Shown here piece by piece: positions 1 through 64,000 of a stretch of 64,000 nt of DNA (its first letter is position 1; each line of letters begins with the position of its first letter). The notes under the pieces were generated by a model. That model did no database searches, had not been told where the DNA came from, and worked only from the letters and a program-made list of their open reading frames with translations. The position numbers and the translations under genes are program-made. Source of the DNA: Cinnamomum chago (taxonomy: Eukaryota > Streptophyta > Magnoliopsida > Laurales > Lauraceae); contig CP142453.1 in assembly GCA_038049695.1 (NCBI GenBank), positions 18,542,001-18,606,000 of the forward strand, given 5' to 3'.

Positions 1-388
1 GGCCAAAGCGGACAATATCATGCATGCGTTAAGGGTGAGGCGTTACAAATGGTATCAGAGCCGACTCTCGACTAGTTCGAGTGTGGGTCCCCTGCCGTGG
101 TCTGGTGCAAGTGGGCAGGTCTCCATGTGGGCGGGCCAAGAGGGCGCTACAAAGACTGGCAAGCTGCTGCACAGGGACGTGCAGCCTTATGGGGGGTGGA
201 TTGTAACGCCGCCGCCCCGGAGTCCCACATCGACTATAGAGAGGAAAGTGAATGGGGTTATATGTAGAGCTTACACCCTTACCTTGCATGAGGCATTTTG
301 ATAGGTTGAGGCCCATCAGAAGCAAAACCGTGAGGCCCATGGGCCAAAACGGACAATATCATGCATGCGTGAAGGGTGATGCGTTACA
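1..388 (+). mobile_element. TRIM-type miniature LTR retrotransposon, 5' LTR cut by window edge
   Basis: The end of a left LTR (1-47, ending GCGTTACA) is followed by a primer-binding site TGGTATCAGAGCC at 50-62, complementary to initiator tRNA-Met. A 154-bp internal region without coding capacity follows. A G-rich tract (191-199) then precedes a complete right LTR at 202-388 that starts TGTAACGCC and ends GCGTTACA. Positions 341-388 closely match 1-47. A 187-bp LTR with a 154-bp interior is the size of a terminal-repeat retrotransposon in miniature, a class that moves with proteins supplied by other elements. The left target duplication lies outside the window. Confidence 0.82.
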
Positions 389-1299
389 GCAAATCAGTCA
401 CGAAATATATGATCATGAGAACGTAAGGACCTCTGACTGCAAAATTTCTAACTGCGTGGACTAGATCCCATAAACAGAAATTGTGTGAACGAGAGCCTCT
501 ATACATTCCATTTCAGAGACCTATCGCTAATTTACTCATTTTTTAAAGCCACTAGACCCTGCCATACACTCCTTCCCCTCCTCTCTGTATGGAACCCATC
601 TAATCATTACCTTTCTTTTGGGTTGAAAGCAAAAGTGATATGTTCTAAACCCATGGGAGTAGGATGTTCTAATGGAATAACCAGCACACAAATTGCGCTT
701 TATTTGAGTGCTATATACCGTTTTCTTTAGCCACCCTGTGAGATCATTTGTGATCGGTCCAACTTGCTCACACTCACTATATCCCCATGAATTGGCATAT
801 CAAAATATGCAATAATTCAAATAATACTCATTGTTGGATTGAATTTCATAAAACGTATAACTCAAAAAATCTTTAAAGGTGGACCCCACTATATGAAATT
901 ATGTAATCAATTCCAATCAAGGGTCCTTGTGTGGTGGACCCAACTATAACATGATGGGTTAAGATTTCCACCGAGTTATCAATCAATCATGTGTCCAATA
1001 TGCCTAGAGTCCCTTTTCATGATAGGAGGATTTTCACCTATGAGCAGCCTACATATTGTGCATATGCACTTCAGCTCGTGGGCACCACTTGAGTGCATTA
1101 CAATCATTCAGGAGTAGGATAAATGGGAAGGCCTCTTTACGACAAGGCTCATGCAAAAAATTAGCCTTATCAATTTACCCAGTTCTAGATTTAATCACCG
1201 CCATAAAGTTTAAATGGCTCTTCGCCCTAAATTTAATTTGTTGAGATTCAATCTAATGGTCAATAAAGCTTTGATGAACAACAAATTGGGCATGGTACC

Positions 1300-1965
1300 T
1301 GTGTGGGGACCATCCCATGAACCAAGCCCTATTTTGGTTTCGGCAAAGCGCGTCAACCTTGGTCTCAGCCTCGGACGCTGACCTGGCGCTGCCTCGGTTT
1401 CGGCACATCCTGCTGGTATCGGAAGCGGCAACCAGTTCGGCCGCACAGTCCCATTCGGTCTCGGCTACATAGAGATGTAATCGCATCCATTGGCCACAGC
1501 CCTATCAGGGACAGGGCCCAAGAAAGGGATTCGATGGTACCTCAGCCGCCAATAGATCAGGCCCAATGTGACTGGCATTAAATGCGGTATGGGCTGATCG
1601 GACCCTCATTAAATGTAATGAGGGCTGTGATGGACTCTCATTAATGACTATGTGGGCTGATGAGACCCTAGTCACATCATGAGGCCCACTGGCACATGCA
1701 CCAAAATATTTTCTCATATAAAGTATGGGACGACCCAAAAATGAGGTATGCATTCCTCTACATGCAACCATACACATCTCTCTTCTCCGATCAGTTACCT
1801 GGACTAACTTAAGCATCGGAGAGCCCTGTGCTGCCCCCGGCCAGGGTCCTTTGACCGTTCTCTTCTCCCCTTTCAGGTTCACCAGACACGCAGCTCCTCC
1901 CCGAGTTCCTTGAGTAAGTCCTTGAAGGCATCCCAACCTTGCGAGTATATTTTTCTGCACTTACA
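1300..1965 (+). mobile_element. Solo LTR, Ty3/gypsy (Tat-like) type
   Basis: The 666-bp sequence starts TGTGTGGGG, ends CACTTACA and is flanked by a perfect 5-bp target duplication GTACC (1295-1299 and 1966-1970). The paralogous segment near 42710 shows the unoccupied site. Near its 3' end it has a block around ACTAACTTAAGCATCGGAG (about 1803-1821), a signature I associate with LTRs of Tat-lineage gypsy elements. No internal region accompanies it, so it is a solo LTR left by LTR-LTR recombination. It resembles the LTRs at 4719-5556 and 22531-23252 in start, end and composition. Confidence 0.85.
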
Positions 1966-1970
1966 GTACC

Positions 1971-2150
1971 TTTTTTTTTTTTTTTTTTTTTATAATGCAA
2001 GATTCCCGGCCCTTTGGGCCAGAATAATCCTTATGGGCCTAGGAGAGAAAGTCGGGTAAAATTCTCATGTAGCCCCAGTGTGGTAGTGCAGTTTCGAATC
2101 CACAACTTTTGGATGCAAACCGTGGCCCTAAGCCAACTGATCTACACCTC
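1971..2150 (-). mobile_element. tRNA-derived SINE, copy 1 of a local family
   Basis: Read on the minus strand, it has an internal pol III A box TAGATCAGTTGG (revcomp of 2133-2144), a B box GATTCGAAAC (revcomp of 2091-2100), a body and a 3' poly(A) tail that appears as the T tract 1971-1990. The body matches the SINE at 2849-3057 (shared CCTAGGAGAGAAAGTCG on the plus strand). It sits immediately beside the target duplication of the solo LTR at 1300-1965. It is absent from the paralogous segment. The right boundary is blurred by a small repeat around 2158-2190. Confidence 0.75.
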
Positions 2151-2440
2151 AAAATTAGTATGGTACCCCTCGGGATTAGCATGATACTAAATTAAGAGAG
2201 ATGAGAGCCTGACAAGAGTACATTGATCAAAGGTATCCTAAAGCGGGCACTATAGAGTTGGACAAACAAAACTCCATTTGATGATAAATAGCGAATGTCT
2301 ATCTTCATCGCTGCAAAGTCAAGATGTAAATCAATAAAAAAAAGAGGAAGTTGTGAAGAGTGATGAGCGTGGAAGTCACGGGAGGGTTCCTGTTTTTTAA
2401 GTTGTTAAAAACTACATGACCTTTTATTTAAAAAATCAAA

Positions 2441-2475
<35 letters not shown>

Positions 2476-2848
2476 TTGCCTTTGTCTTACATGACTATTG
2501 AGTTGAGAGGCTTTTTGTCTTTTTGTCTTTTTGGCTCGATTCATGTGATAGCTATTTGAGTTTTTTTTTTTTCCTTTGCTTTAAGTAAATAACCAATGTT
2601 TGACCAAAGAAAAAGTAAATAACCAATAGAAATAAATGTGTCCCATTGGTTTTTGGAACTTTTCGAAAGGTGGGCCGGCACCTTTGGCCAGGGCCAAAAC
2701 CATGAGGCTTTAACTAATAAGGGAGAAGGACTCAAGTGATAGAGTCCAGAGAAGGAAAGCATAGCCAAAGAGGAAGCAAAATGGAATTTGGTTAGGATTG
2801 AAAACGGTAGTCCATTCTTTTCCTATTTGTACATTACGTCCGTTAGTG

Positions 2849-3057
2849 TTTTTTTTTTTTTTTTTGTTTTTTTTTTATTTTTTTTTATTTTTTATAATTC
2901 TGGTTTCAGTTTTTTGGGCCACATTAATCCCTACGGGCCTAGGAGAGAAAGTCGAGTAAATTTTCCTTGTGGCTTCAATGTGGTAGTACAATTTCGAACC
3001 TACAACCTCCGAGTGTAAACTGTAGTAGTAGGCCAACGGAGCTACCTCTCAGGGTTT
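2849..3057 (-). mobile_element. tRNA-derived SINE, copy 2 of the same family
   Basis: The poly(A) tail is the T-rich tract 2849-2893 on the plus strand. On the minus strand the A box is TAGCTCCGTTGG (revcomp 3032-3043) and the B box is GGTTCGAAAT (revcomp 2991-3000). Imperfect target duplications of about 16 bp flank it: ATTACGTCCGTTAGTG at 2833-2848 and ATTACTCCCTTTAGTTG at 3058-3074. Copy 2 of the duplicated segment (about 43553-43575) has the uninterrupted site. Long duplications and an A-rich tail are typical of LINE-mobilised SINEs. Confidence 0.85.
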
Positions 3058-3667
3058 ATTACTCCCTTTAGTTGAAGTGATTGAAATTATAATAGATTGG
3101 ACATCTCTCTACAAGATTCTAAATTGATATGTTGTTTGAGAGTAACCTGTGTGTTAATTGGAATCCCAACAGTTTCTTTGTTGGAGAGAAATCTAAATTT
3201 TAAAAATGCTACTTTCAAGTAGCATCGTCCAAATGCTCAAATACAATCCACTGTTATGAAACCGAAATTTGGAGAATTTTGAAGGCCAAAGGTTATATTT
3301 CAAAAGGCTACATTTTTAGAATTTCACTAACCAAACATGAAATTCCAAATGATAGGGAGCAATTGGCATTGAAATCAAAATTAATTACTCTTCTTATTTT
3401 GGAAGGGAGAGTAGTAAAAGGCAACACCTATTTTATTTATTTTTCAATGGATAGTATCTTTTTTTTTTCCTTCTAAATAGCAAAGTATATTGAATAAAAG
3501 AATAAAGAGTATCCTTTTAATTATAATTGGCTGAGTTTATTAATACTTAGAATGAAATTACACAAATTTTCTATGTTACAAGATTACGTGTTATTCCACA
3601 CATGCATATGCATGGATCACTAGGGCTTACTTTTGCTCATATTAAATGGATCCCTTTACAAGGGTGT

Positions 3668-4613
3668 TGAAAATATTTAGGCTTGCCTTAACACAAGCAG
3701 ATGTCCGAATAACTAGATCTCAATTGAGTGATTAACCCTAATTTAGATTAAGAAATCAATCAAACCACAAAGAGAGAAGGACGAGCGATTTTTACGTGAA
3801 AAACCCTGCTCGGAAAAAAACCACGGGCCTTACCGTCTAGGCCAACAGACAATCAAGCACTATATGAAAATTGAAGATTACAAGAACACTTACCATTTCC
3901 CAGTTATTGACTCAACCTAAGGACCGCTTCAGATCTTGTTGACAACTCGTCACAAATCTTCACCATGCTTGAGCAGAACCGCCTTCAAGAAAGGATGATG
4001 GAATCAGACTCAAAACTTGACCTTCAGTGCAGCAGAACTAGAAGCCTTAGTGGGGGACTTGATGGATCTCTCAAACTCTTTCTCACAGGGATATCTTCTT
4101 CATAAGAGTTGTGTAGAGAGGAGAGAGATAAAGCCTTTATATAGATATCAATTCGTGTCTCAAAGGCTAAATGAGTGGAAAGTTTCCTTGAATATGGAAA
4201 GTAAGATTCGTCCAAAATTAGAATTCTTAGGTTCACTCGTGCGGACATAGGGTTTGCTCGAGCGACATACTCTCTGTTTGCGGACGTTCAGCACATGGCT
4301 TCCTTAGCTTAAGCGATCATCTTACTGTGAGGGGTTCGCTCGAGCGATCATTGGGTTCGCTCGAGCGACCAGCTCTCTGTCTTCAAAATTTCAAACCAGA
4401 AGCTCAATGGGTCAAGTGGACATGATGGTGGGTCGAGCGAAGAGAGTTCTGTGAAGGGTTTGCTCGAGCGACCTCTATCAGTCTTCAAAATCTGGAATTT
4501 TTAGAATTCTTTTTATTTAGAACACTGAGTAGTCATTTCCTAAACACAATACAAAATTAAGGAATCCTTGTTTTGTCCAATAACCTATGAATTAGCCAAC
4601 TAAAAACTTTACT
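3668..4613. mobile_element. LTR-like insertion (probable solo LTR) with 5-bp target duplication
   Basis: A 946-bp insertion is flanked by GGTGT at 3663-3667 and 4614-4618. The paralogous segment at 44161-44185 reads straight through with one GGTGT. The sequence starts TGAAAATATTT and carries a motif of the form ACGTGAAAAACCC...AAACCACGGG, which I associate with plant copia-type LTRs. Its end (ACT) is not the canonical CA, so the class is less certain than the insertion itself. The right half holds repeated GCTCGAGCGA palindromes, given separately. Confidence 0.65.
4255..4471. repeat. Array of GCTCGAGCGA(C/T) palindromic motifs
   Basis: Four copies of GCTCGAGCGA followed by C or T occur at about 4255-4265, 4337-4347, 4358-4368 and 4461-4471. 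Each is preceded by a G-rich stretch and several are followed by CTCTCTGTCTTCAAAAT or a variant. The core is the palindrome CTCGAG extended to GCTCGAGC. They lie inside the LTR-like insertion. Confidence 0.8.
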
Positions 4614-4718
4614 GGTGTGGCCTAGTTCGTACACCAAATAAAGTTACACATACCATTAGATCATCATGTTTGAAAACTATAATTATATGTTTAATGCACG
4701 ATAATCTAATATATACTA

Positions 4719-5556
4719 TGTGTGGGGCAATTCTTGAGACGCCAAAGTTATGCTAAGTCCAGCAATAATGCCAGTTTTTCTTATACTCATTTCGGCTACG
4801 TGCATTTCAGCTCGGATGTTAATGCGCTAGCCGAGACCAACATTATCGCCTCGGTCAACCCTGACATAAGGTCACCACGATCTCGGCCTTGTGCCTTGGC
4901 CTAAGTCGCGCATCTCGGCCGCAGCTGTATGATGACCTGCCAACTGAGACAGGCACTGACAGTTATGTCCCACCTTCGAACACGTGGCAGAATACAAGCA
5001 CGCACTGATGGGACAGATACACCATCCCAGCCGTCCAGAATCCTTATCAAATCCCTGACAAAGCGGCATCCAACGACTACTGCCATATCAGGGCATGGCC
5101 CAAGAAAGGATTCAATGAGACCTTTGCCGCCAACAAGTCAAGACAAGATCAGGCCCAATGTAACTGGCATTTAATGCAATATGGGTTGATCGGACCAACA
5201 TTTAATGCAATGTGGGTTATGATGGATCCTCATTAATTACTTTGCGGGCTGATGAGACCTTAGCAGTCAAATCATTAGGCTCATTATCAAGTATCTAGAG
5301 ACTTTGCTCCTATAAAGAGAATATCAATCCAAACCAGGTACGCAGGCACACGCTCTCCCAGCCGTTACTTTGTCTCTCTCCTTCTTCAACCTCAGCCTCT
5401 GCACTAACTTAGGCATCGAAGAGCTCTGCGCTGCCCACAGTCAGGGTCCTCTGATTGTTCTTTCTCCCCTTTTAGGTCCCTGGAGCAGCTGGCTTTTCAC
5501 AGTCATTTGGATAAGTCCTCCCTCCAGTCTTGTGAGTTGCATTTTTCACACTTAGA
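4719..5556 (+). mobile_element. Solo LTR, Ty3/gypsy (Tat-like) type, second copy
   Basis: The sequence starts TGTGTGGGG like the LTR at 1300, ends near CACACTTAGA and shares the 3' block (ACTAACTTAGGCATCGAAGAG, with GCGCTGCCCACAGTCAGGG after it). The paralogous segment at 44265-44285 lacks it. The flanks TACTA (4714-4718) and TATTA (5557-5561) are an imperfect 5-bp target duplication, so this copy looks older than the one at 1300. It has no internal region or coding sequence. Confidence 0.78.
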
Positions 5557-6062
5557 TATTATATATTAAGTTGATTAAGTGTGAAAAAATACAACTATAT
5601 TTAATGCACGATGTTCTAGGTACATGTTACTTCATTCAAAATGAGATTTAGATTATTACACATGCATGAAGAGATTTGACATATGAGAGTTGGATTGGAC
5701 AAAGTAAAGCGGTAGAAATATAAAACTAGATAAAAATAGGTGTTAGCCGCCCTAAATCGATCACTACTGTAGACTGTAGTGCACCGGTGCTTGCAGGAAA
5801 GAATCATTTCATTTCCCATTAAATAATGGGTTGGTGAGACCCTTTTACGTTTCAATGATGCAAAAAGATTATAAAAAAAATTAGTAATGACAATTTGACG
5901 ACTTCAAGTACGTGTCCAGATACATTGGAAAAACCTTTTAGACTCGTTCAATGAGACGATTTCACACTCCCATGGAATTTTTTTAATTTTATCGCTTGAG
6001 AAAGTGCTGTATTCTTACGTCTCTTATGAGAAACAAATTCCTATCTAATGAGGAATATCCGT

Positions 6063-6293
6063 TTATTTCCCTTTTCTATGAGACAAATATATACACCAAT
6101 CAATAGATTGGTGAGCTGTGCGGGAGATCAACACGATTTTTCCCTCAATCATAGAATCAACTAGTCGGGCTTGTAAAAAAAAGGAAAAATGAACCGATTT
6201 ATCCCAATAAAGAGGATTTGGACATTTTATGGTAGAGGTAGGAGTCCCGCCGGATTTCTGTTTTTCAAAGAAATAGAAATCAATAAAGCACAT
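6063..6293 (-). other. Minus-strand open frame shared with copy 2 of the duplicated segment (unknown)
   Basis: A 76-codon open frame here corresponds to an open frame at 44755-45036 in the other copy. By eye the two translations differ at 10 of 76 positions (about 87% identical), with the core IKCPNPLYWDKSVHF kept. I do not recognise the product. It may be a remnant of an older element rather than a gene: there is no clear start context, splice structure or domain. It is recorded because it stays open in both copies while their surroundings have diverged. Confidence 0.25.
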
Positions 6294-6525
6294 AAATTCG
6301 CTCGTCGTGCAAACAAGTTCTTAGATTGAATTGATATTCTTCCAAGGAATATGAGACCCATTCTAGGCACATGTTAAAAAGACCCATAGTTTAAGTGTTT
6401 ATATAAAAGAAAAATACAAGTGCTTACTCCGAAGACTGATATCTTTGTGAAAAGCGATTCCTTAGATACGATTTCTTAAATGTCTTATTTGGAGAAGGAT
6501 CCAAGGAAATTTTAATTTCTTTTCA

Positions 6526-6636
6526 ATGAAATCGAAGACTTGGTCATCATCTTTGAATGTTGAGTTTCATCATGTGCTTCAGTCGGGCAATGACATGGCG
6601 GATGCTTGGCTAAGTTACAGGTGGAAAGAGATGTAA
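6526..6636 (+). pseudogene. LINE-type RNase H C-terminal remnant
   Basis: A 37-codon frame ends with FHHVLQSGNDMADAWLS, matching the pattern H(V)xRxxNxxADxLA at the end of the RNase H domain found after reverse transcriptase in many plant LINEs. The same remnant is in copy 2 of the segment (45203-45295). Only the domain end is recognisable. No reverse transcriptase is seen upstream. It is read as an old LINE 3' end carried along in the duplicated segment. Confidence 0.55.
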
Positions 6637-7116
6637 CTTTACTTGCTTCTTTGTAATTTATTGTTTTCTATTGGCATTTAGCTTTAATACTCACGCAGGT
6701 TTTTTTCCTTAATAAATAGCTGCAACAGGTGATCTGATTCAAATTAAAATATAACAGCAAAAAGAAGTATTGCGTGCGCCATGTGCTGGTTTAATTGCAA
6801 ACCAATCACAGGTGTTTTCAAGACGCGATGCATGATGTATATTAGCCTTGTTACTCATATTCACTATTAATTTCTTCCTTTGTTTAAGATCACCTATTTT
6901 TGTCATCGTGTAGATGGCACCTGGCACTTATGGCCATAGGTCAAGTTAAATGGGCGGCCTGTTCCCACACTCTGATTATGGTGTTTTCGTGTAATTCGCT
7001 ATGTAACAAAATAGAATTCATTAAGAAACAGAGGAATACCCTGTACAAGAGAACAAAACCAAAGAAATAAAGCAAGCCAAAAGGAGAAATGACAACAAAA
7101 TTAGCACTTCCTTGAA

Positions 7117-7507
7117 CAGTGGTGATCTAGGATTCAAAGTCATTGGGGGCATAGAAAGAATGTGGGGGTCCGGGGGCAGCGAATTTTTTTTTTTGGTAAT
7201 TTCTAAATGCACAAGGAGCAACCAGTGATGGCTGCTGTTGATTTTCCTTGATGTTGATTTTCCTTGACATTAGCCCTTGCAGGAGACTGAGAACGCGGTG
7301 ATACTACAAGAAAGTGATTAAAACAATTAAAATTGGAGAGGACAAGAATATGAAATGCCTAAAGTTAATATTGGGCTACAAAAATCCATTGGGGGCCCAA
7401 AAAATTCATTGGGGGCCTTATGGAAAAAATTAGTGGGCCTCACCAAAATTAGAACTAAAACTTAGAAATCCACAGGCCCCAGTGCTAATATACTCCATCC
7501 GCCACTG
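7117..7507. mobile_element. hAT-like MITE
   Basis: The element starts CAGTGGTGATCTAGGATTC and ends ATCCGCCACTG, so its ends are CAGTGG inverted repeats of the common plant type. Flanks of 8 bp, TCCTTGAA (7109-7116) and TCATTGAA (7508-7515), match at 7 of 8 positions, as expected for hAT target duplications. The 391-bp interior is non-coding and has two partial direct repeats (ATTGGGGGCC near 7387 and 7410; GATTTTCCTTGA near 7238 and 7255). Confidence 0.75.
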
Positions 7508-7613
7508 TCATTGAAGATAGCCTACAACTCTCACAAAAAATTATTGGAGTTCAGCCCAAGGAGGATTCTGGAGCCTCCCCCCTTACTCTAACAAGACTAT
7601 ATGCCGCAGCATA

Positions 7614-7860
7614 CACTACAAGAAAAATTACATTTAGCGGCGGATAAAAACCACTGCTATATATATGAAAACTGCCGCAAAAGGTATTAACGGAGAAAAA
7701 TGTCTGATGCCACTTTTGTCATAGATAGTTCAATAGCGGTGGTTTTAAACTACTACTAATTATTATAATCCGCCACTAATGGTTCATACTGTCTGCAGCT
7801 AATTGTGTATCTTGTAGTAACGGACATCACAAACCGCTGCTGAAGGTCTCAAGTCAGTTT
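7614..7860. repeat. CACTA left terminal and subterminal region
   Basis: After the terminal repeat, short GC-bearing motifs recur in both orientations: TAGCGGCGG, AACCACTGC, ACTGCCGCAAA, AATAGCGGTGG, CCGCCACTAAT and ACCGCTGC. Such degenerate motif clusters within a few hundred bases of the ends are the usual binding sites for the CACTA accessory protein. They parallel the cluster at the right end. Confidence 0.65.
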
Positions 7861-8713
7861 AGTGCTTCTTCATCTTCATTGGGTGTCTTTATTATAGGTT
7901 TTAAATGAGCTGAGAGTAAGAAAATGAACTTGTGATTTTAAAAAAGTTGGCCCCTATACAATATTTGTAACAAAGAAGGATTATAATTTGAGTTTTGTTA
8001 CTAAAATCTCTTTATACATCTGGATAAGCCTGGAATCCAGACCTACCTTAAGTCCAAATTATGATTTTCATTTTATATTGGATCTAAGTGATATGACCCA
8101 TTGTGTCTATCAAACACTATGTGGATCTAGACATAGCTGTGCTAATTTGTTATATAGAAATACAATCAATCCTAAGTATTCAAAATATGAAACAAGAAGA
8201 TCCCAGGTGTCCAAACTGAACCTGGCCTTTTTTATCTTTGGTTCAATTCATCCCATGTCAGTTTGGTCCAACCACCTTAGTTGCTATAAGAAAAAAACAA
8301 TGGCTACTTCATAATAACCATGGTTCCACCAACGAAAAAAAAAAAAACAAAACCTCAAATGTCTAATTTCAAGATCTGCATTTGGCCATCTCATTACCTT
8401 GATGTGCCCATCTAATCAGTGGTTCAAATCAACAAACCAAGGCCCGTCCATATGATCCAAACCACCCCAAAATATTGATGAGAAAATCAGTAGAAAAACA
8501 AATGGAGAGAATCACCCAACCAAAAAAACACAAGGCCCCACCACCCACCACACCCACCATCCTAAATGCTTCTTATTACTACCCAGCAGACAAACCCACA
8601 TAAAAATACTTTACTTCCCCACACAAACCCCTCTCCTTTCAATTTCCACTCATTTCTTCCGTGTCTTCATAATTTCCTTCCTATTTTTTTTCCCATTGAG
8701 GAAGGAGATTTCA

Positions 8714-8910
8714 TCAAGTAGAAGAAGCTGAAGCAAAACCAACACTAGAGAAATGCAAGGAACTGGTGGTGATTCTTCTAGTAGCTCTAATAGGAGTTCC
8801 TTCTCCACAGTTTGTAGCTCTTATAGATTTCTCCATGACCTCAGTCAGCATTTTGCTTGAGATGCCATCACTTGTGCTTCTTTCTTCCTCTTTGTCCATC
8901 AAGCAATCCT
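8714..8910 (-). pseudogene. Captured C-terminal exon of an unidentified host protein
   Basis: On the minus strand a good splice acceptor (TTTGTTGCAG) precedes a 197-nt open stretch. It encodes about 65 residues beginning DCLMDKEEERSTSDG and ending FASASST before a TGA. The composition is Ser/Thr-rich with no cysteine pattern or domain that I recognise. It has the form of a terminal exon and lies on the same strand as the subtilase and kinesin fragments, so it may supply the 3' end of a chimeric transcript. The source gene is unknown. Confidence 0.45.
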
Positions 8911-9582
8911 CTGCAACAAATTTGCAGTCTTAGTACAGGTCTGTAGGTTGTAAACCTTTGCAACAAGAATGAATGTATGTCAGTAAGATATTTCACAAAA
9001 AGCTTTTATCTGTATTTGAAAGCTAACCTCCTACTATTAGGATAAATAGGTAGCTATGAGAAGGTTTTCAACTATCTTTCAAAATAGAAGGTTCTGCTGC
9101 CATTAAGCTATTTTATCCACTAAGGAGGCTTCACAGTTTTCCAATATTTTGAGTGAGAATCAATTCATGGAACATAAACAATTAAAATAATATGCTTAAA
9201 AAAAGAACCTTAGCAGATTCAGCAGGCACTGTCCCATCTCCATCCACATAGGAATACTTAAAGAAAGCAATAGCAATGAGAAATAAATATATCTATAAAT
9301 ATATGCACCTCAGCAATCACACAAATGCATGTACGTATGCATGTTGATAGTAAAAGCATCCACTAACAATTGTATGGCATGTTTGGGACAAATCACCAAT
9401 TGGAGAGGTTTCTGATCCATAGCTACATTAAAGAGAAAAGGTACACAATAATTAGAGTAACTTACAACACAAGTGATTATTAAATGCATTCAATTTGGAT
9501 TAAAACTTAAAAAGACCCAACATTTGAGAGATTCAAAGATTTCAAAATCCTATCAAATCTTGCAAGGGGGAAATATATATAC

Positions 9583-10292
9583 CAGTAGTCATTAGAGCAA
9601 ACTTAATGGAAGCAGGCGACCACTTTTTATGAAATGACTTAACATATGCAGCTGCACCTGAGACATGTGGGCATGACATGGAAGTCCCTGATAGTATGAT
9701 GTAATTAACATGGCTTTTGTCTGTTTCAACCGATGTCAACTTGGCCACGGGAGAAAATGCAGCTAATATGTCCATCCCTGGTGTGGTTATATCCGGCAAA
9801 AAAAAATGATGACACAATATTGGCAGGTGTGAAATTGTTGATTTCTTGCATAAACTGAAAATTTCTATGAAATGGAACCAAAATAAAGATACCAGATCCA
9901 TTAATGGAATAGCAAGCAACCTTTAATATGTCCGGAGAAATGTGGTTTGGTCCTCTAGAAGAGTAGGAAACCACATATGGGGCTGTGGCATCATGTATAG
10001 ACTCACTTTTGAGCATTCTTGCCATTGGATTTCTGTTCAATGAAAACTATGTAAGTAAAAGCCATAAGCAGCTTACTTAGTGGTGTTGATGTAATGTTTA
10101 ATCTGTTCGCCATCAGGGCTGAAAAGAGTAGCAGGCAAAACATAAACCATGGCTAAATCGTTCATTAATTCTTCTTCCATGATTGATCCGACGGCACCAA
10201 CATTAATAGCTTCCTACCCATTGGAAGACCCATCGCAGAAAAGGATCTTCCCTTCAACCAGCTTTCTATCCAAGCAGTCAGAGTAACAAAAC
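9583..10292 (-). pseudogene. Captured subtilase (cucumisin-like S8 protease) fragment, three exons
   Basis: Three exon remnants lie in order on the minus strand. 10077-10292 encodes part of the region with LVEGKILFCDG and a donor GTAAGC; its frame contains one in-frame TAG. 9921-10032 encodes [13 protein letters not shown]...PDILK. About 9583-9796 encodes [16 protein letters not shown] and the active-site serine motif GTSMSCPHVSGAAAYVKSFH. These are conserved blocks of plant cucumisin-like subtilases. The catalytic Asp and His regions, propeptide and C-terminal fn3-like domain are absent. The acceptor before the third exon has lost its AG (TTTTTGC then CGG). It is a decayed transduplicated fragment inside the CACTA element, not a working protease. 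Confidence 0.85.
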
Positions 10293-10820
10293 CTGAAACA
10301 TGTACATTTAGCTTAGTTTAATTTTCTTGTCTGTGAGAAACCTTCTGTCCACCGCTTTGATAAAGGATTAATTAAGGGGAAATCTAACTTGAACATGAAA
10401 TCTACAATCTAAAAGTGGTCAACAGTAAAACTTAACTAGAGCAATGCACTTGGGTTAAAAACAATCAATTAAGAACTAATGGCTACAATCTAGAAGTGGC
10501 CAACTGGATAAAGTAACCAGCCCAATATGCTCCTGCTAGATTTCCTTCAATTAGAAGAATTGAATTTCATGTTAGGAACACCAAACAATACCCCACACCT
10601 CACCCACCTCTCCCCCACCCAAAAACCTAAAGAACCAAATAAATCACCTTCCATTCCCAATTCCCATCCAAAATAACATTAAAAAATATTAATAATAAAA
10701 ATTCTCAAATAAAAGCAAGCAAAAAAAATCACTAACCCAGTTCTCTAATCAAGTTTTTCAAAAACCCCACCCACCCAAAAAAAAAAAATTATACAATAAA
10801 TCCCCAAAAAAAAAAAATAC

Positions 10821-11003
10821 CTTGCCAGTTCTCTTATCAAGCTCCTTAATAAGATAAACCCTATTCTCTGCATCCTGCCAAAGCCTGCAGCAATTAAATA
10901 TAGTGTTAGTAACAAGCTAGCCCTGTGGATAAACGATGCAAAGATCTTCCTTACCCCAGATCTGATTGCAACAGTCAAATCAGTCTGTACAGAGGCATCC
11001 CAT
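10821..11003 (-). pseudogene. Two exon-like pieces of unknown origin
   Basis: Minus-strand blocks 10955-11003 (acceptor TGCAG, donor GTAAGG; frame reads WDASVQTDLTVAIRSG) and 10821-10884 (acceptor CTGCAG, donor GTATTT; frame reads LWQDAENRVYLIKELDKRTG) have exon form. Their phases do not join directly, so a piece is missing or one is not a true exon. I do not recognise either peptide. Position and strand suggest further captured host sequence between the kinesin and subtilase fragments. Confidence 0.35.
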
Positions 11004-11159
11004 CTGCATTATGATCATCATCTAGATTCAATTACATCATCTAGATTCAATTACCAGCACCATACAATATATTTACCACAATTATCATTACTGACATTTG
11101 AAACCAATCGCGATGCTTCTTATCATGAACACATCCTCAATCCACCCTCAAAAATCAAA

Positions 11160-11382
11160 TTGAGAGAGAGAGGGAGAGATCAGTTTAATATGTCATATAC
11201 TTGTAAGCAAGTTAGCATCATAATGAGACATATGACAATGCTCTGGCATGACAATGGGCTGATAGGAGTTAATATTATAGAAAAGGAGGAGAGAGAGAGA
11301 GAGATCAGTTTAAAAGGTCATATACTTGTAAGCAAGTTAGCATCAATATAATGGAACATATGACAATGGTCTGGCATGACTT
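11160..11382. repeat. Two-copy tandem repeat, period about 127 bp
   Basis: The block GAGATCAGTTTAA...CATATACTTGTAAGCAAGTT...GACAATG(C/G)TCTGGCATGAC occurs at about 11162-11252 and again at 11290-11381. Each copy starts with a (GA)n tract. It is a local duplication in an intron-like part of the CACTA cargo. Confidence 0.75.
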
Positions 11383-12048
11383 ATTTGCACAATATCATGG
11401 TACAGCTTTCATGTATTGAACATGTTGCCAATTCTCTTTTCTCCAGTGGCATCTCTATGCAAGAGCTACTATGAAAAAGGGAAATGGAAAAAGAAAGAAA
11501 ACATGTTGACGGCAACTTAACCATCTGAACTATGGCCAAACAGATTCTGTTTCCAGACTTCCAATAGACAACTATATTCATTCAACTGAAGCAATTTGAG
11601 CCTGGCATATTGACGGTGGCAGGGCCTGTCATATGGTTTGTTCAAAATCCAGATGAAATATCAGTGTGTCCACATATCCAATCATATACTTTGTGGCAGA
11701 AAAATATAGGTCTTGTGCATAAAATAAAAAATCAAATAAAATAAACAGATTGTGCAAGAACAATATCATTAGATGATTTCATCTGCTGATCACTAGACAT
11801 ACAGAATTACATGTCAATTACACATGAAGAACAAGTAGGAAACAAACATATATGTAAATTACTAAATTTACACCCTTCCACAAAAGCAACATAAAATTAA
11901 AGCACTATCTACTAAAAATTGCTTTAAACAAGTAATAAAATTATAAGCCATTATAATCTTACAATGCATGATCATCTCTAATTAACACTTTCAATTTCTA
12001 AGAAAATAAAGTTCATCAAGAAAAATTTTCTATTTTCAAGAATGATAC

Positions 12049-14145
12049 CTGTGAATCTTCCCTTATTCTTAGGTTTTGCCCTGTTGGATCAAGTAAATCA
12101 TTGATGACCTGAAAAGGAAAAGAAATGTGCAAGGTGAGAAAGATGATTCCAACAAAACCAGAATGGTCCCATTAGCAAACAAAAAAAGGTGGTTAGTCTA
12201 TGTTTTGGTATGCTTACCTCTCTATTCCGCCAGTAAAGTAAGAGAAATGGATTCCTAACAAAAGAATCGCCCCTTTTTCCTGCATTCAAGAAAGAGTTTC
12301 TTAACAGTTGATTTAATGAAATCTTGTGTTACTGATCCAAAAAAAAGTTGCTCCTATCTGACCTTTTCTCAGAGGCACTCCAATTCACCAAAGATGAGGA
12401 AGTGGCTTCAAACTATAAACAACAATAATGGAGAAACTTAAAACAAAAGGACCTAGATGGCTCCTTGCATAATTGTTAGCCCATCATGTCCACTTCTCCT
12501 GCAGGTAGAGCCACCCTACTCTAATAATGTTGTTTCCGGTGCTAAATTAATAGAAATAAATCAAAACAGAAAAAGTCACCTTCCAAAAATTGGCACGGCC
12601 TATTTCATTAACAGGTATGACCTATGTAAGATCTGAGAACACCATGCCATTCCATCCAATTCCTCCATAAATACGTAAGATCCAAGAACACCACACCATT
12701 TCATTCAATTCCTCCATAAATATGTAATATCCAAGAGCACCATGCCGTTCCATTCAATTCCTCCATAAATCCGACTCGCATCTGATATGTTTAATCAGTA
12801 TTTTTCCTTCCAAAACTGATGCCCAATATGATTGTTGTTACTGCATCCTTTCACTGCTGTAACAAATTTGGATCCGATATTCAAATTGATTTATGCCAAT
12901 TATTACTTCTAGAGTTTTTTTTCATCTTAAATTGCAATTTGGGTCCTCCTCTCAATTTCCTAATCTGGAAGTCAGTTTACAATTAACAGCTGAAACAAAA
13001 AAGAAAGACTACATGGAGAACTTAGCACCAGTCGTAGCAGCAAGGAGCCAGAAAACCATAATTTGTCACTTTCCATGCAATGGAAAATTGAAGAAACTTG
13101 TTTCTGTTGTGAAGCACTATGGGCTTGGAACTTCACCTGATGGGAGGTGCAAATCTCCAAAAAGAGACTATTTCCTTCCCTTTGTTTTAAATTATGAAGC
13201 TCCCTATCTCACATTTTATAACGTGATTTATTTTTTTAAATCTTACCACAAGTTAATGCAATCATTTATTTGACAAGAAAATGACATGATGAACTGAATA
13301 ACATATAAAAATCGAGAAATTAGATGATACTACCTCATTGTATATTTCCAGAAACGAAACACGAAGAAGAAACTCGCGCCCAGGTGTCTGAAGCATATGG
13401 TGGAAAGTTCAGAAATAGAAGAGAATATAGGAAATGTTAATTAACGTAGAAACAGTCCTCTTGTATAATACCAAATACATCCTTCACTACCAACGGGATT
13501 ATCCCAGGTGACTTTTGCTCACCCTGCACCAAGAAAATGTTCACAGATTTCTCTCATTGAACTACAAATGTCGGCAACATTTTAATTTAAAATAGAGAAA
13601 TCATCCTCTTTACATAACTATGTTATTAGGACATAATAACTTTCACTATGAGAATCACACAGACTGAGGGATTAAATTCTTAAAGGAAAACAAAGCTTCC
13701 GTGGTTAAATGGATTTAGTAGTTAAAACAGAGTATCCAATGGGCTTAGGCAATTGCAAGCATGGTACAGAGAAAAGGCAGAGCGGTTTCATGGTGCTAGT
13801 ACTGGTAAAGAAGCTGTTTTGCATCAGAGAAAGCATGTAAAGCTATATTCAGTGGTAAACCCACCAGGTTGGAAAATTAAGCTCTCACTAAAGATGCATC
13901 CAAGACTTCTTTGAAGTAATTTTAACTCAAAGAACATGTGTGCAAGTAATATAAAATATTCTACCATTTTAAGTCATGAAGAGTCCATTAAGTTTTAATA
14001 GTGAGGCATATGATCAGTAAAATCTAGTATGTAAGGTCCATGTTATCTACCAAAACAAAAACATTGTTCCAGCAAATGGTTGAGAGGCTTACATGCATTG
14101 TATGGGTCTTTACACTACTTGTAACACCATAAGCAAACACTGTGC
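12049..14145 (-). pseudogene. Captured kinesin motor-domain fragment (kinesin-7-like), four exons
   Basis: Four minus-strand exons keep the order and phase of a plant kinesin-7-type motor. 14093-14145 encodes GTVFAYGVTSSVKTHTMH, which holds the P-loop. 13458-13523 encodes GEQKSPGIIPLVVKDVFGII. 13334-13387 encodes TPGREFLLRVSFLEIYNE. 12049-12108 encodes VINDLLDPTGQNLRIREDSQ. Three exons have intact splice sites; the 13458 exon shows GA where the donor GT should be. The P-loop reads GVTSSVKT rather than GVTSSGKT, so the conserved Walker A glycine is replaced. Upstream motor sequence, switch I/II regions and stalk are absent. Introns between the pieces are 570-1225 bp. It is a decayed copy of part of a host motor gene inside the CACTA element. 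Confidence 0.88.
12624..12776. repeat. Three-copy minisatellite, period about 50 bp
   Basis: Three adjacent copies of a unit of the form GTAAGATCYRAGAACACC...CATTCAATTCCTCCATAAAT occur at about 12624-12673, 12674-12724 and 12725-12773. They lie between the third and fourth kinesin-derived exons' upstream intron sequence and show no coding potential. Confidence 0.75.
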
Positions 14146-14770
14146 CTATAGAAAGAGGAGGGAGGCTGAAATAAGCCACCATTATACCAAGCAAATCTTG
14201 ATTGCCTTTGGAACAAAAAATAAACATTTAATTGTCATGTCATGGTACTGCTACAAAGAACACAGAGTAATTTTGAACCAGGCATCCAGCTACAGGATTG
14301 GAATTCTGCCTTTGGAGTAGGAACTGGATATGAATATGTTGTAATACATCAATGCATTGAGGATGGTAAAATTTGCTTCAACATGCATGAGTGCATGCAT
14401 TACATACAACTACATAGATCATATTCTATTTGGACAAAGATAACACTTGCAAGTACAATTTCATGAAAAAATTTTATAAAAAACATAACATGAACCAAGA
14501 AAGAAAAAAAAAGCTGTGCACATACGTTCACCCATAAAAGGCCAGTCTTGCATGTGAATGTTGGAGTATCCTAGTGTCCTAGGCATGGTCATTAGTACAA
14601 TTCCAGCTAATGTGATACATACGGAATTGTTGAGTTCCTGATGTCATGTGTCCATCAGACTGCATCTCAGTCTCGGTTGGCATGAAGATCATAAGTTCTT
14701 TTGAATTAAAGGTGTTCTGAGTGGGGTTCTTAGGAGTGTCTAGAGGAACCTCATACCCCTTATAACCAAA

Positions 14771-14982
14771 GGTCATTCCATCTTTCTATAAATTGGGCAA
14801 GTGGTCAGTCCCTGCCCTTTGGAGAGCAACCACCATTATAGTTGAGATGTGGGATACCCTAAGGACATCATCAAAGGTAACTCCACCTTCCTATAAATTG
14901 TGTAAGTGGTCAGTCCCCTGCCCATTGGAGAATAGCCACAGCTATTGTTCAGATGTAGGATGCCCTAAGGACCTTTGATATT
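14771..14982. repeat. Two-copy direct repeat, about 105 bp
   Basis: Blocks at about 14771-14875 and 14877-14982 share TATAAATTG, AAGTGGTCAGTCCC, TGCCC(T/A)TTGGAGA and CCCTAAGGAC. They sit in the CACTA interior just before the inserted gypsy LTR. Their function is not apparent. Confidence 0.7.
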
Positions 14983-15034
14983 AACATGTTAGAAGAGGTG
15001 CTAACAGTGAAGCAGATAAACAACCAAAACAGGG

Positions 15035-18000
15035 TGTAACGCCCCAATTCCGGATACCGATAAAGTCGTCGGAATACCCGAAGTTGGCGCGCTACTTCCC
15101 GGAAAATCCGAGAACTTCCAAGATCGTAGGCCCGCAGTGAGGTCCAATTTAAAACTTTTGGACGATATACTAACATTAGTTAAATTGCGGAAGCCTAGCA
15201 AGTAATGCGGAAGCAATGAGTATCAATATATGTATTAAATGAGAGCTGAACAACAGTCTAGTTTAAAGGATGTTAAATGTTAAGAGCGAATGTTAATTAC
15301 ATTTATGATAACTACCCGGCTCACTACAAAATTTCTCTCAAAGCCCAAAATAAGGTGAACTCTCAAAACCCTGGTAATAGCTCTCCACCCTCCGGCTCGA
15401 CATCTAGGTCGGCCGTGCCCCACTCGAACTCTCCAGCTACGGGCGCTTCTACGAGCGCAAGCGCATCCTCTGCGATCTCTGGGTCAAGGCCTAAGCACCA
15501 AATATGGGTCAGATCTAAAAGATCTGGCAAATCACAGTATACAAATAACATAAGACATATATATCGAAAGAGTAGAGACAGGTATATAAATTAAGGAATA
15601 ACAAGGTAAATGTACTAGGCAGTTGAGCAAGATAAGCATAAAGAATCAGGATAAAGATACAACATCTAATCTACTACAAAATGGCACATTCACACGAGCT
15701 GGAATACCGCGGGATATTATGTCGAGACCCTCCCATACTGAACACAGTTGCGGCGGGGAATCTCACTAGTGTTGGGAATTACTAATCCCGCAAATCACTC
15801 ATCAATCTCATCACACTCACCACTCAAGACCGGACCCGGTATCACACCGTCCGTCTAACAATATAGTTCATAATGATAGCTCCTCAACACTCATAATAGC
15901 TCCTACCGGGGATGATCAGTCCACAGGCTGAGCTTAAATCAACCGAGTGAATGTCTATGCCGACTCGAAGAAACTCTAATGGTCTGTGTCTGTCTAGGCT
16001 TTGCCTTGCATGAACAAGGTCCTAACCAAGTCTCTAAGAGGTCTATATATCACTTAGTCAATGGATTATAATTCAAGTCCAAGCTCACTCGTTGGATCCA
16101 TACCAAGGCCCATCAAATCCACGGCCTGGTCTAGAACAGTCCAAACGAGACATCATATCCATTTCTACCGATAAACAATTCCTTCTAATCCATAAGGAGT
16201 TATAATTCCAATATAAACTACCTCTCCAATCTAAGGGTACACATATCCATACTTAGGCCCAACAAGGGCCTGCCTAGCCATAGACACGGGTCAGTGTTCT
16301 TCAATTCATAACATCGGGTCACTTCTAAGATATCCTAGGTTCAGGTCCTCCATTTACATTTAATTAACAGTTAACAGCAACACTAAAGATCTAAGAGTGA
16401 CAGTAATAAACAAGGTGAAGTGTGAACTTCAATATTAAAATCAATAGGAAAATACAACAGTCCAATCCTAAGTAATGGACCACATTCAGGTCCATGTCCA
16501 TCTCAGGTAATTTGATCTCTAAATGAAGTCTCAGATGCCAAGAGATACTGTGTTTGGTGCTCCTGAGGTTACGGGCATCCTTGACAACTTTTAGGGATCA
16601 AATCATCTTAGATTAATCTACCAAAACCCTAATCGGTGGTCCCCACGAGTCAAGGTTGAGCCACACCGTTGACTCGGGCTTGGCATCTTGATAATGTCCA
16701 TTTGGATGGTCAATGGGCCCCACAAACGATCACAACATCAGAAACCAAAATCTGTGAAAGTTACTGTACACAGTGTGCTCGGTCGACCTCCTGGCCTAGG
16801 CAGTTGACCTAGTGCACTGGGATCAGAGAAACAACACCCTACAGGCAAAGCCTAATTTTTCAGAAATTTCTGTGTGCTCGGTCGACCTCCTAGCCTGGTC
16901 GGTCGACCGCGCACACTGGAGATTCTGGTTGAAGGGAGTCCCAGGTTCCAGTATCTTTTTCCTGAAATTCCAGTCACTGAGCTCGGTCTTGTGCTGAGCT
17001 CGGTCCAGCACTGAGCTCGGCCATACACTAGTCTCGGTCCTGCACTGAGCTCGGCCATGTACTGGTCTCGGTCCTGCACTGAGCTCGGCCATACACTGGT
17101 CTCAGCCATGCACTAGTCTCGGCCATGCACTGAGCTCGGTCCTGCACTGAGTTCGGCCATGCACTGAGCTCGGTCATGCACTGGTCTCGCCCATGCACTG
17201 AGCTCGGCCATGCACTAAGACCAGTTTTCAGGTTTTCTCCATTTCAACCCGTTTTTCCACCAAATCACTTCCAATCACTCCCAAACATCACTAAACCAAC
17301 ATAAAACACAGAAATACTCCAATGCACCTCCATCCAACATTAATTTGCCCCGTTGATCTTCCAAATGGGGGTGAAACCCATCCATCAATGTCCAATCATC
17401 CATCTATACTAAGCTCCAGGTAGTTCTAACAAAATGAATAATAACATAACTGAACTAAAATCTCTGAATCAATGAAATAGAACGTACATTCTATGTTAAG
17501 AGTATAGTGCACTTGCCTTTGAGAAGAGAAGGTTGTAGAGATAGAGAAGAGAAGAGAAGAAAACCCAATCCAAATGCAAGAGGAAGAAGAAGAAGTAGTA
17601 GCAGCTCCTAAGTGTATTTCTCCAGCACAACAGTAGCTCACTCACAGCTCTAAGGGAGAAGAAATGAGACAGAGGAAGAAGAGGAAAATGAGAGAGGAAT
17701 AGTTGCTAGGGTTTTTCTTGGGAATAGTATTATATTTATAGGATTTGGGGAGTGGCTAAAGACTAGAATGGCCTTTGGGGTTGTATTGGGTTAGGGTTAG
17801 GGTTAGGGGCAAATAGGTCATTAGATGGGGGAAGGTTCTAGAATGGAATTTTTTACAGACACCCCCCTATGGTTAACTCTATTAACTAGCTAGGGCCTCC
17901 ACTCACAATTGACCTTAGAAATTGCAAAAGACTCCATAAAACCCTAATATTAACACAACCAAACTAGTCTAACACAAACTTAGGAGATTAATACCTAACT

Positions 18001-18098
18001 ACCCTGATTAACCCCTAATTAACATAATTAGCTAATAATTAGTAATAATTAGTATTTAAAAACTCAATTAGAGGGCCCACAAGGGGTGGGGTCTCACA
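15035..18098 (-). repeat. 3' LTR of the chromovirus (3064 bp)
   Basis: On the minus strand it runs from TGTGAGACCCC (18098) to GGGGCGTTACA (15035), with the polypurine tract immediately before it. A LTR of 3 kb is usual for the Del/Tekay group. It contains a 17-bp minisatellite (16979-17216), GGTCGACC palindromes (about 16780-16910) and, near 17787-17808, three GTTAGGG units that are not a telomere. The matching 5' LTR is not in the window, so no age can be estimated from it. Confidence 0.85.
16760..17216. repeat. GGTCGACC palindromes followed by a 14-unit, 17-bp minisatellite
   Basis: From 16979 to 17216 there are 14 uninterrupted 17-bp units of the form (G/A)(A/G)(G/T)CTCGGYCNTGCACT; most carry the GAGCTC palindrome and the others carry GGTCTC or AGTCTC. 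Just upstream (about 16778-16912) GTGCTCGGTCGACCTCC occurs twice, with further GGTCGACC-type copies. The array lies in the middle of the chromovirus LTR. Confidence 0.9.
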
Positions 18099-18234
18099 TC
18101 ATTCCCTCCTTTTAAAACATTTGGTCCCCAAATGTAAGAACGAGGTTAGAACATACATGAGGTAGAAGATGTGGATAGTCCTTCTCCACTTGGTCGCGTA
18201 GCTCCCATGTAGCCTCCTCCGGAGTGTGATGCTC

Positions 18235-20874
18235 CTACTGAACCTTCACCCAATGAATGGTTCGGTTCCGGAGCACCTGCTCCTTGGTATCGATGATAGC
18301 AACTGGTCTAGCGACGTACGAAGCATCTGGCTGGATGTTGAGGGGTTGATGATAAAGAATGTGCGAAGGATCCTCCACGTGCTTCTTCAGCATAGAGAGG
18401 TGGAACACATCATGCACTCCTGATAGCTCTGGCGGTAGCTGAAGCTTGTAAGCGACGTCTCCAATCCTCGATCTGATCTCGAAGGGCCCGACGTATCTTC
18501 GTGCTAACTTGCCCTTCTCGCCAAATCTGAGGGTGCCTCGAGTTGGGGAAACCTTTAAGAAGACCTTATCTCCCTTCTGAAACTCGAGTGGTCTGTGCCG
18601 GTTGTCTGCATAGCTCTTCTGTTGGCTGCGGCTGACCTTAAGGTTCTCGACTATCTGTTGAACCTTATCGCTGGTGTCGCTGACTATGGAAGGTCCATGG
18701 AAACTCCTGACGCCAACTTCTTCCCAACAGATTGGGGTCTTGCATCTCCTCCCGTATAGAGCCTCGAACGGTACCATCTTGATGCTCGCATGGTAGCTGT
18801 TGTTGTAGGCGAACTCGCAAAACGGTAAGGAGTCCTCCCAATTCTCCTTGTAGTCCAAGACACAAGCTCTCAACATGTCCTCCAATGTCTGGTTGGTACG
18901 CTCGGTCTGTCCGTCTGTCTGTGGATGATAAGCGGTGCTGAAACTCAACTTAGTGCCCAAGGCCTGCTGCAGACTCTCCCAGAAATGAGAAGTGAAACGC
19001 GGGTCTCTGTCCGAAACAATCGAAGCTGGAACTCCGTACAACGAAATAATCCTATCCACATACAGCTTAGCAAGGACATCGAGTCCTGCTCTCATCGAAA
19101 CTGGCAAGAAGTGAGCTGACTTAGTCAGTCGATCCACAATCACCCAAATGCCGTCGTGGCGTCTCCTGGTAACTGGGAGTCCAGCGATGAAGTCCATGCT
19201 GATATGCTCTCATTTCCACTGAGGTATGTCGAGCTGATGAAGTAGTCCTAGCGGCTTCTGATGCTCGACCTTGATCTGCAGACACGCCAAATACCTGGAG
19301 ACATAACGGGCTATCTCTTTCTTCATGTTGTTCCACCAGTAGTAGCTCCTCGGGTTCTGGTACATCTTGGTGCTGCCGGGGTGAATCGAGTATCTGCTAT
19401 GATGCGCATCTGCGAGGATCTCGTCCTTTAGCTCCTGAATATCCGGCACGCACAATCGGTCATGATAGTAGAGTACTCCACCAATCAGTCTGAACTCTAG
19501 CCTCTGGTCAATCTGCTCGATCACTCTAACAAGCTTTGGATCGTTGCGTTGACTATCCTTGACCTTGCCTAGCAACTCTGGTTCCCATGCGGACATGGTA
19601 GCAAGCAAGACTCTCTCGCTGAGCGGCTGAAACCGAACGTCTAAGCTGCTGAAGACATCGATCCACACACCCTCTACTGCTAGAAAACTGACAAGGGCAG
19701 TCTTCCTGCTCAAAGCGTCTGCTACGACATTCGCCTTACCCGGATGGTATTTAATAGGGAAGTCGTAATACTTGATGTACTCCATCCATTTTTTCTGTCG
19801 ATTGTTGAGGTCGTTCTGAGTGAACAGGTACTGCAAACTGCGATGGTCTGAGTGCACTTCAAATCTCTCGCCATAGAGGTAGTGCCACCACAAATTCAAA
19901 GCAAAAACGACCGCTGCAAGCTCCAGGTCGTGAGTAGCATACTTCTCGTGCTCTTTCAACTGGCCCGATCCATAGGCAATGGCTTTCCCTTCCTGCATCA
20001 AGACACAACCAAGACCGGTTCCTGAAACGTCAGTGAAGACTACGAATCCACCGTTACCAGTAGGTAGAGACAAGATCGGTGCTGTCGTCAATCTCTCCTT
20101 CAGCTCTTGGAAGTTGTTCTCACAAGCATCGGACCAAACGAACGGTACATCCTTCTGTGTCAGCTTGGTCAACGGGGCTGAAATCGTGGAGAAGCTCTTG
20201 ACGAACCTGCGATAATAGCCTGCTAAGCCGAGAAAACTCCGAATCTCCGTGGCATTCTTCGGTCTCGCCCAGTTCGTCACTGCTTCTATCTTCGCTGGGT
20301 CCACTGTTAATCCGTCCTTTGAGATGATATGTCCGAGGAAGACTACTTGCTCCAACCAAAACTCGCACTTGCTGAGCTTCGCGTACAGCTGGTTGTCGCG
20401 CAACAACTGTAGAGACGTCCTTAAATGCTGCTCGTGCTCCTCCCTGGTCTTGGAGTAGACCAAAACATCGTCGATGAACACCACTGTGAAGCTATCGAGG
20501 TACAGAATGAAGATCTTGTTCATTAGGGACATGAACACTGCTGGTACATTCGTCAATTCGAACGGCATCACAAGGAACTCATAGTGGCCATAGAGCGAAC
20601 GAAACGCTGTCTTCTGCACATCCTGCTCTCTGACTCGCAACTGATGGAATCCCGATCTCAAGTCTATCTTCGAAAAGAACTGCGCACCCTGAAGCTGGTC
20701 GAAGAGCTCGTCGATACGAGGAAGAGGATGCTTCTTCTTCACTGTTGCCTGGTTCAGTTGTCGATAGTCAATGCACATCATCATCGATCCATCCTTCTTC
20801 TTCACGAAGAGCACTGGTGCGCCCCATGGCGACACGCTCGGCCTGATGGAGCCTTTGTCTAGCAACTCCTCCAA
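18235..20874 (-). pseudogene. Chromovirus pol region (RT, RNase H, integrase), fossil
   Basis: The minus-strand frames at 19210-20874 and 18235-19197 carry, in order, the reverse transcriptase with FIDDVLVYS, RNase H, an integrase zinc-binding region and the integrase catalytic core with [17 protein letters not shown]. The match to Ty3/gypsy pol is strong. The region is broken and is not a host gene. Confidence 0.9.
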
Positions 20875-20955
20875 CTAGGTCTTCAACTCTCGTAGCTCTG
20901 CCGGAGCCATGCGGTAAGGAGCTCTGGATATCGATATGCACTCCTGATAGCTTTG

Positions 20956-23252
20956 AATGTGGGAAGAGTGAGTGGAGGAGAAGAGAGAGTGTATGCTTGT
21001 GCATTCGTTTTATCCTCTCAAGGGGGATTGCCCCTTGCCTATATATATATATATATATAGGCTGAGAGTTGACTCTTGGGGCAGAGTCCCATCAGGCCCT
21101 TCTTGAGTGGAGGTAGGTGAAAAGGGGAAGTGTCATTAAGCCATGTCCTACTTTCTTGTGAATCCCGCTTTGCCAGGGATAGTGGACGCTTTGTCAGGGA
21201 TTCTGGACGTGATCGTCGGATAGAGACAACTCCTTTCCTGACAGTACATTCTGCAAGGAGGCCGCCCTGACGTCTGGCACTTCTACCGAGATCGGGTACT
21301 TTTTATCGAGATCAGGTAGTACTGCCGAGCTACTTAATGCCGAGACCAGAATACGCCTAGCTGGTACTGAGGGGAGGACCGAGCTCAAGTGTTGGGGCAA
21401 GGTATCAAGCTCAGGTGCTGGGGCAATGTACAAAGCTCAGGTGTTGGGTTAAGGTACCGAGCTCAGGTGCTGACAATGGGGTGCTGACCGAGCTGGGATG
21501 GTGCTGACCAAGGTGGTGTTGTTACCGAAATTAGGACAATCTCGATAGTATGAAAATATCCTTACACAATTGCCTTCTAGCTCCTAACCTCTTAGAGTTC
21601 CCCAACTCTTGGAGGTCGGGAGCTAAGTATTATAATGGGTGAGCTCTTCTGAATGTTAGGCTTGCATAAGACCAAGTCCTGGCTGGTTCTCTTACCGGAG
21701 CTGGGATGATCGTGGCATTGCGAAAACGTCTATTCTGGCACTATCGGCGTGATGGGTCATGCAGAGGTGCAGAGCTGGTACTCTTACCGGTGGCGCGATC
21801 TTGGCAGGTCCACCGAGTTCTATAACTTGGTGTTCGTTGGAGCTGTACAAGCCGAGGCTGGTGTTGTCACTGAGGCTACAGCTGGAGCTGCCATGATCGA
21901 AGGCGAGGCATCGAGCTGCCAAGATCGAAGGCGAAGCGTCCGAGCTGAGGCTGGTGCTGTCACCGAAGCCACAGCTGGAGCTGACCTGATCGAAGGCTAG
22001 GCGTCGAGCTGCCAGGATCGAAGGCGATGCGTCCGAGCTGAGGCTGGTGCTCTACAATCGGACTGCTTTCAACTTCATTTTTTGACGCCTTTTTAAAGGT
22101 TTGAGAATCCGCCGACAAAGATCTTGCAATATGAATCAAGGGACTGCTCCCAAGATTGTGCTTCAGTTGTTTCGGTAACGTCATCCTTATCCTCCTTACC
22201 CCCAAGTTTGGAGTCTAGCTGGCTTGGTACCGAACTTGGGAATGATGAGATTTGGCTGCTGCTGGAACTTTTGCTCCGCGGGGGAGTATCCAGCGGGGCA
22301 GCACTCTGTTGGGGGGTGCTCCGGTGGAGGAGCGCTTTGTTAGGGAGGTGTTGTTACCTCCTTTGCTAATGAGCCTGTCTGAGTCACAGGTCATCATGCG
22401 CCCGTTGCATCAAACTTTCCCTGAAAGTGGTTCGACAGGGGGTTGTCAATGATGGTGGTGGGGCTTTGCAAATCCTTTGTCGCTGTTAGAGGCATGACTT
22501 TGCGATCGTTTCTCCACAGACGACGCCAATTGTAAGTGCTAAAAATTACGGACTTGGTTAGGAGGGGATTAGGCTCTCAATTTGATTATTTGGGAAAAGA
22601 TCAACCTCCCAAAACCTAAAAGGGAAAGCAAAGATAAAGGTCAGAGCCTCTGACTGTAGGCAGCCAAAGGCACTCCGATGCCTGAGTTAGTGCTATCACT
22701 GAACGTGGGAGGAGTGAGTGGAGGAGAAGAGAGAGTGTATGCCTGTGCATTCGTTTTATCCTCTTAGGGGGGGATTGCCCCTTGCCTATATATATATATA
22801 TATATATATATATAGGCTGAGAGTTGACTCTTGGGGCAGAGTCCTATCAGGCCCTTCCTGAGTGGAGGTAGGTGAAAAGGGGAAGTCCCATCAGGCCATG
22901 TACTACTTTCTTGTGAATCCCATTTTGCCAGGGATAGTGGGCGTTCTGTCTGGGATTCTGGACGTGATCATCGAATAGAGACAACTCCTTTCCTGACAGT
23001 ACGTTCTGCAAGGAAGCTACCTTGACGTCTGACACTTCTACCGAGATCGGGTACTTTTTACCGAGATCATGTAGTACTGCCGAGCTGCTTAATGCCGAGA
23101 CCAGAATACGCCTAACTGGTACTGAGGGGAGGACCGAGCTCAGGTACTGGGGCAAGAACCGAGCTCAGGTGCAAAGGCAAAGTGGTACTGACCGAGATTG
23201 TGTTGTTACCGAAATTAGGACAATCTCGATAGTATGAAAATATCCCCACACA
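20956..23252 (-). mobile_element. Non-autonomous LTR element (LARD-like) nested beside the chromovirus
   Basis: Two related LTR sequences in minus orientation, 22531-23252 (complete, 722 bp; TGTGTGGGG...CACTTACA) and 20956-21568 (incomplete), flank a 962-bp interior. Beside the complete LTR the interior begins, on the minus strand, ATTGGCGTCGTCTGTGG, a primer-site-type start seen in several plant gypsy lineages. No gag or pol is recognisable. LTR ends and composition resemble the solo LTRs at 1300-1965 and 4719-5556, suggesting a related Tat-like family. Both LTRs contain an (AT)n tract, different in length. Confidence 0.75.
21840..22055. repeat. Tandem repeat in the interior of the LARD-like element
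   Basis: A block reading GAGGCTGGTG(T/C)TGTCAC...CACAGCTGGAGCTG...GATCGAAGGC...GAGCTGCCA recurs with a period of roughly 110 bp, slightly more than two copies. The GC-rich repeats are open in more than one frame by composition, which explains the short spurious open frames here. Confidence 0.65.
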
Positions 23253-23289
23253 CCTACATACAAAATTCCATATCAAATTAAACTAAGAT

Positions 23290-23800
23290 AAAAACAGATC
23301 TTGTGCAATGGAGAGAAAGATAGAAAGAGAGAGAGATTGAGGGAGAGAGTAAAAACCTTTGAAGATTGAATCTTTCCATTGGGAGGAATTTTTGTTGCAG
23401 ATGGGTTGGATCCATTGCTTGAAATAAATGTGAGAGAAGAAGCAGAAGAAGAAGAAGAAGAAGAAGATTAGGCTTTAGCCATAACCAAACTCCCAAAGAA
23501 GACATCACGTCTGTTTAGAAGATTCTTGAAGTAAAAGAAAAGGAGGATCAAAAAAATGCAAGGAAGTAGCTTAGATCTGAAAGCTTGAAAATGTCGATTA
23601 GATACCTTATTCTTCTTCTTGTATGGAAGATCTTGAAGTCCAAACAAAAACCATAAGCTTGCTCGAAGCTCCAGCACAAATTAATCAAAAAATTAGGGTT
23701 TTGAGGGAAGAGAGATCTCAAAGATAAGGGTTTTGGGGAAGAGAGAAACCTCAAAGATTAGGGTTTTGGGAAGAGAGAGATCTTAGTTTTGGGGACGAAA
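23290..23800 (-). other. Possible 5' leader/first exon of the CACTA cargo transcript
   Basis: On the minus strand the stretch has features of a plant 5' region. There are three copies of an AGGGTTTTG-type unit with GAGAGAGATCT (23690-23795, period about 31 bp), a CTT-rich pyrimidine tract (about 23440-23470), then ATG GAT CCA ACC and a 21-codon open stretch ending at a plausible donor (AAAG|GTTTTT near 23358). I do not recognise the peptide. In CACTA elements the transcribed unit often starts just inside one terminus, and this is on the same strand as all captured exons. The role is inferred only. Confidence 0.3.
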
Positions 23801-23879
23801 ATGCTGGTTCTCGATGATGAAATTCAGGTAACCACGGCGAACCAGTCTCAATTTTCAGTCCAATTTCGTTGCTATAAGT

Positions 23880-24253
23880 CTAACACATACTAATAAGTAG
23901 CAAAATACCAATTCCGCTGCTATACATCACAGCATGCACTTAATTGCAGCAAAATACCATTTCCGCCACAGTATGTATTCAATACCTAAATAACAGCAAA
24001 ATACCATTTTTGCCACTATATGTATTTAAAAACTTCTATACACTATACTTAATAACAGCAAAATATAATTTCTGCCACTGTATGTATTTAAATATTACAT
24101 ACTTAATAGCAGCACAGTACAATTTCCGCCACTGTATGTATTAAAATCCACTTAATAGTAGCAAAATACATTTTTTGCCACTATACTTAACATAATAGTT
24201 AGATATAGTGATGCACAAATAAACCGCCGCTAATTGTCAATTTTCTTGCAGTG
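23880..24253. repeat. CACTA right subterminal repeats and terminal inverted repeat
   Basis: A unit of the form TAATAGCAGCAAAATACCATTTCCGCCACT(A/G)TATGTATT recurs about seven times between 23900 and 24200 with a spacing of roughly 40-60 bp. The terminal repeat CCGCCGCTAATTG...TTTTCTTGCAGTG follows. The regular array matches the subterminal repeat structure expected of a CACTA end. Confidence 0.8.
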
Positions 24254-24459
24254 ATACTCATTTGAGGCTGCATTAGGGTTCGGTTTGAATGCGGTCATTT
24301 TGGGCCATACCCATCCTAAACCCAAAAGTAAAACAGATATTAATCAAACAAGTTAATGTGGGCAGATATATGTTAAAAAAAAAACCCATCATATGATGTC
24401 AAAAAATATTTGGACCTAGATCCGTTGTAGATCCATGGATACAAACTCTAAGTTGACCT
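24254..24459. other. Spacer between CACTA and copia elements
   Basis: This is AT-rich sequence of about 200 bp with an A10 tract. I see no gene or element boundary in it other than the ATA target duplication at its left edge. Confidence 0.6.
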
Positions 24460-24773
24460 TGTTAATTAGTATGGCTCACTATTAATTAGTAAGTTTTGAC
24501 TAACCGGGCTCTTGGATTGCCCAAGTTGTACTGTGATTAGAAGTAGGCCTATCATAGTAAGTCTACTGAGATTAGAAGTAGGGTTTGAGTGTAACAGGGT
24601 TTGGGGTTGATATTATAAATAGAGACCCAGAGTCTCTATGATGTACACATAACTATTCTAATTGCATAGTGACTCTCCTGTCTACCCCGTGGACGTAGGC
24701 CAAAAGTCGAACCACTTAAATCTCGTATTCTCTGTGCGTGATTGATCTCTTCTCGTAGCCCTATATCACAACA
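24460..24773 (+). repeat. 5' LTR of the copia element
   Basis: This 314-bp LTR has a TATAAATAG motif near 24617 as the likely promoter element and ends CACAACA. The initiator-Met-type primer-binding site follows after AAC. Confidence 0.9.
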
Positions 24774-25407
24774 AACTGGTATCAAAGCATTTTGGTGTGA
24801 TCGGAAGAGATTCGACGGATCGGATCTCAGAAGGCTTGATCGGAGAAGGGTGGACGTCAGATCGTGGAAAGATCTGATTGGTGGGTCACGATTGTCTAAG
24901 AAATCGAAGAGGAGAAACAGAGAAGGGTTTCAGCGATCTGGTTTTTTTTTTTTCGTGTCCGGCTGGGCCCGAAATCGTCGCCGGAACCGTCGCCCGTTGT
25001 TGCGCGTCGCTGGCGCCCGTGCTGCGTCGTTCCGTTGCCGGAGTGAGGAAGGAAGAAGACCAGAAGAATTTTCCTTTGGTTCTATTACAGAACGTGACAT
25101 GGGGAAGAAGACCCATCATTTGGGTCGTTCAAGTTCTGGGTCAAGTTCAGCTCGGCCCAACCAGGCGAAGCCCAGTAGCAGAAAAGTCCAGGTTGGGCCA
25201 GTCCAGGTATGACCCAACCCGCGTGCAGCAAGGCGCTGACGTCATCGCTGATGTCATCACGGTACAATCAACGACAGATTTGACCAAAATCAACGGCTGA
25301 AATTGTTTTCGCGATATCTTGACGATCTGGAGTCTGATTTAAGATTCGTTTAAACCTACGGACTTGTCTCGAGGAGATCTACGCAGGTGTAGTGAAAGAT
25401 CTGCGGA

Positions 25408-26445
25408 ATGGCTACTAAATTTGAGATTGAAAAATTCGACGGAAATAATGACTTCGGTCTATGGTGTTTGAAGATGCACGCTTTGCTGGTTCAAAATGAT
25501 TTGCAAAAAGCTTTGAAAGGAAAGAATGCTTTGTCTGAAAAACCGTCAGATGAAGAGAATGATGAGTTACTGGAGAAGGCGTATGGTCAAATTCTGCTAT
25601 TTTTTAGTGATGGTGTACTGCGAAAAGTTGTTCAGGAGAAAACTGTTGCTAGCATATAGCAGAAATTGGAGAACTTGTACATCACGAAGTCTCTCACAAA
25701 TCGCTTGTACCTGAGGAAGCAATTGTTCACCTTACAAATGCAGGAAGGTACGTCTGTCTCAACCCATCTTGATTCTTTTACGTTAGCTATTTTGGATCTT
25801 GAAAATATAGATGTTCATATTGATGATGAGGACCAAACTATAATGTTGCTCTGCTCTTTACCACCCTCGTATGAGAACTTTGTTGATACCATGATGTATG
25901 GTAGAGAAACTCTTTCTGAGGAAGATGTTGAGTCAGGCTTGAACTCTAAGGAGTTAAAGAAAAAGGTTGCCACTGAAAATACTAACAATTCTGGTGAGGG
26001 TTTGGTAGCACGTGGCAGATCAAAGAAGAGAGAGCAGAATAGAAGAGGCCGATCTAGGTCAAAATCAAAAACTAGAAAATTAAAGTGCTTCAAATGTCAC
26101 AAGGAATGACACTTTAGAAAAGATTGTCCAGAGCGAAAAGGGAAGGAGAAATCTGATTCTGGAGAAATGGCCGGAGTTGCAACCGAAGCAACAAAGAGTA
26201 ATTCTGATAGTGCAGAAGTTCTTTCGGTTACTATTTGTAGCTCAACTACTGAGTGGATTATTGATTCGGGGTGTTCCTATCATATGTGTCCTTACAGAGA
26301 TTGGTTTACCAATTATCAATCAATTGATGGTGGTAAAGTGCTTATGGGAAATAATGCAGCCTGTAAGGTTGTTGGGATAGGTGCAATCAAAATTAAGATG
26401 TATGACAGTATTGTGAGAACTTTGTCAGATGTTAGGCATGTCTAG
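25408..26445 (+). pseudogene. Copia gag and protease region, fossil
   Basis: The region opens with MATKFEIEKFDGNNDFGLW, the usual gag start of this copia lineage, then shows a basic stretch, a zinc-knuckle-type CFKCHK segment and the protease motif [11 protein letters not shown]. It belongs to the element at 24460-33801 and is broken. Confidence 0.88.
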
Positions 26446-26744
26446 AGTTGAAGAAAAATCTGATTTCCTTGGGTACGCTTGACTCCAACAGTTGTACCTA
26501 CAAAGCTAGAGGTGGAGTTATGAGAATTTCGAATGGTGCTCTTGTAGTAATGAAGGGACTGAAGCAGAATGACCTTTACTTTCTTAAAGGTAGTACAATT
26601 ACAGGTGCTGCAGCTGTGTCGTCCTCAAATTCAGATTTAGAAACTACCAAGTTATGGCAAATGCTGCTTGGGCAAATGAGTGAGAGAGGTTTGGATGAGT
26701 TGACTAAACACGGCTTGCTGTGTGGTCAGAAAATAGGAAAGCTG

Positions 26745-29700
26745 GACTTTTGTGAGCATTGTGTCTTCGGAAAGCAGTATAGGGTCAAGTTCAGGACAGC
26801 TATTCATCGAACCAAAGGTACTTTGGATTACATCCACTCTGATCTTTGGGGTCCCTCTCCTGTTCCGTCTCTTGGTGGCGGTTTATACATGTTGACTTTC
26901 ATTGATGAATATTCTCGTAAAGGTCTGGGTGTATATCTTAAAGCACAAATATAAAGCTTTTGCGCAGTTCAAGCAATGGAAGACTATGATTTAAAAGCAG
27001 TCAGGTAAACAAATCAAGCGCTTGAGAACTGACAACGGCTTGGAATTCTGTAATAGTGCTTTTAATGAGTTCTGCAAGAATGAAGGGATTGTGAGACATC
27101 GCACAGTCCGGCATACATCGCAACAGAACGGAGTTGCAAAACGGATGAACATGACTATTTTAGTGAAGACCCAGTGCATTTTCTTCAATGCAGGGTTACC
27201 AAGGAAGTTATGGGCGGAAGCTGTTAACACAGCTTGTTATCTGATTAACTGGTCTCCATCAACGGCTATAGAATGTAAAACTCCTACAAAGGTATGGTCT
27301 GGATCTCCTGCTGATTACACCAACTTGTGGATATCTGATTGTCCTGCTTATGCTCATGTGAATGATGAAAAGCTTGAATGTAGGGCAAGAAAGTGCATAT
27401 TTCTAGGATATGCAGATGGTGTGAAAGGATATAGGTTGTGGTGCCTAGATGGAAAATCTCTCAAATGCATTATAAGTAGAGATGTGACCTTTGATGAGTC
27501 TGCTATGTTCAAACCGAAGGAGTGTCATGATGTTGGAAACAAAAATGATGTCAGTAAAAAGGTGGAGGATAAAGACGGTGGTGTCAGTAAACAGGTGGAG
27601 CTTGAGAAGGAAACTTCAGGAAACTTGCAGGATAAGGTGCAAGCAGATGTCCCAGTTCGACAGGATGTAGAGGAGATGCAAAGCTCAAATGAGGAAACTT
27701 TAGTTCCAAATGATTACATGCTTACCAGGGACAGAGAGAGGAGGCAGATTAAGGAACCTCAGAGATACGGGTATGAAGATATTGTTGCCTACGCTCCTAA
27801 TACAGCTGAGAGTATTGAGTCAGAGCCGGTTACATATCGGAATGTCGCCACTAGCAAAGAATCAACAAGATGGGGTGTAGCCATGGGTGAGGAGATTGAA
27901 ACTCTTCACAAAAATCAAACTTGGGAGCTGGTAAAACCTCCGAAAGGCCAAAAGATTGTTGGTTGTAAATGGGTCTTCAAGAAAAAGGAAGGAACTCCAG
28001 GGGTGGAAGATGCTAGGTTCAAAGCACGACTGGTTGCAAAAGGCTATACTCAGAGGGAGGGTGTTAACTTCAATGAAGTGTTGACTTTTGTGAGCATTGT
28101 GTCTTCGGAAAGCAGTATAGGGTCAAGTTCAGGACAGCTATTCATCGAACCAAAGGTACTTTGGATTACATCCACTCTGATCTTTGGGGTCCCTCTCCTG
28201 TTCCGTCTCTTGGTGGCGGTTTATACATGTTGACTTTCATTGATGAATATTCTCGTAAAGGTCTGGGTGTATATCTTAAAGCACAAATATAAAGCTTTTG
28301 CGCAGTTCAAGCAATGGAAGACTATGATTTAAAAGCAGTCAGGTAAACAAATCAAGCGCTTGAGAACTGACAACGGCTTGGAATTCTGTAATAGTGCTTT
28401 TAATGAGTTCTGCAAGAATGAAGGGATTGTGAGACATCGCACAGTCCGGCATACATCGCAACAGAACGGAGTTGCAAAACGGATGAACATGACTATTTTA
28501 GTGAAGACCCAGTGCATTTTCTTCAATGCAGGGTTACCAAGGAAGTTATGGGCGGAAGCTGTTAACACAGCTTGTTATCTGATTAACTGGTCTCCATCAA
28601 CGGCTATAGAATGTAAAACTCCTACAAAGGTATGGTCTGGATCTCCTGCTGATTACACCAACTTGTGGATATCTGATTGTCCTGCTTATGCTCATGTGAA
28701 TGATGAAAAGCTTGAATGTAGGGCAAGAAAGTGCATATTTCTAGGATATGCAGATGGTGTGAAAGGATATAGGTTGTGGTGCCTAGATGGAAAATCTCTC
28801 AAATGCATTATAAGTAGAGATGTGACCTTTGATGAGTCTGCTATGTTCAAACCGAAGGAGTGTCATGATGTTGGAAACAAAAATGATGTCAGTAAAAAGG
28901 TGGAGGATAAAGACGGTGGTGTCAGTAAACAGGTGGAGCTTGAGAAGGAAACTTCAGGAAACTTGCAGGATAAGGTGCAAGCAGATGTCCCAGTTCGACA
29001 GGATGTAGAGGAGATGCAAAGCTCAAATGAGGAAACTTTAGTTCCAAATGATTACATGCTTACCAGGGACAGAGAGAGGAGGCAGATTAAGGAACCTCAG
29101 AGATACGGGTATGAAGATATTGTTGCCTACGCTCCTAATACAGCTGAGAGTATTGAGTCAGAGCCGGTTACATATCGGAATGTCGCCACTAGCAAAGAAT
29201 CAACAAGATGGGGTGTAGCCATGGGTGAGGAGATTGAAACTCTTCACAAAAATCAAACTTGGGAGCTGGTAAAACCTCCGAAAGGCCAAAAGATTGTTGG
29301 TTGTAAATGGGTCTTCAAGAAAAAGGAAGGAACTCCAGGGGTGGAAGATGCTAGGTTCAAAGCACGACTGGTTGCAAAAGGCTATACTCAGAGGGAGGGT
29401 GTTAACTTCAATGAAGTGTTGACTTTTGTGAGCATTGTGTCTTCGGAAAGCAGTATAGGGTCAAGTTCAGGACAGCTATTCATCGAACCAAAGGTACTTT
29501 GGATTACATCCACTCTGATCTTTGGGGTCCCTCTCCTGTTCCGTCTCTTGGTGGCGGTTTATACATGTTGACTTTCATTGATGAATATTCTCGTAAAGGT
29601 CTGGGTGTATATCTTAAAGCACAAATATAAAGCTTTTGCGCAGTTCAAGCAATGGAAGACTATGATTTAAAAGCAGTCAGGTAAACAAATCAAGCGCTTG

Positions 29701-32096
29701 AGAACTGACAACGGCTTGGAATTCTGTAATAGTGCTTTTAATGAGTTCTGCAAGAATGAAGGGATTGTGAGACATCGCACAGTCCGGCATACATCGCAAC
29801 AGAACGGAGTTGCAAAACGGATGAACATGACTATTTTAGTGAAGACCCAGTGCATTTTCTTCAATGCAGGGTTACCAAGGAAGTTATGGGCGGAAGCTGT
29901 TAACACAGCTTGTTATCTGATTAACTGGTCTCCATCAACGGCTATAGAATGTAAAACTCCTACAAAGGTATGGTCTGGATCTCCTGCTGATTACACCAAC
30001 TTGTGGATATCTGATTGTCCTGCTTATGCTCATGTGAATGATGAAAAGCTTGAATGTAGGGCAAGAAAGTGCATATTTCTAGGATATGCAGATGGTGTGA
30101 AAGGATATAGGTTGTGGTGCCTAGATGGAAAATCTCTCAAATGCATTATAAGTAGAGATGTGACCTTTGATGAGTCTGCTATGTTCAAACCGAAGGAGTG
30201 TCATGATGTTGGAAACAAAAATGATGTCAGTAAAAAGGTGGAGGATAAAGACGGTGGTGTCAGTAAACAGGTGGAGCTTGAGAAGGAAACTTCAGGAAAC
30301 TTGCAGGATAAGGTGCAAGCAGATGTCCCAGTTCGACAGGATGTAGAGGAGATGCAAAGCTCAAATGAGGAAACTTTAGTTCCAAATGATTACATGCTTA
30401 CCAGGGACAGAGAGAGGAGGCAGATTAAGGAACCTCAGAGATACGGGTATGAAGATATTGTTGCCTACGCTCCTAATACAGCTGAGAGTATTGAGTCAGA
30501 GCCGGTTACATATCGGAATGTCGCCACTAGCAAAGAATCAACAAGATGGGGTGTAGCCATGGGTGAGGAGATTGAAACTCTTCACAAAAATCAAACTTGG
30601 GAGCTGGTAAAACCTCCGAAAGGCCAAAAGATTGTTGGTTGTAAATGGGTCTTCAAGAAAAAGGAAGGAACTCCAGGGGTGGAAGATGCTAGGTTCAAAG
30701 CACGACTGGTTGCAAAAGGCTATACTCAGAGGGAGGGTGTTAACTTCAATGAAGTGTTGACTTTTGTGAGCATTGTGTCTTCGGAAAGCAGTATAGGGTC
30801 AAGTTCAGGACAGCTATTCATCGAACCAAAGGTACTTTGGATTACATCCACTCTGATCTTTGGGGTCCCTCTCCTGTTCCGTCTCTTGGTGGCGGTTTAT
30901 ACATGTTGACTTTCATTGATGAATATTCTCGTAAAGGTCTGGGTGTATATCTTAAAGCACAAATATAAAGCTTTTGCGCAGTTCAAGCAATGGAAGACTA
31001 TGATTTAAAAGCAGTCAGGTAAACAAATCAAGCGCTTGAGAACTGACAACGGCTTGGAATTCTGTAATAGTGCTTTTAATGAGTTCTGCAAGAATGAAGG
31101 GATTGTGAGACATCGCACAGTCCGGCATACATCGCAACAGAACGGAGTTGCAAAACGGATGAACATGACTATTTTAGTGAAGACCCAGTGCATTTTCTTC
31201 AATGCAGGGTTACCAAGGAAGTTATGGGCGGAAGCTGTTAACACAGCTTGTTATCTGATTAACTGGTCTCCATCAACGGCTATAGAATGTAAAACTCCTA
31301 CAAAGGTATGGTCTGGATCTCCTGCTGATTACACCAACTTGTGGATATCTGATTGTCCTGCTTATGCTCATGTGAATGATGAAAAGCTTGAATGTAGGGC
31401 AAGAAAGTGCATATTTCTAGGATATGCAGATGGTGTGAAAGGATATAGGTTGTGGTGCCTAGATGGAAAATCTCTCAAATGCATTATAAGTAGAGATGTG
31501 ACCTTTGATGAGTCTGCTATGTTCAAACCGAAGGAGTGTCATGATGTTGGAAACAAAAATGATGTCAGTAAAAAGGTGGAGGATAAAGACGGTGGTGTCA
31601 GTAAACAGGTGGAGCTTGAGAAGGAAACTTCAGGAAACTTGCAGGATAAGGTGCAAGCAGATGTCCCAGTTCGACAGGATGTAGAGGAGATGCAAAGCTC
31701 AAATGAGGAAACTTTAGTTCCAAATGATTACATGCTTACCAGGGACAGAGAGAGGAGGCAGATTAAGGAACCTCAGAGATACGGGTATGAAGATATTGTT
31801 GCCTACGCTCCTAATACAGCTGAGAGTATTGAGTCAGAGCCGGTTACATATCGGAATGTCGCCACTAGCAAAGAATCAACAAGATGGGGTGTAGCCATGG
31901 GTGAGGAGATTGAAACTCTTCACAAAAATCAAACTTGGGAGCTGGTAAAACCTCCGAAAGGCCAAAAGATTGTTGGTTGTAAATGGGTCTTCAAGAAAAA
32001 GGAAGGAACTCCAGGGGTGGAAGATGCTAGGTTCAAAGCACGACTGGTTGCAAAAGGCTATACTCAGAGGGAGGGTGTTAACTTCAATGAAGTGTT
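26745..32096 (+). repeat. Four tandem copies of a 1338-bp block within copia pol
   Basis: The block starts GACTTTTGTGAGCATTG and ends AACTTCAATGAAGTGTT. Copies start at 26745, 28083, 29421 and 30759, and the fourth ends at 32096, where the normal RT sequence (CTCTCCTGTAATG) resumes. The spacing is exactly 1338 bp each time. I noticed no difference between copies on reading, and the predicted translations of the shared part are identical. The three internal junctions are the same, pointing to one founding duplication followed by amplification, or to an assembly artefact. Confidence 0.95.
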
Positions 32097-33407
32097 CTCT
32101 CCTGTAATGAAACATAGTTCTATCCGGGTGCTACTTGCTATGATTGCTAAATTGAATTTAGAATTGGAGCAGCTTGATGTCAAGATTGCGTTTTTACATG
32201 GTCAGCTAGATGAACAGATTTATATGCATCAATCAGAGGGGTTTGAAATTCATGGAAAGGAAGACCATGTATGTTTGCTGAAGAAATCATTGTATGGCCT
32301 AAAGCAGTCTCCTAGGCAATGGTACAAGCGTTTCGATACCTTTATGGTTGGAAACGATTATTGCAGGAGTGCATATGATAGTTGTGTCTATCACAAGAAG
32401 CACTCAAATGGCTCATATGTCTATGTGTTGTTATATGTTGATGATATGTTGATTGCTGCAAAGGACATATCTGAGATCAACAAGTTAAAAGCTCAGTTAA
32501 ATGGTGAACTTGAGATGAAGGACTTAGGTGCTGCAAAGAAAATTTTTGGAATGGAGATACAAAGGGACCGGAAAGCGGGCAAATTGTTTTTGTCACAAAA
32601 GGGGTACCTTGAGAAGGTTTTAGAGCGCTTTGGTATGCAAAGTTTGAAACTTGTAAACACTACATTGGCAGCTCATTTCAAACTTTCTACTGCTTTATCA
32701 CCACAAACTGAGGAAGAGGTGGAGCACATGTCTCGTGTTCCTTATGCTATGCAGTTGGGAGTATCATGTATGCTATGGTTTGCACGAGGCCGAGTATTTC
32801 TCAAGCGGTTAGTGTAGTTAGCAGATACATGGATAACCCCAGGAAGGCTCATTGGCAGGCAGTGAAATGGATACTCCGTTACTTGAAAGGTACTACTGAT
32901 ATTGGGTTAGTGTATGACAGAAGCAACAACACTTCTGGAAGTGTTATTAGATATGTTGATTCAGATTTTGCTGGAGATTTAGACAGAAGAAGGTCCTTGA
33001 CAGGTTATGTCTTCACTTTTGCTAGCGGTGTCATTAGTTGGAAGGCAGCATTGCAATCCAAAACTGTCTTGTTTACCACTGAAGCAGAATATATGGCAGC
33101 TACAGAGGCAGTGAAGAAAGCTATTTGGCTGACAGGCTTGGTTGGAGATCTAGGATTGGAACAGAAGCTGACAATTGTTTTCTGTGACAGTCAGAGTGCG
33201 ATCGATCTAACATACAATCCTAAGTATCATGAAAAGACCAAACACATTGATGTTAGGGCACACTTCATTCGAGATGTCATCGCCGATGGTGCTATTGAAA
33301 TGGTTAAGATTGCTGCGGCGGAAAATCCAGCAGACATGATGACCAAGACTATTCCAGCAGTCAAGTTCAAGCATTGCTTGGACTTGATCAATGTGGTCAA
33401 TACCTGA
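32097..33407 (+). pseudogene. Copia reverse transcriptase (rest) and RNase H, fossil
   Basis: Downstream of the repeated block the RT continues with the YVDDMLIAA active-site motif, LYGLKQSPRQWY and the connection to RNase H (TEAEYMAATEAVKKAIWL, HIDVRAHFIRD). These are standard copia pol blocks. The region is part of the broken element. Confidence 0.9.
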
Positions 33408-33487
33408 GTGCCCTCAGGGGCAGGTAGAGACAGTGAGACGTATTCTATACATGAGGATCAACTTCAATGTTCGCCAAGGTGGAGATT

Positions 33488-33801
33488 TGTTAATTAGTAT
33501 GGCTCATTATTAATTAGTAAGTCTTGGCTAACCGAGCTCCTAGATTGCCCAAGTTGTACTGTGATTAGAAGTAGGCCTATCATAGTAAGTCTACTAAGAT
33601 TAGAAGTAGGGTTTGGGTGTAACAGGGTTTCGGGTTGATATTATAAATAGAGACCCAGAGTCTCTATGATGTACACACAACTATTCTGATTATATAGTGA
33701 TTCTCCTGTCTTCCCCGTGGACGTAGGCCAAAAGCCGAACCACGTAAATCTCGTGTTCTCTGTGCGTGATTGATCTCTTCTCGTAGCCCTAGATCACAAC
33801 A
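33488..33801 (+). repeat. 3' LTR of the copia element
   Basis: This is 314 bp, the same length as the 5' LTR, with about 19 substitutions between them. The bases following it (AAC then a T tract) do not repeat the five bases before the 5' LTR. Confidence 0.9.
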
Positions 33802-33983
33802 AACTTTTTTTTTTTACCCCAACAAAGGGAGCTGGGTCCCTAGAGAGCGCCCCCACAAGAAAGGAAGCCCGCACGCATGAAAAAGGTGGCATATCCAAAG
33901 TTAAAAATATTTGGAGTAGGACTGGTAAAAAAGTAGAGGGTTGGGACTTGCAAGTGGTAATAAGTCTCTATATATACCTTTGT
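33802..33983. other. Spacer with T tract, possible retroposon fragment
   Basis: A T13 tract and a GC-rich stretch (GGAGCTGGGTCCCTAGAGAG and following) resemble the A-tail and body of a SINE or LINE end in reverse orientation. No A/B boxes or flanking duplication could be assigned. No gene is seen. Confidence 0.35.
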
Positions 33984-36519
33984 TGTCAAGACCCGGGCCC
34001 GAATTACGATAACCCCGGGCCATGAGTCCATACTTACTCCCGTGAACTCCGAATTAACCGAAGTTAAAATGGAATCCACAAGGGATAACATCTTCAATAA
34101 ACCTGTCAAATACACAATATTGCGGAAACACATATATTTGACAACATCAAATCTCGATTTACATGTATACAAAAGAATAAGGTCCTTATACATGTATCAT
34201 TCCCATCATTTTCTTGTCAATCGGTGTATACCCAAAACACCATACAGTAACAATTAATTACATTCCAAAATGGTTAACAAAATAACTTTTCAAAACATTT
34301 CTCAAAATATTATAATTCTTTCGCGCGCTCGAATACCCATGTCAAATGGTATTCCGTCCGTTTCATTCCTTCAGTCCTTCTGGAGGAACCGGAGCGGTCT
34401 CCTCCGTTGGCGCCGGGGGCGCTGCTGCATCGGCAATGGCAAACGAGCATGTGATGTCATCAATAACACTAATGAACACGATGGTTCAACAATGTATAAA
34501 CAGATCTTGTAATAGCACATGTTAATACATATACTGAGTTCATTAAATTCATTTGGTAACAATTACCATTCTGGACAAATCTAGATAATTCCTACGATGA
34601 CAATAGGTAAATATAAGAGTTGATCAATAGACATTTACAAGATAATCACTATCATAGGTTTCATTCATTCATTTCATTTCATTTCATTTACCATCTTCCT
34701 TCAAAGGAAGGATTCATCTTCCAAATGGAAGGCATCAATCAATATCCATAGATATGACCGGAATATGTGGGACTTACTAGTGTCCGGGCCAGGGACAACT
34801 AACATCACCACAGAGCTCCGGAACGCCCCCAAATCCATCTACTGCAGTTGGATTATTCATTTCATTGTTACCTTTAGTAACTGTTCATTCATTAACTCAA
34901 TCATTTATTGTATTGTTCAGTTTAACTCAGTAATGAGATTAAGGAATCACTAAGTAGTGTCAGATTCTGAAATCGCACCACATCTATTAATTCTATTCAA
35001 GTTAACAATCAAAATTTATACACCAAACAAAAGGGTGAAACGCTTGTTATTTAATGTTGTGTTATTCTTGATGAACATCACTTTGATAGTAGTTTGTACA
35101 TTCAAATAACATTAGCTAACACCTATGCAGGTTTAGATAACACATTGAAGAATTAAGACTTAACTCGTTACCGTTCATTTCCTTTAATTTCCTTAATCTT
35201 GATAATCTTAGATTAGGGCATAATTAGCTCTAACACTAATTTATAGACCACTAATACTCATAGAAAACATAATTGGTTCCACAAAATACCAATTTCAACC
35301 TCCTTCGATCGATTGGACCGAAGGTCCGATCGATCGGCCTGAAATCATATCTCAGTTACGGACTGTCCGATCGATCGGTCTGTATGTCCGATCGATCGGA
35401 TCGAAAAACCTCTCAGTTAAATGTCAGTCCGATCGATCGGACTGTAATCCGATCGATCGGCCCTGAGACAAGTTGCAGGTCCGAAACCTGATTTTTCTCT
35501 CCCCCTTCCTTTCTCCATTCATTTCATTCACAGCCTGCATTAAACATTAGAACCTCTTGTTCCCTCCTCATACACCATTCATCCACAACAATACTTCTAA
35601 TCATTCATTACCCATCTTAATCATTCACAAACAATTCCATAGTTTCATGGAAATTTACAAGAATCCATGAAAACTCTATACATTTTTACAATGATTAACA
35701 CTAATCACAAGAAATGTTTATACTTGCCTTTCTTGGAGCCTAGTTAACTCAAAGCCCTTTGTTTAGCTTGCTTTGAGATGAAAACCCCCAAATGGAACCC
35801 TAACTCCATGAAAACACAAAATACACAAATCTATAAGCCATTTGTGCTAGAAATCATGCCTAAGCACTCCTTATGACTTGTAAACTCATTAAAAACTCCA
35901 AGCACTTACTTGTAGTTCAACTAGAGGAGCCCCTAGCTTTAATGAAGAGAGATTTGCACTTCCTCTCCAATGAACCAAAAGGGAAGGTGAAGAAGATGAA
36001 GATGGTGAAGCTAGCACCCCTTCAATCACACTTACAAACTCCCTTCTTGATGCTTGATAAGGAAAATGGAAGAAGATGAGAGGAATGAGTCTAGGGTTTG
36101 GTTGAAATGAGGAAATGAATCATTCCATTCTAATATAAGACTCTCTTACACAAAAACTATCTTTTAATAAGTCAAATGAAGTCTCATTTGGTCCATTTGA
36201 GGTCAAATGGAGTCGCGTCTATTATAAAAATTAATGTACTACTCGAGATATACGCGTTGGTATCAAGGATTTTTGTATTTGACGAAATACGTGAAAAATC
36301 GTATTTACGGAAAAGTCCTTGGCCTACCTTGTTTGAGTCTAAACTCACTTTAACCAATTCAATTCATCTTAGTCCATTCTATCATGCTTAATGCATCATT
36401 TGAGACTAATTTCTCTCTCTTTGGTCATTAACCTTCATTAATACGATTATTCATGCTTAATCAGCATTAATCCAAATTAATTAGCCTTAATCGTGATTAG
36501 TTTGGGTCGGGGTGTAACA
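33984..36519 (-). mobile_element. Solo LTR of a Ty3/gypsy (Tekay/Del-like) element, 2.5 kb
   Basis: The sequence is bounded by TGTCAAGACCCGGGCCC and GGGTCGGGGTGTAACA and flanked by TTTGT (33979-33983) and TTTGC (36520-36524), a 5-bp duplication with one mismatch. On the minus strand its start (TGTTACACCCCGACCC) resembles the start of the chromovirus LTR at 18098 (TGTGAGACCCCACCCC). Both contain an ATTGCGGAA motif at about the same distance from the other end. No pol sequence is attached. A palindrome array occupies 35303-35465. Confidence 0.78.
35303..35465. repeat. Array of 12-bp palindromes CCGATCGATCGG
   Basis: Five exact copies of CCGATCGATCGG and one degenerate copy (TTCGATCGATTGG) lie within about 160 bp. 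They are spaced irregularly and separated by AT-rich stretches, some sharing CTCAGTTA. The array lies in the central part of the solo LTR, the same relative place as the GGTCGACC/GAGCTC array in the chromovirus LTR. Confidence 0.95.
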
Positions 36520-37637
36520 TTTGCAGAGCTAGTCGCCTTGTTGGGGTATCGTAGTAGGTTGGAGGTGATTCATTTTGTACAGCGGGTTTCCGGGCCAATC
36601 TTTTTGGTGATTTATTAAGGCATACTTATCTTCCAAAGAAAAAAGGAGCAGAGGGTTAGTCTTTATCTTCATTTATAGTTTGTTTTGGTGACTTTCTTGA
36701 AGTTAAGCAGAGGTTCCTTGAGGGAAAGAAGTAGAAACTTAGGGTTTTACCTCATTCATGTTCTTGTTTACACACTCACACATATAGTGATGAAGTGGAT
36801 ATTCCATAGTATTTTTACCTAATAAGACTAGTCCCCTTGGCACAGGCATGACTCCACAAAACACATGCAGTAGGTAAGTTTAGAGTGGGATCCAAACATA
36901 AATGAGGGGAGCAAACCCACGCCTTATACCAGTGAACCATTTAAAACTAGGTCAATTGAATTTGAGTTAAGTAATGGATTCACTAAATTGGAGCAGAAAG
37001 TTACAAATAACTTTAGGGGTATTTACTGCCATAACTTTAGAGCCTCTTCCAATGCGAGACTCTGCACCAATCCAAGTAAAAAAAAAAAACCTAAATATAT
37101 AACCTAATCCTACGGGCAACCCAAGCTAACTTAGCTTAATTCTATGCTAGCTAGGCTAGCTAGTTTGTTTAAGTGTAGGTTTATAACTTGGTTATTGATT
37201 TTGTTTAGTTATTCAAATTAGGATATAATTTGTATTGGAAGAAAATGACATTTTAGTCTTTTAAGACAACACCAATAGAATTACTTGGTAGATTCCAAAT
37301 CTTTCATTCAAAAGAACTTTTGAAAACACATCTTAAGAGGTGATCGGATTTTATAGAACTCCACAAAAGTTAGGATTTTTTTCAGAAATTTTCATAAAAT
37401 CCCAATAAATATGTACCCAACTTTGTGGGAAGCAACCACATCTTGATAAAATATATCACCAAGGCCCTAGGACAAGATAGATTTTTCCCTTTTTTTCTCT
37501 CCATACAAAACAAAGAGTCTAGTCCAATTCATTTGGGCTAATAACCATAAAAGCACACTAGAGTGGGGTCCCATCCCACCCACACATATATATATATATA
37601 TATATATTATTTAAAGGTACAGGAGCACAACTACTAT
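36520..37637. other. Intergenic, no gene seen
   Basis: This is AT-rich sequence between the solo LTR and the 3' end of the glucosyltransferase gene. It contains A9 and (AT)n tracts (about 37587-37606). The part next to the gene is expected to include its 3' UTR, but I could not assign a poly(A) signal. Confidence 0.6.
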
Positions 37638-39395
37638 TCAGCTTGTTGCTGGCCAAAGAAATTGGTTGACTACATGTTCGAAATTCTTGAAAGACGACCC
37701 CCCTGGTTTAGTAGCAATCTCAGCAAGGTCCTTCCACTCCATAGCCTTGTTCCTCATCTCCTTCCCCTTTTCTCCCTCCATCATCTCCCTCACAAGGCCC
37801 TCCACCTCATCTCTCTTCACATTGTTGTCGATCTCCATGCCCATCCCCCACTCGGTGCAGGCATATCGGCAGTTGGTTTGCTGCTCGGCGAAGAAAGGCC
37901 AACAGATAACAGGCACTCCACCACATACACTCTCCAGTGTCGAGTTCCACCCGCAATGCGTCAAGAACACTCCAATTGAAGGGTGTTGAAGCACCTTCTC
38001 TTGCTGGCACCAGCTCGCAAGCAGACCCCTCTCTTCAGTCGCCTTCACAAACTTCGGCGGCAGCATCGCCGAACTGCCCATGACAAGGTCTGGCCTTGTG
38101 ATCCACAAGAAGGGGTGGTTGCTGTTTGCCAGCCCCCATGCAAACTCCTCGAGCTGTTTCTCTGTCATGACTGTAATACTACCAAAATTGACGAATACCA
38201 CTGATTTGGGGTCCTTGTTTTCTAGCCACTCCAGACATTTTGAGTCCTCTTTCCACAAATTCGACCCCAAAGAGTCCGAAGCGCTCTTTGGGAATTGGTT
38301 AGAGAGGGTGTTGAGTGGGCCTATAGTGTAAAAGTTAGGGAACATGGCCTTGAGAGCGTCTAAGGCCGTGTGTTCGAAGTCGTCAAAAGTGTTCATGACC
38401 ACCGCCAGTCCTTTGGTTGCTCTTTGAGTTTCTCTGATGAAGAAGTTGAGCATGATATCATTGGGGTCTGTTGTCCGGATAAACGATGGGATGTCCCTCA
38501 GATGGATACCATCCATCCCTCGAATCCAATCGATGGGCATGTCTAGAGATCCATTTGTTAAGAAGTTCTCATCTGCGCACCAGAGTAGAGCGAGTAAATA
38601 TTAGTTAACTAGGCTATTGTTTGTTCAAGCACAATCAATCACATACCCAAAATCAGTGAGTTCTTTTAATTTGTCCTTTGTTAAACACCTTTATTTTTAA
38701 CTTCAATTGTAAAATGCCTCTTGGTGAATTAATATTTTTAGAACGACGTATAATCAAAATGTGCAGCATCATCCAATTTGTGTTGATTTCAAATTTTTGT
38801 TAAGAACATGTTGAAAGCATCTAAAATATAAGATTATTTTCTTCACCCTCACTCAAGTGAAGTGATGATGGTGAGAAGGTGCGACTACTACCTTTAAAAG
38901 GGATGATTTCATTCTCAACAAGTTGCTGATAATGGATATAGGCCAAGAACCCACAAGCGCTGGGTGTCCAAAACAACACCTCAGGAATCCCAAGCTCTTC
39001 TGCTGCATCTAAGGTGAAGCTCATGACCCCATCTGAGATGATGCATCTGATTTTAGGCACCCCAACAGTGCTATTGATCTTTACAATAAGATCTCGAAAC
39101 GGCACAGTGCAGTTTTTGCTGGTGGATTCGCAGAGAGCTGGGACGTCTTGGGTCGCATCGCGATCCGACGGCGGGAGGCCATCGGGTATGGTTTCGAACC
39201 GGAAATCATCCAGGCCCTTGAGGGAATCTGGTCCTCTGGACCTCAACAGACGGTTGTGATTGAATTCAGTGTTGACGTATGTGATGAAGAAGCCTCTGGC
39301 ATGGAGAAGCTTGGCTAGTTTGAGAATGGGTGTGACATGGCCTTGAGCTGGGTATGGAACGCAGATGAGATGAGGCCTGTCCACATGCTCAGAAC

Positions 39396-39399
<4 letters not shown>
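37638..39399 (-). CDS. UDP-glycosyltransferase, UGT85-like, two exons
   Basis: Family 1 glycosyltransferases move glucose from UDP-glucose to small acceptors (phenolics, terpenoids, cyanohydrins) in the cytosol. Exon 1 is 38892-39399 (ends AAAG, donor GTAGTAG); exon 2 is 37638-38572 (acceptor GTGCGCAG). The 319-bp intron is phase 1. Together they give 480 residues, a normal length. The N-terminus has [10 protein letters not shown] with the catalytic His at residue 21 and the partner Asp at about 123 (IISDG). The PSPG sugar-donor box spans residues about 357-400, from [10 protein letters not shown] through THCGWNS and GVPVICWP to AEQQ. Segments such as [17 protein letters not shown] resemble UGT85A proteins. 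The frame is intact across both exons. The acceptor substrate cannot be told from sequence. The gene stands alone in repeats with no pathway neighbours. Confidence 0.95.
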
Positions 39400-39462
<63 letters not shown>

Positions 39463-39482
39463 CGCGCGCGCGCGCGCGTGTG
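39400..39482 (-). repeat. Compound microsatellite in the 5' UTR of the glucosyltransferase gene
   Basis: Directly upstream of the ATG, on the plus strand, a CT run of about 25 units (39400-39448) passes into (TG)n and then (CG)n to about 39480. On the mRNA this reads (CG)n-(CA)n-(GA)n up to four bases before the start codon. Tracts of this kind vary in length between individuals. A GA-rich leader can also bind BBR/BPC factors, which is inference here. Confidence 0.9.
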
Positions 39483-39561
39483 AGGGACAATAGAGATGAT
39501 GATGAAGAGTAGTGTTTGTAATTTGTATGGCTATGAAGCAGGGGGGGAGAAAGAACTTGCA

Positions 39562-39569
39562 CTTTATAG
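39562..39569 (-). promoter_or_regulatory. Probable TATA box of the glucosyltransferase gene
   Basis: CTATAAAG on the minus strand lies about 165 bp upstream of the ATG. A start site about 30 bp downstream (near 39530) would give a leader of about 130 nt that contains the compound microsatellite. Confidence 0.5.
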
Positions 39570-39599
39570 AGAGTGCCGATTGCTGATTCGTTTTTTAAC

Positions 39600-40199
39600 G
39601 AATATGATGATAGCACGTGGAGAGATCTTTATGTGTTTGACTGCTCCTTCAATTTACAACCGCCGTCTATGAGTATGAAATGGGAAGGAACTTGATATGG
39701 CTTGGGCTTTGGCCTTTGAGAAAAGGCCAAATTCATTCATGTTACTCTCATGTTGATCAATTATTTAACCGATGGAGAATCTGTCCCATAAGATCCCCTT
39801 AATAATCTCCCACACCCTTTCTGTGAGTAGAATTAAGGAGGGGAAACTATAGCCGGCCCACCTATTAAAAATTCAGGCAATTCAAAATGAACGTTGATCC
39901 TATATATTGGATGTCCTCAAATTTTACGCAAAAAGCGTTTGTCTCACCATAAAATTAAGCATGTCATTGAAAACGTGATTGATGAATAAATGATTATTAA
40001 AACACATAATATTGTGTAAATTATAATATCAATGATATGCTCAATCTTTCCGTGGGCAAACTAATTGTGAGGGTTGTCAAATGACCCTTTGTCAAATAGA
40101 GACTACAAACACATTGCAATGTCTCTTCTTCCTGTTTATTCTCCCTCTTTCTTGATCTCCTTTTTCTTCCTGTATTTCATTCCTCTCTCTTTAGATGAG
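39600..40199. other. Intergenic, no gene seen
   Basis: AT-rich upstream region of the glucosyltransferase gene. I see no coding region or clear element boundary before the LINE insertion. Confidence 0.6.
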
Positions 40200-40214
40200 T
40201 GGGAAACTAGACTT

Positions 40215-40855
40215 TTTTTTTTGTTTTTGAATGATAAGTTAGTTCTTTTATTTCTCAAAGAATAATTTACAGAAAAGGAAGTCTTCCATATGATGCTTCC
40301 AAAGGGGCATACCCCTCTATTTACATAATGAAAAAAAGAAAAACAATATGAATAAATCAATGGAATAAAGAACAATTTCCATAGCTATGCATTATCCTCT
40401 AAATTTTGCCTATATAAATAATGAAGAGCATTAGTATTTTCAAGATGATTACTTGAATTTCTGCTTACCACTTTACTTAAACGAACAGATCGTGTATGTA
40501 AAGTTAAAAACTGAATTTGCTCAAATTTTTGAACAAAAGCATGTAATCTTCTTGCCTGAAAGTGCATCTTCCAATCCGAATTTTGAGGGTTGCGAAGAAT
40601 TTGATGTAGAATTAAGTCAGCCTCAATAGTGATGCGTGTGATATTTTCTGGGGTAATCTATAATATTTGATACACCGTTATGAGATAAGTCACATCCTAG
40701 GTAATATGAGATGCCACCGGCCTATGAACACCACTCCAAAGAATTCCTACCACTTGATTATTTGTTGGATAAATGGATATCCTCCGTCCCTTAATCATAA
40801 TGAAATTTGGTTTGGACCAAATCCCTGAAGTAATTGGTGGGTGTTCCAATCAGAA
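40215..40855 (-). mobile_element. 5'-truncated LINE (non-LTR retrotransposon) 3' end
   Basis: A 641-bp insertion is flanked by a perfect 15-bp target duplication TGGGAAACTAGACTT (40200-40214 and 40856-40870). The poly(A) tail is the T tract at its left edge, so it lies on the minus strand. The minus-strand frame 40385-40567 has a segment ARRLHAFVQKFEQIQFL, resembling the last part of a plant LINE RNase H domain. The rest of the element is missing, as is common for truncated insertions. The clean duplication suggests a fairly recent event. Confidence 0.8.
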
Positions 40856-41279
40856 TGGGAAACTAGACTTGTTTGTCTTTTTCTCCGGAACTTTAAGCAA
40901 TTGGACCTTTTTCTTTGACCCAAGGGCTCCCGTTTAGTTATCTTGAGTTGTTCTTGCGAGAGCTCTGAAAGTGCCATTTTGTTCTATTTCGCAGCCATCA
41001 TTGACATTCAAATTGGTAGGATTGTTGTGAACAAAGAAATTTTATCTCGGGACCATCAATAGGATTCACAGACCATTTAGGGCCCACTTGAGTCCAGCTA
41101 GCATTTTTATACGCACTACTCCACCATGAATCGTCATAAGTTCAAATTTGACACTCGTCCAATTTTTCTTCACCATTATATTGAAATCATAAGAAGACGA
41201 AGCCTCTAAAACCATTAAGCTTCAGGACAATGAATTAGATGGTTAGGATGATCTCATGGACTCCAAGTTTTTCCTGATT

Positions 41280-41745
41280 TAAAAAAGGACACAAGTTTCA
41301 GAATTTTCAAAATAGGGCCTAAGTTTTTGAGGAAGTTTCCAATTAAGGGCATATGACCATTTACAGGCATTTTTCGGTGACTTGCTTCTCTCAATTGTTT
41401 TTAAAATACCCAAATGAATCTTCATTTAAAATCATGACATGCTTCTAACATCCACTACATATGCTTTCAATCGCCATGGGGATGTTAGTTGCCGTCGATC
41501 ACTATGAGAACATCGGTGAAGGAATGAAGGGAAAAATGGCAAAGGTGAAGGAGACTTTATTTCAATGAAGAACAATTTAGGAGTTTAGTTCAATGAAGAG
41601 CAATTTGGATGTTTTAAAAAACTAAGGAAAACAGTCACCAAAAATTAACTTTAAATGGCTGGTTTTCCTTAATTGAAAACTTACTAAAAAAAACTTAAAC
41701 CTTGATTTGATTAGTTTTATTAAGGCCTAATTTTAGGCCAAAAAA
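41280..41745. mobile_element. Possible MITE with long imperfect inverted repeats
   Basis: GGCCTAAGTTTTTGAGG followed by AAGTTTCCAATTAAGG (about 41323-41355) is inversely repeated near 41655-41705 (CCTTAATTGAAAACTT and following). The arms are imperfect and the outer ends and target duplication could not be fixed. No coding sequence is present. The remaining sequence from 40871 to 41956 shows no gene. Confidence 0.4.
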
Positions 41746-41956
41746 AAAAAAAAAATGGCACTTGGCGTAATCCAGTCTTCTCATTTTTTTTAATCCACTC
41801 TTCTCATAAAGATAATCGATCTTTGCTTCTCACTGTTGGCACCTTAACCTAATTTAATACATGTGGGCCTCACCCTTCACACAATCCAAGTCGCTCGTAT
41901 TAAATGGCACTTGACGCAACAATAGAAATATTACCCCCTTATGTGGGGTCCACCCT

Positions 41957-44900
41957 ATTTTTTAATAGCCACTAGACCCTGCCACACACTCCTTCCCCTC
42001 CTCTCTCTCTATATGAAACCCATCTAATCATTACCTTTCTACTTTTGGGTTGAAAGCAAAAGTGATGCGTTCTAAACCCATGGGAGTAGGATAATCTAAT
42101 GGAATAATCAGCACACAAATTGAGCTTTATTTGAGTGCTACATACCGTTTTCTTTAGCCACCCTGTGAGACTCTTTGTAATCACTCCAACTTGCTCACAC
42201 TCACTGTATCCCCATAAATTGGCATATCAAAATATGCAATAATTCGAATAATACTCATTGTTGGATTGATTTTCATAAAAAGTATAACTCAAAAAATCTT
42301 TAAAAGTGGACCCCGCTGTATGAAATGTAATCAATTCCAATCAAGGGTCCTTGTGTGGCGGACACAACTATAATATGATGGGTTAAGATTTTCACCGAGT
42401 TATCAATCAATCATGTGTCCATGCGCATGGAGTCCCTTTTCATGATAGGAAGGTTTTCACCTACGAGCAATCAAAATATTGTGATATGTAATTCAGCTCG
42501 TGGGAGCCACTTGGGTGTATTACTATCATTTGGGAGTAGGATAAATGAAAAGTCCCCTTTACGACAAGGCTCATGAAAAAATTAGCCCTATTAACTTACC
42601 CTAGTTCTAGATTGAATTACAGCCATGAAGTTTGAATGGTTCTTTCCCATAAATTTTGTTGAGATTCAATCTAATTGTCAATAAAGCTTTGATGAACAAG
42701 AACTTGGGCATTGTACCAAATTAAGAGAGATGAGCGATGGGAGCGTGAAAATAACTACATTGATCAAAGTTAGCCCAAAGTTTGGCCCTATAGAGTTGGA
42801 CAGACAAAACTCCATTTGATGATAAATAGTGAATGTCGATCTTCATCTCAGCAAAGTAAAGAGGTAAATCAATCAAAAAAGAGAAAGCTGTGAGACTGAT
42901 GAGGGTGGATCGAGGTCACATCTTTTCAAGTTGATGTCGGTCACGGGAGGGTTCCTTTTTCAAGTTGTTAAAAATTACATGACCCTTTCATTAAAAAAAC
43001 TCATATATATAAATATATATATATATATATACAAAAAAAAGTTTGCCTTTGTCTTACAGGACTATTCAGTTGATAGGTTTTTTGTCTTTTATATTTTTTG
43101 ACTCATTCATGTGACAGCTATTTGATTCAGAGTTTATTTTTTACCCTTTGCTTTAAGTAAATAACCAATATTTTTACCAAAAAAATAAAATAAATAACCA
43201 ATAGATCAATGAATGTGTCCCATAAGGGTTGGTTGTTGGAACTTTTGGAAAGGTGGGCCCGCACCTTTGGCAAAGGACAAAACCATGAGGCTTGAACTAA
43301 TAAGGGTGAAGGGTTCAAGTGGGAGAGAGAAGGAAAGCATAGCCAAAGAGGACGTATAGTGGAATTGGGTTAGGATTGATGAAAACATTAGTCCGGTTTC
43401 CATATTTGGTCCAAACAGGATATAAGGGGTGCCACATGGGAAGTAAAAAAAGAAAATTTAAGTGGAGGAGTCTCCTCCACATGTGGCGCCGGTCCAAACA
43501 GGGAAAATGGGGTATCCTCTTCCTAGTCTTGTAGTCCATTCTTTTCCTATTTGTACATTACCCACTTTAGTTGAAGTGATTGAAACTATAATAGATAGGA
43601 CATCACTCTACAAGATTCTAAATTGATATGATGTTTGAGAGTAACCCGTGTGTTAATTAGAATCCCATCAGTTCCTTTGTGGGAGAGAAATCTAAATTTT
43701 GAAATTGCTACTTCCAAGTAGAATCGTCTAAATGCTCAAATACAATCCACTGATATGAAACCGAAATTTGGAGAATTTTTGAAGGCCAAAAATAATATTT
43801 CAGAAGGCTACATTCTTAGAATTTCACTAACCAAACATGAAATTCCAAATGATAGGGAGCAATTGGCATTGCAATCAAAATTAATTACTCTTCTTATTTT
43901 GGGAGGGAGAGTAGTAAAAGGCAACACCAATTTTATTTATTTTTCAATGGAGAGTATCTTTTTTTTTTCCTTCTAAATAGCAAAGTATATTGAATAAAAG
44001 AATAAAGAGTATCCTTTAAATTATAATTGGCTGAGTTTATTAATATTTAGAATGAAATTACACAAATTTTCTATGTTACAAGACTACCTCATGTTATTCC
44101 ACACATGCATACGCATGGATCACTAGGGCTTACCTTTGCTCATATTAAATGGATCCCTTTACATGGGTGTGGCCCAGTTCGTACACCAAATAAAGTTACA
44201 CATACCATTAGATCATCATGTTTGAAAACTATAATTATATGTTTAATGCACGATAATCTAACATATACTATTAAGTTGATTGCGTGAAAAACATACAACT
44301 ATATCTAATGCACGATGTTCTAGGTACATGTGACTTCATTCAAAATGAGATTTAGATTATTACAAATGCATGAAGAGATTTGACATAAGAGAGTTAGATT
44401 GGACAAAATAAAGCAGTAGAAATATAAAAGTAACTAGATATAAATAGGTGTTAGCAGCCCTAAATCGATCACTACTGTAGTGCACCGGTGCTTGCAGGAA
44501 AGAATCATTTCATTTTGTCCTTGGTGAGATCCTTTCATGTTTCAATGATGCAAAAAGATTATAAAAAATTAGTAATGACAAGTTGACGACTTCAAGTACG
44601 TGTCCAGATACATTGGAAACACCTTTTAGACTCGTTCAATGAGACGATTTCACACTCCCATGGATTTTTTTTTATTTTATTTTATCGCTTGAGACAGTGC
44701 TGTATTCTTACGTCTCTTATGAGAAACAAATTCCTATCAATGAGGAATATCCGTTTATTTCCCTTTTCTATGAGACAAATATATACACCAATCAATAGAT
44801 TGGTGAGCCGTACGGGAGATCGAAACGATTTTTCTCTCAATCATAGAATCAGCTAGTCGGACTTGTAAAAAAAAGTAAAAATGAACCGATTTATCCCAAT

Positions 44901-45393
44901 AAAGAGGATTTGGACATTTTATGGAAGAGGTAGGAGTGCCCCCGGATTTCTCTTTTCCAAATAAATAGAAATCAATAAAGTACATAAATTTGCTCGTCTG
45001 CAAACAAGTCCTCAGATTGAATTGATATTCTTCCAAGGAATATGAGACTCATTCTAGGCACATGTTAAAAAGGCCCATAGTTTAAGTGTTTATATAAAAG
45101 AAAAATACAAGTGCTTACTCCGAAGTCTGATATCTCTGTGAAAAGCGATTCCTTAGATGTCTTGTTTGGAGAAGGGTCTATGAAAATTTCAATTTCTTTT
45201 CAATGAAATCAAAGATTTGGTCATCATTTTTTAATGTTGAGTTTCATCATGTGCTTCAGTCGGGCAATAACATGGCGGATGCTTGGCTAAATTGAGTGTG
45301 GAAAGAGATCATGTAGAGCTTTACTTGCTCATTTGTAATTAATTTATTGTTTTCTAATGGCATTTAGCTTTAATACCTAAAAAGGTTTTTTCT
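41957..45393 (+). repeat. Degenerate duplicated segment, copy 2 (uninterrupted)
   Basis: This copy is collinear with 532-6700 but has none of its five insertions. It has an extra stretch of about 140 bp (roughly 43388-43535) with the palindrome GGAGGAGTCTCCTCC. It also carries the LINE RNase H remnant (45203-45295) and the unidentified minus-strand frame (44755-45036). By eye, identity to copy 1 in shared parts is about 90% or more. There is no intact gene. Confidence 0.85.
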
Positions 45394-45544
45394 TTCTATC
45401 TTCTTTATTGTACATTTCTTAAGTTTTTAATATATTTAACTGTTACCAATAAAAAATAAAGAGACTCCAAAGACAGATGAAAACATATGAGAAATTAAAA
45501 AAATCACATTGTATGGATTGGAGAGTCGGCCATCAAGTTCATAT

Positions 45545-46039
45545 GGGTAAATCTCAAATAAGTCCCTCAGTTTTCACCCCATCTTTTAAGAAAATCCCTA
45601 TGGAAATATCAAAATGAACATTGACTTTTTTGTTGCATTTTCAAGTCAGTCCTTTTCGTTTAATTGATAGTAACAACACAAGTTTTATTGACTTTTTCTC
45701 TCAAAGTGACTCCTAACTTTACGTTAGGGCTTTTTACCCTCTTTCCCATGAAGGGGTTAGAAGGAATAGGGGCAATCTGGATATTTTAAGGAAAAAAAAG
45801 ATTTATAAATCAGTCCTCTGCCGCCAGGTGAGGAAAGGTGATTGTCGAAGTTCAAATCCCGAACAAGTAGGTAAGAACTTATGCCTATTACCACTAAGGT
45901 ATATAAGAGGACTTTCTTAAAATTAAAAAAAAAAATGAAAATATTGTATAATATTTTAATTTATTTTTTTGCATTCCCAATTATAGGGATCTTTTTCGGA
46001 AAAAGGGTGAAAACTGAGGGATTTATTTGAAATTTACCC
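45545..46039. mobile_element. MITE with terminal inverted repeats of about 34 bp
   Basis: The left end GGGTAAATCTCAAATAAGTC continues into CCTCAGTTTTCACCC. The right end is its inverted copy (GGTGAAAACTGAGGGATTTA continuing into TTACCC). The 495-bp element has no coding region. The interior includes AAGTTCAAATCCCGA near 45854, which resembles a pol III B box and may be a small embedded SINE piece. No clear target duplication could be assigned, so the superfamily is uncertain. Confidence 0.7.
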
Positions 46040-48815
46040 GATTAATATACATAAAAAAAGGTGTAGTAGTTGTCGTCTAGTACCTTTCAAGCCATATATA
46101 TGTTGTTTTTGCTAACCAATCAAAGCCAAGAGGCCGTGGTTCAACGCGGCATGCATGATGTTAAAATTTCACTTGGACCAATTATCAAGATATTGACAAA
46201 AAATAGGATAAGAAATGCCTACAAGGCTTTTAGGTGGATTCTACTATTGATAAAGTTACCCCCTTCACATACACTATTAAAATGCCGTATGAATTTTAAC
46301 AAGTATCACTTATTTAGGCATCGGATAGGGCAATGAGTTATATATAGTTATATATATATATATATAAGTATTATAAGTGCAAATGTTATGTGAAAGATAC
46401 GCCCTAGCTTCTAAATATGTGAAACACATTATTATGTTAGTCAAAATTGCTTTTTTGAAATGTGTAAATGAGTGCAATCAATAGTTTTAGATGTGTTTGA
46501 ATTTTGTGGATGTTTTCCTCAAATTTTTCAAAATATATGAAGATTTAAGGTATTAAATTAAACCTCTTGATTCCTAACATTTATATGAGAACATTTAACG
46601 GTTTGTATCATTGATTGGGGGCCACAAAAGTGTAGAAAAATAGTTTTATAAGTTAGGATTTTGTTAAAACTTTTGCATAATTTTTTTCAAATTAATGTGT
46701 TCAAGTTTAATAGAACAATAAATAATATGAACAACTCGGAGTACCAATTTTGGGGGCAGTGAAAAAAAAAAAAAGTAAAAGAAATATTTTGTGCGCACAA
46801 CTCCTAAGTCTCTTGTAGATCTCTGCATCCCCACCTTCCTCAAGATTGGAAAGGCCCCTAGTGAGCCCCGTAGACCAGTTATTTTGCACATATACATATA
46901 GTGCAATGTGTACTCTGATAGCCACCTGATTTTGACACGTCGAGCCCATCCCTCTAATATCCGTATGGTCCTTTCTACCCAAAAAAAAAAAAAAATGTAT
47001 GGTCCATTCATTCTAGTCCTTGCATAGGCATCATTTGTTCATTTAAAAGGTCTTTAAATGATGAATATAGGGTCTTCTAAAGGTGATTGCGATCTCCACT
47101 GTATGTGCAGGCAGGCTGTCTTTTTCCCGGAGGGACTGCTGACGTTCACTCTTTGCTAGTGGGGTCTTTTAAGAGTCCAGCCACCATGGTTGATTAAAAT
47201 GGGGATTACTGTTTATGTAAGTCGTTTCTAAGAAAAATAGTCATGTAGTAGCTTTATTGTGTAACATATACGAGGTCAAACCAAGCTTGCACTGGCTCAG
47301 CTCAGTTTTTAACCAACCTGCTCAAGCTCAATTTAAGTTTGTCAAACTTGTTTTGGCTCAGCTCAATCAGTGTTCAAGCCAAGCCCAAGCTGGAAAAGGT
47401 AGGAACCTTCACTGCCAATATTGTTCACGTGGAAGCCCAGCACTCAGAAAACCGTTTTCCTCTTTGGCATACCCCATGTATGGTGTGGTTTTCTGGAGGC
47501 GGTTTAGATCATTAAGCATACAAGAAAAGTAGTAGTCACATGAGATTAAATCTTCCATCTAGTGAAGAGAATAGATAGCCAGAAGTGGCCACTAGACCTT
47601 TTTTTTTTTTTTTGTAAAGAGGCCAGGAGACTTTATGGCCTATAAAATAGAAGCCCCATCTTGGCTAGGGCATGAAAGTGGACCCGGAGCCAGTTTGGTA
47701 CCAGAATGATTATAGAAGATTGACTCACGGTATGAGCCCAATGGGCCAAACTCCGGTTTTTAAACGGGCTTCTAGAGTAACATATATATATATATATATA
47801 TTTGTGTTTGGGCATTGATGCCCACTAGGCCTGTTTACAAGTTCATATGTACTCCTTTTACATATCTATCATTAATAACTATACCTCTTCATTTTTGTTT
47901 AAACGCATACGAACAAGGAAACTTGTGTCAAAACATATTTTATTCCATTTATGATAATAGTGTAAATGGGTTGTAAATGGGTTCCTACTGGGGTAGTGGT
48001 TGTATTTTGGCCTGTTTTCTGATGGGCTAACAGGCAGACTCGGCCTTCCGTTTTTAATCAATTCAGTCGTCATCCCGGGCCAGGGCTTCAGTCGGCTCAA
48101 GGCCTTATTGGATTCAAACCCTGAGCAATCATGTGAGAATGTCACTTAAAAATACTGTAAGTAGTGGTTCTCGTAATGGTGAAAAGTTGATGGTCACTTA
48201 CTAATATTTTTGGATTATTGGTATAATATACAAATCTAGTGATGCCCACATGCTCCCTGTTGGAAGGTTTGGATCTCCATGCCCATTACCCCATGTGACT
48301 AATTGCTAAAAGGGTGGATTGCTAGTGCTCATCTAGATGAAAACGAAGGACCAGCCAAAGTGCCAACCAATCCCAGTGATGGAAAAAGGTCTGTGGATAG
48401 AATCCCAAGAACTTAAATAAGACAAGGCAATGGACACTGCTTCTGCATTTCCCACTACCCCCCACCAAATAAAACAGTAAAAAAGATAAGAAAAATGGCA
48501 GAGTCAGTGTTCAGTAAATAGAAGAGACTTAACAGGTCTACTACAGCTCCTCTGGAAGTATAAATCCCAAGTAGAATCATAGAAACCACAGTGGTGCTAT
48601 ATCCTTCTCTCATAAAGAATCCAAGCATCAGCAATACAACAAAGGAAATATTAAAAGGAAAACTGAAAAAAAAATGCTGTTAATAGCACTATAATAAGCC
48701 CATATTAGAGAAGTCATGTGACAAAACCATGGCCATCCAATGTAAGCCTATCTCAATTCCAATCTCCTCAAACTATGATGTAGCAGATAGCATTGCCATT
48801 GCATGAAGAAGCCTT
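46040..48815. other. Intergenic, no gene seen
   Basis: AT-rich sequence with (AT)n tracts (46350-46366, 47780-47801), A-runs (46757-46773, 46981-46995) and a T15 tract (47600-47614). Short repeats of GGCTCAGCTCA occur near 47293-47370. The right end, roughly from 48500, is probably the 3' UTR/downstream region of the EPFL gene. Confidence 0.55.
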
Positions 48816-49504
48816 CTAAGGGTTGAAAAGGCGGTCGCCGCATTGGCATTTCCACCCCAGTGGCTTGTAATCAGAACTTTTGGCGATAGAATTCCATGAA
48901 GACACCTCTACAGGAACTGCATTCCCATATCCAGGGTCATCTGGACCATGCGCAGGAACCGTGGGCTCCTTCACTGCGATGCATGGCTTGCACTCACCGC
49001 ATCGGTTATGGCAGCCCGGCGGCATGGATCCCAACCGCGTCTTTTCCTCATAAAACAACCCCTATAGATGAAACCCATGATCACCCAAAAAAATTTAGTG
49101 CAATATATTATTCATCCCACAAATTTACTATTAGAACAATACCATAATCTCTCTATTTTGGATGCGAATTGGAACATGTATCAAACAGTCAAGTGAATCT
49201 AGTCCTTGTGGATAAAGAAGAGCAATCAGGCACGGCCTTGAAACAATTCTTCACATTTCTCAAGTATGATTAACTAAAACTTCCTAGATAAATCAAGTTT
49301 CTTGTTCCAAATGACACGCACAAATCAAGAAATAATCCAAATCTATACCATTCAAGCAACAAGAAAAGATGATCGAATAACTACCCGAGAAGTGGCGACT
49401 ATCGGTCCTTCGAAACATGAAGCTGGAGGAAGGAGATAAAGAGCTGTAGAAAACAGAGCTGTGATGTATAGAAGATGTAGAGTTGATAAATTCTTCATGG
49501 GCAT
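48816..49504 (-). CDS. EPFL-family secreted cysteine-rich peptide precursor, two exons
   Basis: EPF/EPFL peptides are secreted ligands of ERECTA-family receptor kinases that guide stomatal and organ patterning. Exon 1 (49385-49504; donor GTAGTT) encodes 40 residues starting MPMKNLSTLHLLYITALFST, a good signal peptide ending near PPASC. Exon 2 (48816-49061; acceptor ATCTATAG) encodes GLFYEEKTRLGSMPPGC then HNRCGECKPC, and ends YKPLGWKCQCGDRLFNP. Both boundaries are phase 0 across a 323-bp intron, giving 121 residues. The mature part has six cysteines in the EPFL spacing, with the family hallmarks GSxPPxC, a long loop and YKPLGWKCxC. I chose the start because another frame in exon 1 lacks a signal sequence. 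The loop resembles the EPFL4-8 side of the family; the exact member is not assigned. Confidence 0.9.
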
Positions 49505-50436
49505 ACAACCATCTCATTTTACCATGGAGGAGGAGAAGACAAGTTGGCTTCTACTGTGTAGAGCTTCTCATGCTTTGAAAAATCAAAGTGTTTGTTTCTT
49601 GGTTGGGTCTTGTGGGAGCACATATTTAAGTGGTGTCACTGATGGGGTTGGGAGTGGGCAGGGCAGTGAAAGGAACAAGACGTGGGTGGGAGAAAGCTCT
49701 CATCAGAAAAATATCACAAGGGGGCTGGACTCTTTTTTCTCTCTTCTTTTTCTTTCTTCCCAGGCCATTGGTAGATGTGGAGAAAGCGATAGGAAGTGGG
49801 AATGAAAGTGAAAAAGCCTGTAGTGGTTGAAATGAAATTAATACACAATCAGTTCTGTTTCAGAAGATTTGTTAATTAGCACTGACATTCAATGCATATT
49901 AGACTGTTAGTGTGGTTATTGCTATGAATGACAACAACAGAACAGAAGGGAACTCAGGATCATCTACATGTGGTGAGCCGCGCGTGGCATGTAGGTGGGC
50001 CATTGACCCCACTGAATGGTCTATCTGACCAGCATCAGCAGCATTGGTGATAGGGATGTCATATGGAAGTTAATGGACCTCTGATTACCCAGGACTTGAA
50101 CAAGAAAAAAAAAATCTGAGTAAGGACCTCTTTTTAGACCTAATCCGGATCTGGTCAGGTTTGTACCCGTATACTTGTCTACACAATTGATATATAAAAG
50201 TAATATACATACTTCCACTTTAATAGTATGGGTTCCAAATGACATCCATTTTCCAAAGTCTCCCTTCCCAAATAAAGTGAGCATGGAACCTATGTTTGGA
50301 TCTGGGAGAAATTTGGATCCACATCTAGATCCATGCATATAGAATCTGGAATCTGGAACAATCAGATTTGGAACCAAATCCTACTACGTTTCAGCTTGAA
50401 AATCCAAATACATGACAATCACATTAATGTGTGTGC

Positions 50437-50441
<5 letters not shown>
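49505..50441. other. Upstream region of the EPFL gene, no other gene seen
   Basis: It contains the presumed promoter and leader. An AT-rich motif (TTAAATAT on the minus strand, near 49623-49631) is a weak TATA candidate. No other coding region is visible. Confidence 0.45.

Positions 50442-50494
<53 letters not shown>
50442..50494. repeat. (AT)n microsatellite, 53 bp
   Basis: An uninterrupted TA/AT run of about 26 units is immediately followed by a MITE. It is likely to vary in length. Confidence 0.95.
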
Positions 50495-50496
<2 letters not shown>

Positions 50497-50735
50497 GGTC
50501 AGCTCTCCTACGCTAAAGCTTACATTATCCTAAAGCTGAAACAATGCTGGTCTCACAAATCAAAGTCGTTCTCGTTGTTTTTTGCATGATGATCATTTCC
50601 AAAATAAAGATAAATCCAATTAAAACTAGATTTTTCAGTTCCATCATGCGAAAAAAAGATATAATCAACTTTGATTTGTAGGAACCAACACTATTCCAAG
50701 TTAGGATAAGCTAAGCTACAGCTTAGGAGAACCCT
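50495..50735. mobile_element. MITE with long inverted repeats inserted in an AT microsatellite
   Basis: The left arm (GGGGTCAGCTCTCCTACGCT, then TTATCCTAA, then ACAAATCAAAGT) is inversely matched by the right arm (ACTTTGATTTGTAGG, then TTAGGATAA, then AGCTTAGGAGAACCC). The arms are imperfect but each is about 80 bp of a 241-bp element, so the whole could fold as a hairpin. TA-rich sequence flanks both ends, which fits a TA target preference but hides the exact duplication. Confidence 0.75.
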
Positions 50736-52228
50736 ACTATATATATTAAAAGGGTATAGGTTAGAAGGGTATGAATAGCTTGGCTAGATGCATATTAATT
50801 TGATAGTTTACTTATCTTTAATCATACCATTCAATCATCCCATTTACATATTGTTTGTGAGCATATGAAGGTCCAGAGTTCGCAGTGGATCAACAAGTAA
50901 AAGGCAGAAACCTGCAGCATCTTTAGCCGTAGCCCAACAAAGAGCCACCCCACATCTAGATCTTACTACTCATGAACAGATTGGATCTGAAGATCCCATC
51001 ATGGATGTCTAATTGGTCACAATTCATGTTGAGGTCATTCGCCTGATGGGCCGTAGACTGGGTGGATCTTGGGCTGTCTTTTAAGCTATTGGCCTCCTTT
51101 GTTTGGAAGAGGGTCCAACCATGCGAGCTCTAGAATGCAAGCTAACATGAGACACAGCATATAAAGATTTTAACAGGTCCAGCTAAGCTTTTAGTTCTAT
51201 CATATAATCAATGTTTCCAAAAATGGATCGGAGGGCAAACTGTTTGGGTAGGCAGTTTGGGTTCCATCTAGTTCAACCACCTGGTTTGCCCAGCTAGACT
51301 GTTGTGATGTATAAAAATGATAATAGAAATAATAAAGTACTTTTAGAACTATTAATGGTACCAACCGATTCAAATTAAAGTTTTTTTACCAGTTTTTGAC
51401 TGGTATCTGGCTTTAATCTAATCAGATTGGTCAAGTTACTTTTTCCAGTCAAACCCAGTCAGGTCTGGTTTCCAAAACACTGGCCGCCAGATTTGCAGGC
51501 CCCATTATGGTGTAGTTGTGCAACTGTGACAATAGCAACAAGCAATTATAATTGGCATCAACAGTCAATTTTCTACTTTTGCTTATTTTTAACCTATTTG
51601 ACAGAAGTGAGACCAACCTTCATGTAGGCACTGGCCCAAGTTTCACTCAAAATAGATTCATCTGCACTGTTGAATTGATCAGTCTAGGGGAGGAAATCAC
51701 TCTATATAAGAGTGAACTAGAGTTAGAGATGGTCATTGACAGTGATTCAGAATCCTGGGCAATACTAGTCTGTAGTGACCAATTGAAGGGAAACAAAGTT
51801 CCAAGGATCCAGACAGGGCCAGAGCAACTGCATATTTTGGGTGGTCCCCAAATCATGAGCAAGATGTGAGATTTATGAAGGCATTGATGAATGATGACAT
51901 CCCTGAGTAGAAACATCAATGAAAGAAACAATAAAATGGTGATAAATAAGTAAAATTGGAGCGCACAACTTAGAGGGAGAAGTATCATTAAATAGCCTTT
52001 TTCTTATATCAGTGACATTATTTCCGCGAGTGTACAAGAACAGACCATTCATATGGAAGTGTTTCCCATGGTCCACAGAACAAAAAAAAAAAAATTGCTC
52101 TTAGCAAATGTTTTCAACAACAGGATCGAAGACTTTCACCTGCCTTCATATCCATATACATCAGATCAGATAGATGATAACTTTATACCACCAAATTAAG
52201 AGATCCCCTGTTTGGAACCTAAACTTTG
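50736..52228. other. Intergenic, no gene seen
   Basis: Sequence downstream of the membrane/coiled-coil protein gene. It has an A13 tract near 52082-52094 but no recognisable coding region or bounded element. Part is presumably that gene's 3' UTR. Confidence 0.5.
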
Positions 52229-55200
52229 TCATTGTTGGCTCCCGTGTCTATCTGCATGAATTTCCATTTGCTGCACCTGTCCCTTCTTCTGTTGTGAGTA
52301 CTGAGTCCCAGTCGTTTGTTCTTCTGTCGGAGAGTCTCGCCTGTTGTCTCTGAGCTTCCCAGACTTTGCGATTGCAAGAATAAGATCAAGCTGTTTCTGT
52401 TGCTGCTCCTATAAATGCCAAGCAGAGGAATTAAAGTGAAGAGCTAAAGTGCATGGAACCAACACTTATTATCAAAATTCCATCCAATGAATAAAAGATA
52501 ATATTTGCTAACATTTGTTTCCATCAACACTAATTATCAAAACTCTTTCCAATGAATAAAAGATGATATTTGCTAACATTTGTTTTCAACAACAATGGCT
52601 GATTTGATAAGCCGGATCCCTTCAAAAACATCAAGTGGTTACCTAAAAACATAGGAATACCGAATATTCACTAGAACCAGTAAAAACAGCTTACAATTAT
52701 CTAAATATGACAACAGATCAAACTTCCATTTCAGATTTGTGTTCGGATACTTGGACATGTGCTATTTAACGTGCATATCTATAACCTTCACAGAGAGTTG
52801 AAATCACAGTTCTGTTGATCCTGCTGAAAGGGATAAACTGGGCCATCCATCTGCGAAACATGCCACAAATCACAATGCACATGCCTTCAACAACTGTTTC
52901 AATCAATACCTACAAAGATTAAGTGCCCACAACCAATGTTTTAAAAACTGGACAGGACCAGCTGGTTCGAGTCAGACTGGAATGGACACCTCTACTGTAT
53001 CAGACTCCTTGGCCCCTTTCCCCACATTCACTGGCTCCTGGCAGGGCAGAAAACAGCTGCCACATCGATCAGTGACTGAGGACTGGCAATGGGCTGCAAA
53101 CCTGCTGCAACATGCAGGTATGATTGTCTTCTTCTTCTTAGATTGTTGCTAAGTTTCTACATGGTAATAAGTATACAATGTTTAACATCCTCACAGCACA
53201 AGGAGCTGCTAAGATAGTAATCGACATAAGAGGAGATGTAAATTAGAATGGATTGGAGAGGAAGGGCAGTAGAAGGTTACTTGCTATGGTTTCTGATGCA
53301 GAGTGGATGTTTATTTTTAGTAACTTCTTAATTTTATTGTAATTAGGATTAGTATGCTGATTTATTTGGTTTCCTAGTTTGATTAGGATACTTTCTATTA
53401 TTAGATTAGGTTTTCTTCGGCCCTAAGTTACTTTGCCTGTTTATATTACAATGTAGAGATAATAATCTCATATTTGGAATTGAGTAAAAATTGAGATTTT
53501 CCCTTGGAGAGGTTTTCCTTGTATTAGAAATTTCTGCGAAGATAATTTGAGGTGTCTTTGACACGTGCTTCGGCATCTACGCAAGCCCTAACCCTAGGGC
53601 CTGCATCAGTTGGTATCAGAGCGAAGATCCACGTCGCTCCGATCCATCTCCGGTCACCGATCGGAACATAGCCATTGTCCATCCCCACTACCATCACGCC
53701 CAACCCTTGCACAAACCAAACCCCCCTTCTCCAACAATAACCCCCCCTATACCGGAACCCATCTTTCCAGAATCCAGACCCATCCCAGTCGAAACCCACC
53801 CAAACTCCATTGTCTTCATCACACCCTAGTGCCTCAATCCACATCGGCAAATAACCCATTGCTGCAGCCCCAGACTCAGCCCCATCACCCACCGTCTCCC
53901 AGAACCCCAACGACACCCACTCCACCGTCCTTCCAAAACCTGAACCACCAAATCCCACCAAAAAAAAAAAAAAAGAACAAGAAGAAAAAGATTGTAGCAG
54001 AGAGGGAAAAAAAAAACAAAGAAGAAGTGGGAAGAAGAAGAGAAGAGGAAGGAGGACCATACCATACACCGAGGAGCAATTGTCGTCACTGCCTATTGCC
54101 ACTGCCCATCGATGTTGTCGCCACCGCTCGCCATCATCAGCCTCGCACCATCTTTGCCGAATTGCCAGCCTCATCGTCACCGGAACTTCTTCTGGGTTTT
54201 CTCCTCTACGTTGCAGCCAACAAGTAATCTCATTCTCTTCTGCACAAAGTCCAAGGCAACAAAAAGAGAGTTTGTCTTGCACCCACGTGTTTAGTTCAAA
54301 CACTCCTTGTTAGCCCGACTTGGATATAGCCCAGGTTGATCTGACCCGTTTGTGCTTAAAGCCCATTCTCATCAGCAGATTTCAGTCCACGCTAATTTTT
54401 TTAGATCGACGGCCAGAATTTTTTTCGCGATATCAGCGTCATCCGCCGTCAGATTTCAAATCCGTTTTTGCCAGTGTGATCGTGGAGAGCAGATCTAAAC
54501 ATTAGGTTAGTCAGAAATTTTTTTAAAACAAAAAATGCCTCCCAAGAAACAAGTAGAAGTGGAGTCTTCCTCTCATAATGATGATGATTTGAGGGGAACC
54601 GTTGTGGAATTATCAGCAAATGTTAATCAACTATCCGCAATGATGGTTCAATGCAAGACACTCTTGCAAGGATTGAAACCCAATTAACTACTTTTGAAAC
54701 TAATCGGCGTGAGGATAATCATCGAGCGAATGGAGGACATAATCAGAATCAACGAGACCCACATGCAATCAATATTGATCGTGATTTGGGTATTAAGCTT
54801 GTGATTCCCGAATATGATGGAAAGTTGAAACCAAAGGAATTCATAGATTGGTTAGTGTGTTGAAAATATTTTTGCACACAAGCCAATGACGGATGGTAAT
54901 AAGGTCACCTTAGTGGCAACTCGATTGTGCAATTATGCTGCGATTTAGTGGACCGAGTTGCAAAAGAAAAGAAGAAATCAAAATATTGACCCCGTTGAAA
55001 CATGGATCGAGATGAAGAATTTGTTGAAGCAAAAATTCCTCCCTGTAAATTATTCCAGAGATCTTCGTTCAAGTTTTCAAGATTTGAAACAAGGTTCCAA
55101 AACTGTTATTGAGTATTTTGAGGAATTCCTAACCATGCAAGCTCGATGTGGCTTGAATGAAGATGATGTGTTGGTTGATCGATATTTTCATGGGCTGCGA

Positions 55201-58200
55201 ATTGACAAACAACATATCCTTACATTCAAGAATTTTGATAATGTTGATGAAATCAGCCAACATGCCATCAAAGCTGAGGACATTGCTAATTATCAAGCTC
55301 GAAAGTTTAGTGTCTCTAAATGGCCTACACAAAAGACTCCCGCAAAGCCTGACTTCAATCCAAGTACCAATTCCTCAAAAAAGTTTTCCTCCAAGTTTGA
55401 AGATCCAAACACGTTCATATGTTTTCATTGTAAGCAAAAGGGTCACCGTGCATTTGAATGCCCAAAAAGAATAAATTTAATGGAAGGTGCACAAGAAGAA
55501 CCGGAAACAAAAGATGATCCTAAAAGTGAAGACTCCAATGAAGTGGAGGAAATAGCAGCTAAAACAGAGGGTGCACTTCTCTTAGTGCAACAAAAGTCTT
55601 TACCCACTGTTGAGAAGAAATGGTTGCAGAAAAATATTTTTCGTTCCACAAGTAAAATACATGGGGAAAATTGTACAGTTGTGATTGATGGTGGAAGTTG
55701 TGAGAATATTATCTCTCAAACTCTTGTTGATCGCTTAAAGTTAAAGATTTACAAGCACAATCGTCCCTACTTTGTCAAATGGCTAATGACAGGTGATGAA
55801 GCACAAGTGCGACATACATGCCAGGTTACTTTTTCAGTTGGTAATGATTACAAAGATACAATTTGGTGCGATGTGCTACAATGGACAGTGGAGATATCCT
55901 ATTGGATCGCCCAAGGATGTATGACAAGGATGGCACTCATGGGATGCGCAACAACATGTATACCTTCATGCACGGTGGACAAGAAGTTTCTCTTCATCCA
56001 AAGAAGCCAAAATCACCAAAGAAGAAATCAAGGGCCCATGCTACAATTACTCTTCATCCAAAGAAGCCAGAATCACCGAAGAAGAAATCAAGGGGCCATG
56101 CTACAAAGGAAGTGCTTCACGTACATCATATATACAGAGGCAACTTGAAGAAGACCCAAGTTCGAGGTCGAACTCTTCTTTCAACCTAGGGGGAATGATG
56201 CAAAGTGGATGTTTATTTTTAGTAACTTCTTAACTTTATTGTAATTAGGATTAGTATGCTGATTTATTTGGTTTCCTAGTTTGATTATGATACTTTCTAT
56301 TATTAGATTAGGTTTTCTTAGGCCCCAAGTTACTTTACCTATTTATATTACAATGTAGAGATAATAATCTCAGATTTGGAATTGAGTAAAAATTGAGATT
56401 TTCCCTTGGAGAGGTTTTCCTCGTGTTAGAAATCTCTGCGGAGATAATTTGAGGTGTCTTTGACACGTGCTTCGGCATCTACGCAAGCCCTAACCCTAGG
56501 GCCTGCATCAGTTTCTTGTGTTAACATGTTAGTATGTTGCAATCAAACTCCATGAGTGACTTGGTCACCCTCAAGTCAAGTCAACTCAGCTGACTCACAC
56601 CCTAGAGACAAAAGCCTTTAAAAAACTAGAAAAATGTGATAAAAGTCTAGAAGAAAATTTTGAGAAATATAAATATATTATTTTAAGACTGATCATGTAT
56701 TATTTAGTATAAATGAGTTTAAGTATAAAAAGGTCTTTTCAATTGTTTCCCACTCAATCGGTTGGATAATGTGTCCAATCGTTGAATGATTAGGTCTTTC
56801 GCAAATGTTGGTTAACCTTCTTTAATCTTCTAAAAATCAATGTGAAAGGTCCCCAAAAGCCCGCCAATGCCACTCCCTTCCAAGAGGCTGCTTCTGTAGG
56901 AATTGGTTAGAATTGGTAAAGTTGTTTCGGACTTGGCCGCTTCTGAAATCATAAAGAGGATCCTCTAAATGTGTTCCAAAAATAAAGAAACACAGTTTGG
57001 TTCATCTCCAGATAATGGAATAAAGCATAACCATCAGATTATCTGTAATGGTGACAATGTCAAGAATTGTTTATTGATGTTCAGATCATCACATTTGACA
57101 TTTTCAACCATTAGATTTGAACTGTTCCGCAAGTTACAGATTCAGTATTTGCTGCAGAATAATTGCACAAGAAGTTCATTCAATGAAATAGACTATAGAC
57201 TGCTATCAGAAAGGGAGATAGCATGATAGAACTGATACAAGAAACTAAAAACCCTTTCTGTGGTATGATAAGTAGTTTAGTACATTGATCCAGGTGAACT
57301 TACAAAAATAGTACATAAGTTGAAGATGGTACATCCATTTAAATGGGTAACATTCATGTATTTAAGCCAATTTCACATCCCCTAGTTTCTTTTTTGAACT
57401 TTTTATATAAGAAATTAATCATTTAGCTGATGGCATTGGTTTCAATTTGAATAGAGATGAGTTGTAGACTTGTAGGGTCTCGAATTAGAGAAAAGCATCT
57501 GTTTCTTAATGCATTGTGCCCTAAAACTCAATAGTACACTATCATTTTTGAGAAGAGCATCAGGGTAGGTAAGGTATGAATAACAACGGTTTTTAACATA
57601 TAAAGCTACTATAATAAAGGAAGTTAGAAAGTGGTCGGGAAACACCACATTTCAAAATCTAAATACTTTCATGAGTCCAGCCAACCAAAGTGAGTAAAAG
57701 CACCACAGGTGGGCAGGAGATCTGCTGCTGTTACCTAAACTATATATGAAAAATAGCTGATGTAGTCCGCAGGGAATACGCCCTGGAGCATCCTCCATTT
57801 TCAGCAATCCAAAACTGCACTTCTATAGTCACCAAAGAATTTTTCTTAAATACATATGGGCACTGACTGTTAGGCTATACAGTAATATATTAATTGTATA
57901 TAAAATGAAGTCAATGGAAGTTTTCTTTATATTCTATATTAGAATTATCTAAATTGAAATATTAAGAAATTAAAAGGTCCCAATGAAGTTCCTATGCTCA
58001 AATTCCACTTTGTCAATGTTCTCATAAATTAGTACTATCTGGTCATACATTGGAGGACTTGTCCATGATGTGAACCAGCACTCTCACTACAACACTCTTT
58101 CAAAATTCATGATTATCAGGTTGTAAAAGCTAAATGTTAATGATACCAAGTTACCAACCTGCATTGCTAACAAGACCTTTTGGATTTCACCAAGCTCTTT

Positions 58201-61200
58201 TTCAAGAACGTCTGCTTGCATTGCAAGCACTCGAGTAGCTTCAGAGTTCTTTTGGGCCAGTGCTGCAGTCTGTAAACATTTAGGGGGAAAAATCTACGAT
58301 AAGTGAAACTTTTTGGATTACTTGGCGGGCATGTACAGTGACAGAGGAGCAACAAAAATCAATTGCATGCAAAGCTAACTCAGCACTCTACCAATGACAA
58401 GCAATTTACTAGAAAATCATTAAACTCAGTTCCCTGATTGATAGCAGATAAAGAGCTTGGTTTTTATTAAGATTTAGTTTCTTTACAGGTCTACAGTGGT
58501 ATAATCAACGTATATAAAAATCTGATAAAGAGAATTTGAGAAAGAAAACTTCAAAACTGGAACTAATTACTCCTTTCAGAACTAAAGAAGAGAATTAGGA
58601 TTATTCATAAATTCTTCAAAGAGCTAATCACTCTAAACACATAATGGTTCTAGAAAAGTATAAGAGAGGCATTTCAGTATCCCAAAAAATAAAAAGAAAC
58701 ATTATAATCCATGGCTTGAGCAGATCCATGATAAGTAACAAGGCATCGTCTACAGAAATATTTTGATAAGTAACATAATAATATTTTTCATTTTGCTGGC
58801 ATCTATAATTAATCAAATTTAGTCTATTTCTCCAAAAACCCAGTTTTCTTTCTTCAAGGTAGTAACCCTTGATCTCCAAATAACTGAATTTGACCAACAG
58901 ACATTTTATGAAGTATTGATCCTTTTTTTTTCCTTAGAATCTATGGATTCATGTAATTGCTAATAAATCTCTTTTTTTCCCACATGATTTTTTTTTTTTT
59001 TTTTTTTTGTAGAATTTCCAAATGATTACAGCCTATGCTGCACGGAAACTTCAAAATGGGTAACTTATTGTGTCGTATCGTATCCGATACTTCACTTTTT
59101 ATGTGTAAAATCCGTGTCCATGCCGTGTCTTTATAGCGTGTCCTTGTCGTATCCATGCCGTATCTGTGCATCATAGATTACAGCATTGTTAGTGAAAAGA
59201 TTCTTTCGCTTCCACATTAAACATGAAAAAAAAAAAAAAAAAAAACACACTAAAAGATGTGAAAAATCACCATAACACTTCGGGATGTCAACCAACGAGC
59301 CAAACTATCTCACAAACCACCTGGGTTTATCTCAATTGGAAGATTTTGGTTAGCCCAATGGGCCTTGACATGGCTGGCTCATGATCCAAAATCCCATTTT
59401 GGGGCAACCTCTCTTGAGCTGCATCATTCAGATAAAACGCAAGTTGGCATGTGAGTGGACCCACGTGCTTTAATGGAATTAAGAACATAGTTAGATATGA
59501 GTTTACGTGGCTGTGGGGCGGCCTTGTACTAGTCCTAGACAACCATGGCTGTAGTTATGATCAAACCTTCTCTAAGTTCCTTTTAACACTACAAATTTTC
59601 ATACAAATGGTTGTTTCTTATCTTCGATGTCCATACCAAAAACAAATGGCACTCTTTTATCTTCTATTTTATTAGAGGCATTCATAGGTTTACTCTTTCA
59701 TATCCATTCCTTACTCCTTATCTAACATACAAGTAGTTATAGGTTTAACTTGATTGTCTCTTTCACCAGTTTTTAACTTTCTAGGTCTTCAGCCTTATTG
59801 TCTTCTGGCACTCATTGAAAAATTTTCTTCCCACCAATTGTGTTTTGAACATTCACATCCCACTACAGAGTTTCCTTATGTGCACAATTCTAATTCCCTT
59901 TGGACTCTCCTATCACATTCTTGGCAACCAATTATGTGTCATTATTTAAACCCTCAATCTAGTAGGGCTCAATTGAATGCAAGGAATCATAGGATCCATG
60001 AAATTCTAAAGGATTATCGCTTTTTATGGGAATAGGACTTCTCCAAAAGGTGACAAATGGGGATTATCCTTTTGAGAATTCTATGGCTCAACCACATGTA
60101 GGAATAACATGGAATTCTCTCTTCTTTGGATCCCACGGTAGGATTCCATGCATCCAAATGACACATTTGTCTTTTTTTTCATTCAAATCAGCCTTTTAGA
60201 TTTATAATCATTCAAATCACGTCGACTCGATAATCTTTATGTCAATAACAGTAATATCTCTAGATTGTGGCATGTAAATAAGATCAGAAACAACCTCATT
60301 ACAACATCTGAAGCGCTACAGGCTCAAAGAAGTAGGACAATGGGAATAACAAAGAGTTGCAGTGAAGAAATAAGAAAAGACATGTTGGATTCTGGAGGTA
60401 ACAGAACATAACTATAGATACCACACAAAAAAAGGAGACTAACTGGAAAAGTAGAATTCATTAACCTGAACCCAAGAAGATGGGATAAGGCTTCAACGAC
60501 AAAGATGATTACAATGATGATGGTAATGGTGATCGTGGTTTTTAGCCCAACATAAGGCTCATATACAGGTAAGCATCATAACCAATACTACGGGCCCACT
60601 TCTCATCAAGGTAAGCCATTGGATCATTACAACCCCCACTATGAGTAGCAACTACCCTGTTGGATTTAAGTGATCATCCAACTCAAGAGTAGCTATAAAA
60701 TACTTGAAGATCAACCATTCACTACAGATTAGCAAAAAGTACATTATTTATGTCTTAGTATATCCCATCTGCAATATCAGAAGCATGGATTAAAAAATCG
60801 GCCGATACCGAACCAATATCTCATTGAGATATCGGTCTCGGTATATATCGTCAAAATCTCGACCTATATCGGCCGAGATTCACTTCATAGCGGCAGAACC
60901 AATATCTCGGCCAATATTTTAAAATATCGGCCGAGATGTGACAAAAAGGGTAAAAATCCTAATTTTTTCATTTTTTCCCCCATTTTCATCTTCTTCTCCT
61001 CTCTTCTCATCTCCTTATTACCCATAGCAGCAACCACACTCCATCACACATCCTTCTTGCATATTTTCAAATCCTTCTTCTATTTTTTGAAGAAAACATT
61101 ATCTAAGGTAAGAGAAAATCAACTTAAAGCATTTTATTATGTGTTTTTTTTTTTAGATGAAGCATAGAAATCATTAGGTTTGTCACTTGTGTTGTTTTCT

Positions 61201-63969
61201 TCATTTAGAAGTTAGATCTACATACTTTCATGCTAGATCTACTCATACACATGATTTTGAATTTTTTTCCATTTTTTTTCTTTTCAAATTTTTTAATATT
61301 TGAATTATAATATATCATTTTTTGGGGATTTCATCATAAATATGTTCTTTTAATGATTCATGATCATTGTATGGTGTGTAAATGATTGATCTACATACTT
61401 TTATGTTAGATCTATTTATTTAGGATTTTGAAAATGATTTTATTAAAATTTTTTTCCTAAAAATAATGGTTGTTACTTGTTAGAATATTTGTGATACTAA
61501 AGGCTTAATGGCTTATTAATAGTGTGTAGATGATAGTTCTTCATCTACTCATAGTCATAAACATGATTTAGATTTTTATTTTAATTATTTTATTTTCAAT
61601 TTTTTTAATATTTGAATTATAATATATCATTTTTTTGGGGATTTCATCATAAATATGTTCTTTTAATGATTCATAATCATTGTATTGTGTGTAAATGATT
61701 GATCTACATACTTTTATGCTAGATCTATATATTTAGGATTTTGAAAATGATGATGATGATGATATCGAGCCAGGGGCGACACTCCACTTGGTATTAGGCT
61801 GTCAATCTGTCATACACTCATACTCATCAATCTCTCTCTAGTCTATACTCTCTACTAGTCCCCTCTAATTTCAGGTAAATCATGAGCCTTTTGATGTCTA
61901 AGTGCTTTATGATTTATCTATCTCAGTCACTATCATGTTTCTGATTTTAATATGTCATCTTCAGGGTCTTGAATTTCACAACTTATTTGATGATTGGGTT
62001 AGTATTAAATGATGATTGATATGTTATATTTATTTTCTTATATTTTACACTAATAAATTGATCATGAGCATCAATAATGGTTGCATTATATGAAATACTG
62101 AAAAAGACAGCAAACCGCGACACAGACAGGACTCATAACTTAAGGTGACCGAGATTTTGATTTATTGCTGTTATTAATGGAAAAAAATATTGTTTTCTAG
62201 CATTTTATAATATTCTGGATTTTTTGGATATTTTTGCGAATTTTTTTGGATAAAAAAAAATTCATACCGCGATAACTGCGATGGACCGATATCTGCGACC
62301 GATACCAATATCATATCGGTTTTTCGGCCCGGCCGATACCGCGACCGAGACCGAGACTTTAAACCATGATCAGAAGCCATTCTTTGTTCCCAAAGTATGT
62401 ACTAGCCATAGATAAAAAGTAACTGTAAATTGAGGATAGCTTTGCCCATCTATTTATTTCCCCCAAAACCATATCGTAAAAAAACTCTTAGTGTACCCAT
62501 TTTATCTCCCTATATATGTATTAGAGTGTACTCCCACTAAAGTCAACTCTTAGCTCATTCATCAAGCACAAAAAATCCACTTCAATTATTTTGCAGAATC
62601 CTTGATTGAGGAGCATATACATTCATTCATAAAGTTTAAGATTTCTTTATCTAATAAAACTTGACCACTACAACACTACCATTCCTGTCACTCAAAAGAA
62701 AAGAAAAAATCACTACCATTTTTTCTTTGGATTTATAAAACTTCTCCTTAAGTCTATTATCAACTACTACATAGATCCCATTTCGTAAATTGCTCTTTCC
62801 TGCAGCATCCTACCACCTCTAGTGAGTATCACAAAAGCAAGAGATACTTATCCTCTTATGATATCTACTGGACTCATCATTCAATGCTCCACCATGTCAA
62901 TGTACCACATCACAAAAGGATAAAGATAACTTTCGGGTAACTTTCTTATATGCACCTGCCCTAGAATGTGTAACTTTCTTATATGCACCTGCCCGAGAAT
63001 GTGTCAAAATCCAAGATTTTTATTTCTCACAGCAACTAGTCCTCTTTACCATGTGTTACTTCTTGATTACCCCCTATCCAACCAGACTGTCATGTGGCAT
63101 TCAGCCTCCACTTCTGGAGGAAGCCTATCATCAAAATCTGCACTTTTAGCATTACTGCTCGTAAAGATTTGGCAAAGTTTTAACACGGTCCTTTACGCAA
63201 GCTTGAACCAACACATGGGATTACATCAGTTAAGTTCATTTGCCATAATTCACTTGATCATTCTCATAGGGATGCAAGCAATCAGAATCTCCTTATTGGG
63301 ACTATCTAATCATAATCTTATAGCAAGATTGGCGGGTTGATGTGAGGAAGAGGAAAATAAAGCAGCACCAGAGCTTTACCAAAAATTTAAAACATCAATA
63401 AAAATGAAACAAATATTAAAATTCAATGCCAACTTCTTTCAAGAGTTCAATAAGCACTGGAACATAGATGGTTACATGCAACCACACAAATGAAGTTCCC
63501 AACAGGGTAAAATAAAATTTTACCTCAGTAACAGGCTCTTTTAGAGTCTTCCTTGTAACTCTAAACCGAATCCCCAGCTTCTCTAGCTGCCTTGACAACA
63601 CCCTAATAATTGTCACAGAGCTCTGCAGATCCTCCTCCAGCTTCCCAACTCTTTCCACAAGATCAAGACTGATATAACCCCCTGATTTGGATGATGAATC
63701 CCTATAAATCCTCTGCCACTGCCTGTGACGGATCAAAGCGCCAATGGCAACAGCACCCACCAACAGAACAGAATTCCACACATAAAACCTATTCCCCAAA
63801 GACGCCTGAAACCACTTCTGCGAGCCCAAAAGCGTCGAATTCAAAGCGCACCCAATTGAGAACACAACCGAGGGAGCAATACACAACACTTCAGCAACAG
63901 AAAGAAATGAATCTAAATTAATCCCACCCAACTGCCTCTCTCCCCGAACACTCCCATCAATGCCACCAC
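52229..63969 (-). CDS. Membrane/coiled-coil protein of unknown function, last three exons (5' exon outside window)
   Basis: Three minus-strand exons join in phase 0: 63524-63969 (acceptor TTTGTTGTTAG, donor GTAAAA), 58159-58269 (donor GTTGGT) and 52229-52408 (ends TGA). They encode about 244 residues. The first holds two hydrophobic segments (SVAEVLCIAPSVVFSIGC and VWNSVLLVGAVAIGALI), each long enough to span a membrane. It then shows a coiled-coil-like stretch (LVERVGKLEEDLQ onward) that continues through exon 2 (EATRVLAMQADVLEKELGEI) into the Gln-rich start of exon 3. The C-terminus is hydrophilic (GTQYSQQKKGQVQQ, HGSQQ). No in-frame ATG precedes GGGIDGSV and a stop lies upstream, so the start must be in an exon beyond the window. 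Introns of 5254 and 5750 bp are full of transposons, yet frame and splice sites are intact. I do not recognise the family; a plant-specific membrane-anchored coiled-coil protein is inferred. Confidence 0.8.
54651..56148 (+). pseudogene. Gag and protease region of the intronic gypsy element, fossil
   Basis: Frames at 54651-54863 and 54958-56148 carry the retrotransposon gag core (WIEMKNLLKQKFLPVNY and following), the CCHC knuckle and the protease. This is element sequence, not host coding sequence. Confidence 0.85.
55991..56110. repeat. Two-copy 60-bp tandem repeat
   Basis: Units 55991-56050 and 56051-56110, each starting TCTTCATCCAAAGAAGCCA, are about 90% identical. They lie at the junction where the protease region passes to the pol-end remnant of the intronic gypsy element. 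Confidence 0.9.
56516..58158. other. Remainder of the 5.75-kb intron, no gene seen
   Basis: AT-rich intron sequence between the gypsy element and the middle exon of the membrane/coiled-coil gene. No element boundary or RNA gene was recognised. Confidence 0.6.
58270..60775. other. First part of the 5.25-kb intron
   Basis: Intron sequence with T- and A-runs (58988-59008, 59225-59244). A cluster of GTATCC/CGTGTC words (TCGTATCGTATCCGATAC, CCGTGTCCATGCCGTGTC) lies at about 59070-59165 and looks like the edge of an old repeat. No coding region is supported. Confidence 0.5.
60784..62368. mobile_element. Non-autonomous hAT-like DNA transposon
   Basis: The element starts CATGGATTAAAAAATCGGCC and ends GAGACTTTAAACCATG, an inverted pair. 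A perfect 8-bp duplication ATCAGAAG flanks it (60776-60783, 62369-62376), the length expected for hAT. The subterminal regions are rich in CGGCCGATA, TATCGG and GGTCTCGG words on both sides. The 1585-bp interior has no transposase; it is AT-rich with a direct repeat of about 170 bp (near 61270-61435 and 61600-61745). It lies in the first visible intron of the membrane/coiled-coil gene. Confidence 0.85.
62377..63523. other. Rest of the 5.25-kb intron, with one 33-bp tandem duplication
   Basis: There is no gene or element here apart from a duplicated 33-bp unit starting AACTTTCTTATATGCACCTG at 62939-62971 and 62972-63004, with one difference between copies. Confidence 0.7.
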
Positions 63970-64000
63970 CTAACAACAAATGGGTTTTTTAACCCAATTA

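Follow-up and report, generated by a model that had tools for sequence, protein, structure and literature searches.

The window, as the whole 64,000-nucleotide stretch of Cinnamomum chago DNA under study is called here (C3:18542001-18606000, from a genome of 1.06 Gb in 14 contigs), carries an LTR retrotransposon of the Ty1/copia type, whose identity follows from its order of domains, its copia-type reverse transcriptase (RVT_2) and its pair of LTRs. Between the LTRs, Pfam matches run in the order Retrotran_gag_2, Pol_BBD, gag_pre-integrs, an integrase fragment, SH3 and RVT_2, with the match to the integrase core (rve) weaker than the Pfam cut-off (E 0.0025). Within this element lies a tandem array of four 1338-bp units, and the features of the locus, all on the forward (+) strand, are as follows:

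24460..24773, +, 5' LTR, TG...CA, 314 bp (94% match to the 3' LTR, 19 differences)
24777..24789, +, primer-binding-site-like sequence, 3 bp past the 5' LTR (read directly)
25408..26442, +, gag and protease region, decayed, with two in-frame stops (Pfam Retrotran_gag_2 and Pol_BBD; ORFs)
26436..26744, +, 5' portion of the pre-integrase region, single-copy (gag_pre-integrs match in ORF 26436-26951)
26745..28082, +, copy 1 of the tandem unit, from the gag_pre-integrs tail through integrase and the SH3-like domain into the first ~57 residues of RVT_2 (self-match and domains)
28075..28090, +, novel blunt junction 16-mer, the same at 29413-29428 and 30751-30766 (native edges without a shared base)
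28083..29420, +, tandem unit copy 2, identical (self-match and comparison of cut copies)
29421..30758, +, tandem unit copy 3, identical (self-match and comparison of cut copies)
30759..32096, +, tandem unit copy 4, identical, continuing into the remaining reverse transcriptase (self-match, comparison of cut copies and domains)
32097..33404, +, single-copy rest of the reverse transcriptase (RVT_2) and the next ORF, with a frame change (Pfam; ORFs)
33488..33801, +, 3' LTR, TG...CA, 314 bp (pairing with the 5' LTR)

The element, which may belong to a Tork/Tnt1-like lineage within copia, has LTR ends that are the same as, or similar to, those of most relatives sampled, and the sequence following its 5' LTR may represent a primer site of the initiator-tRNA-Met type. 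The ORF after RVT_2 is without a Pfam match and is taken as RNase H from its position. The flanks of the insertion, GACCT and AACTT, agree at only 3 of 5 bases, a poor target-site duplication that tells against the account preferred below, though decay or the recombinational loss of the flank at one end could explain it. Of ten relatives sampled, seven have a perfect 5-bp duplication and one matches at 4 of 5 bases; the two others have a truncated 5' piece and were not scorable.

The window matches itself at a lag of 1338 without a single mismatch from 26745 to 30758, a distance of 4014 bases or 3 x 1338, and the interval 26745-32096 is accordingly made up in the assembly of exactly four head-to-tail copies (5352 bp) that proved to be one sequence when cut out and compared. 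Exact periodicity over four kilobases is beyond what chance could produce. At the 5' edge of the array the single-copy sequence ends in AGCTG and is followed by GACTTTTG, at the 3' edge GAAGTGTT gives way to CTCTCC, and all three internal junctions consist of GAAGTGTT joined directly to GACTTTTG. The sequence-only reading had described four apparently identical 1338-bp copies with identical junctions, and this description is right to the base. The native edges have no base in common at the join, and thus no microhomology, so the array comprises a whole number of copies connected by blunt joins. Their wider likeness, 15/40 in the register of the join against a best of 16/40 and a range of 7-16 over 13 offsets, is not marked. 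Hairpins at the breakpoints were considered and set aside, the longest stems being of 5 and 6 bp, and 6 being what 200 random places give most often. Among the 30 matches listed in a self-BLAST of the window (E up to 1e-8) no other repeat of 100% identity is present, and an Rfam scan of the window gave 0 matches.

The unit extends from the end of gag_pre-integrs through the integrase and an SH3-like domain to some 57 residues into RVT_2, and the array is a retrotransposon-derived tandem repeat in the proper sense, its monomer being drawn wholly from one parental element and repeated head to tail. The element is broken by the two in-frame stops in gag-protease and by changes of open frame; inside the unit there are one frame change and one stop, each common to all four copies. 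Alignment of the unit with the PDB 7z0h integrase (E 0.00012), which we take to be the Ty1 enzyme, shows an acidic active-site residue replaced, presumably the third acidic position of the integrase active-site motif. At every junction the reverse transcriptase frame enters the following unit out of the integrase frame, and hence the array encodes no extended pol protein.

The host element belongs to a family that is multicopy in the genome. A search with the unit, in which 40 of 459 first-look candidates were scored, listed 43 matches, namely the four of the array and 39 elsewhere at 90-94% identity on 12 contigs. These 39 are dispersed, and by eye none lies within 400 kb of another. Twenty-six of them were fetched with 1.5-kb flanks, and each of the 26 holds a single unit adjoined, within 4 bases or fewer, by homologues of both flanks in the window; the aligned unit is 1337 bases long in 21 of them and 1324-1336 in the remaining five. 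Farther out, several of these flanks are truncated or broken, as in relative L022 with 120 bp of upstream flank. None of the 26 carries an array, and no stand-alone unit is present among them. The C2 element, a candidate for a second array, was rejected, its 3.1-kb piece consisting of 285 bp of the unit end fused straight to the downstream flank, without the upstream flank. In viral contigs, neither a relative of the protein from 31036-32814 nor a 24-base junction pattern was found.

An exact search of the 1.06-Gb genome with the junction 16-mer returned five matches, three of them in the array and two in unrelated sequence, where BLAST at E 1e-3 aligned one locus to nothing in the window and the other only to an unrelated repeat at 1973-2137. 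A reversed-pattern control has one match in the genome, which makes two chance matches unremarkable, and chance is what these two look like. The genome-wide junction search that the sequence-only reading had proposed as a check therefore shows the exact sequence in no other element. Scoring took in 40 candidates out of 459 for the unit and 40 out of 1130 for the LTR, and the junction search accepted exact matches only, so family arrays with a different breakpoint or a mutated junction may exist elsewhere.

The age of the insertion can be gauged from its LTRs, which differ at 19 of 314 sites without gaps, in line with the count of about 19 in the sequence-only reading (15 transitions and 4 transversions; K2P 0.064, or 0.063 on a 316-bp cut). 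At all 19 differences one of the two LTRs retains the base commonest among 22 other LTRs, placing 12 changes in the 5' LTR and 7 in the 3' LTR. A stricter rule, by which a state counts as private only if none of the 20 LTR pieces from ten relatives has it, yields 5 and 4 private changes and leaves 10 of the 19 undecided, so that the 12:7 split leans on the commonest states. This pattern indicates that the LTRs were probably identical at insertion and have changed independently since. That they might instead derive from two different elements was first raised by the C2 LTR, which is closer to the 5' LTR (96%) than the element's own 3' LTR is (94%; 40 of 1130 LTR candidates scored); the idea was rejected on the 12:7 polarisation at the 19 sites, where the C2 LTR always carries the commonest base, and polarisation of the LTRs does not suggest a chimeric element. 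Eight LTR pairs from the ten relatives have K2P values of 0.010-0.071, one of the eight on 289 sites (L014); two truncated pairs, L018 (36 sites, 0.120) and L033 (184 sites, 0.075), were set aside. Judged by LTR divergence, the host insertion is among the older ones sampled. Taking 7e-9 or 1.3e-8 substitutions per site and year, its age would be ~4.5 or 2.4 million years.

A second measure comes from substitutions private to the host element in comparison with the 26 relatives, which number 23/1338 in the unit, 21/1337 upstream and 22/1308 downstream. The unit and its single-copy flanks (43/2645) do not differ in this respect (Fisher p 0.90), from which it follows that the unit decayed at the pace of single-copy sequence. 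All 23 unit-private substitutions occur in all four copies, and the count remains 23 when a 27th, partial relative is added. The in-frame stop of the unit is absent from 26/26 relatives. Of the 25 relatives readable at the active-site replacement, 24 lack it and one shares it, so that it is not strictly private. This shared private decay, along with the parity of unit and flanks, implies that a single insertion, decayed by then, was ancestral to all the copies.

There are no copy-specific differences in 5352 bases, where divergence like that of the LTRs would lead one to expect ~80 for each pair of copies; copies that differ as much as the LTRs do, which the sequence-only reading had named as telling against its view, are thus not what the array contains. 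This absence confines the common ancestor of the copies to the last ~2-6% of the insertion's life, with 95% limits that vary with the shape of the copy tree: the bound is ~1.8-3.5% of that life when taken from the LTR clock, and 3-6% of the private branch. The LTR and private-site comparisons agree on timing. At the same two rates the ancestor would be younger than roughly 40-160 thousand years. These data support the conclusion that the copies arose, or were last homogenised, late in the life of the insertion, and the earlier proposal of an amplification far later than insertion is upheld by the independent changes in the LTRs and by 23 private substitutions that predate the copies' ancestor. 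The identity of the copies fits older copies lately homogenised equally well.

The simplest order of events is insertion, then decay as a single copy, then the array. A member of a multicopy Ty1/copia-type family would have inserted, become inactive and decayed like any ordinary single-copy insertion. Very recently, a 1338-bp stretch from the late pre-integrase region to the early reverse transcriptase would have been duplicated in tandem, the event taking place in chromosomal DNA rather than in the course of reverse transcription, with a first join that was non-homologous and lacked microhomology, of the end-joining type or perhaps a template switch in fork repair. Sister chromatids or homologues, each with two adjacent identical 1338-bp copies, could then have reached four through unequal crossing-over or conversion. 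We consider this account, of an old single-copy insertion followed by a recent blunt duplication and homologous expansion, to be probable. No new process is required if a blunt duplication came first and its identical 1.3-kb neighbours then underwent unequal crossing-over. What we infer is which repair pathway acted, how many steps there were and that the plant truly has four copies, and end joining without microhomology is read as the first step from the join alone.

Other explanations overlap with one another and with this one, and the likelihoods given to them do not form a partition. The array might be an artefact of assembly, in which one or two copies were multiplied, differing copies polished to identity, or a longer array cut to four. 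A looped graph path or over-polishing could yield 5.35 kb of perfectly identical copies in a whole number, and the eight contig sizes seen, all multiples of 2,500, suggest scaffolds. However, a blunt join yields a whole number of copies automatically, a false join would normally need shared sequence, and the joined ends here share no base, so that the junction was probably present in the reads; the window contains no N, the assembly has 14 contigs for 1.06 Gb, and no second perfect repeat stands among the self-BLAST matches listed. Such an artefact is, on balance, unlikely. The assembly error entertained by the sequence-only reading thereby loses ground as an origin of the junction and retains it for the copy number, which rests on the assembly; over-polishing that hid differences between copies could also weaken the dating. 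It is likewise conceivable that the array is old and has been kept identical since soon after insertion by continuing gene conversion or unequal crossing-over. On a neutral argument such an array, too, would be expected to show its private substitutions in every copy and to decay in step with its flanks, and since no copy differs from another, late expansion and continuing conversion look the same. Yet it would call for a lifelong array, a very high rate of exchange and no transitional difference in four copies, and late expansion is simpler, making constant homogenisation quite unlikely. The lack of an array in all 26 relatives also speaks against it, although these are other insertions and give no date for the host insertion.

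Duplication by template switching during reverse transcription is known in principle for retroelements, and might have produced the array before or at insertion. This origin predicts as many differences between copies as between LTRs where there are none, and lesions private to the insertion should not all be common to four copies; nor does any of the 26 relatives carry an array. Such an origin was rejected on the private decay common to all copies, and with the later homogenisation that it would additionally require, it is highly improbable. The remaining alternative differs from the preferred account in its growth step only: several copies could have been gained at once, through rolling-circle copying of an excised 1338-bp circle with homologous re-insertion, or through a multi-copy event of fork repair. 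A single event of this kind would explain several identical units with one junction type, but it has left no direct sign, would look the same as unequal exchange when copies are identical, and finds no free unit elsewhere among the 26 relatives. We regard it as distinctly improbable.

By copy number and spread the array is not a satellite, with four copies in 5352 bp at the one locus found; the same monomer junction was not found in other elements or in long arrays by the exact 16-mer search of 1.06 Gb. The early satellite proposed by the sequence-only reading is consequently not supported, the exact junction occurring in the host element only and the unit being single in every relative fetched. 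That the array is a satellite at birth, still growing, varying in copy number among individuals and seeded from copia coding sequence by one blunt join, is a rather doubtful prospect. What the locus does offer is a pre-duplication state retained in all 26 relatives, exact breakpoints and a timing bounded in two ways, making it a clean test case for the frequency with which such arrays expand or disappear; in our judgement, a tandem repeat is seldom caught at so early a stage, its copies not yet diverged.

Tandem arrays born from LTR elements are already known, with many precedents from LTR or UTR sequence, and the locus is a clear but ordinary example of tandem-repeat beginnings. Narrow literature searches found no arrays from copia integrase or reverse transcriptase coding sequence, and printed cases beyond those given here are possible. 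One likeness is to maize, where CRM1TR and CRM4TR form tandem arrays derived wholly from one retrotransposon (PMC3648361). The CRM4TR monomer of 1369-1391 bp is close to the 1338 bp found here, each comes from one retrotransposon with local homogenisation, and CRM1TR and CRM4TR are likewise spliced without short direct repeats, for which the authors discuss atypical non-homologous joining (PMC3648361). In contrast, the maize arrays have their source in LTR-UTR sequence, comprise tens of variant monomers and occupy (peri)centromeric loci (PMC3648361), whereas the array in C. chago consists of four identical copies of integrase-to-reverse transcriptase coding sequence with both LTRs still around it. 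Short arrays inside LTR elements are also seen as satellite seeds in the Ogre-derived satellites of Lathyrus sativus, which lie downstream of gag-pol and recur in many elements, unlike the coding sequence of one element at this locus (PMC7004042). A coding part serves as the source of the repeat in rye E3900 (gag ORF) and other satellites from transposon ORFs as well, the ORF cases in Table 1 of a review being gag, LINE ORF2 and CACTA transposase, along with human minisatellites from any region; that table names no case in which copia integrase or reverse transcriptase was the source (PMC9659126). The review concludes that repeats may originate from any part of an element (PMC9659126). Lastly, the Cassandra arrays are similar in their near-identical plant retroelement units and in the unequal crossing-over proposed for later changes in number, and differ in having a unit of LTR plus internal domain from a small non-autonomous element (PMC7215508).

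Among the LTR matches scored, the one closest to the LTRs of the focal Ty1/copia-type element (24460-24773 and 33488-33801) lies elsewhere in the C. chago genome, at C2:44263542-44263855 (loci L057 and L061), and differs from the focal 5′ LTR at 14 positions and from the 3′ LTR at 9. Of the 1338-bp unit, its element contains only 285 bp of the end, adjoining the downstream flank. At another related locus, L016, an inverted stretch of approximately 309 bp (810-1118) matches the downstream region of the focal element and adjoins the L016 upstream flank; this is a rearranged or nested insertion.

The sizes of contigs C1-C5 and C8-C10 of this assembly are all multiples of 2,500 bases (8/8 among those listed), which is odd for natural contigs and perhaps reflects scaffolding or padding.

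The window also bears the following features.

18238-20874, minus strand, Ty3/gypsy-type element (Pfam domains: RT, RNase H, integrase zinc-binding, Tf2-type SH3)
37641-38600, minus strand, UDP-glycosyltransferase gene, fragment or exon (Pfam UDPGT, E 1.1e-25)
53294-53611 and 56196-56513, 318-bp direct repeat, 96% identity (window self-BLAST)

The domains of the Ty3/gypsy-type element are spread over two long open frames. The palindrome CGATCGATCG is abundant in imperfect repeats at 35306-35460. Self-BLAST of the window also revealed collinear dispersed repeats at 538-6705 and 41957-45391 (identity ~79-98%), the former being longer through extra sequence. The 318-bp direct repeat encloses an ORF (54949-56145) encoding gag and a zinc knuckle, and together these perhaps constitute a short, non-autonomous LTR element.
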